Positions 1 through 64,000 of a DNA stretch of 64,000 bases are shown here, in pieces. Numbering within the stretch: position 1 is the first letter of the stretch; the number at the start of each line of letters is the position of its first letter. The notes below the pieces were generated by a model that was given only the letters and a program-made list of their open reading frames with translations, was not told where the DNA came from and did no database searches. This DNA is from Hyaloperonospora brassicae (lineage: Eukaryota; Oomycota; Peronosporomycetes; Peronosporales; Peronosporaceae): contig CANTFL010001360.1 in the NCBI GenBank assembly GCA_947650285.1, forward strand, positions 533,183 through 597,182, read 5' to 3'. A program made the position numbers and the translations under genes.

Positions 1-2
1 CC

Positions 3-305
3 TCCGACAAGGCCGAGGAAGAGGATCAGACGCAAGACGAAAGCTCGCCCGAAGTAACTACTCCGACATCCGGCAGCATCGAGGTCGGGGCCGAGGTCGA
101 GGCTGAAACGGAGACCGAGACCCCGACCGAGACCCCGACTGAGACTGGGGCTGAAACGGAGACCGAGATCGAGACTGGGAGTTTATCGTTGGAGACCGTT
201 GAGCAGAGTCCAACTCAAGAGTCTGAAGCCGCCACGACCCCATCTCTTGAAGAGAGCCCTCTCAAGACCAGCAAGTGCGTGGTAAAAAGCCGAATGCGCA
301 AGTAG
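3..305 (+). CDS. C-terminal end of an unidentified Thr/Glu-rich protein (5' end outside window)
   Basis: An open frame enters from the left edge with no stop and ends at TAG 303-305, so about 100 C-terminal residues are visible. The first half is acidic low complexity with repeated Glu-Thr and Pro-Thr-Glu-Thr units (for example ETETPTETPTETG). The tail is different: it turns basic, ending K-C-V-V-K-S-R-M-R-K. No domain is recognisable and there is no membrane segment, so no function can be given. It converges tail-to-tail with the GH6 gene 610 bp downstream. Because the frame lacks an internal ATG, the start must lie outside the window. It could be a disordered tail of a nuclear or cytoplasmic protein; this is not determinable here. 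Confidence 0.6.
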   Translation, partial: SDKAEEEDQTQDESSPEVTTPTSGSIEVGAEVEAETETETPTETPTETGAETETEIETGSLSLETVEQSPTQESEAATTPSLEESPLKTSKCVVKSRMRK

Positions 306-917
306 TTTGCGCTACGTGTTTCGAGGGTATCGTCCTCGACCTGATGCCGAGTGCTGGTTGTGGCTGATCGCTCGGGCTTCAGACTCCGTCAACTTGTAAC
401 CCAAAGCAACAAACTCTATTCAACACATTCGCAGTGTGGCAGAAGTGGCTCGACTTGTTTGCAAAACGTGTTTGTACAGAACAGAAACTCGGACAGGATA
501 CAGACAATGCCTGAAGAACGAAGTGCTCCTTCGTGTGCGACCCCTTTGACGACGCGGTCCGTGCTCTTGCAACATCGCCAGGCAATTTTCATACTTGTTC
601 TACTTACACGCAGTAGTGTCTTTGTATCCCACGAGTGGAAGACGTTTCAGTCACAGCTCAAGCTCCACGAGCGAGTAGCGGTGGACTCGCCTCGCAATGG
701 ATCGCTCAACGTTTGACATTGTCACCTACTTGTCGGTCATGCAATCCTTGCGGCCACCGCCTCAGTAGCTCTTTTCCTGATCAAAGACAGGTCGACTACG
801 ACTGCACATGAGGCATTGAAAAAGAGAGAGCCACAAGCTCAGCGAAAAGAGGTCGCTCCACTGCTGCCTGACACTGACGTTTCCCAATAATTACCGGCAT
901 CGCTCTGCATGTGCTGT
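306..917. other. Convergent intergenic region
   Basis: This 612-bp stretch lies between two converging 3' ends. Short overlapping ORFs on both strands show no family resemblance and no promoter-like motif. I see nothing in it beyond 3' flanks. Confidence 0.6.
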
Positions 918-2510
918 CTACAAAAGGTACGAGTCTGGCGCAACGAGAGCTGGTTGAGGTCGAAAGTTGACCATTGTTGTTGGCAGAGGGGCTAAAGCTG
1001 ACAGCTCTCGCGTCTTGCTCTCGCTCAGCATCCTCGACTGGTGCCGACGGACGTATACAACGGCGGCAAGCACTACCACTGCAGCAGCTACAACAGCGAG
1101 CACGACGACCACGCTACTTCCTGCTGTTGAGCTGCTTGAACTCTCGTTTGAGATCTGATGGCTGTCGGCCAATCGTGACGCTGTCGTCGGTGGAGACGGC
1201 GACGACGGCGACGACGACGACACTTCCTCCGCCTTCAACCGGCTTTCCTTCGACTTGATAGCAGTACCGCTGGCATCGAAGGTCGACGAGATGGCCGAAG
1301 CTGAGCTGCCTCCTTTCTCGACCGCAAAGGCCGATTTCGTCCGCACTGGTGTCCCATTGGGCTTGCCAGTCGCCTGCTCCTGGTCGTCTGGATCCTCCTG
1401 CTCGTGCTCGTGCTGCTCCGGTCCCTCTTCGTCGCGTCCCAAGGACGTACTATTCCGAGTCGTGACGCCGTGCACCGTACCGTCAATGACAGGGTACCCC
1501 TTTTCAGCGACCAGAATGCCCTGGTTCCACAGCAACTGGAACAAGTCGTCGGAAAAGGTGCCGGCGCCAGGTCCGTGCATCGAGTCGGACGTGCGCCCGT
1601 CACACGTGCCATCACTAGCGCCCGGTGGCTTGACCCAAACGAGGTAGTCGACGTTGCTCAGACCCGTCTTCTTCGTCGGCAGCGCCCCAATCCCTGCGCT
1701 CTTGACGTTGCACCACTCGTGCGACGCAGGGCCGCCGTGGTAATTGCGGGACGTGTCAAAGATGCAGTGCAGATCCGTCGAGCCAATAGCTGTCTGAAAA
1801 GCCGTGCACAGCGTCGCTAACGTGCTCGTGGACTGGTAGTTGGACGTGTTGAGCACAATGCCCTTCACTCGATTCGTCATGGCCGCGAGCTGCTTCACAG
1901 TCTCCACTACGACCGTCGACTTGGCAGCGTCCTGGAGCGTCCAGTAGCCCACGTCCAAGTAGATCTCTGCGTTCTCGTTGGTCGACGCCAACAGCCCAAT
2001 GGCCGTCTGCAGGTTCGCGACGTACCCCGCGCGTTGGCCGCACTTGGAGCTGTCGGCGAGCAGCGCAATGGCGTCGGGCTCGAGAATGTACTGCACCTTC
2101 CGCTCGCCGATCGCCGTGGCGAGCGTCGTGACGAACGCGACGTAGTCGGCCGCAGAGTTCACTGAGCCGCCACCAGTGGACTCTCTGGCCGCACAGTCCT
2201 TCTCCGGCAGTCCGTAGACGACGACACTGATCCGCGACGTCAGTGGACAGGCGGCCACGAGGTCCGTCGCGAGCTGCGCGTAGTCGCCGTCCACGAAGCG
2301 GTCCGAGTACCACGTGGCAACGCTGTGCGCCTCGAGCGCTTCGATGGCAAAGGCGGACGCCGGGTACGCCACTTTGGCCCGCGCGTACGCCTCGGGCGGC
2401 AGCGAACACAACGTCTCTGCTGCCCCAGTTCGGTGACCGATTGTCACGTCGGTCAGCTGCCCGACGAACGAGAGGCCCCACAAAGCTGTGCGAACGGAGC
2501 GCAGCCGCAT
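918..2510 (-). CDS. Glycoside hydrolase family 6 (cellobiohydrolase/endoglucanase-like), C-terminally membrane anchored
   Basis: 530 residues. GH6 enzymes cleave beta-1,4-glucan by inversion. The family landmarks appear in order: VVVYGLPEKDC (residues 96-106), with D105 in the place of the second active-site Asp; ILEPDA (142-147), with D146 in the place of the proton donor; FDTSRN (251-256); EWCN (265-268); and VWVKPPG...GTCDG (291-305). The N-terminus has a short hydrophobic stretch (about 9-24) that could be a signal sequence. After residue 350 the catalytic domain gives way to a long Glu/Ser/Thr/Pro-rich linker. A single transmembrane segment (466-487), a VRRH stop-transfer and about 40 cytosolic residues follow. 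No cellulose-binding module is visible. The layout predicts a cell-surface glucanase, possibly acting on the oomycete's own cellulosic wall rather than on host wall. That role is inference; family membership is clear. It is unspliced, on the same strand as the next gene. Confidence 0.94.
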   Translation of the reverse strand: MRLRSVRTALWGLSFVGQLTDVTIGHRTGAAETLCSLPPEAYARAKVAYPASAFAIEALEAHSVATWYSDRFVDGDYAQLATDLVAACPLTSRISVVVYGLPEKDCAARESTGGGSVNSAADYVAFVTTLATAIGERKVQYILEPDAIALLADSSKCGQRAGYVANLQTAIGLLASTNENAEIYLDVGYWTLQDAAKSTVVVETVKQLAAMTNRVKGIVLNTSNYQSTSTLATLCTAFQTAIGSTDLHCIFDTSRNYHGGPASHEWCNVKSAGIGALPTKKTGLSNVDYLVWVKPPGASDGTCDGRTSDSMHGPGAGTFSDDLFQLLWNQGILVAEKGYPVIDGTVHGVTTRNSTSLGRDEEGPEQHEHEQEDPDDQEQATGKPNGTPVRTKSAFAVEKGGSSASAISSTFDASGTAIKSKESRLKAEEVSSSSPSSPSPPTTASRLADSHQISNESSSSSTAGSSVVVVLAVVAAAVVVLAAVVYVRRHQSRMLSESKTRELSALAPLPTTMVNFRPQPALVAPDSYLL

Positions 2511-2520
2511 GCGCGCGTAG

Positions 2521-2562
2521 TCAATGGGAAGTAGTCAATGGGAAGTAGCAGTCAATAGGAAG
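2521..2562. repeat. Three near-tandem copies of a 14-mer next to the GH6 start
   Basis: TCAATGGGAAGTAG occurs at 2521-2534 and 2535-2548. A variant TCAATAGGAAG follows at 2552-2562 after a 3-nt spacer. The array begins 11 bp upstream of the GH6 start codon on the minus strand, so it is likely in the 5' leader or core promoter. Function unknown. Confidence 0.75.
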
Positions 2563-3707
2563 TGTGATCCACACGCGCGACGGCAGCGCGGGACGCCGGC
2601 AGACAATTCACGAGTGCCCCATTGGCGTCTGGGCGGACGGACCGGAGACCGCGCAGCAGGTGTGCCCCATCGCAGCGTCCGATCTTGGCCAATCGAGAGC
2701 GACCCGACACGACGCGCGCCCAGATCGCTCCGGTCGCGGCTGCCCCGCGCGCTCGCGGCGGTGCACGACTTGCGGGTTCCGTCGGACCGCCGGCCGCTGT
2801 GTGTCGAAAACGTCGTCTTCGGAGCGACAGACGACGTGGTGGTCGACCGCCTTCCGCCAGTTGGGTGCGAGTGTCTCTCTCTCGCTTTCGTCTCTCGTCG
2901 TGTGCACTGTGGGGAGGCACGGGACCGGATGGGGCGCCTCACGCCCCGCCCCACTCCGCGCGTTTGTCCGTCCGTCCGTCTGTCGCTTTCGACTCACTCA
3001 CTCGCTCGCTCGTCTCTCGTCTCTCGTCAGTCGTTGTTGAGGCTCCGTGTTCAACGACACCGCGTGGTGCTACGCGACACTTGGGATGGGGGAAGAGCGG
3101 CGCGCGTGCTTTGCTCGGCGCGTCGAGACACAGAACGGCGCGAAAGGCCTCGCGCGGCGTGACGCAGACACGGGCAGGCGCACCGGCTGTCGCGACGACA
3201 TTGACGGGCGAGAACGGGCGGGAGGACGCTGTCGTTTTTCGACCCACCGGTCGGAACCGATCGACACTGATGGAAGTAACCGACACCAACGACAACAACG
3301 ACACTAACAACGGCGACAACGACACTAACAACGGCGACAATAAGAGAGACGCGTGTGTAAAAGTAAACAGCTACGTGCATTTTCAGGCTCTTGGGCGCCG
3401 CTTGCTGACCCGATCCAATGCGATCACGGGCAAAAGAGCGCTCACTTCCTCCATCGCTTTCTCACGAGCTGAGCTGAGCTGAGCTGAGTTGAGCAACCAA
3501 ATGTCCACTGCGTCGAGTACCGGAGACGACGACCGACGGACCGACGAACCGATCGACCGACTCGGCCTCTTCTCCTCATACATCAAAAAGCCGCAGACAC
3601 TGACAGCGCGACATCGCACGACTTCGAGTCGATCACCTCCTCGTTCCTTCCTTCCTTTCTTCCTCCCTCCCTCCATTCCCACTCTCTTCCTCCGTCCGTC
3701 TTCCTCC
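2563..3707. other. Intergenic, low complexity, upstream of GH6
   Basis: GC-rich DNA upstream of the minus-strand GH6 gene. It contains CGTC/TCGC-rich low complexity (about 2958-3030), two copies of an 18-nt ACACTAACAACGGCGACA-type unit (about 3300-3340), a GAGCT run and a pyrimidine-rich CTTC/TCC tract (3640-3710). Overlapping ORFs in several frames look like by-products of GC-rich sequence; none has a recognisable domain. Confidence 0.6.
3466..3493. repeat. GAGCT pentanucleotide microsatellite
   Basis: About five tandem GAGCT units, the last degenerating to GAGTT. A simple repeat in intergenic DNA. Confidence 0.9.
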
Positions 3708-4532
3708 TCATAGGATCGTACTGCCGCCATCCGGCGTGCGTCTAATCTCAATGTGAATGTTCTCGTGGTCGCTCGGGGTCGCGAGCGCTGCGTCGGCGTC
3801 GCGCGCTTTCTTCACTTGGGACACGGCCACACCCACCACAGCTACCGCTGCGACGACACCAGCGATCATGAGACCGGCCGAGCCCGAGAACGAACTGCCA
3901 CTGCTCGTGTCGCTCGACTGCGTCTTGACGAGTTGCGCCGCTTCGTCCTCCTGCAGCTGCTGCGTTGCAAGACCCGTTTTGGCACTCGGGTGCTCCGACG
4001 CGTTCAATGGCAATGGGGCGGGGGCAACCGGGGGAGACGGAGGGACCACAGGCGGCGTCACCACTGGCTGCGGCGTCGGCCCCGCGGCACTCACAGCAGA
4101 CGTCGGAGCCACAGTGGGCTCTACAGTCTCCTTCGCCTTCTCAGTCTCCTTCGCCTTCTCAGTCTCCTTCGCCTTCTCAGTCTCCTTCGCCTTCTCAGCC
4201 TCTGTCTCCTTTGCCTTCTCAGCCTCTGTCTCCTTCTCCTTCTTCTCGTCTTCTGTGTCCTTCTTTTCAGGTGGGAAGTTTGGCACGCAGTCGGTCGGGT
4301 GCGAGCTCTTGTTCCTTGACGGGTTTCCTACCCCTGGAGAAGGAGCGAGCGGCGGATACTTCTCCGCGTTGGCCGTCGCGTACGCGTTGGCGTGGCCGCC
4401 GTCAGTGGTCGGCGTATCCGCAGTCAACGGGGGCAAAGCCGCGACTACGTCGTGGGGGAGTACGGCCACGAACACAGCCGTGCAGACCGCAGCACACGTG
4501 CGGAACATCTTTGCTGCCGACGTCCTTTTCAA
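3708..4532 (-). CDS. Type I membrane protein with (A/T)EKAKE repeats, function unknown
   Basis: 274 residues. Residues 9-32 (starting at Met9) look like a signal peptide: hydrophobic MFRTCAAVCTAVFVAVLP followed by small residues. Residues 101-136 hold AEKAKET/TEKAKET repeats, encoded by tandem units at about 4126-4235. A Pro/Val/Ala-rich stretch (138-176) follows, then a Ser-rich spacer, a transmembrane segment (about 219-239, LMIAGVVAAVAVVGVAV), a QVKKAR stop-transfer and about 35 cytosolic residues. No enzymatic domain. Its topology (signal, disordered ectodomain, single C-terminal membrane span) parallels the GH6 neighbour on the same strand 1.2 kb away, so a wall- or surface-associated role is a reasonable guess but not shown. 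Met1 and Met9 are both possible starts; Met9 gives the better signal peptide. Confidence 0.75.
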   Translation of the reverse strand: MKRTSAAKMFRTCAAVCTAVFVAVLPHDVVAALPPLTADTPTTDGGHANAYATANAEKYPPLAPSPGVGNPSRNKSSHPTDCVPNFPPEKKDTEDEKKEKETEAEKAKETEAEKAKETEKAKETEKAKETEKAKETVEPTVAPTSAVSAAGPTPQPVVTPPVVPPSPPVAPAPLPLNASEHPSAKTGLATQQLQEDEAAQLVKTQSSDTSSGSSFSGSAGLMIAGVVAAVAVVGVAVSQVKKARDADAALATPSDHENIHIEIRRTPDGGSTIL

Positions 4533-5615
4533 GTCTGTGGCCGTTGGGGAGAGGTCCTCGTGCTACTGCTCCTGCGCCAGCAGGTGGTTCCACCCCACCC
4601 GGAGCCAGCGCAGGCCGAGATCGAGTCGCAGGCTCTGCAAGTTCAGGCGGGTTGGGGATAAGGCCGTCTTTCGCTGCGAGAAGGGACTCGCGTTGCGCGA
4701 TGCGACGACTGTCGCCGGTCGTGACGCACTGAACCCCTGCGACTCACTGCCGGCACAGATGCGACGGCCTTCGCGTCGCTATTTCTTCAACAGAGAGAGA
4801 GAGAGCGTTCGATCTGAGCAAAAGGAGAGCGAGCGACTTCGAGCCGGTGAGAGTCAGCAGAACACATCGAAGGCGGCGCGTGCGTTCGAAGCTTGTGGCA
4901 GTGGACCTGCGCGGTGGTGCTGGCGGACGTCGAATGCGTTTGGTCCGTCTCGTGGGTCGACCGACGGACGCCCACACTTTGGACCGCTACTTTTTGTCCA
5001 AGTTCCAGAGAGTGGGAAGTTGCTATCGAGTTGCGATCCGTCGGGCGAGTCGCGCTGCTGTCCACACGGTGACGTTCAACGAGCGCCCGTGTCGTCTCCT
5101 TGAGACCGGCAAAGCTCTTTGCACGCCACGCGCAACGAGTTTACGATCGAGTCAACGACGTGCTTATCACCGCTGAAAAATTCCTTTGTTTGTTCATTTA
5201 TTGACTCAATCGATCGTTCGTTCCGGGAGGCTGTTGCTGGCCATGTGTGCTTACCATGCGACCTGTTGGTCCATCTACTCGTTGTTACTCGCTGCGCGGC
5301 GGTTCCCTTTTGTTCGTCAACGTGGGCGTCGGTGGTTTCGGTATCCTGCGACAGCTGACTGACTGACTGATGGACTGACTTGTTGACTGACTGAGTGACT
5401 GACTGACTGGCTCGCTGGTGGTGGTGGTGGTGGCGCATGACCAGGCGCGCTGAGACATAAACATTGGTCGCCCAGTCGTGATCGCACAGACCCGACTGAC
5501 ACGCACATGTCGCACTTGTCGTCAGTAGACAAACGCTTGGAGCGACTTCATCGCTTGCGCTGTCTCGTCAGCATCAGAGTGATGGGGTAAATAGACGCAA
5601 AAAGGTTTCAGTGAC
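4533..5615. other. Intergenic, no supported gene
   Basis: Upstream region of the 3708-4532 gene. Several overlapping short ORFs on both strands lack any family signal. It contains a GACT/GGT low-complexity tract (5354-5432). Nothing else recognisable. Confidence 0.55.
5354..5432. repeat. GACT-rich then GGT simple repeat
   Basis: Interrupted GACT/TGAC repeats (about 5354-5411) run into a perfect GGT run (about 5416-5432). Microsatellite DNA. Confidence 0.85.
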
Positions 5616-5661
5616 AGTAGCAGCAGCAGTAGTAGTAGTAGAAGTAGTAGTAGCAGTAGTG
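5616..5661. repeat. AGT/AGC trinucleotide microsatellite
   Basis: Alternating AGT and AGC triplets. They create spurious Tyr/Cys- or Val-rich ORFs on the two strands. Confidence 0.9.
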
Positions 5662-8600
5662 GAAGGCGGCCGCCGTGATGGCCATTCGTATGCAGCGAGA
5701 GAGACACGTGTCTATCTTCTTTTGCTTGTAGGGCCATTGTGTTCGCCGAGCGATGAGCCAGGCGGGGCTTTCCACTTGGCGGGGCCATGTCTGGAACGTG
5801 TGAGCAGATGGGCACGCTTCGCTCGACGTCAAAGAGGTTCCGAGATTGTGTGGCTCATTATCAGGGCACGGCCACGCGCGCGCAGTCGTTGTAATGATGA
5901 GGGCATCAGGCGATGTTTTGGCAGAGCTGACTGTTGTCGACGTCGAAGACTGTGGTTTTCGCTCAGTCGAAAGGTCGTGGCCCTCGCGACGGATTCGCGC
6001 AGATGGTCCACGCGTGTTATACTTGTTCTGGGCCTCCTGGACACGACACATGCAGCTCAGTATGTATGCCATGGGACGAAGAGCGGGACGTGCGTTCATC
6101 ACCGTGAGCTCGTCACGCACCTCCGTCTAAAGAGAGCAGTTGTCGGGCTGGCGTGCGGACCTCGCGTCAGAGCAGGGACTTCATGGCTTCGAATGTATTG
6201 TTGTCGTCGTCGAGTGTGGAGCGTATGGCGCGGCCACGTCGACACACGCGATTTCGTGATCATGATATGAGGCGTCCACATGTTCTCGATGCCGTGCGTA
6301 TCGCTGACGCTCGCAACAGGTGCTGACGCTGTGGCCCGTGCGACAGTGCGTCAGGAAATGGCTCTCTTCCGGTGCTTTGCTCGATGGCGAGCAACGATTC
6401 GAACGTGTGGTCACAGCGTTTCGTCCACTTCTGACAGATTGCCGCCGCCACTCTGTCGTGTCTACCAGCCGGACGTTTATCGCATTGACTGAATGGCATC
6501 GCTCTTGGCCACCCTATCGTGCGAAGAAGGCCATCGACAGATGACGGATGCGAGCACAAGGACTCTCACGACACTGGTATACAGGACATTTGGACGACGA
6601 AAAAGCGTGTGACCGATGGTAGTCAGGTCGTTCATCGACTCTGGAACGGGTGAGGTGGCTATGGTGGTCCGTCGGTCGGTCGGTCGGCTAACGGCACGAG
6701 CGATCAAGAAACGCTTTTCCGGACCGTATGACAATCCTACCACCGGATGGCTTTGCACAAAAAGCAAAAACACTTTGCCGACCACGTGACTACTCCAAAG
6801 CAGCTTCTTTCTCAATGAGGTCAGGCGCTCAATTGACCGGTTGCTCCTGTTTTACAACCGGCAAATACACACCAAAGGAATGAAGATTTGCCGTCGTGCG
6901 CGTGTTCAGATGGTTGACACGATGGCTGGTGCAGCTACGACCACAGCCAGGCAGTGCATGTCATCATGCAAGCATATGGACACTAGCGCAGCACTATCTT
7001 GTAGCGCGCACTTCTTGTGTGGCGCTGCAGCGAGAACAGGCGCATTACACATTGGCTTGCGAAGAACCCATCGATAGGCTGCGGCGATAGCCACGGGTCG
7101 ACGTCGAATGCCGCGTCTACCCCGTCCTCTTCTGCACATTGAGGCGTGTCTAGCGGCTCTCTTCGCGCAATGCGAACGCCAAAGCTCATCACTGTCGACT
7201 TTGTCTTCCTGTCGATCAATAGCCTTTGACAATGCCGTAAGTAGTTGCGTCATCAGCGTGAAGGTCTCTTCCAGTTGTGGAACATCGGCAGTGCTTTGCG
7301 AACGGTAGCAACCGACCAAAGATGGCCAAAAAAACAGGCGCGTCGAGCCGTGGTCCGATCGTCGCGACTCCGAGTAGAGGCAGTGTAGATGATCACATTC
7401 CTTCAAGCACTCGCCGTGTCGCTTCTGCCATGTCGCACGCAGGCATCTTCATCGACATGCAGCTCGGACGGGTGTTTTGGTGCGTCTTGCCGAGTCACAT
7501 TGAGCTTCACGACCATGTTGAAGATTCTCAGCAGCTGAGGTGTACGAGCTGAAGGCGACGATGCGCTCTGAAGGCTCTAGTCGCAGTTGTCGAAATGATG
7601 CATGCTTGCTTCACAACGAACCGTATCGGGGCGGGCTAGCGCGTTCTTTACATGTTCACTTGGCTTCGGGTAAGATCGACTAAGAGGTTGAGTTGCTCGT
7701 GTTCGTTTGATTACTAAGGACGGGGTCAAGAGGTCAATTACCAGAGTCACATGTACCTCGTTGCATTGGTCGTCACGTCGATAGCGTCGATACGTCGTTG
7801 TGTTAAGGCATTCAGCTATCGTCACGCACGTCTCATGTTCTCGCGATAGCTTCGAGAGATGAAGTGGCGTGACAGTTGATGGAAGCGTTTGCTGCACTCG
7901 ACACGTGATGGCACCGAAGCTTTCAGCACAACTCTCCGGTCGCCGATTTTCGTTCGGTGGGTGATCTTGCGGAGGCTGCGAAAGCAAAGACGTGATGCTT
8001 TTGCGAGAGCACCATCTACCGCAAGGTACAAATCAGCGCTTTGGCTGTGCCCACTTTGTTACAAGAAGAGGTTTGCGTGACGAGAGTCTCGCATCATGCG
8101 TGACCTTCTTCAACGTGACACTGTTCGGTCTGCATGCACGGCACGTACCCATAGAGTAGAAGAGGGTGTCAGTATCGACAGCTCCCACTGACCGTCACAC
8201 ACTGAGATGACACGCGGCTGTCAAAAATCCGTCGACAAGTCGGCAGGTGGCGAGTTCAGTTTGCACGACACCTCTTTCGTATGAGGGCGGCATGCGTGAC
8301 ATACGTTGGACCGGAACCTCGTACAGCACCAGAATTTGACGAGCGACGTGGTGTTTGTCGAGTCGAACTTTGGTCTGAACAAGTCCATCGCACTTTGACC
8401 CGTGCGGCATTCCCTCGGTGCGATCATTAGTACCAGCTCAGCCACTTTCGCCCTTCAAGCTTTCTGGTCTCCAGCACTGCCACGTGCGCGCACTCTACAG
8501 GAACAGGTCGCATGAACGAAGTGAAGTCTTTTTGGCCTACGGACGCAACTGATCTGCGTCAAGAAAAGCTTACCTCGGAGTTGAGCTTACAACGAAAGTC

Positions 8601-11600
8601 GACCGTCGCCAGCCGCTCCCCATTGTATGACTTGCCGGACCTTTGCGGCTGCGATGACTTTTGCACCACACGCCGCTCGTGGGAGTTCAGATGGCGGCTT
8701 GAAGTCGATGTGCTGCATTGCTGCAAGTGGATCTCGCTGAATGGTCGTTTGTCACCACATGCGATACCCTGCGCCGACAGAAGTGCTCAAGCTGCCCCCG
8801 TCACCTTGTCACCGTCTCTCTTTTCAGCGTCAATGCATCATATGAGCTATTGGGACTTTGCTTACTCATACGGGCCTACCGTTCTTCTTAGCAAGCATGT
8901 CCTGTCGAGCGGCGAGCAGACTCTTGTGCTACACAAATCGTGCTGTGTCAATAGTGTCTCAAGGCGAGTCTCACTCTGATCGGTTCTACTCGACCTCTTC
9001 AGCTCGAACGGCTGTGCTATTCCATAGCGGTGAGAACGGACCTGTGTCTCCTCGCAGCACAGACAAATCGCATTCTCACCTGCTTTTGCTTTCGCTGATG
9101 TTTGACAGGGCCTGAGTGCGAAGAACCAGTGCGAGCTCGTTAGGCAAACGACCAGTCGCTCCTGAGACCGTTAGGCACCCACAACACACAAAGCACGAAC
9201 GTACATCGTTTGCTGCCACTTGCTTGTTGGCACGCTTCCCAGGCAGACGCAAGACGGTCTTACCCGTCTCAATTGTGAGCCCTCGTCCGTTTTGCAATTG
9301 AGCCACACTAGCTCAACGCTCTTGCGGCGGTACTATAAACGTCTCACTGGGCAATGTGACAATGTATCACCGCACGAGTCTGCGCACAATGCAAACATGT
9401 GTTGCGACTACATCTCACGGTCTTCAGGTCTCGCTACAACCAGAGTTGGCCTCAATATACATAAGGTGGTGTGCTCCGAGATGTGCTTCTTCGAAACATG
9501 CACGTAGCTCCTCGGGATTACTACAAGGTCAGCCGCAGTGCCGACGAGGCCTTTTCTGCTTGCCAGCGTCTTAGTCTACCTCGTCTACAGCAAAGTGCGC
9601 TAGTGGCACAGTACTAACTGGAGATGTAGATGGCTCAGCCTAGTGGCTGGGTCATCTCTCGTCACGTCGAGACCTATGCAAGGTGTGATGTACGCCATTG
9701 TCGAGTCGAGACTGGACATGTATGGTCCGGTATGCTCCTTCTCGTAGCACACCTGTCATCCACTCATTGGATGCTGCGGCGTAGACACAAGATTCGACTC
9801 AACGCGGACGATGAGCGTATCCAAAGAGCATGTCCTGCAGGAAGATCCGCCACGGAACAAGTCTGCAGTGCGTCTCGACGTGCGGGAACTTGTTTGCTGG
9901 AGGATCAGCAGATAGCAAGTTGGACGTAGCAAGTCGCCTTTACGCTGCAAATTACGCTCGATCGACGGATCGATCGTCGGTCATCCGCTCGTATGAGCTG
10001 GGGGCCTGTAGAGGTGTGCAAAGAAGCACAACCGACACATACGTAACAAACGCTGTCCAAAGTCACGGTCAGACGTTCTCCTTGAGTCCAGTGAGCGTGA
10101 GTTTCGTGTACGTGAGACGATGACGATTTGCGGATGAAATGGAGACCAAAAGGAAGGGCATTGCGTTGCGAGGTCCTGTCTTCGTGACTGCTGCTGCTGC
10201 CTCGCAGCCCAAAGGCCTAGTCGACCTGTTTTTTCCATCTTTGGCAGCCTGTTCCATGTTTGGGCCGTTATTCCTCCCGATGTCCGTTCGCATTGAAGCG
10301 CTGGCGAAACTCAAACACGAGATCGTGTGTTTCTTCCCAACAATAGATTCGTGAAACGGCACCTGGTCCTTCGTGTCTCTACACCCCAACGACTGACCAG
10401 CAGGTGTGTGGCGCGTCTTCTTCTTCGTGTATCGCCTCAAATCCTGTCTCTCTCATCTTACAGCGGGCAACATCATCCTCGATGCATCGTGCAGCTTCCT
10501 CCAGCAGCGAACAGTGTCGCCTCGAAACACCAATGCTGCGCCAGGTCAGACGAATCGGTCTCGACGACCCACGTTCTCGATGTCTGCGGCAACAAGCCAA
10601 GGCAGATTCCGCCTGATGAACGCGACAAAAGACATGTAAAACTGTCGCGCAAAGTCGAATGGTACGCGGTCTGGTCTGCGACATCGTTTGGAAGATCAGT
10701 GGTACGCTTTGTTAGTCAGGTACTGCAAGTGCAGAAGAGCACCAGCGAGTTTCGCTCGAAGTAGTGAACAGCGTCCAAGCTGCTTCCTCGCATGTGTTGT
10801 TGTCTGGATACACAAACTGTTCCTGTCGACTCACGAGCTGACAGCAGCGACTCGAGGGAACGCACGTGCATCACATGCTCGAATGGTTCTCACGGTGATC
10901 TTCAGGCATACTCGCCTTTGTGCACGTGTTTATGTACCTCATGGGACCTCAAACATGGAGTGGCACTGGATCCCATCTGTCTCGCTATGATTCCGCGTAA
11001 TTTGCACCTGCGATGCCGTTGATGCGCGTCCATTGTCCTAGAGATCTTTGCGTCGTGGTGAACGTGCTTTGCTTGTGTTCTTGCGCGTTCAATCGGACTG
11101 CACAGCGCATGGACGAGATCGGCTCGATTTTCCACTGAACAAATTAGGTGCTACCACGTGCGAATAGGCCGAGACGAAAAAGTCACTCGCAAGTCTCTCG
11201 CCACGTACACAAACTAGCGCATGAGCCGTCCGTCACATTGGCGTCAGCGCGAACGCAAGTCGCTACCTGATTGATGCACACCGGATGCAGCTCGCGTGGG
11301 CCATGTGTTGAGCATGTCGTGCGCTAAAACAATCGATCTATTCCACGGACTTTCACCACGTCGATTCCAATTGCTTCCGTTGGGATTGGTCGCCCGACGC
11401 ACCCCACGCGGATACATTCCATCCGACGGGCACAACACATGCGACTCGTATCCGCGTGGCATGTCCAACGCGACGTCAAACGAGCCCCCGCCGTCCACAT
11501 TTTATCGTCCGATTCGCACTCGCTAGCAGATGGACCGATCAGGTCCGTCGCGTTGCATTTCTCTGCTCGCACTTGGAACGCGTTGTTCATCCACCACGCA

Positions 11601-12864
11601 CTTGGACCATCTCGAGATAAATTTGAAGCGCTTTTCGCAGCGGCCATTGCCGTCCGTTCCAAGCGTGTTGAACAAACGCGTGGCGTCCCACTCCCGAAGC
11701 TGCTGTCGTCCCAATGTCAAGTCCACGCGGTTGGCTGTGCCCGAAGCGAAACGCGTCGCCCTGTCTTTGCTGCTGCAAAAGCCGCGGGCGGGCGGGCGGA
11801 CTGACCCGATTACATACGGTATCATGTCGACACTATGGGTCGGAGCAGCTGGACGAAAGAAAGTCAAGTGGAGCGCGAACGCACCCCATCCAACTCAGAA
11901 CGCAGCGCGGGTCCCCTTCTTGTCCGACTTCAGCTCCCTCGACCACCGCGGCCGACCCGATCCGATCAGTGCAATTGCGGTCCAACATTCGACCAACGTG
12001 ACGGCCAGTAGCCACGAAAGAGACGCAAACGTGCCCTCGAAGCGATGTTTGCGCGCACGTCAAGTGGAAAGCTGTCGTCCTAACCCCTCGCAGTTTGCAC
12101 GGCCCGACAGCTGCTGCCGTAGAAACAGTTGACTCGCGCGGCGTGGGGCCAAACGCGTGGTCCGTCCGGCTCGGCGGTGCCAGCTGGACGGACGCCAATC
12201 AATCCCCGTGCGCGCCCACGGCACGTCAACCAGCTGAGCTCGAGGCCGGTGCTACCAACGCTCGATGCTCTGTGGATCGACCAGGGCCGCTCTTCTCCCG
12301 TGTAATTGCAGTTGGGACCCGTCGTCTGCCTGCTCGGGCTCATGGAGCGGTCGCGTGGCGCCCACATGCAGCCAAAGCTGTGGCGGCCTCGACGCCCTCT
12401 GTCCACAAAAACACCCAACCGCCCACAACGCGGTCGCCCGCCCGCTTCGAGTCGCTGTGCGCCAGTCATTCACGCTCGCGGTCGCCGGCTTTCCGACCGC
12501 AGGCAGCAACGGTTCCCGACGCGCGTACGCAAGGGAGAGAGCGCGCGCGCGGGGGCGCACGAGGCGGCCCAGCAGGTGCCGGTCCGCCCCTGCTGCTCTG
12601 CGGCGGCACCTGTTTCCCGCCTGGTTCTGCACGCCCCAGCGCTGTCTCCGTCCTCATCTCCCCCCCACTCTCCCCCTCTTCTCGTCGTGTTTCAGTGCGC
12701 CCACACAGACGGAGAAACCCTCAGCCGTTGCGCGGCGTTGGGCAGTCGCTGTGCGAGTGGAGACGCCCACAAAATTTCGCCTCGTTTAGTCGTCCCGCTG
12801 CTGCCATCGGGCGGGCGGTCGGGCGTTCACGGCGCCTTCTGCTGCGGCTTCTTCCGTCCGTTCC
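5662..12864. other. 7.2 kb without a supportable gene; possible decayed coding fragments
   Basis: No open frame here exceeds about 200 codons. The longest ones, on opposite strands, have atypical composition (many Arg, Cys, His) typical of chance frames. A few minus-strand fragments look like remnants of zinc-finger coding DNA (see the entry at 8930-9310), suggesting an old decayed gene cluster, but frames are broken every few dozen codons. Two ORFs around 11,439-12,132 on the plus strand also lack recognisable content. From about 12,400 to 12,864 the sequence becomes GC- and pyrimidine-rich as it approaches the PX gene promoter. I cannot assign any function. Confidence 0.5.
8930..9310 (-). 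pseudogene. Possible decayed FYVE-type zinc-finger fragment
   Basis: On the minus strand from about 9306 a 75-codon frame contains VAANDVRSCFVC, which resembles the first Cys pair region of oomycete START-FYVE proteins. In another frame further on (about 9070-9100) ICLCCEET could be the last Cys pair. The basic RRHHCR core expected between them is not readable, and at least one frameshift and a stop separate the parts. A second similar-looking fragment (RSNVCHACRP) lies near 8290. This is a weak, pattern-based call from family knowledge; chance resemblance is quite possible. Confidence 0.2.
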
Positions 12865-12882
12865 GCAGTCATTCCTCAACTT
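12865..12882 (+). promoter_or_regulatory. Oomycete-type initiator plus flanking promoter element for the PX gene
   Basis: GCAGTCATTCCTCAACTT matches the oomycete initiator (TCATTYY) followed by a CAWTTT-like flanking element. It sits about 95 nt upstream of the ATG at 12,965. This placement supports 12,965, not the in-frame upstream extension, as the start. Confidence 0.55.
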
Positions 12883-12964
12883 GCCGGCTCGGGCACAAGC
12901 AGTCGCCCGCGTGTCGCCGGTCCGTCCACCCCACAGACGCCTTCGCTCTCCCCGACGTCCCGTC

Positions 12965-14404
12965 ATGCCCGGCCCCTTTGTCGACACGGCGGCCGTCGCG
13001 TCCCCCACGACGGCCGCCACGCCGTTCAAAGACCTCGCGGCCGTTCCCCCCGTGCGCGAGGGCCGCTCGCAGTCCCTCACGGCGCTGCCCCGCCGCGCGT
13101 CGACCGCCAGTGTGCTCACGGTCGAGAGCAGCAGCAGCAGCGCCTCTGGTTTCCATCAGCAGCAGCAGCTACAGCAGCTGCAACGGCAACAGCGGCAGCA
13201 GTTCGAGCAGCAACAGCCCCACGCGCGTCAGACGCGACGCGCACTCAGCTCCGCCACGAGCTCGTCGCTGAGCCTCTTGCAGGAGGAACTCGGCTACCCC
13301 CGTCGGGCGCAGGTCACGGCCTATGACGGGCCGACCTTTTCCCGGCGCAGGTCGTTGATCTTCGACACGACAATCGACAACGACAGCCACAGCAACAGCA
13401 ACAGCAACAACAGTACCAACAGCAACAACAGTACCAACAGCAGCCGCTGCCGTCGTGTCACGCGTTGCCAACAGACCAACAACAAGTCCCCTTCTACTGC
13501 TATTACTACTACAACTACTACTACTGCTACTCCTCCTCCTACGGCTTCAAACAGTAGCACTGTTGATAGCAGTAGCAGTAGTAGCAGTAGAAGTAGTAGT
13601 AGGAATAGTAGCGATAGCGTTCGTACGACCACCGGCAGCAGCAGCCACACCACAGTCTCTAGTCGTACGCCCCACCGCTCAAGCGACGACGACGTCGTGT
13701 CGGTCCTCGACGACAGTCGTCGCCGGTCGTTCGGCGCGGCCGATCCGACCGCCAGCGGCGACGACGACGAGAACTTTATGGACTACCGCCGCGCGTCCGT
13801 CACGGGCTACAGCCGCGACACGGACGGCGTCGTGTACTACGAAGTGATCGTCCAGAGCCTCGCGCACGGACCGCTGTCGGCCTACAAAGTGCGCCGGCGG
13901 TACTCGGAGTTCCGCGATCTGCACGTGGCCCTGCGGACTGTTATGGCCGTCGCGGCGCTCGCGCGGCTTCGAAGCGACGACCGGAGCGACGACGCCGAAG
14001 ACGACGCAATAGCGCACGAGTCGAGGGACGCGCCGCCGCTGCCGCCGCTGCCGGACAAAGGCGGCGTGTGGAGTTACCTCCAGTTCGACAGCATTCCGCT
14101 GCTGGAGCGCCGCGCGGCGTACTTTGACGCGATGCTGGCGGCGGCCCAGCGGCACCCGCAGGCGCGCGCGAGTCGCCTCGTGAACGACTTTGTCGGGACG
14201 CCGCCGGACCTCGTGTCGCTCCACTCGAGCGTCGAGAACAGCTACGTGAGCCTGAACCGCTTTGCGGCGCCCAAGCTGAGCTTTGCCATCGAGATCCAAG
14301 AGCGCAAGGAGAAGGCCGAGAGCATTCGGCGGCGACGGAACTCGCTGCAGCGGCAGAGCTTTACGGGGTCGCTCGACGCGAGTTTCCTGAGTCCGTCGCA
14401 GTAG
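12965..14404 (+). CDS. PX (phox homology) domain protein with long disordered N-terminus
   Basis: 479 residues. PX domains bind phosphoinositides, usually PI3P, and recruit proteins to endosomal membranes. The PX domain covers about residues 283-413. It has the basic RRRYSEF motif at 310-316 (the lipid-headgroup Arg), the PPLPPLPDKG proline loop, and the family's RRAAYFDAML...LVNDFVG helix pair. A roughly 35-residue acidic insert (LRSDDRSDDAEDD) interrupts the region before the proline loop. The first 270 residues are disordered: poly-Gln, Asn/Ser repeats, poly-Thr and poly-Ser, encoded by CAG/AAC/ACT/AGT triplets. The tail (about 430-479) is basic and helical. The frame is open 870 nt further upstream, but ATG 12,965 follows the promoter element by about 95 nt and upstream residues are Arg/Pro-rich noise. 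Likely role: membrane trafficking; specific partner unknown. Confidence 0.85.
   Translation: MPGPFVDTAAVASPTTAATPFKDLAAVPPVREGRSQSLTALPRRASTASVLTVESSSSSASGFHQQQQLQQLQRQQRQQFEQQQPHARQTRRALSSATSSSLSLLQEELGYPRRAQVTAYDGPTFSRRRSLIFDTTIDNDSHSNSNSNNSTNSNNSTNSSRCRRVTRCQQTNNKSPSTAITTTTTTTATPPPTASNSSTVDSSSSSSSRSSSRNSSDSVRTTTGSSSHTTVSSRTPHRSSDDDVVSVLDDSRRRSFGAADPTASGDDDENFMDYRRASVTGYSRDTDGVVYYEVIVQSLAHGPLSAYKVRRRYSEFRDLHVALRTVMAVAALARLRSDDRSDDAEDDAIAHESRDAPPLPPLPDKGGVWSYLQFDSIPLLERRAAYFDAMLAAAQRHPQARASRLVNDFVGTPPDLVSLHSSVENSYVSLNRFAAPKLSFAIEIQERKEKAESIRRRRNSLQRQSFTGSLDASFLSPSQ
13384..13610 (+). repeat. Trinucleotide repeats inside the PX-protein CDS
   Basis: AGC/AAC runs (13,384-13,445), ACT/ACA runs (about 13,496-13,540) and AGT/AGC runs (about 13,565-13,610) encode Ser/Asn, Thr and Ser tracts. 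They are likely length-variable between strains. Confidence 0.85.
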
Positions 14405-14826
14405 CTGCTGCTGCTGCTGCTGCTGCTGGTGGTCGTACCCATTCAGTCAGTCAGTCAGTCAGTCACCCGCCAAAAGGCGAGACACACTCGGACGACGACG
14501 ACGACGACGAGACGACAGTACCATCTTCTTCATCCACTGTATCCTCCTCATCCACGTCCACCTCATGATTTGTATCGCTTTTCTCGGTTGTACCCATCCG
14601 CGCACGCGCTTTGGCAGCGCAGATCTTGAAACCGTTTTGTGGATGTTTTGCCGTCAGGAGTTTGCTCGCAACGGTCGGTCGTTTCAAGTGTGTGTGTGTT
14701 TGTGTTTGTTCGTTCGCGAGTCTGTTAGTTAGTTGTTCGATGTTAGGCACTTTTCTGTAAACGAAAGCCAGTTCACCGCGTCCCACGTGATGCTATGGAA
14801 TTTGGCATACAAAGCGTCAGGTTCGA

Positions 14827-14857
<31 letters not shown>

Positions 14858-15139
14858 ATGGGCAGCGGCGGCGTCGGACCGGAACCGCTTCGGCCGATCA
14901 CAGTCGGAAGACGTCGAGGAGAGCGAATGAACAGATACGATAGTCGACAGACCCTCCTCGACCGTCTGTTTGTTCAGCAATCATCACATCGTCTCTCTGT
15001 CCACGGACACTTCAGCCACCAGACAGACCACTTTCAGCAATACAAAACGCATCGGAACACACACTCGGCCATCACTTCTCGTCGAGTGCAGGAGCGCCCA
15101 CTCTGCTCACTCTCACCCACACCCAATCGCACTATTCAG
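14405..15139. other. Convergent intergenic region with microsatellites
   Basis: Lies between the converging PX and mL46 genes. It contains a (GCT)n run starting right after the PX stop (14,405-14,428), CAGT repeats (14,444-14,465), an ACG run (about 14,490-14,512), TGTG-rich sequence (about 14,690-14,712) and a (CTGT)n run (14,827-14,857). No gene seen. Confidence 0.7.
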
Positions 15140-16138
15140 TTACGGCGGCACTATCTTGTACACGTAGTCGGCAATCTCCGGGTCCAAGTACTCGGCCAAC
15201 TCGTCTCGCGTGACCCACACGTAGTCGCTCGCCTTGTCCTCGTTCAGCGCGACATGGCCAGCCAAGTGCTGCGACTTGTAGAAAAACACCTTCGTACCGT
15301 CCACCTCCTCCCTGTCCCTGCTCTCCTTTGCCTCTCTCGTCTCGCCATCCCCATGGAGGTACTTTACGTACCCTATCGGAGCAAACCCCATCGGCACTGT
15401 CTTCATCTCGTCGCCCACTGCCTCGTGCACATATCGATGCGCCGCGTCCCGCATCTTCTCGCCCTCGAGCTTCCGTCCGACCGGGAAAAACCACGAAAAC
15501 CTGACCGCCACACTGTCGTCGTCGTCGTCAATCTTCTTCTCTGTCTCCTTCTGCTTCACCAGCAGAAACACTCGGCCCTTGAGCGCGCGATTCAGCGACT
15601 TGCGGTTGTTCGCCGCGTCGTCGGCCGTCTCCCGGGGCGCCAAGTGGAAACCCGCGCCCACCACTTCCTCGTCCACGTCGTCCGCTTCTTCGTTCGGCCA
15701 CGGGACCTCTTCGGGCCGCACGTGACGCGTTCCCGGCTCGGTGAACCAAAAGTCGTCGTCCAGTCGCTGCGCCTCCCGCAGCGCCTTTTCGTGCTGCAGG
15801 ACCGCAAAGTCCATCTCCCACTGCGGCACGTCCGGTTGGATCACAGCCAGTCGCTCGACGATAGCGGCGCTCAAGACGCGCCACGTTTTCCCGTCGGCTT
15901 TTGGCGGCGACACGAGAAAATTTGTCCGATGGACTTTGGCCCGCGGCGGCTGACGTGGCGGCGTCGGGTGGCGCCGCCGCTCGTCGAGTTTCGCGCGTTG
16001 GCGCCATGTGATGCGCTTAGTGGACTTGCGCTTGGAAGCGAAGAGGCGGACGGGCGGAGCAGAGAGAGAGGGGGCGGCGAGCGGGAGGCGGCGGAGCGCA
16101 AACATGTGGAGGAAGCGGCGGATGTAGTGGGTACGCAA
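15140..16138 (-). CDS. MRPL46: Mitochondrial large ribosomal subunit protein mL46
   Basis: 332 residues. mL46 is a structural protein of the mitochondrial 54S/39S large subunit with a Nudix-like fold. Visible features: an Arg/Ser/Ala-rich, acid-poor N-terminus typical of a mitochondrial presequence (1-45); the mL46 N-terminal signature around WRVLSAAIVERL (86-97) with WEMDFAVLQHEKALREAQRLDDDF (107-130); and a C-terminal YVWVTRDELAEYLDPE (306-321) that matches the family's end. The region equivalent to a Nudix box (221-242, GRKLEGEKMRDAAHRYVHEAVG) lacks the paired catalytic glutamates, so hydrolase activity is not expected. An Asp run (204-208) is a low-complexity insert. Translation could begin at Met1 or at Met12 (16,105); both keep the presequence. 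Single exon, convergent with the PX gene. Confidence 0.9.
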   Translation of the reverse strand: MRTHYIRRFLHMFALRRLPLAAPSLSAPPVRLFASKRKSTKRITWRQRAKLDERRRHPTPPRQPPRAKVHRTNFLVSPPKADGKTWRVLSAAIVERLAVIQPDVPQWEMDFAVLQHEKALREAQRLDDDFWFTEPGTRHVRPEEVPWPNEEADDVDEEVVGAGFHLAPRETADDAANNRKSLNRALKGRVFLLVKQKETEKKIDDDDDSVAVRFSWFFPVGRKLEGEKMRDAAHRYVHEAVGDEMKTVPMGFAPIGYVKYLHGDGETREAKESRDREEVDGTKVFFYKSQHLAGHVALNEDKASDYVWVTRDELAEYLDPEIADYVYKIVPP

Positions 16139-17371
16139 TTGGTGGTGCAGGTGGAGGCGGGTGAGTAGCTAAAGGCGGGCGGTATACCGGTTTGTGGACG
16201 ATATGTGCACGACGAGCGAGTGGGGGGGGAGAGGGGTGCGGCTTGGCTGGAATATGGGTCTGTATAACGGAAGGAGGTTCGAGCGGATGGGTACGTTATG
16301 TGTTTGGTTTATGTCGATTTGTGTCGGACCCGCGTGGAAAGTAGGACTTAGCAGACTCTGCGATTGGGCGGAAGGGGACGTGGAGGAAGTTCGTTTGTAC
16401 GGTCGGATATAACGGATAAGATTGGCGAACGTTCCGCCTGACAAGTAGTGGTCTTTTCTGGGATTGACGCTGTTTTCCTTTCTTCTGTATCGATGCGGTT
16501 TCGAGTTCGTGACCGAGAAAAGTTCTGTCTGTAAGGCAACAGTAGTCATTTGAAAAATGGCAGTTTGTGGACCCACTCTTTGCTCTTCAGACCATGTCCG
16601 TCAGGAAAGCTCAGCCGTTGCTACAATTTGGTTTCTCTGTGCGTTGCAGCGGCTATGAATAGTAATTGGCTTCTCACAGGTACATTGTTAGGTACGTGAG
16701 AACTATACATGTGTGACGGTGATTGCTGCAAACTGGAGCAATTGAAGTAATGTCGCGATGTTAGGCTCTCGTTCTGGTCGTGTTCCTGTCGACACCAGAG
16801 ATCACATGTTGAAGTCACCTAGAGCGTGGAAAACTCATGACTTCGTTGTCGATGGATAGCAAGTCATTGAACACATTGACCAACTGACTTTTTCATATTA
16901 TTTTGTAGCCTCGAAATTGTCCTGCTACTATCAGGTACTATGACCGCCGTGTTGCTACAAGCGCCACTACAATGAGGCTACTACGAAAGTCTGTCGATAG
17001 AGTTGAGTCGTCCATCTTAAACTGTGATGTAGAGACCTGTCATGTTGTAATTGTCAACGAAAGTGGTCGATCAATAAGGTCATGAGGCATAAGACGGAAG
17101 AGTCCTGAGACCCCTTCCTTGTCCATGCGCAACATGGCTTTCCTACAGCAACATCAGCTCTGCATAAACACGTGAACATATCGAAACCAAATCGAGAGGC
17201 GATAGCCACTTGTAAGCCTGATCAGAGGCGAATTTGATTATGCTATTGAGTCCATAAACATCATGCTGCTGGAAAGATAGGTACGACCATTATGCATCTA
17301 GTCACGCGGTCTGCAGCCAGCAAACTGTAAACCGCACAAGATGTCAATAAATGTCGCGAGCTTTGACCGAG
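16139..17371. other. Intergenic, no gene seen
   Basis: Upstream region of mL46 followed by AT-richer DNA up to the next gene's 3' end. Only short unrelated ORFs; no transposon motif or RNA gene recognised. Confidence 0.6.
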
Positions 17372-18535
17372 TCAAACTTCTTTATTGAACAGTGGGTGGT
17401 TGCATCTACCGGGAACCTTAGCGCCAGCTTCGGAGTGTTCATACCCAGCGATGGCAACGATGTTGCGTCGGGCGTCAGACGCGGCAGATCGGGCAATGGC
17501 CGGTGCGCTACGACGATCTTTTACGGCTTTTGTCCATGCATCGATGTCGACGCGGTCTTTTGCATGGAACAGTAGACGATGGCGTGTTGCCAGAGCCAAC
17601 ACGCCTTCGACTATAGTTGCCGCCCATGCAACATTCACTTTGCTAGACAATGTGCGCAACAGTGGCATCAGCTCCGTATGCAGTCGCTGCGCCAGGTCAC
17701 TTTCATCGTGACCTTTTTCCCTGTCAACCATTTCGTCGAATCGAAGCTGCACGGCCTTGGCAGCTTTGTTGAACTGATACGTTTCGTCCGTGCACAGCTC
17801 GTTGTGTGTAACGACCGAGAACTTCCACGCGTCTAGTTTTCGCTCGCGCTTTTTCCGCTCCATGTCGTCTCGGACGTCCAAAACCACGTCGCGCTTTGTC
17901 TCGAGTGTGTCCACAAGTGTGTGCAACTCTTTCCACTCTGTCTTGCAGCTCAGCGTCTCGCGCTTTACGTCCATTACCGTCGTCAAAGTCTGTAGAAAGA
18001 GCGCACTATACTCGACAGTCAAGTGGTCGACAATGAACTGGCTGAACAACGCACTGGCTTTGGCAAATGTCTTGTCGAGCAGCTACATAGACACAAACAC
18101 ACACGCATGTGATATGAGTCTACGACATCAATAAAAGCAGAGCAAATGGGGTCAAATGGACACAAATGACAAAACGTTTGCACGTTTTAACAATATAAAC
18201 AGATGAAAAAACTACGAATGAACGAAACCCAATCATCTCTTCGGGGGTTTTCTGGCTAGAAAACCGAATAAACGCACTTATAACAGCAATGTTACGAATC
18301 TGACGCGACGCACCAAATGTTTTTCGAGTTTTGTCATCGTGTCCGAAACGCTCCGGGCTTTCTTTGCACGCCGCGGCCGCTTCGCAGGTGCCCTGAGCTC
18401 CGTTGCCGTCGTCGGATGGTCGTCTACTTGGTCGTGGTCGCCATTCTCTGCCCCCGTCTCGTCTTTTTGCTGACGCTTTGTTTGTAAGGGGATGTCTAAG
18501 CCGCTGTACAAGTCGTCGCTGCCGGGTACATCCAT
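17372..18535 (-). CDS. Two-exon gene of unknown function (310 aa, helical, charged)
   Basis: Exon 1 is 18,535-18,314 (74 codons) and exon 2 is 18,082-17,372 (236 codons plus stop). The proposed intron (18,313-18,083, 231 nt) begins GTGCGT, which fits the oomycete GTRNGT donor, and ends TATGTAG; joining is in phase. Exon 1 is acidic with a bipartite-like basic cluster (AKRPRRAKKARS, about residues 51-62), a plausible nuclear localisation signal. Exon 2 is helical and charged (VRDDMERKKRERKLDAWKFS) and shows coiled-coil-like heptads but no catalytic motif. I do not recognise the family. Nothing indicates a transposon gene, although the decayed Tigger element lies immediately upstream. The exon-intron model is inference from sequence only. 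Confidence 0.55.
18083..18313 (-). other. Predicted intron of the two-exon gene
   Basis: GTGCGT donor and TAG acceptor on the minus strand, with in-frame stops inside. It is longer than the 74-78-nt introns of the carbonic anhydrase gene in this window. Confidence 0.5.
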
Positions 18536-18931
18536 GTTGTCGTTCTGTGTCGTTTGGTCCGAGTCTGTTGTAATGTAGCCTTTTTACAAACGCTTATTGT
18601 AAAATCGCTTTTATTAAGTGTATGGGCTGGAAGTGGTTGCGCAAACCGATAAACCATTTTATCCGATAGAACGTAAGAAGTGGCGAGGTCGAGATATTAA
18701 ATTAGTATCAATATATCACCGGCAGTAAAACTAATGTTTGGATAGGTATAGTACTAGTTATAGTCCGACTGTTTTGCCTTTTTGTACAACACGTATTATT
18801 GATCTTGATATTCAGTTGAACCATTCATTTACTTTTACAGTCGTCCCTCCATGTAGCAGACCAAATGTGCAGCGTGTTTACCTCGTTTCTTGTATGACCT
18901 CTCTCATGTGGAGGGTCAATCTGAACCCATT

Positions 18932-20500
18932 CTAAGAAATGCATCCACGGTACACTGAGTCTTTGCATCGAGCACTGCTTCTAACGTGCTCAATGATACT
19001 TACCAGCTTCTTCGTCAATTTGTCATTGTCGTGCTGTAGCGAAAGAAAGGGTGAAAGGCGAAGACGGCATGCTAGAGCCTCGGATGGCCTAATCGTCACC
19101 TCATCGGCACTGTCACCCTCACTGTCATCCTTAACCAGCTCACGCTCTATTGTTTCTGAGTCGCAATCGATCGGCTCGTCCTCATACGCACTGATGTACT
19201 CGTCGACACTGATGCCGCAAGTCAAACCCTCCATGAGCTTGGTCAGCTGGTCTTCAACAGATCGATCAATGCGTTTTTTGTCGTCGCGTAGTTGAGTGAG
19301 ATCGTCCAATTTCACCACCTCCACGATGTCACAATTGCCCAGCAATAACGAATTACTATCTCGGTAACCTTCTCCCAGCTCAATGAAGCGAAGCGCACAG
19401 CCTCCAAGATATCCAACTTTCTGTCGATTTTGGTGTGGGTTGCATCCAGGAGCCATCGAAAAAATCTCTTTCAACACCGCGCTTCAAATGACCGAGAAAT
19501 TCCTATTAGAAAAAAACACATGAGAAATTGCTGGTCAAGAGACCATCCATACAAACTTACGTGAGTCGAGCGGTTGCAAATGTGCTGTCATTTTTGCGGC
19601 AGAAATGCCAGCTTGACATTGTAGCAGTCAGGGGCGACATAGTGACACGACACGTTGTCCAGCAGGAGAAGCACTTGACTCCCGTGTATCTTGGCATCGA
19701 AATGCCGGAGCTACTCAGCAAACGTTGACCTGTTTTGCGACGCAGTCTGGTTGTTGAAGTACAAAGCTCCATTGGCTTGGTGTTGGATTTGCGACATGCT
19801 TGTGGTTGCTTCGACTTGCCTATGACAACGAGTTCTATCTTCTCGGTACCGGTCATGTTTCAGCACATTGCGACTATGATACGATACTTTTCTGACTTCT
19901 TTCCGTTGCGCTTGACCGTTGCCAGTGTCTTAATTGGAGGTAGGCGATGGGAGAGATCTTATTCGTCAAAATTGATAAAACCTCGTGGTGGACATTGGCC
20001 AATCAGCTCTTTAAGCTCCATTCGATTCACTCCAGATGAGCGCAATCAACTGAGTATGCCTTGTCGCGAAGCACATGCTGCTGGATGCCATGTCGAACTT
20101 TAAATTAGTGCATCCACCTATTCGAAAGCCGCAAGTAGTTCGAGTTTAGCCGTTGAGAGGCTCGGATTGACCGACCTTTATCTAGTAGTGGCCCGTCTGT
20201 GATATTTCTTTGACGTCATTGAGACGATGCTTTGCGAGTAACGCAGCTTCAAACGCTGTCATCAGCACCTCTCAATTGCGCTTCCTGTCCGTAGCAAGGA
20301 ACGCGTTGTCTGGCGACTGTCGAATCCGTTCTGCTGCCAATGTTGAGATCCGAAGCCGAGCCTCTCTCCGACCGAGTCTTGTATTTGAGCCAACTTGATG
20401 CCTAGTGTGCGTGTGATGTACACCTGCACCTGACGATTTTGCTACATCGTAAGAATTTTTCGCTTTGTCAACATGGTTTAGATGGAACGGAAGCAAATGT
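18932..20500 (-). mobile_element. Decayed Tigger/pogo-type (Tc1-mariner superfamily) DDE transposase
   Basis: Reading the minus strand across frames gives the family's parts in order. An N-terminal helix-turn-helix/CENP-B-like region lies at about 20,500-20,220 (IKLAQIQDSVGERLGF, MTAFEAALLAKHRL). GFINFDE with the first catalytic Asp follows (19,962-19,970), then MTGTEKIELVVIGKSK (about 19,850), VLLLLDNVSCHYV with the second Asp (about 19,654-19,675), LQPLDS (about 19,563) and SRSFEARC...KRFFRWLLDA. The C-terminal LEAVRFASLSWEKVT comes last. Several single stops (for example in FAE*LRHFD) and at least two frameshifts show it is dead. A 58-nt GT-AG intron (19,560-19,503) interrupts the gene just after LQPLDS. 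The last intact segment (19,477-18,935) is the acidic C-terminal tail. I could not find convincing terminal inverted repeats. Pogo elements move by cut-and-paste into TA. Confidence 0.8.
19503..19560 (-). other. Intron inside the Tigger-like transposase gene
   Basis: It starts GTAAGT and ends with a T-rich tract and TAATAG on the minus strand. Removing it joins the LQPLDS segment to the following RISRSFEARC segment in frame across a split Arg codon. The quality of both sites and the phase make a real intron likely. Confidence 0.65.
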
Positions 20501-22394
20501 GCAACATGGCAGTCAATGCAAGACTGTGGCTAGTGGAATTGAGAGGGGAAACCGGTGGTTGGTACGCGCTGCTTTGTACCCTGTTTCTAGATTCTCCTAT
20601 AAAGAGCCACCATACACAATTCAAGTGACCCAGCTTGGTGCGGGACATGGAGCTCCTCAAACAGGTTCTTACCCTCAATAAGGGTTGGTATATGAAGGGA
20701 AGACTGTATAGGAAGAACCTTTTGGACCAGAACTCTCTTGTTACATAACAATTTTACTGTTTAAGTACAGCAGATCTGTGCTACGCTCAGAACCTCGTGA
20801 ACAGTAGTTATAGGAGAGTTAGGTATACGGAAATATAGTGGAATAGTTACCCTTAGCCAGCCAAAATTTTGTATATCAGCCCTTTCACACTAAATGTGAC
20901 ACACTATCTATATCTGTCTGAGATCGAGAAAAGCAAAAATTGATCCATGGTTGCATATCCCGGTAACATCTCTAAAATTGGTACCGTTGAATGACGTATA
21001 ACATTCTCTGCTCGAAAAATACCGATGTCATCAATGTAAGGGGCGAGTCAGTTCCTCGATATTGGCGCTAAAAATGGGTCAATGAGAACACTATCGCGAT
21101 TGATATATATATTATAGCATTGACCTTACTGAATAACACACTGACATTGTATTATTGGTGAAGGTACTATTCGGTACTGCTCCTTTCATGTATTGATGTA
21201 GGATATTAAATAACGACTAATTCTACTAGGGGCGGTAGTATTGCCTTGTCTTTCTAAGTTTTCATCCAAATAACATTGTCATTCAGAAATGGACGATCAT
21301 CCGCATGATATTGGCAGTAGATGAAGGGTGAAGTGGCGATACTCCCAGAAGGAGGGGGGATTAAAGTACGCAACCAAACATGCCGCGTAGAACATGGATA
21401 GGGTCAATCTATAAAACATTGTGTGAAGCGAGGATATGCGTAAATTGACGGATGTGGCCCACTCCGCACCCCTCGGTACGCAAGACGGCGACAATCTGGT
21501 CGAGACCGAAATCCGGTATAGCATATTGACGAAGGATGTAACAGAGATTCGCATCAAAAGCGGTATCAATCTTGAACACATGTTATTTCCGCGAGTTACG
21601 GTGACGCTGCTCGAAGATGATGTCATTGCGCTGCATCCAAAGCAGATGGAGGAAACACAAGCCAAGCCTCTTACTAGACTCCAACATCAATGCCACATGA
21701 AGTATCCAGAAATATGGTGGCTGGGTGGACGATATGAGTCCCTGCCACTGGAGTGGTGATCAAAGGAATGTAGTTGCGGCTAATTAAGGATCAATGAACG
21801 GTTTATGGGGCACAATCAAAGAAAAGGAGTGATTCCGTTTCAGGAGAGCGGCATATTAGACTTCTAAAACGCACTGCATCACGCCCCGTAGTCTACTTTG
21901 CATAAAGGGTAATCGGAAACCAGCGGGTGCCAGGTGGAACATACGCCTGCTTCGGGTTCTAATAGGTCAGCAACAGGTTTTCTGAGTTTTCACATTCAAA
22001 GTCGACAACTTTCGTAATTTCATCTGCATTTTGTCGAGTCCAAAATACTTACAAGAGGGTGAGGAATCCGCCCTGTTACATGTGCAAATATGACAATTAC
22101 ACGCAACATCTGCGCCGGAATATAGGGAGCGCGTTAAAGGCGTTTACCACGACAATGACAACAGCGAAAGAAGGCTACATGCCGCGTTTAGAACATACAG
22201 ATGTCCCGCCCTCAGCAGGTTCCGTCACTCCAAATTAAATTTGATTTAATATATCATATTATACCATCAGCTACTTTATCTAGCGTTTTCCCGAAAGCTT
22301 TCCTCCAGACGGCTAAGCAAGAAGGTCTTCAGAGTCGGCGAGTGATGGAAAGGCTACCGATGGAGGCGAGCTACCGAGTGTAACGAAGATACAA
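20501..22394. other. AT-rich DNA, nothing recognised
   Basis: It contains only short ORFs; the longest (21,436-21,759 +, 107 codons) has no recognisable family. No terminal repeats or RT motifs seen. Possibly very old transposon debris. Confidence 0.5.
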
Positions 22395-22836
22395 TGCTCC
22401 TTAAGTCAGAGGAATACTTAACGCTTTACGGGCAACTTTGGTTTAAAGAACTCGACTAAAAAAATCAACAAGCACAGAGAGATTACGGTCGCTAATCCAG
22501 GGGACTAAAAGCTTCAGAGAATCACAGCAAAGACTTCTCTCAGAGTATCTAACTTTTGAAAGGCGTTGCTAGACTCTTACCGATCCAAGATGCATCAGGA
22601 AGACACGTGTTCAACAGATCAGAATGGGAACTGAGCTTTATTTTTCCTCTTATCGAAAGAACACCTCAGACGAAGGTACTTCATCCAGACACTAATGTTA
22701 TAATTCATACCTTTTGAATATCACGTAACTCAGTGGCTGACACATGTCATCCCCCAACAACTGATTTGGTGTTCTAATATCGTTTTTAATGGGACTTCGT
22801 CTTGTGTATACCACACCCGTTCTGTAACCCCATTAC
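22395..22836 (-). repeat. Old solo LTR of gypsy family B
   Basis: Aligns by eye over about 440 bp with the family B LTRs at 43,598 and 50,714. Shared landmarks include AAGTCAGAGGAA near the left end, ACACCTCAGA in the middle, TGGTGTTCTAATATC, AATGGGACT and the closing ACCCCATTACA. Many substitutions and indels. No gag or pol of family B lies next to it, so it looks like a solo LTR left by recombination. Orientation follows the minus-strand element. Confidence 0.8.
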
Positions 22837-24186
22837 ATCGAGGGGGGCAAGAATTGTACAAATGGAGAAGGCTGTGCTTTTACGCAGCAAAAGCCGATAG
22901 CGGCGGTAGGGCCCAAAGATGTGGTAAAGATGCGATTACGGATAGCAGACGCGGGTGACACTCAAAGCAGTACATCGCAGGAAAACCACATATTTTGGGG
23001 TTATACATGAAAAGATCTGATGACCTTGGGCAGTCCGCGAGTATGGACAAATTTAGAATGCCATCCAGATTAAACACTAGCCACCAAAGTGGGAGTAATG
23101 GCACGTGTGCGATGAAACAGTTCCGATGATACGGCGCATAAAATTCGGGGGGGGGGTAAAGAGAACAATAATGTAGCGAAGCGCAAGAAAGTAGAATGGC
23201 CGCTGGGGTGTAAACGCTCAAGTCTTGAGGAGATTCCCACTGATAAGACTAAAGGTCGATTGATTTAGACACGCTACCGTCGAAGAATCACAGTCGTCTG
23301 GGGATTTCGTAATCCCCCTGAAGTGTTAATCAATAGGCAAATATACATGAAGTAAGGCTTACTGGCATCTCATCAAGATCCATTCATCGATAAAGCGCAG
23401 AATATTACAGCAATCGATGCCAGTGATAGACCGCCATCTCAGCAACTTCGATTTGTGGCATGAAGTACCGCGAGGTTGAGAAGACGGTGTAACTGCAAAG
23501 GATCAAACGCCATATTTAGATTGCGAGCGCGATACACTAAAGCTGAAATCGATAGACGAGACGCGTGTAGACCTGCGCAAGTTTTAAGGCCGAAGAGTTT
23601 CGCTGACAACTTAAATTGCTAAGAACCTTGACATGTTCATGTGGCAAAAGGCCTTGGATATCATGAAGAAATAGTGGTTTTTATCGAGTGCGGTATAGGG
23701 CGAGAACCCTACACTTGGAACAATTAATTAAAGTCGTCGATATCGATTAGTAAAGATCTATCAGCCGGAGCAGTTTCTCCACATCTGCTGTAGATCGTGC
23801 TAAAAGATTAGTTTGATCCGCAATATAAAGTTCAGTCAGTCAACTTCCTGGAGAGATGGGACTCCATGAGTTGGACAAGAACGCAAAATTTAGTACTGCG
23901 AGCAAGACAGAAAGAGGTCGCCTTGTTTGACCCTACAGGTGAAGTCCACTGATGTCAGAAACCTCCCGTTGACCAAAATATTTCGGGAGCTTAGAGTTAC
24001 CGGACAGCACCAGGATCTACGAGCAGATATGGGGACCACAACCCATTTGGAGGGAGAACACAAGACGCATACAAATATCCCACGCGGTCTTGAGCCTTTG
24101 TTCGATCAATGGACACGCTTTATCTGCTACATTTACTAACTGTCAGCGATTGCTGTAGATCATAAACAGATCGATTATAATATCAA
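22837..24186. other. AT-rich DNA, nothing recognised
   Basis: Short ORFs only; no motif I can name. Lies between the solo LTR and the family C element. Confidence 0.5.
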
Positions 24187-24201
24187 TGTGGTTAAGTGGT
24201 G

Positions 24202-24251
24202 GTCACATATTCCTTGTGATCCCGACTCTCCACTGGCGACCGGACAACCGA
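24202..24251. repeat. Family C terminal repeat block (3' side)
   Basis: A 50-bp block closely similar to 35,831-35,880, sharing CCCGACTCTCCACTGGC and a following CGGAC-ACCGA. Direct orientation at both ends of the element fits LTR remnants. Confidence 0.6.
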
Positions 24252-25383
24252 ATAACGGATAAGGTAACTTGATTTCGTGCTCTGGGTTGTTGTTCTTGCT
24301 CACCTTGTGTACCCGTCGGTGGGGAGGGTTGCGCTCTTCTTGGTGGACTTGGGTTGAAGATGAACTTGACCATTTTAGGGATTGGTGTTCATCGGGTGAA
24401 GAATTTTCACCCGGTCAAACGTAGGGGTGGATCGAGTGGAAATTTCACTCGATCGCGTGTATACTTGGTCGCTCTCCCAGAGTTGCCTGTATCCAAGGGT
24501 GATGCTTGATTCGCGAGTCTCCTGACCACTTGAGCCGTCTCGCGATCTTGAAACTGATCCGTAAGGTTCCCTGCATCCGATCGCAGTTGATGGGGGGAGT
24601 GAACTGATGTTCCGCCTGGCCAAAAAATACAAGGGCGAAGCTTGCAGAGACGTGGGTGACTCTCTGTTGAATGGTAGGCCAAAGATCCTGCCCGGGAGAA
24701 GTCGACGCGTGTCTTTCGTTGCAAATTCAATTATGTTTAATGTCAACCAATCAAATCCAAACCCTATGACTATGCCTATCTGTCCGCTAGATTTCTGTTG
24801 CGCATCGTCTGTCTATTTCATTCACCCCTTGCATAACGTGGTCCCCAGTCGATACTCGGGTGGTGGATCGCTCGGGTAGTGGATCGCGGTATGTGGTCCA
24901 CAGCAATGATGTATCCACACAATCAAGCGTTACACACCCAGGATGGATCGTGATCAGTCTCTCGAGTTTTGGATTGGGCATCCATCGTCGAATCGCCGTC
25001 ACTTCTGAGACCTCGCATATTTAATGATCTTGACGATCCACTCCTCCAGCCTACTTTCATATTCACCTCTCTTCCATTGTCGCTATCGATCCAGTAATCC
25101 GGATGATATTCACCTCTCGAGTGATCCGATCCTTGTAACTTGGCGATCCAAGCCCTTGATCGCGGATCGTGATCGGTCAGTCGCCAATCCTTGACTATAC
25201 TCCTTCATGGCCGTCAGGTAGGCCAATCCGCATAACTTCAACCGTCGTTTTCTGTCACTCAGTCGTTTGATCCCATCATTCGTTCCAACGGGCACATTTC
25301 TGAGTGCCTTCCACGAACCAAATTGATCACACAATTAATGCGGTCAGCACGATACTCACTCTCCATCAGTATTCCTCTGCGCT

Positions 25384-27775
25384 TCTCCACAACCGTCCTC
25401 TACACCGTCGATCGACATAGTGTCGATCGACTATGCATCCGCATCATCCATAAAACCTGCATCGTCCGCACCTTCCAGCTCGCCTTCGTCTTCTATTACC
25501 GCTTCGGAGACTGGTAACCCGCTCCCACCTTCTTCCTCACCACCAGTTTTGACTGGTGCTAGACGTACCGTGTTACCTTCGACTCGGGTGAGTGCTTCGC
25601 CCTTGATGGATCAAGAGACTCTCAACTAGACGATCGCGGCACTCTACGATCAACTGGGCCTTCAAGAAGCGGTTGTAAGTGACTACCACTCCTTGGAGAA
25701 AGCATGGCAAGACCAAAAGTTGCAGATCGCCGACTTCGGGTGGAATTGCGATCGTACGTCGAGATCTACCCGCGCTTGGCTGCGTATGTCCAGCAACGAT
25801 ATGTCGGGCTCCGGAGCGATCACCAGAACTTGATCGAGAGATCCCGCGAATATAAAACGGAGCTGGCACGACGCGGGATTCAAGATGAAGTGATCTGATA
25901 ATTCATGACTGGCTCTCTTAGAAGCCGAAATTTTTTTGTAACAAGCAGAGTATCGGCGCATTTGCGAACTGGCCATCGCCTAACAGCGAATGTAGACGTT
26001 GACTTCGTGCCTGGCTGCCGCGGAACAAAAGCCAGGGAGATCTTCAATCAGCCACGGACAAGACGTCCAAGTACAAGAAACGTTTCAACCAGGTTGAAAA
26101 GAAACTTGGGACCGCCAAAAAGGCGCTGGAAGACTTGTCGGAGTCATACCAAGGTCGTCTTCGCGAACAAAAAGAGGAGCGGTCGGCTCGCTAATCGGGA
26201 AGCCAGGTCGGATCGCCTGCGCAGTCAAGCATTGTACTGGAAACAGAAGTGCCGCTCGGCCGTACGCTATTGCGACGTGATCCGTACCCACCTGGCTCAG
26301 CTGGCTTCCGGCACCCACCCAACAAACAAGAATTTTCGTCTACGAAACTTGATCTTTCGATAAAGCGTCTTCTCGCAGCAAAGATGACGCAATCTGAAAC
26401 GGATTCGGTGGATACCCTCTCGGCCAAGTCCGCCGATGGGCCCCCGAAATCCACTGGGTCTGTGCAATCTGCCACATAGTCCGGATTCAATGGAACACCC
26501 CGCATCTTTGCGCTATCTTCTAGATCAGCTCGCTCTGACGAGACCAAAACCACGTCAGGATCTTCTCGGAATCCCTTCACCCCAAGGCATTGCAAGTAAC
26601 ACACGATCCGCATCCCAAACAGGAAGTAATCGGGTCCAGAATCTATTGGCCAGCGATCCGTCTCTCTCCGATAGAGAGCCATTGGACTAGTATGAAGAGG
26701 ATATCCTGGCCGCCTTGTCTGAATCGCGCTCTTTGTTGCGGCGCCGTTGATCGTCGGGCAATGCTCCGCCTTCTTCCGGACCGACTGCTGCCCCAATTCT
26801 CGCGGATTCTCCCAGTCCATAGTCTGGATCGCCCCGACCTTCTAATATATCCGCACCTCCTGCGAAGCGTCCAGTGTAGAAGGTGGACCTCTTTGGTGAA
26901 GCGTCAAGCGACTCCGACAGATTGGTCAGCATGACCAGTGAAGCGCGAGATGCCGATAATGCTCTGCTTACACCAGCTGAATACGACCGTTTACCCTCGA
27001 CTCGGGTACCCCGCGATGAATGGTTTCCCGGATACCGCGACCGGGTACCTTGTTCTCACCTCCACATACACCCGTGGTCGATCTGTCGTGTCATCTTGAC
27101 ATGCGTAGTGGAGCTGGGTGTGGGTACCCTGTTCTATCATCTGACAAGGCCGAAAGGATACATCTTCCTAGCCCCCACAGCCCCTCGATCCAACGCTGCG
27201 CCGCCTGAGTCCGAGTAGATTCCACGGTGGGTCACTTCGGCTCAAGTGTTGGCGCTATACCGGCAAGAGCCTTAGAACAACTATCCAAGCCAAGTCACTC
27301 CTGTCTCTTTTCACGCGACCAATTGGTTCGCTGAGGTGTCGACCATGTATCGCGACTTCGAGTCCGGCACTGGCAGGCTCTGTGGAAAGCAACCCACGCC
27401 ATATTCCTGTCAATCGAGCAGGGCGGTCGCGATCCGGAGATGTCGAAGCTTTACAAGCAACGCAAACAGCGGTGATCGCGATCCGGCCCCCGGTGAAAAC
27501 TGTGTTGCAATTTTCATCCTTCAAGAAATGATCGACGGGCATTGCGATCTGAACTTTTTCCTGGATCCCTCCTTCATGCATCTCCCTTCCACGGTTGAGA
27601 TCCGTTCATGGTATCCGGATCTTGGCGATCCACAGAAGAACACACCTAACCTTATCTCAGCGCTGACGCGACTGGATTCCTCTGAACCTTGGTGCAACCA
27701 GTTTTCGATCCCGCATTTAGGATCACCCAGGGTCGTCGATCGCCCGTCTGGCCGGGTTTTTTTTCGGAAGTAGTC
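25384..27775 (+). pseudogene. Antisense ORF of family C: coiled-coil protein, frame-broken
   Basis: Between pol and the 3' end the plus strand, opposite to the element's own direction, looks coding across shifting frames. An Ser/Pro-rich start (about 25,420-25,560) is followed by helical, Lys/Glu/Gln-rich segments: LEKAWQDQKLQIADF at about 25,700; RSREYKTELARRGIQDEVI at about 25,840; and KRFNQVEKKLGTAKKALEDL at about 26,080. These read as coiled coil. Later an acidic patch (LFGEASSDSDR, about 26,885) and a C-terminal segment (DLNFFLDPSFMHLPSTVE, about 27,550) end at 27,773-27,775. At least four frame breaks. No known domain. It is not env-like (no signal or membrane span seen) and its function is unknown. 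Confidence 0.5.
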
Positions 27776-28211
27776 CATAGCGATCCCGGCAGTCGCTTCA
27801 ACTAATCATTCAATACATCTCGATCATTTTCTTCTTCTTCGATCGTCACATGAATTGGATCTCATTTACCTTTTCATATACTCACTGCGATCGGGCTTTG
27901 ACACCCAAGATCGCCACACACCACCTCTACCAATTCTCCCTCTACAACCTTCTTGCAGGCCGATTCCGATTCGGCACATCGGCTATTGATCCACCGCTGC
28001 TTCGTGTGATTGCATCACCTCGAAGAGATTCTTGCTGGCCCGATCGCGATCGAACTCTTGCATCAAGGTTCCACATTTTAATTCTTCCTCGTCTGTCTAT
28101 GTCGGATTGCTTGTTCCCTACCATTGCACCTTGGCGTTGAGCTCTGCCAAAACGGGTCCGTCTACCGAATCACATATCCATTATCTTTCTCAACTTCAGA
28201 TTCACCTTCAT

Positions 28212-31200
28212 CTAATTTGCGACCCAGCTATGTTCCGGCAGCATTGCTTCGTCAAAACCTAGCCGATCCGCCTTCTCAGCATTCAGCTGGCTCCTCGGCC
28301 GATCGAAGAAGATCGTTACTCGCTTAATCTTGGATATATGTACCAGTGGGACCAATCGATAGGGAGTACCCAAAACTTCCAACCGCACCGCGTGTCTTCC
28401 GCAGAGTTCCCTTACCCATAATGGTCCGTGCCACCTGTGTGCCAGCTTTCGGGCGTATCCTTCCTTCATCCGATCGAAATAGAGCCATACTTTCGATCCA
28501 ACCTTGATCTCATATGATCCTTCCTCAGTATTGTGTTGATCGGCCCGGTCCTCGATCGCGATCCGTGGACTATATTCAACGACTTTTCTCGATCGTAGAA
28601 ATTGACGTTGTATATGATATCGCCATCTTCATGGTTGTCGTTCCCGTTCTTTGGTACTAACCAATGGCAAAGTCGCTTCCAACGTCGATCTTGGGTCCCA
28701 ACCTTGGATCAGGTAGAATGGAGTATCTTGTCGCACAAGATCCTGTGCCGTATTGATGGCGAACGTCAAACCCTCGGTGTATTCGTCCCAATCCTTCTGA
28801 TTCGTATCTGTGACATAAATTTTCAAAGCTCTCGTCAGTGTTTTCACCATACTTTCTGCATTCCCATTCGTTAAGGTCGGTACACCATGGTTTCACGTTG
28901 TTTCTGCCCCGCGATCCTACTGAACGCTCGGAAGAAATAGGAGATGAATCCTGACTCTCGATCATGGCTGATCAATTCACTTGCCTCAAATCTTCGAAAC
29001 ACACACTCCTCGTAACTCTCAGCGATCGTTTGTGCAGTTCTGGAGGAACTCGCCTTGGCAATCACGTACCTTGAGAAAAGATCCACCCACAACAACAACT
29101 CGGTGTTTCTTTCGAAAGATCGTGGTAGTGACGGTATGTGATCCATCGCAATAATTTGAAAAGAGTATGTGGCTTGGAAATTCCCAGGAGATTCGCCGCG
29201 AATAAAACGTTTCCCTTTTCCCGTCGTGAAATCAACACATTCTCCCACGGAATTGCTGGACACTCTGATAGAGTCCTCTCCAGTGAAAGTTAGACTGGAT
29301 TTGTTAGTATGTTCTGTCTATCCATTGGTGGCCGCCCTCCAGACTTGTGTATAAGCGATTCATACCTCTTGCTGCAGTAGTTCTGGTATCACCAAATGAA
29401 CCATCTCCACGCAACTATCTGTATCTTTCGTTGATCGAGGGCATAAAAACAGTAGTCCGCTCGTCTACTTCATATTCGGACGCGATCCGAGCACTTAGTT
29501 TTGCTTCTTCGACACTGAGCTTCGTTACGTACCGGATTGGAAATTCCTTCAGGTTGACAATCCACTTCTACGCTTTCTGCGCCTGTTTAATTCTCTAAAT
29601 TTAGACCTGCCGAACGAATTCCTATTGCAGCACTTCAGGCGATCACCGTCTCCTTATAGCTGACCTTGTGACGGCAGCTATTTTCACGACTTGATCGACA
29701 CTTTTGGGTGCCAAAAACTCGTCCAACTGGTTTAACGAACGTAAATCCTGACGATCTTGATCGGTTAGAGCGATCGAGCCTTGCTCTTTTTGCAAAGCCT
29801 TGCTTTCCAGCCGGTCAGCACTTTAATTCCATTCTCTCTTCATATAGAAGAATTCGTGGATCGGCCACGATCGGAGTTTCTCCATAGCCTTATGACGTAA
29901 CAACTGCAATCCGGGCGCTTTGCAATCGATTTCTCCCCGCATCTCCCTGATCACAAAGTTAGAATCGCCACAAATGATGATACGCCCCCGCGTCTGATAG
30001 TTCACGAGATCGAAAACTGGTAGCAATCCACGGTACTCAGCCTTATTCACTGTCAAGTCCGTCGCGTATTCGGCTGCAGCAGTCACTATCGTCCACTCTG
30101 GGAGCCTCCATCCTATTGCGCTATATGACCCGCCTTTTCGTTTAATCCGGGCTGATCCATCAAAACTGACCACCCAGAGATGTTCACCCTTCTCCGCCGT
30201 TGATGGAGGCATACTTATAGTATGATGCGGCTGTGTCTGAGGGGCGATCGCGATCAACATCTCGTCAACCACTTTGCGCGGGGTTTTGCTGGCAAGGAGT
30301 GTATCAAGTACTTCGTCTTCACCCTTTCACACTTCTTGATCTCCAGCGTCCAATTAAATAACAACGCTGTCCATCTCCTTAGCATCCCATTAAGGTTGGA
30401 AGATTGTATCAGCCAGGCTAACGTCGAATGACGTGTGGACACCTTGGCTTCTCGTGCAACCAACATGGTGTAGCCGATATTCAGGATGCGCAACAGAGCT
30501 AAAACCTCTTTTTCCACCATTCCAGATTTAATCTCATCGGGTTTTAGCGATTTGGTAGTGAACGTTACAGGCCAGTATGTTCCGTCGTGTTCTTGTAGCA
30601 AAGCTGCAGATACTGCCCATTTTACTAGCATATACCGCGATGACTGGTGGACGATCCGGATCGAAGTGTTTTGGAATCGGAGTTTTAGCGATCTTATCCT
30701 TCAACATGGTGAACGATATCATCGCTTTCTCCCATCGACTTTTACCCGTTGAAGTCCGTTCGTCCCCTCTAACACAAGAAGACGCTGGATCACCCCTTGT
30801 AAGACCGACACGATCTGGATCGCTGTCACCTTGATCTTTGCGATCGTTTACTTTCGGATTGGCCCCTGTAACCTCGATAAGATCTGGATCGCTGTACCAT
30901 CGACACTTCCGATCGTCAACCCTTCTTCATTCCGTATAGGCGATTCCGTCTTATTCATTCGGCGAATTTCGTGGAAATCTACTTTGCGTACTTCGTAGAG
31001 CACTGATGCGTATATTGCAAAGTCTTCAATGAATCGGCTATAGTAATTCAAACTTCCTAGGAACTACTGCATCGACCGCAGAGATCGAGGAAACGGGATA
31101 TTAACCAGCGATCAGCGAGTCTTTGGGTGGACTTCCATTCCAGCGTGTGATACTTGATGACCGATATAATCCACCTTGCGCCGTCCCTAAAAACTTTCGG

Positions 31201-33300
31201 TCGGACTGATCGACAAATTACACTTGTTGCATACACGCAGCAATACTTCTACTCTTTTGTATACAGCAGTCCACGAAGTAGCTGGAATTAGTATATTATC
31301 GATGTACGGTCTCCGACCTAGCACAGAAGATTTCTGATTGGTGCCCGGTTCCCCTTCTGTGAACAAGTCGATCCGTTTGGACGGCTCCATAGAGGGTGCG
31401 TCCAGATCAGCACCGATCATCAAATGACCATACAATGCATTGTCGATCAGGCTCTGGTGAATCCGCGGAGCATTCTTTAACTATAACAGCATCCGTAGCC
31501 ATTCAAATACCCCTGATGGTGTAATGAATGCTGATATACTTCTTGCTCGTTTTGTCGTCTCTACGACCCAAGTCCGCTCGATTTGTCCAGTGAGCAATAT
31601 TACATCGCTTTGTCCATGTCTTGTAATAGTTTGCTGATCAATGGCATTGGATATACCATCAGCCTTGTTAGATCATTTACTCGTCGACATTCGACACACA
31701 ATCGAATGTCTTCGCCATTCTTCTTGATAATTACGACAATCGGCTAATCCCATAGTGATGTAGAAGTCGACTAATCTTGGCTGAGACCAGTACTGAGATC
31801 AAATCCGCTAGTTATCACGAAACGTGGGCGCTACTGGCCGTACTCTCTGTACGATCGGGCTCGCTTCTTCCACGTCAAAATAGTATGTCGCCCCTGTGCG
31901 GCTGGAGGGAGTGAGTTCCCCTTGCTAATTAGAAGGTGTTTGTTTCTCCATATCGATTGTCTTAATCATTTATAGTCATCAGTCAGTGGTAAGTCTAGAT
32001 CCCCTACCTGAATATGGTCAATCGTAACTTAGGCAGTGGGCATAACAATGTCAGGCAATACCGCCATGTGTTGATCCACGTCTTTGGCGTACACTTATCC
32101 ACTTTCGTGACGATAGGTAGAGAAGTCCGGCTTTACCGCGATGTGGCAATACTCCGGAAATGTCTCTTCATCAATCTTTACATCCGGTGAAGGTTGGACC
32201 TCTTTCGTCGACTGATCGCCTGCCCCGTCGGTCGTCAGTCGTTCGTGAACCGCATTAACCACAGGCAGTACGCTTGTTGATCGATGATCCACCTGTAGGT
32301 CGTCGATCACGTGGCTCCATTCGTCATGCGATCGATCGGTATTCTTTTCCTCTTGTGTTCCGCCTCTTTCCATTGGCCTTTCGGATGATCGATCGCCTCC
32401 GCCCTTCCCCTCGATCGTGTCAACGACACATGGTAGTGGCTCCAAACGTGGAACGACTTTTTTCGTCTAGGATCGAGATGTCCGTTGATTCATTATTCTA
32501 TTTTGGTCGACTCAAAATCTTCTTTGGTGTAGGGCATGGTAGGTGATCCACAAGCGGACCAACGTATTCAGGCGGCAGTTCTTCCCCTTTTTCTGTCGTT
32601 GCTTCAAATGCTAGAGTCTGTCACTCGTTGTACTTTCGTGATCCAACTGAGACGCAGACTGGGTATCGATGCACCATATCGGCAGCCATAATCCATATTA
32701 AAGCCGGTACGCGATCGAGGGTAACTACGTTATCGCTGAGATTTGTCAGATGGAAGTACTTAATCCGACCCATCCCGGTGGTCACGGTGGGTACCCATGT
32801 TGGATCGCGCGCTCATCCACAGCTTGGCGTTGGACTGGATATAACCGATCCCTATCGTTGTCGATCTACCGACTGATAGAACCACATGCTGTTCTGGGAT
32901 CCCGATAGGCTGCATGGACGATCCGTAAAGAGTTCTGCGTCCTGCTAGATGAATCATCACTTCATCCGGCAACACCAACGTCTCATCAGCTGAATAAAGA
33001 CGTATGCCTGCAGGCACCATGAAAGCCATACCCAGGATAGCTTCTTGACCGACTTGATCACCCACCCAAAAATCATAATAGTAAACCAGCGATCCTTTTA
33101 GAGTGATCTTGATCTTGGTACGTCCTTTGGCCATGTACGTGTTTTCACCTACCCCACAGACTCCTGTTTCTGATTTTCCTCAATAATACCTCCTACCTTA
33201 CGAGAAAATGCAGTGTCCACGATCGAGATCTCAGCCCCCGAGTCAAGTAGTATTGTGGTCTTTTCATTGTTGATCTTTCCAACCACTTTAGCTTGTTTGA
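28212..33300 (-). pseudogene. Family C pol pseudogene (PR-RT-RH-aRNH-IN)
   Basis: Protease: LLDSGAEISIVD at about 33,250-33,215. RT: PYIDNILIPATSW at about 31,305-31,265, where YIDD has become YIDN, removing a catalytic Asp; NYYSRFIEDFA follows at about 31,050. RT-linked RNase H: residues around 30,630-30,260. Second RNase H: SFDGSAR, NKAEYRGLL and CGDSNFV supply the D, E and D of an archaeal-type RNase HI (30,272-29,823). Integrase: MDHIPSL and VDLFSRYV, then a C-terminal domain ending WVAN at 28,212. Stops and frameshifts occur in nearly every segment, so nothing full length can be made. Confidence 0.75.
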
Positions 33301-33576
33301 ACTATTTTCCTACTGTATGATATTTTATATATGCCCTTGAATCGCCTGGCGCTGAGACAAGTTCCATCTTGGTGGGCGATCGGGCTTAATCGTCGTGTGG
33401 TCTAGCAATCGAAACGGAACGCAGAAGTTGTGAAGATGTACATGTACTATTTGGATTATCCTGATTGTCGTCGTTTCCGTTGACCAACTTCCTCTCCACA
33501 AATGCATATATGCAGAGCCTAGAATCTCGGCTCGTACCAGATTCCAACCTGGCGAGCTTCCTAAGTTCAGCATCTT

Positions 33577-35308
33577 CTAGGCTTGTTCCGGCAACATTCC
33601 GGCATGCTTGTTAGGAACATACCATTGGCGGATCATGTTATAAAAATGTTCCATCAAGCACTTTCCTTCGTCGTGGAAGTTTTGCATACGGAACACACGT
33701 AGTAGCACTTGTTCGCAGGATGACCCTTGCGTCCACACTTCTGACACGTCAGTCGCTTCCAACATCCGCGATCGTCATGATTCTTCGACCCACAGTGCGT
33801 ACACACTGTTTGAGGCTTCCCACGATCGTATTACCTCTCTTGATCAAATCTCTCATTTTGGACGATCGGGTCTCCTGGCTTCTAAGCACGATCCGCAGCT
33901 GCAGCCATGTACATATTTCGTCGATCCGAGTCAGTATCTGATTTGCTTGATTCAACGTCTGATCAACTGCTCTCTCTCTTTTTACGTGGATCGCCGTCAC
34001 ATCCCGAGCCGGTCTCTCTGACATTTTAGCTGCCTGTGATGTTAGACGCTGTCAAAATATACTCGACCCCATAGAGGCGTAAACTCCTCGGACTTCCATG
34101 TTCTCGCATTTTTGCAGCATTTCTTCCAGATCGTCTGCATCTCCAAGGCGTAAAATTGTTAATATCCTCACCAGCTCGCGATCGTCCAGGGTATCAATGT
34201 AATAATGCACATGTTCCTTGCGGATAGTGAACGGCCCATCTCGTATCGGGATCTTCGCCCGGATCGCAGCCCCATCAGACGGTATAAGTACCTTAATGGA
34301 GTCTCGTTAGGTCGCTTACGGGATTGGTAGTAGCGTCTCCCAACCGATATGCCGTTCTTCGCTTCGTATTTGGCCATGAAGCCTTCCAGGAATTCTTTCC
34401 ACGAAGTCCTCGTCGAGCGGCTAAGCTGTTTATACCAATCACGCGCCGGTTCCGTGAGAAGATCGCTGAACACCAGATACTTTTCCGCGTCAGACGCCTG
34501 ATCACGTAGGAATGCCGACTTCTCCTTACTGAACCAGATTATGACCCGTTCTTCATTCTTTTCTCATAAAGCAAACTCTTTCACTTTAGGCTATGGCAGA
34601 AATCCTAATTTTTTGGTTGGAGAACCCATTACCATCCACTGTCCCTGTCGTTGCCACATGTGGTAATCTCTCATTCCTTGGTCTCGGTGCTCACGGCCGT
34701 AGTCGTGTGATCTACCAAGACGCGATCCAACCGACTCCATGTCGATATGTGGAATATAAATCTCCGATTTAGGTGGGTGAACAGCCGATCGTCCGGCCAT
34801 TATACGGGCTTACTCTAGCTCATGTTGCTTCATGGCTGTTCAAAAATAGGACTTCACCTGATCTGATTCGCCCAGGTTCATGAACTGCGTCGCTGTAACC
34901 TTTCCTGATTGATCTTCCGCCTCGTTCAGTTCAAGTTTCTTCCGCAATAACTTTGCGCCCCTTGGTCCTAGCAGCATCCGTTGGATACCGACCAAATACT
35001 TAGAGTCTTCTTTTGACTGCTGAAGCACCATGGGGCGATCCCGCGTACTCAGCCTTAGAGGGATCTTTGATCGGTTTGAAAATTTGATCCCTCGTGACCC
35101 GCGGTTTGATCCGTCTATTCGTGGTGCCGATCGGCCGGTTCGGGTTGTCTCCAGGGTCACGTATGCCTATGAGCGGAGTCAACGTTATAAACAGCGACTG
35201 TCCGGCAGCTATCACTCTATTATGGCTGCACTCTAGTATCATGTGTGTATTGAACGTTCCAGCAGTGAACCCCGCCTCTGTTAGTAGGTTAATTTCGTCG
35301 ATCGCCAA
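33577..35308 (-). pseudogene. Family C gag pseudogene with two CCHC knuckles
   Basis: The gag core is readable at 34,473-34,168 (FSDLLTEPARDWYKQLSRST, then YYQSRKRPNETPLRYLYRL). Two nucleic-acid-binding zinc knuckles follow at about 33,810-33,690: CTHCGSKNHDDRGC and CQKCGRKGHPANKC, both CX2CX4HX4C. Frame breaks separate the core from the knuckles and from the upstream part (35,308-34,840), whose assignment to gag is only by position. Confidence 0.65.
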
Positions 35309-35830
35309 TCTTTACATTTTATTTCGCAACCTACTGACTTTAGGACTTGATCCATCTTCTCCTTCTTGACCTTGTCTCTGGATTGATTATTCTTGTAGAC
35401 GTTTCGATCTTGTTTCACCGCGGCTAGCTTCTTAAAGTTTAGAGATCTTCGCTTCTTTCTTCGTCATTTCTGATGGTTCGTCTGCTATGAATGAAGATCG
35501 TTAATGGAAATCCCCCTAGGACTTTCATACTGCAGATCGTGCTTTGCAGCGCGATCTGCGATGGCTACCGAAGGTACCCCAGGAGGGGTTTGGGGGTTTC
35601 TTGTAGATCATGCGACCGGTCTTCCTCTTTTGTTTTCGTATCGTCGAAGCCCCTACCAAAACTTTTACGATCCAGAGATCCTTCATTCTCACGCGTCTGC
35701 GTCGATCCTTCTTTCTCTAGCGCTTCTACCCAGGTTCAGTCTTGATCTTGAATTCTCCGCTCAGGGACTCATGGTAAATTCCCGAGTCACCAGAAAATCT
35801 GGACACGCGCACCACTGTACACGATTGGTA

Positions 35831-35880
35831 ATCACAAATTTGTTGCGTTCCCGACTCTCCACTGGCTCCCGGACGACCGA
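35831..35880. repeat. Family C terminal repeat block (5' side)
   Basis: Partner of 24,202-24,251 in direct orientation; see that entry. Confidence 0.6.
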
Positions 35881-36689
35881 CTACCGTCATATACTCAATT
35901 TACGCCTTCTGATTGGTAGAATAGAGAATAATACCGGTATCAGAAGTAATATGAAATCTAATTTGCAAATGATAAAACACTAACTCTGAACAATCAACGC
36001 ATGTCTTGAAGTCGGCGACGTATTATATTATATTATTCAGCTACTCCATTCGACCGAATAATCGATCGATCAAATGAGACTTTTATTCGAACGATTCTGG
36101 AACAGGTTAAGCTTGTAGCGATTATCCTGCATGGGCACTGTGAAAATGGCATCCAACGATACTGTATTTAAAATGACTTTAAGCCAGACGCAGAGGTCTA
36201 TCAAGAGGTACATCAATCGTCGCAATAACTGTTCAATTGACAAACCATACCAATGTATAACTTTATGATGGTAGTGGCTTGACGTGGCGTCTAACAAGAG
36301 CCATAGTGACATTTCCTCGCTAGTGTTTCATCGAATAGGCAGTCTGCATCCGCTGGCACTACAATTGACTTCGTTTCGAATTAAATGGAGATCGGCCGCA
36401 GCATTGACGTCCACTTCTCATCATCATCGCGCACAATGCAGTTAAGTGACTGGTCTAAGCCGATCAACATGACAGCAGTGATCGCCGGCAGCAACGAGAA
36501 TGGCTCACTGAGCGCTACAAGTTCCGTCGCTAGCGGCAAGAACGTTGTTTTTATGTAAAAATATGCTTAGTCGCTAAAGACCGCCATCAACAAAGTTCTT
36601 GTCGAGTACGTTTCCACTCACGGATACAGTATTTAATCTTACTCATATTGATGGTATTGTTGTTTCAGATGGGGGCGCAAGCCGTGTCA
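35881..36689. other. Spacer between transposons, nothing recognised
   Basis: AT-rich, short ORFs only. It may include residual LTR sequence of family C and the ragged 5' break of the next element. Confidence 0.5.
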
Positions 36690-36699
36690 AGCTAAGAGG

Positions 36700-39600
36700 T
36701 TTACATACACGAGACGATCGATGTCACTTCGTGCTCTGGTTAACTGTGGGGCGTCGAACAAATTTGTTCGTCGCGAGTCACTGGAGGAATGTGGACTGAA
36801 GTTTATTGAGCGCGATATTTCTCTAACGAGGATGACGGTGCGCCTTGCTATATGCGTATCGATTACTGTTAAGAAGCGTGTAGTAGGAATACACTAACAC
36901 ACGTTAGAGGGTAACCAGTACAATGAAAAATTGATCGTACTGATTCTGAATAACAAATTTGGTGTCATCCTAGGATGACCTTGGCTCAGAAGGTACGAGC
37001 CTAGGGTGAGCTGGCAGTATCGATCCGTATATATGCCTGTCGCTTGTTCATCAGATGGCCACCTGATGAACGTAATGGAGCGTCAACAAGCGTGTGGATG
37101 TACTGCAAGTATGTGAGATGGCCTCACTTGCGGTACGGTCGTTAGCACGACTGCACAAGACATCAGTGTAGCTGATCACTTCACTGTCGAGCAAACTCCC
37201 GGTGGCTGTACAGAAGTACAGGTAGCGCCGAAGGTTTACCACTCGACTTATTCGAGTGAATCGAGACATGGATTTATGCCTAGCGGGAAAATACTAGAGA
37301 GAAGAAACTTGTTGCCACCAAAGGGCAGCACGGTCATCCTAGGTCGACTGGAGAGTCGATTGTAGAGGATCAATTCCTGACTGTGTTTGCACAGCCACAA
37401 TCATAAGGCGTCACCGGAATAAGTACCCACGCGATTGAGAAAGCGATTCCTCAAGAGTCCCATGCTGAGGGATTAGGCCCTCAGCAAACTGTGAGAACAA
37501 GTTCTTAGGAATAAACCGAGATGTTTAACGTCTTAGTAAATGACGGATCAATTGTAGGCGTTTGTACGCTTGATCTGATTGTGTCTCCAACGTCAACTTC
37601 TGACATAACGCAATTACCAACGCTAGAACCGAAACGATTCTTGCGCGATCTGCGTAGTGGCAAGGTCAAGCAGATCGACATACTCGTCACAGGGGATGGG
37701 TATGTGGCCGACATTTGGTCGGCAACAGTTGTTGCTGAGAGCGAACGGGTTCTCTTAGTTCATCGATGGAATAAAGCGCCATCGATGGGAAGACTAGGAT
37801 TGAGAGATATGAATCTCAATCCTGGAAGTCGCTCCAGGAAAATTCTTTGTATAAGGATTTGATCGAATTCAGGGATGTGTTCCCTGAATCTGTGTCTTGC
37901 AAGTCGCCTAAGTCCAAAGGCACTAGACACGAGATCGAGCTCAAACCAGGCTCGAAGTATTGTGTCATGAAGCAGTGGCCACTGCCTCGTGAACAAGTAG
38001 TCACGATCGAAAAGTTTTTTGCCGATCGCTTTGCAGCGGGCCATGTGTGAGAATCAACATCCCCTCACAGCTCTCCGACCTTCTGTGTGCGAAAGGCCAC
38101 AGGAGGGTGGCGGATAGTGCACGCATCCAACAAATTGAATGCTGCAACGGTACCGGCTCAGACGCCGATACCGAGGAAGGACGTAATCATAGATGGTATG
38201 TCAAAGAGTACCATCTTCTCGTCCATGGATCTGATGGATGGATTCTATCAGATCCTCATGCGTGAACGGGACATACCGTACACATCAGTAAGCACCCCCA
38301 GCGGTATGCTGTGGGAGTGGCTAGTTATGCCACAGGGGTTGTGCAATGCCCCTGCAACGTTCAACAGATAATGTTAAAAATCTGTTGAGACCGGTGCAAG
38401 ATTTCGCACCGAGTTATTTCGATGATGTGTTCGTCCATAGCCGGGCTATGGATGGAAGGACGGACGTTGAAGTCCACCGAACTCACGTCCGTCAGGTTCT
38501 TCAACTTATGCGCAAGCATAAGTTGTACGCCAACCTCAAGAAGTGTATGTTTGCGGCTAGCGAAATACCACTTCTTGGGTGCATCGTCGGTCAAACACGG
38601 CGTACGCCCTGATCGCGAAAAGATCAAGGCGATCACCGACTGGCCAGTGCCAGTCGATGTCAAGGGACTAAGGAAGTTCCTTGGACTTAGCGGCGTACTT
38701 GCACAAGTACTCGCGCAATTACGCCGAGATGACTGTTCATCTTTCTTGCCTGCTCAAGAAAGATGTGAAGTGGTCATGGAGCGCTGACTGCCAGCGCTCC
38801 TTTGAAGGTATCAAGCAAAGCTTGATGCAATCGTCGATCTTGGCGATTGCAGATCAGGACAGACCATTTCATGTGGTCTGCGACGCCAGCGATTTCGCAA
38901 TCGGCTGTGCGTTAATGCAGTTCGATGCAGATGGCGCAGAGCGCGTCATCTGCTATCAATCGCGTCAGCTGCAAGCAGCTGAGCGCAATTACCCAGTGCA
39001 TGACAAGGAACTCCTTGCCATGAAGTACGCAGTGGCTAAGTTTCCGCGTCTATATCTCAGGAGATAGACCGTTCATTGTCTATACAGACCGTTCGTCACT
39101 ACGCACGGCCGTTAACAGTCCCCACCTCTCGCAACAAATGACGAGGTGGCTGTCTTTCTTCGCGGATTACAACTGCTCCGTCGAAAATAAACCAGGATGA
39201 CTGGATGTCGTTGCTGGCGCCCTATCGCGGCGACCCGATTTCGAGTTGGGCGCGCAATCCAACAATAAATATAAGTCCACTGTTGCAGCACTTGCAGCCA
39301 GTATGCAGTCATCAAGTTTTCTGGACGACTTGAGAAAGGCCTGCGCAGAAGATTAAGATCTTCTGCGCTTAATGAATCATCTGGCAAATACATATCGTAA
39401 ATCTTTGAAATATTTACCGGCTTTGTACAGACCTCTTCGATTCGGTACACAACTCGCAACGGGATGCTGTCATATACGGCCGTTGCCAGGCGACACACCT
39501 TGTGTCATCGTCCCCACTCATACTGATCTGCGCTTGCGCATCTTGTATAAGTGTCACAATGACCCCCAACAGGCGAGAATCGTGGAAGGGATAAGACTAA

Positions 39601-41350
39601 CCTTACGGTAAGTCGTAATCTTTCTGCCAGCATCGGTTCGTGCGGAAGTACATTCGTTCTTGCGAGTTTTTTCAACGGGTGAAGCCCAGTCCTTCATCCC
39701 GTGCATCGTTGCAGCCTCCACCTGTCCCGGCAGAGGACTGGCAGTCCGTTTCAATCGACTTCGTCGTCGATTTTCCCGAAGACAATAATAAGGATTCTAT
39801 TATACTTGTGTTCGTTGACCGGTTCAGCAAGATGGTGCATCTTGCTGCTGTCCCCAAGTCTATCACGGCACAAAGCTGTGCTCGTGTCTTGATCGACACA
39901 ATATTTCGACTTCACGGGGTTTTCCGTGAACTCGTGCAAGACCGTTACCCTCGGTTCACGGCAGACTTTTGGCAATCCGTGTTCCGTTCACTATGAACGC
40001 GGTTGAGATGTCAACACCTGACCATAGCGAAACAGATGGCCAGACGGAGCGTGCCAATCGTGTCCTCGAAGAGATCCTTTATGGATATGTCGACTTGTTC
40101 TCGAGTTGAAGCGAATTCCTACCTCTGGTGGAATTCGCCATCGATAATTCGGTGCATGCTTCTACACAGCACACATCGTTCTTATTGAATGGCTGACGCC
40201 ACCCACGCCTACCCACTCTTTCAAAGTGTGACTCGTGGCCAAGAGGGGCACGCTCGATCAAGAACCGTTCTGGATCTTGCTCATCACGTGTCGACGCTAA
40301 CGTCGCCACGTATGATGCCTATGTCGATCAAGTGGACATCGATGAAGAAGATCACCTCAATATTAGCGATGACGCTATTATTGATACAGAAAATGATGAC
40401 GATGCTAGTATTTATAGCATCGCCAACGACTATTCCAGCGAGGATGATGACATCCTCGCCGATGAACAGAAAGAGGAAAGGAATCTTTCTGCAGTTCGCA
40501 CAAGGCGAACTGAACAAAACAAGGTCGAGTCAGCAGAAGGATTTCTGCTGGCTCGTGAAGCAGTGGTCCGTTTCGTGCAGGATTCCATCGCTTACGCGGT
40601 GGACCGTTAGTAACGGAACGCTGACAAAAATGGAAGGGAAAATATACATTCATTCGTCGAAGGCGACTTAGTCCTACTATCTACAGTAAACCTACCTAGA
40701 CACGTAGTGACCAATGTGGGCAGCAGTAATGTACTGCCCAAGTACATCGGCCCGTTTCGTGTGCTGCGCCGACTAGGCAACGCATACAAGATGGAGCTGC
40801 CACGTAAGATGCGCACGCATCCTTTGCTTTACGTGGGACGTCTCCGCTCGTACTGTCAGTACGAGACCTCTTCCGACGATGAAGATAACCCCCACGTTCA
40901 TGAACCTCCATCAGGCGCTTGGGTCCACGCTCCAGACAATCCGTCTGGATGCGTAATGAAGAGATCTCTCTGTTCGGCTGAGAGATATTTATGCGTGCCG
41001 TGACTAGCTCTTCAACGAGGGAGCGGATAGTGCAGAGTATGCGACCACGTACTCAGCACGGTCCTTCCTACGCTCAATCTTGCGATCCTTGCGGTTCTGC
41101 CGCACAGTTTCGGTCAGAGCGTAACGCCTGTCTCTCTCGTGCTCTAAATCCTCGCGCAATTCAACAATTGCGCAATTCATCTCGTGCGGGTCGACATGGT
41201 GCGCAGAACGTCCTGGAGGAGGTCTTTCCTCCTCCACCACATCCTTTAAATGACTCCCATGGTGGTCAACGCGTCGTTGTGGAGCGTATGTTGAACCACG
41301 GTGACGATTCAGGATCAAGGACGAGTTACCTCGTCCAGTGACGGGGGTAT
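36700..41350 (+). pseudogene. Family A pol pseudogene with chromodomain remnant
   Basis: Protease active-site motif at about 36,742 reads NCGAS, having lost the Asp present in the fresh copy. RT has an intact YFDDVFVHS (38,415-38,441). RNase H is recognisable by VVCDASDFAIGCALMQ (about 38,875). Integrase follows with FVDRFSKMVHLA (about 39,810) and ETDGQTERANRVLEE (about 40,030). The C-terminal domain includes YIGPFRVLRRLGNAYKMELP (about 40,745). A chromodomain remnant (VVVERMLNHGDDSGSRTSYL) lies at about 41,275-41,335. At least six frame breaks or stops. Across the integrase-core to C-terminal junction (40,190-40,340) this copy is frame-open, unlike the fresh copy. Confidence 0.8.
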
Positions 41351-42413
41351 TTACCCTCTTGTAACAGGTGGGAGCCCCGCTCCCAGCTGATGTTGGATAT
41401 TCCCGGTCTCGTCGAGCAGTAAGAGGAGACACACCCTTTGATAAGGAAACATTGTTGAATGAACGCACGGGAAGTTCGTATAGGGATTGTAGGTTCTCAA
41501 TACCTTGACGATTCTCGGACGAGATGCGCGCCCTCCAGTAGGGTTGATTCGAGATATACGCCTCCCTAGGGCCGCAAATTTAGTTGTCAACACAACTCAG
41601 ACATTTCTATCCCCAAGAGAGGCAAGGGACACCTGCCTCTCGAGACAATCGGTGCAATTTGTACCGAGCACCGGTATGCGACTTCATCCCAAACCTGTTG
41701 AGAGCAACATCGAGTTTGTCCAGCCAAACCTTGCGGCCAACATTCTCAATGTTGCCGATGAACGAATTCCACGCCTACATCAAAGAAAGCTCGTATCGTT
41801 TGCGGTTGCCATGTAACCATCGATCTCTAAAAAACGACATCGATGTAAAATTTATGCTCAGTGCGATAATTTGTCGCACTGGGGTCAAGAACATGGATCC
41901 TTGACGAGTTAAAGAGTGGAATTCGACAATCATAGTGGTATACCCATACTACTCTCTCAGCTCGCCCACGGAAGGCATCCATGACTTGTTTTCAGGTGCA
42001 GATCGTAACGCGCTACAACCCTGATCATCTTGCGTGGTGCCAACATAGGCACTGGCACCTAAATCGCCGCAATACCTCGTACTGATGCGGTTATAGATAC
42101 GATGACTCCGCGAAGAGTCATCGACCTCTTCATGATGAAGTACGTCCTCATGTTGCACACTTTTCTCGTATGAATACGAGCGCGATCGCTTCGATCCCGG
42201 TGACGAGTTCCCAGAATCGTCGGATGAACCGAACATCTCATGGCATAATTTAGGGTCGAGGCTGTCGCGAGGCGCAGCAGTATCCGTTTGTCCGCAAAAG
42301 TACGTTCGAGCTTTGCGGACGGCTTCGAGTCGGACAGGGAATCCGAATCGCCCGAATAGAGCACCTCTATGTCGGGACCATGATCCATGGGAGGTGTACC
42401 ACCCGCAGCTCAA
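41004..42413 (-). pseudogene. Antisense ORF of family A (older copy), broken
   Basis: Homologous at protein level to the antisense ORF at 62,338-63,951. The central block is readable at about 41,816-41,580 in one frame: AWNSFIGNIENVGRKVWLDKL, then HTGARYKLHRLSREAGVPCL, then CLSCVDN, with two stops. The coiled-coil part is readable at about 41,200-41,010 (VELREDLEHERDRRYAL). Substitutions between the two copies are largely conservative, which argues that the frame was under selection as protein before this copy died. Confidence 0.7.
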
Positions 42414-42718
42414 GCTGCGGGTATAAAAACTGCACGAGGATGACCACCTGCACCTGCAACTATGAGTGTTGCAGGCTGCTTATTAGCAGCAGCAGGCGCA
42501 TTATCGCTTGGTGCCGAGTCTTGAGTGTCTTTACCTCCGGCTGCACGCATCCGTCCAGCCTCTTCGGACGCATCCTTGCTCGCTCAGCGTATGCGCGGAC
42601 ATGTCATGCGCTGTAAAGTCGTAATGAGACGGAAAAGACCAACAAGCGCTCCCCGTCCCAGAGCGATACGACGGTGGTCTCTCTGGCACCAATGATTCAA
42701 TCACTCACTATAGTGATT

Positions 42719-42732
42719 GATGGAGGAAGGGG
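42719..42732 (+). other. Polypurine tract of the older family A element
   Basis: TGGAGGAAGGGGG-type purine run directly before the 3' LTR. This is the expected position and composition for plus-strand priming. Confidence 0.75.
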
Positions 42733-43203
42733 GGTAACCGGGTGAGCCCGTTACATAAAATTGGTACGAAAGTACCAATTTTTGAATATTATCGATTTCG
42801 ATAATATTCAATCAACATCACCCGAGAAAAGTGATGTTGTCGGAATATCACCTCTAAGGGTAATATCCGCGGAGGAGCTCGCTTATTGGTTGATGTACCG
42901 TGTACATCAACCACTTTAACCACCAATTGCTGCTGAATGCGCGAAATGGGTGGTAGACAGAAGGCCCACATATGAGACTGTTGTTTAATATAGTTAGATT
43001 AAGACGAAAGATGATTCAACAAGAAACATAACCATATTAAATTACAGTTCTACTTTTCCCACAAGACAGAGCTTTCGGGTTCTTTATTGTCTTGGTCGCG
43101 CTTTCTCACGCCACGTGTACGTGACGTCGGGTGTACGCACCCTTGTATTGATATCAATACAAGGCCTTGCTCAGTTAGCTGAGGAAGAGCAAGCCCCGTT
43201 ACA
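42733..43203 (+). repeat. 3' LTR of the older family A element
   Basis: 471 bp, ending CCCCGTTACA as the fresh 5' LTR does (56,893); the start GGTAACCGGG corresponds to TGTAACGGG. It contains a series of stems: AAATTGGTAC with GTACCAATTT, GAATATTATCG with CGATAATATTC, CAACATCAC with GTGATGTTG, GGTTGATGTAC with GTACATCAACC, and CCTTGTATTGATATCAATAC plus AAGG as one palindrome. Stems sit at positions comparable to those in the 56,502 LTR but with different arm sequences. Confidence 0.85.
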
Positions 43204-43597
43204 TTTGCAGCAGCCGCGTGCGACGCAAGATTAAACTGAAACATATTGTTTAGCTCGTGCATCACGTAGCCACGAGGTAGGCGGGCGTAGAGCTTATAAC
43301 AAAGTCGGCCACTTAAAATTGATGCGTCGAGGGTGCGTTCGCGCGGCGTCCGAGTTTTGTAAGTAAAGACGGGTGGAGAATCAAGACAGATCTCGCTCGC
43401 CAGCCACAATCGGTATGTATCTTTCTCCAGCGCTAGAGGTGTACGTTGTTCGCCGTGAAGCAGACGACAGTACTGTTGACGAGAGCACTCATAACCAAAA
43501 TCGGTATTTGCTGGCATTATCAGATTTAGCCGCAGTGGCAACAGACTGAGCCACAGTCAGAGCAAGTAGCACCTCCTTGCTTGTCTGAAAGAATATA
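43204..43597 (-). pseudogene. Possible host gene fragment trapped between two retroelements
   Basis: Minus-strand open frame from 43,541 runs to the family A LTR boundary (about 113 codons: NTDFGYECSRQQYCRLLHGE through NMFQFNLASHAAAAN) and then into LTR sequence. Just upstream, in another frame, a hydrophobic stretch (VLLALTVAQSVATAAKSDN, about 43,580-43,525) looks like a signal peptide. It may be the 5' part of a secreted protein gene cut by the family A insertion on one side and displaced from its promoter by the family B insertion on the other. I do not recognise the family; no RXLR motif is visible. Confidence 0.35.
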
Positions 43598-44079
43598 TGT
43601 TGCGCAGCTGCACAGCCCCTTGAGTCAGAGGAAGACTTTACGCTCTACGAGCAACTTTGGTTCAAAGATCTCGAGTCAGAGAGTCAACAAGCGCAAAGAA
43701 CTTACGGTCCCTGTTACAGGGGGACCAAACGATTCAAAAAATTCACAGCACAGAGTTCTCATGAGCAGCTACCTTCACAAGCGTTGCTAGCTCTTACGAT
43801 CAAGACGCCTCATGAGACACGTGTCTTATGTTGATCAATATGGGAACTGAACTTTGATCCTGTTTATCGAAAAGAACACCTCAGAACAACGTACATAACC
43901 TAGTCGCTACTGTTCTAATTAATACCTCCTAAAAGGTCAAATAATTCCGTGGCTGACACACGTCAGCCCCAGACAACTGATACGGTGTTCTAATATCAAT
44001 TTTAATGGGACTCCGACCTTTGTGTACCACACATATTATGTAACCCGTTACACACACATGTTATGTGGACCTTGTTACA
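43598..44079 (-). repeat. Family B 3' LTR
   Basis: 482 bp. On the plus strand it begins TGTTGCGC and ends TTGTTACA. Positions 43,618-44,050 are identical to 50,734-51,166 in the other LTR; the outer 20 and 29 bp differ. Confidence 0.9.
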
Positions 44080-44092
44080 CCCTCCCCCACCA
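44080..44092 (-). other. Polypurine tract of family B
   Basis: On the minus strand GGTGGGGGAGGG immediately precedes the TGTAACAAGG start of the 3' LTR. Correct position and purine richness. Confidence 0.8.
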
Positions 44093-44188
44093 GAATGACG
44101 TTACCACGAAACGTCAATCGAATTTTTTCCTCGAAGAGGACGGTGTATGTGTGCTTTAACCTCGCGGTTTTGCAAAACACGAAACACC

Positions 44189-45510
44189 ATGGCATCGCCA
44201 CCTCGTGAGTCCCCGACTATCTCTTCCTACCTCGGCATTGATGTGGAGGAGGACTATGGTAGTGATACCGATGTCGTTGGTGAAGAAGGACATTGTCTGA
44301 CTCACGAGTGCAAGAGGCAAAGCCAAATACTGCACCGAACCCATTTGCCGAGCGTGGTGAAATGACCGCGCTAGTAGCGCAGCATCATGAAACAGATGGA
44401 GGTGAGCGCATCATCAACAACCCGCTCGATGAGCAACAGGAGTTAATTTTCAGCAAGAGGAGCGTGCTCTACGTCTCACTCCTACCCAGACGGTTATTCG
44501 ATTGAATAAATTACATGTCTTTAACACAAGACGTGGAAAACGTCATCGACAAACGGAAGTCCATAGCCTTGAACGATGGGCCATTGGCCCAGAGACTACC
44601 GCCAGAAAACGTTGTGCTCCGCAAGTTTTGCATGAGAGGTATCTCAAACCGTTCTTGACCACACAAGGTTAGTGCAAGTCGCACGTCGATAGACTAGCTC
44701 ATGGTGTTTTGGTTCGAACGATTACGGGCGTGCCTATCTTGTTGTTTGCCGGCGAGTTTAATGAAGAGGAGGACAATCATTTCATCCGTTGGTTATACCG
44801 CACGCGGCATCTCTGCAGTATCCCCTTCTCTGAGGGCGAGTGCCAGTGTAGCTGACGTTCTTTTGGACCGATAGCTTCGGTCCGAAATCGCCAAGCCCAA
44901 GGCCAGAGGCCAGTTGCGTACAAGTACGCTCTATGCTTAGGCTACGCCGGTAGCCACGGTCCAGCCCTAAGGCGCGGACCGACCCGCTACCTCCCACCAT
45001 TGTTGGTGGGAATCATTTTCGGTATATGAAAGATTCTTGCTACGATGTTCGTAAACATCCAAGGCGTATGGGCAATCCTGCCGATAAAATATATCATACT
45101 CCCACGAGTTTTGAGACTCTGGGTACCCTTGCCACTTCACGAGATACTGGTATTGGCCCTGACGACGACGTCGTTCAGGAGTCGCTCCACATGGAACTGG
45201 TCGTTCCCTTGCTCATTGAGCAGCGTCGGTGGTGGTCGGTGTACCGAGGAAGGATCATGAGAAGGTGCTTCTCGAGCTGAATGGTCTCCGCGAGACATTG
45301 GGTAAGTCCCAGAGTGCGTTCGACGCAATGCAAGCCCGCGTGCAAGCATTAAATTTGGGTCAAGCCCGTGCCCAGGCATTGAAGTTGAGCCAAGCCCGGA
45401 TGGACGCTCAGCTTGACCTCCTGATACGTATTCAGCAACCGATGGCAAGACCAACCTACGCGGCGCAAGCGCCTTCACGTTCACGTAAGAAAAATCCCGA
45501 TACGGCTTAA
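44189..45510 (+). pseudogene. Antisense ORF of family B: acidic N-terminus, coiled coil, basic tail; broken
   Basis: Plus-strand frames between the 3' LTR and the end of pol, opposite to the element. It starts MASPPRESPTISSYLGIDVE with an acidic run (44,189 on). A shift follows, then further segments: about 44,470-44,660 with LERWAIGPETTARKRCAPQ, and about 44,750 with GEFNEEEDNHFIRWLYRT. A C-terminal Ala/Gln/Leu-rich coiled coil has near-repeats (ALNLGQARAQALKLSQAR) and ends in SRSRKKNPDTA (45,229-45,510). Several frame breaks. The order acidic N-terminus, globular middle, coiled coil, basic end is the same as in the family A antisense ORF, although the sequences are not obviously alignable. 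Function unknown. Confidence 0.5.
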
Positions 45511-48500
45511 GCAATCCAACGTAGAAAACGGGGTGTGTGAGCGCAATTTGCGCGGAATGTTAATCGTATACGCAAGTAACTTCTTAGCGACGACTGTGAA
45601 TGGTTCAATGAAGCGCCGGCGAAACTTTTCTTGAAGACAGTAAACAATAGATTTGTAGTTAATTAAGTATTCGGCGTTGAGTAGAACTTGGTATCCGACC
45701 TCATAACGTTCAACAACATCTGCCCTTAACATCATCTTCTTCCTTCTACTTGTCTTGGCTATCATCCAGTGCGTCAAGCACATGTGGTACAACATTCAAC
45801 TGCGTTGCGAGAAACTCGCTTACCTGTTTTTGAGCAGTTGTAGGGCTGATATCAGGAAGCCGATCGACCATCTCTCCCCCACCAAGCCCTGAACCACGGA
45901 TTGGTAGCCGTAACGGAACGCGAGGGTGCGTGATACCCTTCACATAGAACGGTGTCTAGCCGGTGGAGGCATGCTCGGCATTATTCAACGCAAACTCAAC
46001 GATAGGGAGCATCGAACTCCAACGTTTCGGCGTTTCAGCGCAAACACTGCACAAGATATCATTAATGATGCAATTCATTCGCTCGGTTTGACCATCGGTC
46101 TGCGGATGACTCGCTGTGGACATGTCAAATCGTGTGCCGAGCACCTTGAAGATGGACGTCCAAAACTTCCCAGTGAAGCAAGGATATCTATCAGAGATAA
46201 TCGCCAACGGCAATTCGTGTTGTCGAAACACGCGATCGATAAATAGCGTATCTGTACCTTCACTATCAATGGTATCCGGCACCACCGCTAAGTGATCCAT
46301 CTTGCTCAAACGGTCAACAAAGACCACAATATCTGTATTGCCAACGAATCTTTCGGTAAACCGAACAAGAAGTCCATGCTGATGGACTCCCAACACCCAG
46401 AGGGTATAGGAAGACTAGCTGCGGCGCAGCCGCGTGAGGTGAGAGTTTCACACGTGCGCACATATGTTCTCACCCATTTGTATAATTTGGGCCACCAATA
46501 GCATTGGCTAACTGAGCCGTAGGTCTTCTCACGACCTAGATGACCCTTCAACGCAGTATCATGTGCCTCATAGAGGATCTGATACTTGAACTCCTCATCA
46601 TGCGGGACAAAGATGCGAGGGGAATCCTCCACATCTGTGCTATAGCACAACAGGCCTTGATCGATGAAATAATAATGTAGCCTCGCACGCAAACGTGCCG
46701 ACAATTCCATGTCCGAGTCCTTAAACTCCTCGATCCCTAGATCACGTAGCAGAGCTACACAATGTTCATCCTTAGCATATGCCGTACGTATTAGGTCAGA
46801 GACCGACGACGACAGAGTCGTAACATGAGAAAGCTCATTGTCAGGCCTGCGTGACAAGGCACCATCCAAAGCATTCTGCTTGCCGGGCTTATACTTTACC
46901 TCGAAGTTTTACTCGGCAAAGAAGGAAAGCCGACGAGCCATTCTCTGAGAGAGATGTGGCGACTGGGTCGCAGTGCGTAATGACGCATGATCTGTAAAGA
47001 TCACAAAAGGCTTAGAGCCAAGCAGATGAACAATGAATTTAACAAGAGCATACTTCATTGAAAGTAGCTCTTTGTCATGAACATTATAGTTCTTTTCTGC
47101 AGCCTTCAGCTGCCGAGACTCAAACGCAATTACGCGTTCCCGTCCGTCAGAATCTGTCTGTTACAGAGCGCTGCCAATGGCAAAGTCAGATGCGTCACAG
47201 ACGACACTGAAAGATCGATCAGGATCAGGCAAAGCCAAGATTGGCGCATGAAGGAGACTCTCCTTTACTGCTTGAAAAGCATCATGCTCGGTGCTAGTCC
47301 AGCACCATTCCACATCCTTTTTGAGGAGATTGGATAATGGCCGAGCCATGTCTGCGTAATTCGCACTGTACTTGTGTAAGTAATCGGCAAGTTCAAGCCA
47401 CTTACGTAATTCCTCTTGGTTCTGTGAAACTGGCTAATCAACTATGACTATGACCTTAGCGGGATCCGCTCTAAGGCCTCGCTTGCCAATAAAGAATTGT
47501 AAAAAGGGAATCTCTTCTGCATCAAAGACGCACATAGACTCGTTGGGGTAAAACCTTTTCGTGCGCATGCACTCGAGCACCGCTCGTAAATGTTCAATGT
47601 GATTGTCCACATCTGACTGACCGTTCATAGCACGACTATGGACAAAGATGTTATCAAAGTACGTCTGTGCATAACCTCGGTGAGGTCTAAACAGTTGCGT
47701 CACAAGACGATTGAATGTAGCCGGGGCATTTGATAACCCTTGCGGCATAAAAAGCCACTCCCAGAGCATACCGCTAGGGGTACTGACTGCTGTCAGCGGG
47801 ATATCACTCTCTTGCATGAGAAGCTGGTAATAACCATCGACTAGGTCGGATGCACTGTACATAGTCATCCCACCATGTTGTTCTGAATAACATTCTTCCT
47901 CGGAATTGGTGTCTGAGCCGGGATGGTGGCAGCACTATGCTAATTGTAAGCATGAACAATGCACCACTTACCATTGGGCTTTCTGACACAGAAGGGAGGT
48001 GTGGAATGGGAAGATTTGCTCTCACAAACCATAGCACCGTGTGCTTTGCACGAAAGAAGTCGTCTATGACGTCACAATGTTCCTTCGGTAAAGGCCACTG
48101 CCGTGTTACGCAGTATTTAGTTCCAGGAACCAAGTCAATTTCATGACGTACACCTCTATCGGAAGGTAAGACGGACGGTGGGTCGTGACAAACCACGTCC
48201 TAAAACTCATTTAACAAAAGATAGATCGGATAAAGCGGATCCTTAAGGACCGAAGATCCACTACGAGCATCCTATGCCGCTTTTGTGTCCTCAAGGACAG
48301 ACTCGTTCAATAACGAGGATGAGTTCGACTCAATATCCGGCCGAATGACCACTAACTCGGAAATTCTCCTGCCTGTAAGGCTTGGCTAAATTCGCCTTCA
48401 GACATTTCGTCTAGTTCAAAGAGAGTATCTAAGAATGGAAGAGTCTCAAAACCAATATTGCCATCAGTCTGGCCAGTCAACCCATTGACAAGTGTATATA

Positions 48501-49660
48501 GGGTTTTATACTATTATCACTTCGTGACTTCCTAGACGTTAGGCGCTTATCAGTTGCTACTCTACGCTGGGATTGTTTCCTCAGAGATACCTTACGCCTC
48601 CTAGAGGCCGGGGCAGTAGGGCCCCCGTGGTTGCTATTTATCTTAGCACGCTCTATACGAGAGCTCATGTCATGAACGACATCTGGTGAAGAGTTACGTA
48701 ACTCGAACACTTCACCCAGCGGATTTCCACGATCAACTTGACGTACAGGGCCTAGCCCGAACACTCTGGCTTCTCGCCATCAATGTCGATACCGACATTC
48801 AGTGAGTTGCCATCGCGGCCTCCCCTCTACCGGTGGAATTTGACGTGCCACTTTACTCACACTAAACAAATTACATTCTTGATGACTCGGCCCTAGGCCA
48901 AACATGCTTGAAGCATGCAGTGACTCATTATCACAACGAGTATCAATCAACGGAGTTCAACTCTCTTCAAATACGTTAGAAGAGCTCCGCTCTATATTGA
49001 TGTCATTGACATTGTAGTTAGTTAACTCTGACATACCAATGTCCAGCTCATAGACATCTTCCGTCAATGACTCGCGCCAATAGTGATTCCTTTGCCTAGC
49101 GATGGTGGGTTCATGACTCTCACAAGCTTCGCTCGAAACATTGAGCGTGGCGACTAAGGTCTTCGACCTCCAATCGATCCATGGCTCATGGCGTTCAAGC
49201 CAAGCCATAACCAGGATGAGATCGTATCTCGAATCCAAATCGACGACAAGACAGCGTTCAATACTGTCAGAGTCCAAAAACTTTACACCTAAGTTCGACG
49301 GAACTTTAGGCACCGTGACGCGACTACCAGTCGCTAAACAAACGGTGATTGAATTACCCTCATGCGCTTTAAGCGCTTCAGCATATTGCTGACTTCCCTC
49401 AAGGGAACGACGTCGATCATAATTGCACGATGCTCCGGAGTCGATTAGGTTCGACCAATGCTTCTCAAAGCCTCTAGCTTTCGCCTCGGCGACTAACAAG
49501 CCAGGCTTGTATCCACGCTCTGTGCTGGCGGGCACAGAGCTCGGTGGGGCTAAGCCCTGTTTCAATCTACCTCGTAGAGAAGCAACAGAACTCAGTTCTA
49601 CCCCAGTAGGGCGCCCCGCACCTACTGGGTGTAGACTTTCCCCCGTGCCATACCAGGTGT
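45481..49660 (-). pseudogene. Family B pol pseudogene
   Basis: Protease: LIDSGASCNY near 49,450 and DLILVMAWLERHEPWIDW. RT: PLTAVSTPSGMLWEWLFMPQ (about 47,800-47,740), then TYFDNIFVHSRAM at about 47,665-47,628, where YFDD is YFDN, removing a metal-binding Asp. RNase H: VVCDASDFAIGSAL (about 47,205-47,161). Integrase: FVDRLSKMDHLAVVP and SHPQTDGQTERMN (46,396-45,956). C-terminal domain: RRRFIEPFTVVAKKLLAYTI (about 45,620). Stops and shifts separate these blocks, and 48,200-48,950 is especially broken. The 3' end overlaps the antisense coiled-coil ORF by about 30 nt. Confidence 0.8.
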
Positions 49661-50655
49661 CTGGTTGTGGCTAGGGTTTCGACCCATAGGAGTCGGTTGT
49701 TGATTACGCAAAGGACAAGTGGGACGCAAGTGTTTAGTGCTTCCGCACATATAACAGCGTCTCACTTCCTGTCGTTGCTCTGCAACATGAAGCTTTGCTT
49801 TACCTTCATCTTTACATGGCTGAGATCCATCGGTTCTGGCTTATAGTAATCCGAGGTGCTCGCAGAGGTCGCCCTCGCAAAGCTTGGGTTGTACTCATTT
49901 CAACCAAGTTTGGCCGACCTGAAGTTGTGCTTAGCATTTTGAGCGATGATAACAGCTTCCTCATAAGTAGAGGGATGGACCCGAAACACCTCGGTCTTGA
50001 CGACGGCATTACGAAGAACTTTCATGAATACAGTTACATAGACTGTCTCAGGGAGAGGGTCAGACTGCATAGCAGCCATACGAGTTCTCAACTCTTGGAC
50101 ATATTCCGTTAACTCATATTTATCCTGACGGGTAGACGAGAAACGTGAGTGCACGCGGTAAGCCTGGTTAGGCGTCGAGAAAACTCGCAAAAGGTCTAAC
50201 TTGAGCGAATCCAATGTGGGAAACGCCAAGTCGACTGACGTGCCACACGTCAGAGCCCACTCTCTAGCTCTTCCATTGAGCTTGGAGATCGCCAGAGAGA
50301 CCCGCTGGTACTCCAGTGAGATGAGGCCAGAGCTCATGGCCATCTCAATCTCACGGATCGAGAGGACGGGATTTTTCCTCTCCTTCCCGGAGTAATCTTT
50401 AACGTCCACCCGAAGAAGACGAGACTTAACCTCTTCATCTGGCATCGCCACGTAGCGTGTCGGCATATCCGACGATACTTGGTTTTGAACCTGCCATAAA
50501 AAGGCCGTTTCATACTTCATGAAGTTCTCGACTCGTGCATTGAGCACGTCGGGACCTTGCGCAGCTAAGTCCTCAACATATTCTGGGCCCATGACCGCGT
50601 TCAGCGTATCAAGCGCAACCTTTTGGGCCACAGTGAGATGTGTGGATTGCTCCAT
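49661..50655 (-). pseudogene. Family B gag (nearly intact core, one stop before the zinc knuckle)
   Basis: Starts MEQSTHLTVAQKVALDTLNA at 50,655. It runs 251 codons through a retrotransposon gag core (KLNGRAREWALTCGTS; STRQDKYELTEYVQELRTRM) to a stop at 49,900. In the continuing region, EPMDLSHVK and a CCHC knuckle CYMCGSTKHLRPTC (49,756-49,715) are still readable after a frame change. So gag was about 330 residues before breaking. Confidence 0.75.
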
Positions 50656-50696
50656 CCTTACAGAGCATCAGTCGTAACAACTCAGGTATATATTGA

Positions 50697-50713
50697 ATAC
50701 AAGTGCTACCCAT
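50697..50713 (-). other. Primer-binding-site candidate of family B
   Basis: On the minus strand, directly after the 5' LTR end CTACA, the sequence ATGGGTAGCACTTGTATT resembles the TGGTAGCACTTTG that follows the family A 5' LTR. The leading TGGTAGCA is what an initiator-Met tRNA 3' end would pair with in family A. Confidence 0.5.
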
Positions 50714-51195
50714 TGTAGCGGCGCTACACAGCGCCTTGAGTCAGAGGAAGACTTTACGCTCTACGAGCAACTTTGGTTCAAAGATCTCGAGTCAGAGAGT
50801 CAACAAGCGCAAAGAACTTACGGTCCCTGTTACAGGGGGACCAAACGATTCAAAAAATTCACAGCACAGAGTTCTCATGAGCAGCTACCTTCACAAGCGT
50901 TGCTAGCTCTTACGATCAAGACGCCTCATGAGACACGTGTCTTATGTTGATCAATATGGGAACTGAACTTTGATCCTGTTTATCGAAAAGAACACCTCAG
51001 AACAACGTACATAACCTAGTCGCTACTGTTCTAATTAATACCTCCTAAAAGGTCAAATAATTCCGTGGCTGACACACGTCAGCCCCAGACAACTGATACG
51101 GTGTTCTAATATCAATTTTAATGGGACTCCGACCTTTGTGTACCACACATATTATGTAACCCGTTAAACACACCATGTTGTGTAACCCTCTTACA
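50714..51195 (-). repeat. Family B 5' LTR
   Basis: 482 bp. On the plus strand it begins TGTAGCGGCGCTACA (a hairpin) and ends CTCTTACA. Core identical to the 3' LTR over 433 bp; outer ends diverged. Confidence 0.9.
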
Positions 51196-53135
51196 ATAAA
51201 TTACCCATCGACGGCAGAGGGTCTTTTCTGGCGAAGAGTCTGGAAACGCATGCCTTGGATCAAGTCGAAGCCGGTTCAGGAAGACTACGAGGACAGGCGT
51301 TTGCAGTAACCGGTAGTGCAGGAGACGCAACACCACTAACGGCTCCCGGTTGAAACGCAGGGGACTGGATAGAAGGCGCCACGACAGTATGATGCGATAC
51401 CGAGCCCAGAATCTCAGCACCGCTATCACCGGGGTCTTCTGGATCGATGGCATCATCAAGGGCAGTCTCTTCCAGATGCTCGTAGGCGGTGAACTGATTC
51501 GATCCTGTGTGTCTCTTTCGAGACATATTGACTGGCAGCGACGTAAATCACGCTTGGTAGGCTTGTTGTATGGCTCCCTTCCCAGATGCCCAAATCAGTC
51601 GAAGCGTCGCTTGTGCGGTAGGTCGCAAATCAGAAAGTGGAAAATATACCCGATAGTAGCGGTGAAACAGTCGTAGTTCGAGGTGCAAGGGCCCTGCCAT
51701 CATGGCGCGATCCCGATAATACGACTAGAGTTCAGGTGACGCGAAATCGGCGTAAGAAGTGACCATAGAGAAGAGACGTCAGCCCACTATAGCAGTGATG
51801 AAACCAGTAAGCAGCCAATGAGTCCAAGACGAAGTCAAAGCGAATTTTTATAGGCAAAAGTCCGACCGCGAAAGTCCACATGCGAAAGCAGAGACGCATT
51901 ACATTGAAGGCGAGAGGTATATGCGTAAGCCGAAACAAATCGAAGTCCTGGAGAAACTGGAAGTGCTTATGTAGAAGCGCACGTAAAATAGACGTCAAGC
52001 GTCGGATTAGGTGCTAGACGGATCAGCTGGCGTGCTTACTCAAATCGATAGATTCCAACATACAATCAGAATTTTGCGCGCCTGCTGAAACGGAGAAGGC
52101 CTGTTACATGTCATCAATTTATTTAGTGATAACAAAATTCCAATCCATTGATTAGAGCCCATGACAATCGTCGTTAGAAATAATTCCTTGCTGGTTTGTG
52201 CCGGCTATGAAATCTGTAAGCATATCATCAATCGAATAAAGATAATCCGCGACGAATGAACGAGACTCGATGCTTGTGTTTGTATGTACGCAAAGGTGAA
52301 CCAGAAGCAATTACCGTTCATTCGGCGTATTTAGCTGTATGCAACATGATCTTCAGTCTTACCTCAAGAGTGGACTTGTTTCATTCACTCGCACGCTTCC
52401 ACCAGTGCAATGTGGTAACTGTGTGGACCAACTCACACAAAGTGAGCCCACTTTAGAAGCAAGTTGCTCTGCTACACCTGCCGAATCAATTGCTGGCTGG
52501 AGTGGGCCGTCCATGTATCTCCTCCATGCCTTCGGATAAGCGACAACTCATGCCGACACGCAGTTGTAATTGTATACGCGCCATAGCCTGTGTATTGATG
52601 TCAATGCATCTCCCTCATGCGTACAGAATTTTAGAACTCACTATGTACTGTCGGGCTTGTCGGCCGTCGACTGATGCATTTCATTCCAATTAACGCCTCT
52701 TTTGTTATAAGCTGCAAAGGACAAACCGTCCGTCAACTCGTTCTAGCTTGTCTACTGTTGCGTGAACAAGTTCGGGTTCGGACACGAAAGAAATCACATC
52801 ATAACAAAAGACTGCGATCAATCATTTGGTGGATCATGTTTCAGCATTAAAGAAGTAAACAAGTGGATGTGACAGATCTGTCTGCGATCATGCATGTACC
52901 TAAGTAAACACACCTTTCTTACTTTCCGTAATAGGTCAATAATCACTCTATCGAGGTACCATTAAATACGTACCACAAAGTTATTGATCATGTAGTTAGC
53001 GCACGTCCAATTTCAAGCAAAAGGCAGCTGGCGCGATCAGGTATGATGTGCTCAAAGTGGTTGCAAATCATACAGCTCCTGTGACCAACATGTTTAGGCT
53101 AAATGGAGTACGACAGATAGTTCATCAGTCATGCG
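51196..53135. other. AT-rich DNA with weak minus-strand coding remnants
   Basis: On the minus strand, 51,998-51,732 and 51,526-51,260 hold frames with fairly protein-like composition (for example an acidic LEETALDDAIDPEDPGDSGAE), broken between them. I do not recognise them. They may be a host gene fragment or old transposon coding sequence. The remainder to 53,135 shows nothing. Confidence 0.4.
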
Positions 53136-54428
53136 GTGGTAGCAAGATCCCTTGCATGATCACATATGGTATCAAGGGTTGATCTTGTCCATGCAGATGT
53201 AAATATAGTCACAGCTGTGTGTACCACACGTGGACGAAGAGTGGCAAGAGAGCACGCTAGGACGAAGCCGCGAGCCAGAACTTTGTCGACTATACCACCA
53301 TCACTTGCTTTCTAATTGCTCTACTGCTCGAGTTATACTTGTAATTGTTCTAAGCCAGCTCCGTCACGGACAAGTTCATTGTTCGTCCGCACTGACACAA
53401 TCTTCTACATTTGATCACAAACGATAAAAAAAGTCTGAACGAAGCACACGGTATAGATGTTTTTACATGAAGCACCGTGGCATAGGTGATTGCACTGCCT
53501 TCGTCATTTTGTGATCGATTAGCGCTCACGACTCCAACACGCAGCGCCGCAATTGAGATTGTGGTCGACGCATAATTTAGCGCTACCGCTTCTAAAAATG
53601 GCGTGGTCTATCTTGCTGCAAATCTTAGTCGACAGCACCAAGATGCACTGTGTGTCCATCGGCACATCGTGTACTGTCGATAGCGGAAAAAACGCCGTGT
53701 GTGCGCGTTGCACCCACCGTTTCTACGTACTTCATTTGCGATCCGTAGCAACTCTGCTTTTCTACCACTTTTGATTTCATATGTGTCGGCCCTACAGTGA
53801 TCTTGTGACTCGTTCGTAGATGGGTGGAATGATCGATACAAACTATTATGAGATGTCCGTTGCGCCTCGTTACAACCCTTTTAGTGAAGTAAGCCTCATT
53901 CTTGATCGACCTCTTTCTCAGTTCGGGCCTATTCGTCGTGTGCAAATTGCACAAGGCTGGCTATACATTCGTTTAACGCATCTGTCTGCGAATATGCCAA
54001 GGGCGCTTTCCGCGTGTTACGTTCCCGTATCCACGATGACTTTGTCATAAATCTACTGTCTGCAGCCACACTGGCAACGATAGCACGAAATACCCTACTA
54101 GTACCCTTCTTGTCAGATGTAGGATGTTCGTTTCTAGTATCACACCATAGCCTAGTAGTCGATCCTCCTTCTTCATCTGGCATCGACACGATGTTGTACA
54201 AGCTCTGCGATTTACAGCTCAACGAAACACAGCGCATTAGTAGAGCAATCAGAAAGCAAGTGATGGTGGTATAGTCGACAAAGTTCTGGCTCGCGGCTTC
54301 GTCCTAGCGTGCTCTCTTGCCACTCTTCGTCCACTTGTGGTACACACAGCTGTGACTATATTTACATCTGCATGGACAAGATCAACCCTTGATACCATCT
54401 GTGACCATGAGAGAGATCTTGCTGCCAC
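53136..54428. mobile_element. 1.3-kb element with about 190-bp inverted terminal arms
   Basis: The left arm 53,136-53,325 is the reverse complement of 54,239-54,428. It is near-perfect over the inner 159 bp (53,167-53,325 versus 54,239-54,397) and diverges outward. The spacer is about 910 bp. Both arms contain GGACGAAG..GGCAAGAGAGCACGCTAGGACGAAGCC-like sequence in opposite orientation. The spacer has a minus-strand frame (54,237-53,929, about 100 codons) without recognisable domain. Long inverted ends around a short interior fit a non-autonomous DNA transposon, Mutator-like in style, but no target duplication was identified and the assignment is inference. Confidence 0.6.
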
Positions 54429-54806
54429 TTTCAGTCTACTAGTACGCTGCTGGTCATCAACCAGCCGACCATGTAACGTCCGAACATCCGACGGAATAGA
54501 CGACCAGCCTCTGAAGTTGCTATAGCTGCTAACACCGCTATTCAGTCGAAGGTTTTACGCTCAAACGACAGACCCATCTGTGCGGCTAACATACGCTACA
54601 GTGATTGTTTTCAGAGAAACCGCAAAAAACGAGAGACCAAACAGTACGTATATGAACAACGTGGTCACGTGTAAAAGGTGGACCAGCATCTGCAACGCAA
54701 AGGTCCAACATGCGATAGAAACAGCATTGCGAGCACTGCGCTTTTTCGAATCCCAACTTCTTCGTTCGCGCCGCGTCTGCCGCGATGAAGCGCTTTGCGT
54801 TCGTTT
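54429..54806. other. Upstream region of the carbonic anhydrase gene
   Basis: No ORF or repeat of note; leads into the promoter elements at 54,807-54,856. Confidence 0.5.
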
Positions 54807-54856
54807 CTCATTCCTCGTTTGTCGCTCAACTTCGCACTTCTCTCATTCCTTTGTTT
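54807..54856 (+). promoter_or_regulatory. Two initiator-like elements of the carbonic anhydrase gene
   Basis: CTCATTCCTCGTTT (54,807-54,820) and TCTCATTCCTTTGTTTG (from 54,841) both match the oomycete initiator plus flanking element (CTCATTYY then a T-rich block). They place transcription starts about 40-75 nt before the ATG at 54,884. This also argues against the in-frame ATG at 54,785 as start. Confidence 0.6.
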
Positions 54857-54883
54857 GACTCAGCCTTCACTACGTCCCGAGAG

Positions 54884-55893
54884 ATGAAGACCGTCATTTT
54901 CGTCGCGGCTGCCATCGCGGCTAGCGCCTCATATGTTTCCGCCGGTGTCGCCATGAGCCCCACTTGGGGGTATCGCGCTAAGGACAAGACCATGGTGCAC
55001 ACCTCGACGTGGAAAACCAACTGGCCAGCATGCGGTGGCACGCATCAGTCTCCCATTGACATCGACACGACTCCCAGGTCTCGCAGATCGAGGACGTTAC
55101 CACTCGAGTTTCACGGACGCTGCCCCACGTACAACCTGACGGATCCCCACGAACCGCTCGAGGTGGACGTTGCAGGAGGTGCGCCCGTCACTACTTTTTC
55201 ACATGCATCTTGGCTGCGCGGTAACTTTTAACGCCATTTATTGATTGTGCATCCAGGCGACTGTGGTGTTACGCTGCAAGGTGAGGAGTACAGCATGAAG
55301 CAATTCCACCTCCATACTCCTTCGGAGCACACTATCAACGGAGTCCATCTGGACGGCGAGATCCACTTCGTACACGCGACGAGTGACAGCGAGGCGCTGC
55401 TAGTGGTGGGAATCTTCCTCAAGGTTGGCCCTGTTACGGACGAGTGGCTAAAGCCCGTTCTAGACGCGTTGGAGCTGGTCAACAGCACCACAACTAAGAC
55501 CGATGCCCTTGTCGTCGATCTGTACGTTTACTGTGCACGACATCATGCTTTCGTGACGTCTTTTAACAGCTTTTTCATTGTCAATCCGTGTGCAGAAACT
55601 CCTACTTTGAATTGGTGAGGAAGGCCGCGGTGATAGGTGGTGTCTACAACTACGCTGGCAGTCTGACGACTCCTGGGTGTGAAGAAAATGCTGACTGGTG
55701 GGTGGTGGAGAACCCGATCAGGATCTCCGCCATTGACTTTGGCCGTCTTCACCAGGACCTGGTTGAGTACCACATCACGGACGACGGCGACAACGCTCGC
55801 TCGGTGCAGCCTCTGAATGACCGTGTAGTCACCCGCTACCGATACAGATCCTCGAAGAAACGCAACACTTCGGTCAACTTTTCGCCACTGTAA
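54884..55893 (+). CDS. Secreted alpha-carbonic anhydrase (three exons)
   Basis: Catalyses CO2 hydration to bicarbonate at a zinc centre. Exons 54,884-55,178, 55,257-55,521 and 55,596-55,893; introns of 78 and 74 nt (GTGCGC..CAG and GTACGT..CAG); 285 residues, in phase throughout. Residues 1-20 (KTVIFVAAAIAASASYVSA) are a signal peptide. Family landmarks: GGTHQSPIDI (51-60), QFHLHTPSEH with zinc ligands H116 and H118, EIHFVH with the third ligand H135, and YAGSLTTPGC near the C-terminal third. All zinc ligands and the gatekeeper Glu/Thr positions are present, so activity is expected. It is a host gene surrounded by transposons on both sides. Secreted alpha-CAs are known from Phytophthora, where some are infection-induced; a role here is inference. 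The first donor GTGCGC is off the GTRNGT consensus, so that junction is slightly less certain. Confidence 0.92.
55179..55256 (+). other. Intron 1 of the carbonic anhydrase gene
   Basis: Removal joins VDVAGG to DCGVTLQG, restoring the family's reading. The intron has an in-frame stop. Confidence 0.8.
55522..55595 (+). other. Intron 2 of the carbonic anhydrase gene
   Basis: GTACGT donor and GTGCAG acceptor; removal joins LVVDL to NSYFELV in phase. Confidence 0.85.
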
Positions 55894-56501
55894 GCGGCGA
55901 TCTGGGTGTTGGATCTACGATGTGTCGTTTTCGTTCGAGTGGGTGGGCGGGCGGGCGAGTGAGCGAGGAACAGTGGAGCACGAGCCACTTTACATTTCCG
56001 TTAATTGAGTCCTTCTATGTTCTTGTTCTACCTTTTTCTCGTGAGTCCTGTAACTTTCTACTGCATGACAAAGCAAGCCGGTTCGATTGAACGAATACTG
56101 CGATGAAGTAAACATCAATAGCGTGTTTTGGTCGTAACAATCACAATTGACCGCATAGTGGAAGGGGCTAGGCCACAATGCCCATTCGTGCGAGAGAACC
56201 GCTACGACTCTATGTGTTGGTCAAGCGCATCGCGCTTCTAAGTTGCCATCCCACGACGCTGCTGATCCGTGCGAAACAAAATTTGCAGAGACTGCCGTCT
56301 AGTGCAGCATTTGCCTTGTCGTTGTTACCGAAAGCAAATGACCCATGAGCGTATGATCATTGAGGTCGACTTACCGTACTCGTTTGGCTGATCAAATGGC
56401 AACGATGAGCTTGTCGCTCGTTTTGTCTTCTAGCTCAGCAAGAACACGCATCCTTGTTTCTATAACAGTTTCGATACGCATGAGAGTTGGCCGCGTGAGG
56501 T
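55894..56501. other. 3' flank of carbonic anhydrase up to the family A LTR
   Basis: Contains a G-rich GGGCGGGCGGGCGAG tract just after the gene (about 55,940-55,965). No gene seen. GAGGT (56,497-56,501) would be the left target-site copy of the following element; its partner is beyond the window. Confidence 0.5.
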
Positions 56502-56893
56502 TGTAACGGGGCAGCCCGTTACATGAAATTGTCACTTTAAAGGAAAGTGACAATAAAGAATATAAAGATGGATATTCTTTAAACAATATCACCAAAGTGG
56601 TGATATTGAAGGGTCGACCAAAGGGTCTGTTCATTGGTTGATATCGTGATGATATCAACCCACCAATCGCCGCAAGACGCGCGCAATGAGTGGTGACGAG
56701 ACGTCACCATACATCCAGTTATATTAGTATAGTTAAACTAAGTCAAACGAAGAGACAGTAGTTTAAAGACTTAATTATATTAATATAACAGTTCTACTTT
56801 TACCCTACCTACGCTTCCTCGCTTGCCACGTGTACGTCCGTCGGGGCACCCAAAACCCTTGCGTTAAGTTACGCAAGGGTGTGCCCCGTTACA
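56502..56893 (+). repeat. 5' LTR of the recent family A element
   Basis: 392 bp, TGTAACGGGGCAG...GTGCCCCGTTACA. Stems visible: TGTAACGGG with CCCGTTACA (56,502-56,523), GTCACTTT with AAAGTGAC (56,531-56,551), AAGAATAT with ATATTCTT (56,556-56,579), AATATCACC with GGTGATATT (56,585-56,607), GGTTGATATC with GATATCAACC (56,636-56,660), and CCCTTGCGT with ACGCAAGGG (56,856-56,879). The last is enclosed by GGGGCAC and GTGCCCC (56,843-56,887). Confidence 0.9.
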
Positions 56894-56895
56894 CC

Positions 56896-56908
56896 TGGTA
56901 GCACTTTG
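56896..56908 (+). other. Primer-binding site
   Basis: TGGTAGCACTTTG starts two bases after the LTR. TGGTAGCA is the start expected for an initiator-Met tRNA primer; the following bases differ from common examples, so the exact tRNA is uncertain. Confidence 0.6.
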
Positions 56909-56937
56909 TAGTCCTTCCAAGGACCACATCATCCAAC

Positions 56938-58092
56938 ATGAACATGTTGGATGAAGAAGACACCTTTCACGCCACGCGTGAAGGGTTTACCCATTTGAGT
57001 GACATCGAATGGGGTGCGGTAGAACGAATGAGTTCTACCGTAGGCGATCTCGTCGTTAGCGCCATGTTGGAGTCTCTAGACAGAGACCAACAACATGCTG
57101 CTATCGCCAAGTTCATTCAGAATGAACTTGCTCTCGAGAGGGAGAAAGTAGCCTTGCTTCACCAGCAAGGCTCTCAACAGGCCGAGCAGTTGAGAGAACT
57201 CGGTGCTCAACAGACGGAGCTGTTGAGACAGCAGCAATTCCATGCTGCTGTGGGCGGGACGGCGCATGCGCGTCGTCCCGAAGTCATGAAAGTTGACATC
57301 TCCAAGTACAGTGGAGTCCCGGAGGACTCCCTGTTACTATGGTTTGTCGAACTCGACAGAGCCCTAAGGGCTCGTCGCGTCGAAGATGAGCAAATGAAAC
57401 TCACATTTGCTCAGACCCACTTGGCAGGGCGTGCCAAAACTTGGTCCCTGGGACTCGAGAGTAGCGACCCAAATGTGTTTAGGTCGCTAGATGACTTCAA
57501 GTCCCGGCTCAGACAAACGTTTGAGCCGCCACGTGCTGAGTTCAGGGCTCGTTCAGAGCTCCTGAAACTCAAGCAGGGTAAGCGTGATGTGCACGCTTAC
57601 GCACAACATATACGACTCCTTGCGAGTAGTATAACTGCTAACCCAGTTCATGAACACACGTTGATTACGGTGTTCATGCAAGGGCTCGCAGAAGGGCCCG
57701 TCAGGAGCCATCTGTTCCGCCTTGAGCTGAATACGCTTGAAGAAGCGATATCAGCCGCGGAACAGGAAGACTTTAGCATGAGACAGGCTCATGCTAGCTC
57801 AAACTCTTATCGTCCACCGAGACGACAAGAGATCGGAGGTCCAGAACCAATGGACCTCTGCTATGTTGAGAGCGAGAGACCTCGCTCTTCAAACAACAAG
57901 CGATTGCAGAGGTGCAATCGCTGTCAGAAGTTAGGGCACTACGCATACGAGTGTAGTGCTCCACGCCCAGTACCAAACAGTACTGAGCGAAATGGACGAC
58001 CATTTGCCAGAAAGGGCAATGGGCGTGGGTCCAGCGCTGTTGCGAAGCCGCAACAGCGAGACGGACCATCAAAAAATGGTCGGGGTCAGTAG
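56938..58092 (+). CDS. gag: Gag polyprotein of family A
   Basis: 384 residues. It forms the particle core and binds element RNA. The N-terminal part (1-110) is acidic then Gln/Glu-rich helical (LHQQGSQQAEQLRELGAQQTE). The retrotransposon gag core is about 137-270 (LLLWFVELDRALRARRVEDE; LAGRAKTWSLGLES; ITVFMQGLAEGPVRSHLF). A GPEPMDLCYVE linker leads to a CCHC knuckle CNRCQKLGHYAYEC (326-339, CX2CX4HX4C) and a basic Arg/Gly tail. ATG 56,938 and ATG 56,944 are both possible starts, and both lie in the arms of an 11-bp hairpin (56,930-56,953). The frame ends at TAG 58,090-58,092, inside the stem of the frameshift hairpin. The neighbour pol is in the -1 frame. Confidence 0.92.
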   Translation: MNMLDEEDTFHATREGFTHLSDIEWGAVERMSSTVGDLVVSAMLESLDRDQQHAAIAKFIQNELALEREKVALLHQQGSQQAEQLRELGAQQTELLRQQQFHAAVGGTAHARRPEVMKVDISKYSGVPEDSLLLWFVELDRALRARRVEDEQMKLTFAQTHLAGRAKTWSLGLESSDPNVFRSLDDFKSRLRQTFEPPRAEFRARSELLKLKQGKRDVHAYAQHIRLLASSITANPVHEHTLITVFMQGLAEGPVRSHLFRLELNTLEEAISAAEQEDFSMRQAHASSNSYRPPRRQEIGGPEPMDLCYVESERPRSSNNKRLQRCNRCQKLGHYAYECSAPRPVPNSTERNGRPFARKGNGRGSSAVAKPQQRDGPSKNGRGQ

Positions 58093-58111
58093 GGGCGGAG
58101 CGCCCTACTGA
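58071..58111 (+). promoter_or_regulatory. -1 ribosomal frameshift cassette between gag and pol
   Basis: In the gag frame TC A AAA AAT gives the heptamer A AAA AAT (58,071-58,077), of the X XXY YYZ type. After 8 nt comes a perfect 9-bp stem: TCAGTAGGG (58,086-58,094) with CCCTACTGA (58,103-58,111) around an 8-nt loop. The gag stop codon TAG (58,090) is inside the 5' arm. The pol frame is open from upstream of the slip site onward, exactly one nucleotide back from gag. All three parts of a classical signal are therefore present. Function is predicted, not shown. Confidence 0.8.
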
Positions 58112-61100
58112 TCCAGCAACCTCAAGAGAATTTGCAAATCTCTTGACGAAAGTTGCTCCAGATACACAATCATTGTGTGTCTCTGCACCTGGTGATGACG
58201 TTTCGCTCATCACCTTGAAGTTGGAAGCGACAAATGATTTGTCGCTTCGTGCCCTAGTAGACTGTGGGGCGTCGAACAACTTTGTTCGTCGCCAGTCACT
58301 AGAGGGTCGTAGGCTCAAGTTCGTTGAGCGCGACATTCCCCTCACAAGGATGACGGTGCGCCTTGCAACAGGCGCATCGATAACCGTTGAGAAACGTGTA
58401 GTAGGAATCCACTACACGTTAGAGGGCGAACAGTACGATGATGACTTCATCGTACTAGATCTGGATGACAAATTTGATGTCATCCTGGGATTACCTTGGC
58501 TCAGAAAGTACGAGCCAAGGGTGAGCTGGCAGCATCGATCCGTGAAGATGCCTGCCGCTTGTTCATCAGATGGCCATCTGATGAACATCTTGGAGCGTCC
58601 ACAAGCGTGTGGATGTTCTGCGAGTGAGTGCGATGGCCTCACTTGCGGTACGGTCGTTAGCACGACTGCACAAGATCACAGTGTAGTTGATCACTACACT
58701 GTGGAGCAAGCTCCCGGCGGCTGTACAGATGTACAGGCTGCGCCGAAGGTCCACCACTCGAATAAGTCGAGTGGACCGGGACATGGATGCATGCCTAGCG
58801 GGCAGCATCTTAGAAGAAAGAAACCTGTTGCCCCCAAGGGGCAACATGAAAATCCTAGGTCGACTGGAGAGTCGACCGTAGAGGATCGGTGCCTGACTGT
58901 GGTTGCACAGCCACAGTCGGAAGACGTCGAGGGAATAAGTCCCCACGTACTTGAGGAAGGAATTCCTCAAGAGTCGCTTGCTGAGGGATTAGGCCTTCAG
59001 CAACCTGTGGAAGCAAGTTCCCAGGAAGAAACCGAGACGTTGAACGTCTTGGTTAATGACGGATCAAGCGTAGGCGCTTATACGCTTGATCTGATTGTGC
59101 CTCCGAAGTTGACTTCGGAGATAACTCAGTTGCCAACGCTAGAACCGAAACGGTTCTTGCGTGATCTGCGTAGTGGCAAAGTCAAGCAGATCTGCATACT
59201 CGTCACAGAGGATGAGTATGTGACCGATATTCGGTCGGCAACAGTATTTGCTGAGAACGAACGGGTTCTCAGCAGCTCATCGATGGACGAAAGTGTCCTC
59301 GATGAGAAGACTCGGATTGAGCGATACGCGTCTCAATCCTGGGAGTCACTTCAGGCAAATCCTTTGTATAAGGATTTGATCGAATTCAGGGATGTGTTCC
59401 CTGAATCCGTACCTTGCGAGTTGCCTAAGGACAAAGGCACTCGACACGAGATCGAGCTCAAACCGGGCTCGAAGTATTGTGTCATGAAGCAGTGGCCACT
59501 GCCTCGTGAACAAGTACTAGCGATCGACAAGTTCTTTGCCGATCGCTTAGCAGCGGGCCATGTGAGGGAATCAACATCCCCTCACAGCTCTCCGACCTTC
59601 TGTGTGCGAAAGGCCACAGGAGGATGGCGGATAGTGCACGCATTCAACAAATTGAATGCTGCAACGGTACCGGCTCAGACGCCGATACCGAGGAAGGACG
59701 TAATCATAGATGGTATGTCAAAGAGTACCATCTTTTCGTCCATGGATCTGATGGATGGATTCTATCAGATCCTGATGCGTGAACGGGACATCCCGTTCAC
59801 GGCAGTGAGTACCCCCAGCGGGATGCTGTGGGAGTGGCTAGTGATGCCACAGGGGCTGAGTAATGCCCCTGCAACATTCAACAGATGTGTTACAAATCTG
59901 TTGAGACCGGTGCGAGACTTCGCACCGAGTTACTTCGACGATGTGTTCGTCCATAGCCGGGCTATGGACGGAAAGACGGACGTTGAAGTTCACAGAACTC
60001 ACGTTCGTCAGGTTCTTCAACTTATGCGCAAGTATAAGTTGTACGCCAACCTCAAGAAGTGTATATTCGCGGCTAGCGAAATACCACTTCTTGGGTGCAT
60101 CGTGGGTAAACACGGCGTACGCCCTGATCCCGAAAAGATCAAGGCGATCACCGACTGGCCAGTGCCAGTCGATGTCAAGGGACTAAGGAAGTTCCTTGGT
60201 CTTGCGGCGTACTTGCACAAGTACTCGCGCAACTACGCCGAGATGACTGTTCATCTTTCTTGTCTGCTCAAGAAAAATGTCAAGTGGTCATGGAACGCTG
60301 AGTGCCAGCGTTCCTTTGAAGGTATCAAGCAAAGCTTGATGCAATCGCCGATCTTGGCGATTGCAGATCAGGACAGACCATTTCATGTGGTCTGTGACGC
60401 CAGCGATTTTGCAATCGGCTGTGCGTTAATGCAGTTCGATGCAGATGGCGCGGAGCGCGTCATCTGTTATCAGTCGCGTCAGCTGCAAGCAGCTGAGCGC
60501 AATTACCCAGTGCATGACAAGGAACTCCTTGCCATGAAGTACGCACTGGCTAAGTTTCGCGTCTATCTCTTGGGAGATAGACCGTTTGTTGTCTATACGG
60601 ACCATGCGTCATTACGCACGGCCGTAAACAGCCCACACCTCTCGCAAAGGATGGCGAGGTGGCTGTCTTTCTTCGCGGAGTATAACTTCTCCGTGGAGTA
60701 TAAACCGGGACGACTCAATGTCGTCGCTGATGCGCTTTCGCGCCGGCCCGATTTCGAGCCGGACGCACAATCCAACAGTGAGGATAAGCCCACTGTTGCG
60801 ACACTGTCAGTCAGTGTCCCGTCGTCAAGTTTACTTGACGACGTACGAAAGGCATACGCGGAAGATAAGGATCTTCTGCGATTGATGGATCATCTGGTGA
60901 ATCCATCCAGTAAATCCATGAGGGATTTACCGGCTTTGTACCGATCCTCATCGGATCGGTATAGTACACGCAACGGATTGCTGTACTATACAGCTGTTGC
61001 CGACGACACGCCTCGTGTCGTCGTACCCGCTCATCATGATTTGCGTTTACGCATCATGTATGAGTGTCACGATGCCCCAACAGGTGGCCATCGTGGTAGA

Positions 61101-61751
61101 GAAAAGACTTACCTCACGGTAAGTCGTGACTTTTACTGGCCACGCCAGTATCAGTTTGTCCGCAAGTACATACGTGCTTGCGAGGTTTGTCAACGGGTGA
61201 AGCCTAGTCCTTCATCCCGTGCGCCATTGCAGCCTCTGCCTGTTCCGACAGAGTGCTGGCAGTCCGTTTCAATGGACTTCGTCTTCGGGTTTCCCGAAGA
61301 CGCTCACAAGAATAATGGTATTCTTGTGTTTGTTGACCGATTCAGCAAGATGGTCCATCTTGCTGCTGTCCCTGAGTCGATCAAGGCTCAAGGTTGTGCT
61401 CGTGTCTTTCTAGACACGGTCTTTAGACTCCACGGGTTACCCCGTGAACTCGTATCCGACCGTGACCCTCGGTTCACGGCGGCATTTTGGCAAACCGTGT
61501 TCCGTACTCTCGGAACACGATTGAAGATGTCTACTTCTGACCATCCAGAAACAGATGGTCAGACGGAACGTGCGAACCGTGTCCTCGAAGAGATCCTTCG
61601 AGGATATGTCCACTCGTTTCCGAGTTGGAGCGAATTCCTACCCATGGTGGAATTCGCCATCAATAATTCGGTGCATGCTTCCACACAGCACACACCGTTT
61701 TACGTGAATGGCCTACGCCATCCACGTAGTGCCCACCCTTCTAGAGTGTGA
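58077..61751 (+). CDS. pol: Pol polyprotein of family A (protease, RT, RNase H, integrase core)
   Basis: 1,225 codons from the frameshift point (58,077) to TGA 61,751. No conventional start codon is needed if made by -1 frameshifting. Retroviral-type protease: ALVDCGASNNFV, Asp codon 58,260, and DVILGLPWLRKYEP. RT: MDLMDGFYQILM and YFDDVFVHS (codons from 59,931), catalytic Asp pair intact. RNase H: VVCDASDFAIGCALMQ. Integrase: H-H-C-C zinc motif (His at 61,068 and GGH, then CEVCQ near 61,180), and the D, D, E triad at MDF (61,275), SDRD (61,458) and the RVLEE segment (about 61,590). The frame ends early, in VNGLRHPRSAHPSRV, because of a probable one-base insertion at about 61,730; the older copy reads on here. 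The DCG protease variant (instead of DSG or DTG) is notable. Confidence 0.92.
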   Translation, partial: WSGSVGAERPTDPATSREFANLLTKVAPDTQSLCVSAPGDDVSLITLKLEATNDLSLRALVDCGASNNFVRRQSLEGRRLKFVERDIPLTRMTVRLATGASITVEKRVVGIHYTLEGEQYDDDFIVLDLDDKFDVILGLPWLRKYEPRVSWQHRSVKMPAACSSDGHLMNILERPQACGCSASECDGLTCGTVVSTTAQDHSVVDHYTVEQAPGGCTDVQAAPKVHHSNKSSGPGHGCMPSGQHLRRKKPVAPKGQHENPRSTGESTVEDRCLTVVAQPQSEDVEGISPHVLEEGIPQESLAEGLGLQQPVEASSQEETETLNVLVNDGSSVGAYTLDLIVPPKLTSEITQLPTLEPKRFLRDLRSGKVKQICILVTEDEYVTDIRSATVFAENERVLSSSSMDESVLDEKTRIERYASQSWESLQANPLYKDLIEFRDVFPESVPCELPKDKGTRHEIELKPGSKYCVMKQWPLPREQVLAIDKFFADRLAAGHVRESTSPHSSPTFCVRKATGGWRIVHAFNKLNAATVPAQTPIPRKDVIIDGMSKSTIFSSMDLMDGFYQILMRERDIPFTAVSTPSGMLWEWLVMPQGLSNAPATFNRCVTNLLRPVRDFAPSYFDDVFVHSRAMDGKTDVEVHRTHVRQVLQLMRKYKLYANLKKCIFAASEIPLLGCIVGKHGVRPDPEKIKAITDWPVPVDVKGLRKFLGLAAYLHKYSRNYAEMTVHLSCLLKKNVKWSWNAECQRSFEGIKQSLMQSPILAIADQDRPFHVVCDASDFAIGCALMQFDADGAERVICYQSRQLQAAERNYPVHDKELLAMKYALAKFRVYLLGDRPFVVYTDHASLRTAVNSPHLSQRMARWLSFFAEYNFSVEYKPGRLNVVADALSRRPDFEPDAQSNSEDKPTVATLSVSVPSSSLLDDVRKAYAEDKDLLRLMDHLVNPSSKSMRDLPALYRSSSDRYSTRNGLLYYTAVADDTPRVVVPAHHDLRLRIMYECHDAPTGGHRGREKTYLTVSRDFYWPRQYQFVRKYIRACEVCQRVKPSPSSRAPLQPLPVPTECWQSVSMDFVFGFPEDAHKNNGILVFVDRFSKMVHLAAVPESIKAQGCARVFLDTVFRLHGLPRELVSDRDPRFTAAFWQTVFRTLGTRLKMSTSDHPETDGQTERANRVLEEILRGYVHSFPSWSEFLPMVEFAINNSVHASTQHTPFYVNGLRHPRSAHPSRV

Positions 61752-61754
61752 CTC

Positions 61755-62819
61755 TTGGATAAGGGGGAGGGACTCGCTCGAGCAAAAACCGTTTTGGCTC
61801 TTGCTCATCACGTGTCGACGCTAACGTCGTCACGTATGATGCCGATGTCGATCAATGTCGACATCGATGAAGAAGACCACCTCAATAATAGCGACGACGC
61901 TATTATTGACTCGGATGATGATGACGATGCTGGTATATTCAGCATCGTCAACGATTATGCCAGCGAGGAAGAAGACAACCTCGCTGAAGAAGAGAGCAAT
62001 CTCTTAGCAGTGCGCACGAAGCGCACTGAAAGACAAAACAAAGAGTCAGCAGAGAACTTCCTGCTGACTCGAGAAGCGGTAGTCCGTTTTGTACAGGACT
62101 CCATCGCAAATGCGGTGGACCGTCAGAAACGGAACGCAGACAAGAATGGAAGAGCAAATGTTCTTTCATTTAAGGTTAATGACCTAGTACTACTGTCTAC
62201 GGTAAACTTACCTGGACATGCAGTCACTAGTGTCGGCAGTAGTAAACTACTGCCGAAATACATTGGGCCATTTCGTGTGTTGCACCGCAAGGGCAATGCA
62301 TACACGATTGAATTGCCTCGTAGGATGCGCACGCATCCTACGTTTTATGTTGGTCGTCTCCGCCCGTACCATCAGTACGAGGCCTCTTGCGAGAACGGAG
62401 ATAACCGGCGCGCTCAAGAATCCCCAACAGATTCTTGTGATCACGGACCAAACACTGAAGTTGGTCCTTCGTCGAAAGGAGTTGGTCCTTCATCGACGCG
62501 GCCTCGCGACGAGCCGTCTCTAGCTCGTCGCGCAAACGACGCCTCCGCTCACTCTCAAGCTGAGCGAACGCGAATTCCGATCGGTCCTTCTCCCGATCGG
62601 CACGAAGACGTCGCACGTCCGACTGCAAGGCGTGCCGTCGGTCGTTTTCGTGATCGACGTCCTCCCTCAGCTCGGTCAGGTAACGCTCGTGGTTACCCAA
62701 AGTCTCGTGCAGGCCCGGCGGCTGAGTTGGACCTTGTCTTTCCACCGCCACCGAAAACCACTGGTGGATTCCCACGGTGGTCAACGCTTTCTTGTGGAGC
62801 GTATCTTGAACCACCGTGA
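61755..62819 (+). pseudogene. Integrase C-terminal domain and linker, separated from pol by frameshifts
   Basis: 354-codon frame. The first 40 codons are out of register with the older copy, so the apparent start at 61,755 is probably artificial. From about 61,860 (DIDEEDHLNNSDD) the acidic linker and then the gypsy integrase C-terminal module are readable: FKVNDLVLLSTVNLPGH, LLPKYIGPFRVLHRKGNAYT, HPTFYVGRLRPYHQYE. The final 130 codons are Arg/Ser/Pro-rich and lie opposite the antisense coiled-coil ORF (62,814-62,338), so their composition may be set by the other strand. The chromodomain follows in another frame. Confidence 0.75.
62338..62814 (-). CDS. Coiled-coil continuation of the family A antisense ORF
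   Basis: 158 codons directly downstream (minus-strand sense) of the 62,830-63,951 frame, offset by a frameshift. From LTELREDVDHENDRRHALQS to LLGILERAGY it has heptad spacing typical of a long coiled coil. It ends with a basic SRKRPRTDG, a plausible nuclear localisation signal. The older copy has the matching VELREDLEHERDRRYAL. It is probably the C-terminal half of the same protein, broken in this copy by the one-base change that also breaks the chromodomain on the other strand; alternatively a separate small ORF. Confidence 0.55.
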   Translation of the reverse strand: MVQDTLHKKALTTVGIHQWFSVAVERQGPTQPPGLHETLGNHERYLTELREDVDHENDRRHALQSDVRRLRADREKDRSEFAFAQLESERRRRLRDELETARREAASMKDQLLSTKDQLQCLVRDHKNLLGILERAGYLRSRKRPRTDGTGGDDQHKT

Positions 62820-62975
62820 CGATTCAGAATCAAGGACGAGCTACCTCGTCCGGTGGCGGGGGTATCCACCCTCTTTGACAGCTGGGAACCCCGTTCCCAG
62901 CTGATGAATGACGTTGAAGGTCTCGTCCACCAGTATGACGAGACCCATCCGATGAGTCCGAGGGCCCATCGGTAA
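62767..62975 (+). pseudogene. Chromodomain at the end of pol, with one frame break
   Basis: HGGQRFLVERILNHRDDSES then RTSYLVRWRGYPP are in one frame. After a one-base loss at about 62,868 the expected FDSWEPRSQLMNDVEGLV and HQYDETHP continue in the next frame to TAA 62,973-62,975. Chromodomains on gypsy integrases guide insertion into heterochromatin. This segment overlaps the 3' end of the antisense ORF on the minus strand (62,830 on). Confidence 0.75.
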
Positions 62976-63951
62976 ACACGCGCTTTTGGCGCTTGTAGAC
63001 GGATTGCAAGTTTGCAATCGCGTCACGCATCTCAGCCGAGATGTGTGCCCTTCCCCAGGGCGAACTTAGGGAGTACACGTCCCTATGTGCACGTTGCGAG
63101 TTGTCGACACAACTCGCACAAGGATCACCCCAAGTGAGGCATGGAATGCCGGCCTCACTCGACAAACAGTGCAACCGGTACCTTGCACCGGTTGGCGTTC
63201 GCTTTTCGAACCTGAGGCGTGTCGCCTCAAGCTTCTTAAGCCACCCTTCTCGTCCAAAATTCTTTACGTTTTGGACGAAGGCGTTCCACGCTGCCAAAAG
63301 CGAGTTCTTGTCACGCTTTTGGTTGCCATTGTACCATCGATGCCTAAAGAAGGCATCGAGATAAAAGTCTTCTTCAGCGCGAAAGTTTCTCGCGCTGGGT
63401 CCTAAGCCATGAAGCTCAGTTGCATCGAATAATGGAATTCGATGGTGCTGGCTTGTCTCGTGAGACAGGCTATCGATGAGCCGCTCGGGCAAGCGCCACG
63501 GCTTGAGCTCACCACGCTTCAATGTGGTACCTGTTTCGGTACCACTGCTTTCAGAATGACGACGGCGCGCGCCATCGTCATCACGCTCTTGCGGGGAAGC
63601 ACGAGCTGATGCTGGTGAGGCATAGTATTCCTCACCATATAATTCATCATCACTGCCGAACAGACTGTGTTGCATTTCACGAGTCCGCTCGTTCGACAGT
63701 GCTCTTGACGAACGATGAGGCACCGCCGGTGATCGGGATGCCTCTGGAACGTTGCGCGAGTCAGGCACGTCTGACTCGCCAGAATTGATGACCTCATTGT
63801 CAAGGTCATCATGTGCACGTGGTGCGATACCGCGTGCGTCTGCAGCACCTTCTGCTGCAGACGGAGAACAAGCAGCAGACGAAGAAGCGTCTGCCGCAGA
63901 GGCTGGCACAGCAGCAGGCTGTGTGGTCTTCGAATCACCTCGCATAGACAT
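62830..63951 (-). CDS. Antisense ORF of family A, conserved protein of unknown function
   Basis: The frame is open from the window edge (63,999). The first ATG is at 63,951 (MSMRGDS), giving 373 residues. Residues about 1-75 are Ala/Ser-rich. An acidic stretch follows (SLFGSDDELYGEEYY), then a conserved globular block: FRAEEDFYLDAFFRHRWYNG, LLAAWNAFVQNVKNFGREG, TGARYRLHCLSSEAG. Four Cys in HC...PCLTWGDPCASC could bind zinc. The same block is readable in the older copy (41,816-41,580 -) with mostly conservative changes. It runs opposite to gag-pol, overlaps the chromodomain, and lies between pol and the (unseen) 3' LTR. No signal peptide or membrane span, so not env-like. Possible regulator, nucleocapsid-like or RNA-binding protein; unproven. 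Confidence 0.7.
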   Translation of the reverse strand: MSMRGDSKTTQPAAVPASAADASSSAACSPSAAEGAADARGIAPRAHDDLDNEVINSGESDVPDSRNVPEASRSPAVPHRSSRALSNERTREMQHSLFGSDDELYGEEYYASPASARASPQERDDDGARRRHSESSGTETGTTLKRGELKPWRLPERLIDSLSHETSQHHRIPLFDATELHGLGPSARNFRAEEDFYLDAFFRHRWYNGNQKRDKNSLLAAWNAFVQNVKNFGREGWLKKLEATRLRFEKRTPTGARYRLHCLSSEAGIPCLTWGDPCASCVDNSQRAHRDVYSLSSPWGRAHISAEMRDAIANLQSVYKRQKRVFTDGPSDSSDGSRHTGGRDLQRHSSAGNGVPSCQRGWIPPPPDEVARP

Positions 63952-64000
63952 GTTAACTATGCGAGGCAAGGTCAGGAGTGAATGGGTCTGACCAAACAAG

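Follow-up and report, generated by a model that had tools for sequence, protein, structure and literature searches.

A Ty3/gypsy retrotransposon of Hyaloperonospora brassicae tiled with short perfect hairpins whose size differs among lineages

Introduction

The window analysed here, a stretch of 64,000 nucleotides of the Hyaloperonospora brassicae genome, ends in a retrotransposon that a preliminary description had reported to be written almost entirely in perfect short hairpins, even within its gag and pol codons. The locus raises the question of whether so many hairpins exceed what composition and the encoded proteins bring about and, if so, whether they are kept by selection or left by a mutational process.

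Methods

Perfect inverted repeats were counted with loops of at most 15 nt and arms of at least 7, 8 or 10 nt, and were compared with 40 dinucleotide-preserving shuffles and, for coding sequence, with 100 synonymous-codon shuffles per ORF. In the synonymous test of divergence, hairpins were defined in a copy uninvolved in the comparison; we rely on this test over our first arm figures (0.001 vs 0.013), for which the hairpin-defining copy was partly among those compared, favouring the result.

Results

Structure of the element

The DNA from 56502 to 64000 is the front part, approximately 7.5 kb, of an approximately 8.0-kb Ty3/gypsy LTR retrotransposon (Table 1), the window end at 64000 being also the contig end, so that this copy is truncated before its 3' LTR. 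Its Pfam domains follow the Ty3/gypsy order, gag and then protease, reverse transcriptase, RNase H and integrase, with a CCHC knuckle match in gag under the Pfam curated cut-off. The SH3-bearing frame is separated from the pol frame in the window copy, whereas the other 38 copies listed have longer open frames, with stops inside 3 of them. A Chromo domain, which in chromoviruses is expected after the integrase, occurs in many of the 120 public relatives among the matches listed and was detected by Pfam in copies L039 and L042 but not in L038, nor in the window ORFs, where the frame is split. The antisense ORF has relatives in downy mildews and no Pfam match. At other loci of the genome, the three complete copies L010, L012 and L013 have LTR pairs, the 3' LTR of L010 being 391 bp, and 5-bp target-site duplications that we read from their ends as GTGGG, CAAAA and CAGAG, respectively. 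The window also holds an older copy of the same family, with hairpins reduced yet still many, and a lineage D copy that is flanked by direct repeats 98% alike and has an excess of 12-17-nt inverted repeats.

Table 1. Coordinates of the features discussed, as positions in the window
Feature	Position	Strand	Basis and remarks
Hairpin-tiled element up to contig end	56502..64000	.	104 repeats with arms of at least 8, loops of at most 15, up to 63970
5' LTR	56502..56893	+	392 bp, starts TGTAACGGGGCA, finishes TGCCCCGTTACA; sequence, LTR pairs of complete copies
gag ORF	56938..58092	+	ORF; Pfam Retrotrans_gag, Ty3_capsid
pol ORF	58143..61751	+	ORF; Pfam aspartyl protease, reverse transcriptase, RNase H, integrase
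28-nt perfect palindrome within pol	58560..58587	.	Sequence, hairpin list
Downstream frame with Tf2-1-like SH3 domain (C-terminal part of pol)	61755..62819	+	ORF; Pfam
Antisense ORF	62830..63999	-	Open at window end; first ATG is residue 17
Older copy of the window element's family	35500..43000	+	Approximate bounds; identity near 85% over 36722-40890
Lineage D (short-hairpin) copy	43598..51013	-	About 88% identical to L039; bounds are the reported 300-nt repeats

Excess of perfect hairpins

The reported density is real: between 56502 and 63970 we counted 135 perfect inverted repeats with arms of at least 7, against a mean of 5.5 (sd 2.2) in dinucleotide shuffles, 104 against 1.4 with arms of at least 8, and 38 against 0.1 with arms of at least 10. 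The individual structures singled out in the preliminary description were also recovered, namely the palindrome in pol, which is exact, the 10-bp arms at 57,899-57,922, and the nested stems at 57,063-57,097 and 58,116-58,160, each with its inner and outer stem. Elsewhere in the window, there was no marked excess in 1-16500 (21 repeats with arms of at least 7 vs 18.0 shuffled); 16500-36000 had 20 vs 16.7 at this threshold and 10 vs 3.6 with arms of at least 8, and 42000-56500 had 32 vs 11.0 with arms of at least 7.

The density had further been said to exceed the needs of protein coding, and counts no higher than in codon-preserving shuffles had been named beforehand as grounds for dropping the claim. 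With arms of at least 7, the counts were far higher: 21 in gag against a shuffle mean of 1.9 (maximum 6), 68 in pol against 4.2 (maximum 11, so that none of 100 shuffles reached the count), 12 in the third ORF against 2.2 (maximum 6) and 23 in the antisense ORF against 2.3 (maximum 6).

Hairpins end with the element, the three complete copies having 118, 119 and 119 repeats with arms of at least 8 inside and 0, 1 and 0 in their flanks of about 2 kb each. The 5' LTR is itself dense in perfect hairpins, and density and mean span were 18.3 per kb and 23.1 nt in the LTR/UTR (8 hairpins), the same in coding sequence (108 hairpins), and 19.7 per kb and 23.9 nt in the antisense region (25 hairpins). 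About 60% of the lineage A element lies outside hairpins with arms of at least 7. Spacing was random in lineages A and D and regular only in C1 (cv 0.64, p 0.0015). The codon phase in which third positions face each other was mildly depleted in A (12 of 64 hairpins), a depletion absent in C1 (13/41), C2 (7/22) and D (18/55). Residues encoded in arms were slightly less conserved (0.559) than the rest (0.596; p 0.14), and a cost of the hairpins to the protein sequence was rejected.

Folding energy and strand symmetry

Folding z-scores, proposed for both strands in the preliminary description, were strongly negative on each in one 1-kb piece of L010 (-24 on the plus and -17 on the minus strand, 20 shuffles each). 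Across gag, pol and ORF3 of the window copy, all 19 fragments of 300 nt had z below -2 (12 shuffles each), with a mean folding-energy excess of 49.1%, and each of them surpassed the excess of about 3% that is described as marking genome-scale ordered RNA structure (PMC3950689). The excess was 15.1% in C1, 17.3% in D and only 6.5% in C2.

The gain in folding per 250 nt was equal on the two strands (-36.5 and -35.9 kcal/mol), and stems of L010 with one mismatch had 17 G-U and 20 A-C mismatches, showing no preference for G-U, which would be odd if only the folding of sense RNA were under selection. Neither the mismatch counts nor the strand gain thus indicated structure specific to sense RNA, where G-U pairs are usable. 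Evidence on strands is nevertheless mixed, since plus-strand loops were A-rich over the whole of L010 (skew 0.091 vs 0.012 in the null, P 0.001) but with P 0.11 in gag and pol of the window copy.

Hairpin size among related elements

The preliminary description had called for a look at other family members, and the comparison extended to other families of the same genome: all 19 relatives sampled there (11 of lineage A, four of C and four of D) were hairpin-rich, whereas two of two distant Ty3-like loci (L041 and L043) were not. These and L040, which had no match to the pol of A, held 1, 1 and 3 repeats with arms of at least 8, respectively, in 4.5-5 kb, and 20 unclassified loci from a reverse transcriptase search (L018-L037) held at most 3 per 3.6-3.8 kb, where 0.4-1.3 are expected; these counts rule out hairpin tiling as a trait of all retroelements in the genome. 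Searches of viral contigs and of genome contigs did not find DNA of relatives; as proteins, relatives are present in Peronospora effusa, Phytophthora, Globisporangium and other Hyaloperonospora.

Hairpin size was specific to the lineage. Spans were about 24 nt in A (mostly 22-27 nt, mode 23-26), 19-21 nt in C1, 22-24 nt in C2 and 12-16 nt in D, with a sharp size limit and no excess of arms of at least 8 in the last. Positions were mostly unshared between lineages (for A and C1, 5 of 64 near one another vs 6.1 expected). Median hairpin energies were -12.6 kcal/mol in A and -12.7 kcal/mol in C1, although arm GC was 0.53 and 0.69, respectively; longer arms were less GC-rich in A (rho -0.21, p 0.013), a trend that a role of stability would predict but that was absent in C1 (rho 0.05) and weak in C2 (p 0.066) and D (p 0.089). 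With three hairpin sizes within one host, it is likely the element that sets the size, which suggests that the element, not the host, carries the ruler.

These sizes bear on whether the hairpins shield the element from RNA silencing, by hiding targets in both sense and antisense RNA and by making small RNAs of 21 or 25 nt fold on themselves, so that Dicer products guide badly. Equal folding of the two strands is what such a shield would give, as is the mismatch pattern, because a pair that holds on either strand has to be Watson-Crick. The modal span in A is also near the 25-nt peak of small RNAs described for Hyaloperonospora arabidopsidis (PMC7297541) and the size of 25/26 nt described for transposon small RNAs in Phytophthora (PMC3804510), and structured genomes have been linked, inconsistently, to siRNA escape (PMC3950689). 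However, C1 and D have other sizes in the same host, and with so much of A outside hairpins many small RNAs would still work. We therefore consider the shield rather unlikely; silencing escape, one of the causes first proposed, by itself leaves the three sizes unexplained.

Divergence between copies

Young copies seem to keep their hairpins intact, judging from synonymous differences between copies W and L005, which under three uninvolved definitions of the hairpins numbered 1/150 in arms vs 36/683 in the rest (p 0.005), 2/223 vs 35/611 (p 0.0009) and 3/218 vs 34/615 (p 0.005). Two of the synonymous arm tests were borderline (p 0.045 and 0.051), and per-lineage tests over all sites with the L002 hairpins were weak (p 0.07, 0.011, 0.20 and 0.60). 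Few changes were available for the comparisons between young copies. For the older copy L045 against W, the synonymous difference was not significant (16/223 vs 60/610, p 0.15), but the old copies OLD and L044 also had mildly fewer of their private changes in arms (p 0.027 and 0.025), so that the contrast of young with old depends on L045.

In a 3' part of 87% identity, arms diverged by 5.1% and loops by 21.1%, with some changes compensated, and compensated changes were also present in three hairpins common to C1 and C2. Between L039 and the D copy of the window, divergence was 0.086 in arms, 0.153 in loops and 0.135 elsewhere, with 2 changed pairs compensated and 50 not, a comparison that says little because the window copy is decayed. 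The D and C2 copies differ by neutral-looking changes, which are uninformative on selection.

A mutational origin would have reverse transcriptase fold back and copy arm from arm, perfecting imperfect repeats without any function. Template switching is described as making and mending hairpins (PMC8794818), and it would account for hairpins that are Watson-Crick only, strand-symmetric, of one size in coding and noncoding parts, and mostly turning over in position. The asymmetry tied to it, more G-C and U-A (PMC8794818), is matched for U-A in lineage D (5' arms T 0.280 vs A 0.181) but only half matched in A, where G-C (0.283) exceeds C-G (0.241) but A-T (0.255) exceeds T-A (0.221). Among eight young copies, moreover, none of 17 and none of 8 polymorphic pairs (two hairpin definitions) was compensated, where by our reasoning correction in random direction should compensate about half; no multi-base tract making one arm a copy of the other was apparent by eye in the 87% region, and the size limit of D is sharp. 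The absence of compensated doubles together with the conserved arms favours purifying selection over continual correction. Template switching is a possible origin of single hairpins, but an unlikely explanation of the whole. Of the causes proposed in the preliminary description, selection for ordered structure accordingly gained from the conserved arms, the compensated changes and the excess over coding needs, while repeated correction lost ground. Composition, a coding artefact or chance, with nothing but the mild codon-phase effect of A to speak for it, is extremely improbable, because the excess survives dinucleotide- and codon/protein-preserving shuffles, which rule out chance, composition and codon usage as its cause, and is not marked at other loci of the same genome.

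Discussion

Hairpins of lineage-specific size, built of Watson-Crick pairs and with conserved arms in young copies, tile the LTR, coding and antisense parts of these elements. As an explanation to which we give an even chance, the window element would belong to a young, abundant, chromovirus-type Ty3/gypsy family whose lineage-sized hairpins are under purifying selection. Selection would keep the hairpins through the transposition cycle, a copy with a broken hairpin leaving fewer offspring, and over longer times hairpins would arise at new places while old ones vanish. More weakly, the size may be set by an element-encoded partner, putatively Gag/nucleocapsid or reverse transcriptase, that works inside the virus-like particle on the RNA of the element or on its single-stranded cDNA. 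This partner would require or prefer numerous local hairpins when the nucleic acid is packaged, compacted or copied in an orderly way, and would act on Watson-Crick stems, not just on G-U-tolerant stability of sense RNA. Judged from sequence, hairpin function may lie in packaging, cDNA folding or shielding from RNAi. We count against this explanation the equal numbers of G-U and A-C mismatches, the unshared positions, the random spacing in A and D, and the low folding excess of C2.

Structured virus genomes, such as those of norovirus and hepatitis C virus, are likewise described as folding far more strongly than shuffled sequence across their coding regions, with structure linked to fitness in norovirus; the folding excess quoted for their regions is 9.1% and 10.9%, respectively (PMC3695492, PMC3950689), against 49% in gag-pol here. 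Unlike them, the present elements are LTR retrotransposons with short perfect hairpins that are lineage-sized, strand-symmetric and without G-U preference. Yeast Ty3, also of the Ty3/gypsy group, has a genomic RNA whose structure was probed by SHAPE and in which a well-folded core formed without cellular factors makes up about 20% of the RNA; the available part of that report, however, mentions no hairpin tiling (PMC11381356). In the dispersed packaging signals described for small RNA viruses such as MS2 and parechovirus, many short RNA segments along the genome jointly contact the capsid, but no repeated loop motif was seen in our element, where loops of 4 and 5 nt are nearly all different. 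Template-switch hairpins share the perfect reverse-complement arms, but the published cases concern RNA genes and arise when DNA is replicated (PMC8794818), and their correction signature was not found here. A non-exhaustive literature search, judged by titles and the starts of abstracts, yielded no recognised precedent for a hairpin-tiled retrotransposon.

More broadly, and leaning slightly against it ourselves, we suggest that a clade of oomycete chromoviruses may carry a second, sequence-independent code, Watson-Crick hairpins whose ruler belongs to the element, needed for replication and re-evolved after lineages split. If so, these elements would be, to our knowledge, the most strongly folded protein-coding sequences known, and would offer a natural test bed for structure carried by synonymous sites. 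Codon-based rates in such elements would measure structure instead of neutrality and, with three hairpin sizes in one host, the purpose of genome-wide structure would become testable by swapping the element and not the host.

Element structure and copies

The element at the right end of the window carries gag, a pol with protease, reverse transcriptase (RT), RNase H and integrase domains, and a Tf2-like SH3 domain, and was therefore assigned to the Ty3/gypsy LTR retrotransposons (lineage A). The contig ends with the window; complete copies on other contigs are about 7985 bp long, their LTRs measure about 391 bp, and they show 5-bp target-site duplications. The family is abundant in the genome of Hyaloperonospora brassicae, a downy mildew of the Peronosporaceae, with 39 pol matches (those scored among 9075 first-look candidates) being 98-100% identical and a domain search giving at least 150 matches, mostly at one score. 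Among the 120 of 445 matches listed, the nearest named public pol proteins were from Peronospora effusa (85%), P. matthiolae and Globisporangium splendens. The LTR at 56502-56893 has a 12-bp terminal inverted repeat at its ends (TGTAACGGGGCA/TGCCCCGTTACA), and another hairpin, made up of its first 22 nt, carries the terminal-repeat motif.

The window copy (W) is 99% identical to the copy L010 up to about 62388 and 87% identical from 62736. With this step across 62389-62736, W appears to have arisen by recombination between two subfamilies, its 3' part seeming, by sequence identity, to come from another subfamily. The antisense ORF had an N/S rate ratio of 0.45 between W and L010 and 27 public relatives, Hyaloperonospora (including H. 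brassicae) and Peronospora proteins among them, and a Pfam search found no domain; it is likely to be a real antisense gene.

Features in the window and loci of the same genome (L-numbers) assigned to each lineage
Feature	Position or loci	Strand	Remarks
Antisense ORF	62830-63999	-	3' end of element; 438-439 aa between stop codons in L010, L012 and L013
Lineage D copy	about 43598-51013	-	88% identical to L039
Lineage A	W and 11 loci		
Lineage C	L038 (C1); L042, L047, L059 (C2)		
Lineage D	L039, L056-L058		

Hairpin excess and folding

Within 56502-63970 we found 135 perfect inverted repeats with arms of at least 7 bp and loops of at most 15 nt, compared with 5.5 in dinucleotide shuffles; the counts were 104 versus 1.4 for arms of at least 8, and 38 versus 0.1 for arms of at least 10. 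The four sites named in the preliminary description (57063-57097, 57899-57922, 58116-58160 and 58560-58587) were confirmed by reading the sequence and in the hairpin list. Its claim that the encoded proteins do not need such density also held: synonymous-codon shuffling, which keeps the protein, reduced the 68 repeats of pol to 4.2 and left similarly small numbers in gag, the third ORF (ORF3) and the antisense ORF, 0 of 100 shuffles reaching the observed count. Elsewhere in the window, inverted repeats were at shuffle level in the left 16.5 kb, near it at 16500-36000 (10 versus 3.6, arms of at least 8), and intermediate in an old copy at 35500-42000 (50 versus 5.7, arms of at least 7).

A 1-kb piece of L010 folded on both strands, at -489.7 kcal/mol (z -24) on one and -490.2 (z -17) on the other. 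In 300-nt fragments, excess folding of gag-pol-ORF3 reached 49.1% for W and 49.4% for L010; the values for C1, D and C2 were 15.1%, 17.3% and 6.5%. Five stretches used for comparison gave 1.1%, -1.6%, 2.1%, -1.0% and 2.5%. Median predicted hairpin stabilities were -12.6 (A), -12.7 (C1), -11.3 (C2) and -4.0 (D) kcal/mol.

Selection on sense RNA alone would favour G-U pairs, a property of RNA helices, and G-T is a poor pair in single-stranded cDNA. Stems with one mismatch, counted in L010 (C1, C2 and D having too few), comprised 17 G-U, 20 A-C and 12 others (24, 21 and 15 at a laxer limit), and stems continuing with G-U were no commoner than those continuing with A-C, either outside (18 versus 16) or inside (19 versus 20). 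Excess folding was equal on both strands, and a structure formed by both RNA strands, or by single-stranded cDNA, seems to fit better than one formed by sense RNA alone. A-rich loops on the + strand were clear in L010 (P 0.001), but not in window gag and pol (P 0.11).

Hairpin size in related lineages

Forty-two loci, picked by score and not at random, were read out of 150 places listed by the RT search. Twenty (L018-L037) had no marked hairpin excess. Nineteen of the remaining 22 were related to pol A, 18 of them with 55-98% identity and L059 with 69% over RT-RNase H, and all 19 of these score-chosen loci were hairpin-rich; L041 and L043 (25-28% identity to pol A) and L040, which has no pol A match, were not. 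A tree placed L041 and L043 far off and left the branching order of A, C and D without resolution.

Hairpin size was specific to each lineage. The excess lay at spans of 16-30 in lineage A, with a peak at 22-27, at 19-21 in C1 (L038; 29 versus 3.4), at 22-24 in C2 (L042; 14 versus 3.3) and at 12-15 in D (L039; 42 versus 3.9), in which arms were of 5-6 and longer ones few; in the lineage D copy in the window, inverted repeats spanning 12-13 nt numbered 52 versus 11.8, and those spanning 14-15 nt numbered 37 versus 12.5. In lineage A the coding part, the antisense part and the LTR/UTR (with 8 hairpins) had equal mean spans, so that coding apparently does not set the size. Because the lineages live in one host, three sizes would not easily follow from a measure supplied by the host, for example the length of its small RNAs. 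Hairpins of L038 were GC-rich (0.69) and spaced more regularly than by chance, with a median of 114.5 nt between centres, unlike those of A and D. In L039 the innermost pair was 5'-pyrimidine/3'-purine in 106 of 150 hairpins, a strand-neutral bias that A did not show.

Hairpin centres coinciding within 6 nt were near chance for A-C1 (5 versus 6.1), A-C2 (4 versus 3.1), A-D (6 versus 8.1) and C1-D (2 versus 4.7), and above it for D-C2 (6 versus 2.2, sd 1.5). Exact-centre matches, few yet exceeding chance (A-C1, 3 versus 0.51; A-C2, 3 versus 0.31; A-D, 2 versus 0.69), could mean that a small number of hairpins are ancestral. C1 and C2 had 8 of 35 hairpins in common, all with the same centre (0.13 expected) and three with compensated changes.

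Conservation of arms

In the 3' part, W and L010 differed by 5.1-5.9% in arms, 18.5-21.1% in loops and 14.1-14.9% in the rest, with three compensated pairs, in a comparison biased towards arms by defining hairpins in one of the two copies. Young lineage A copies had fewer synonymous differences in arms. Those between W and L005 were 1/150 in arms versus 36/683 elsewhere with hairpins taken from L045, 2/223 versus 35/611 with those of L002, and 3/218 versus 34/615 with those of L008. Depletion was likewise seen for W-L007 (1/223 versus 34/611), was weaker for W-L008 (2/228 versus 19/605, p 0.045) and borderline for L002-L005 (1/150 versus 23/683, p 0.051), and was not significant between W and the older L045 (16/223 versus 60/610, p 0.15). 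Changes private to L045 hit arms and elsewhere alike (0.0311 versus 0.0331); those private to two other older copies, OLD and L044, were mildly rarer in arms (p 0.027 and 0.025). Among polymorphic pairs in eight young copies, compensated doubles numbered 0 of 17 (L005 hairpins) and 0 of 8 (W hairpins). This pattern is expected from purifying selection with slow compensation and is unlike what frequent mutual arm correction should produce. Copies of D and C2 are uninformative on selection, because changes there look neutral.

Origin of the hairpins

The explanations considered here partly overlap, escape from silencing being selection too. Selection for structure is favoured by arm conservation, and we consider it probable that selection acting during the transposition cycle maintains the structure. 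Escape from RNA silencing agrees with both-strand folding, and the lineage A span comes close to the 25-nt length of small RNAs described in H. arabidopsidis (excerpt of PMC7297541), but the C1 and D sizes do not fit; we regard this origin as unlikely. Correction by template switching, which agrees with the perfect pairing, is somewhat less likely still, the compensated doubles being missing.

Genome-scale ordered structure is of a known kind (excerpts of PMC3695492 and PMC3950689), but that of lineage A is several times stronger, and here it consists of perfect hairpins of lineage-specific size inside a retrotransposon; among the papers listed in our search of open-licence literature we saw no earlier report of such tiling. 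Within selection, the most likely route would be an element-encoded partner, to which we give an even chance overall and which would act in the particle on local hairpins of the size specific to it.
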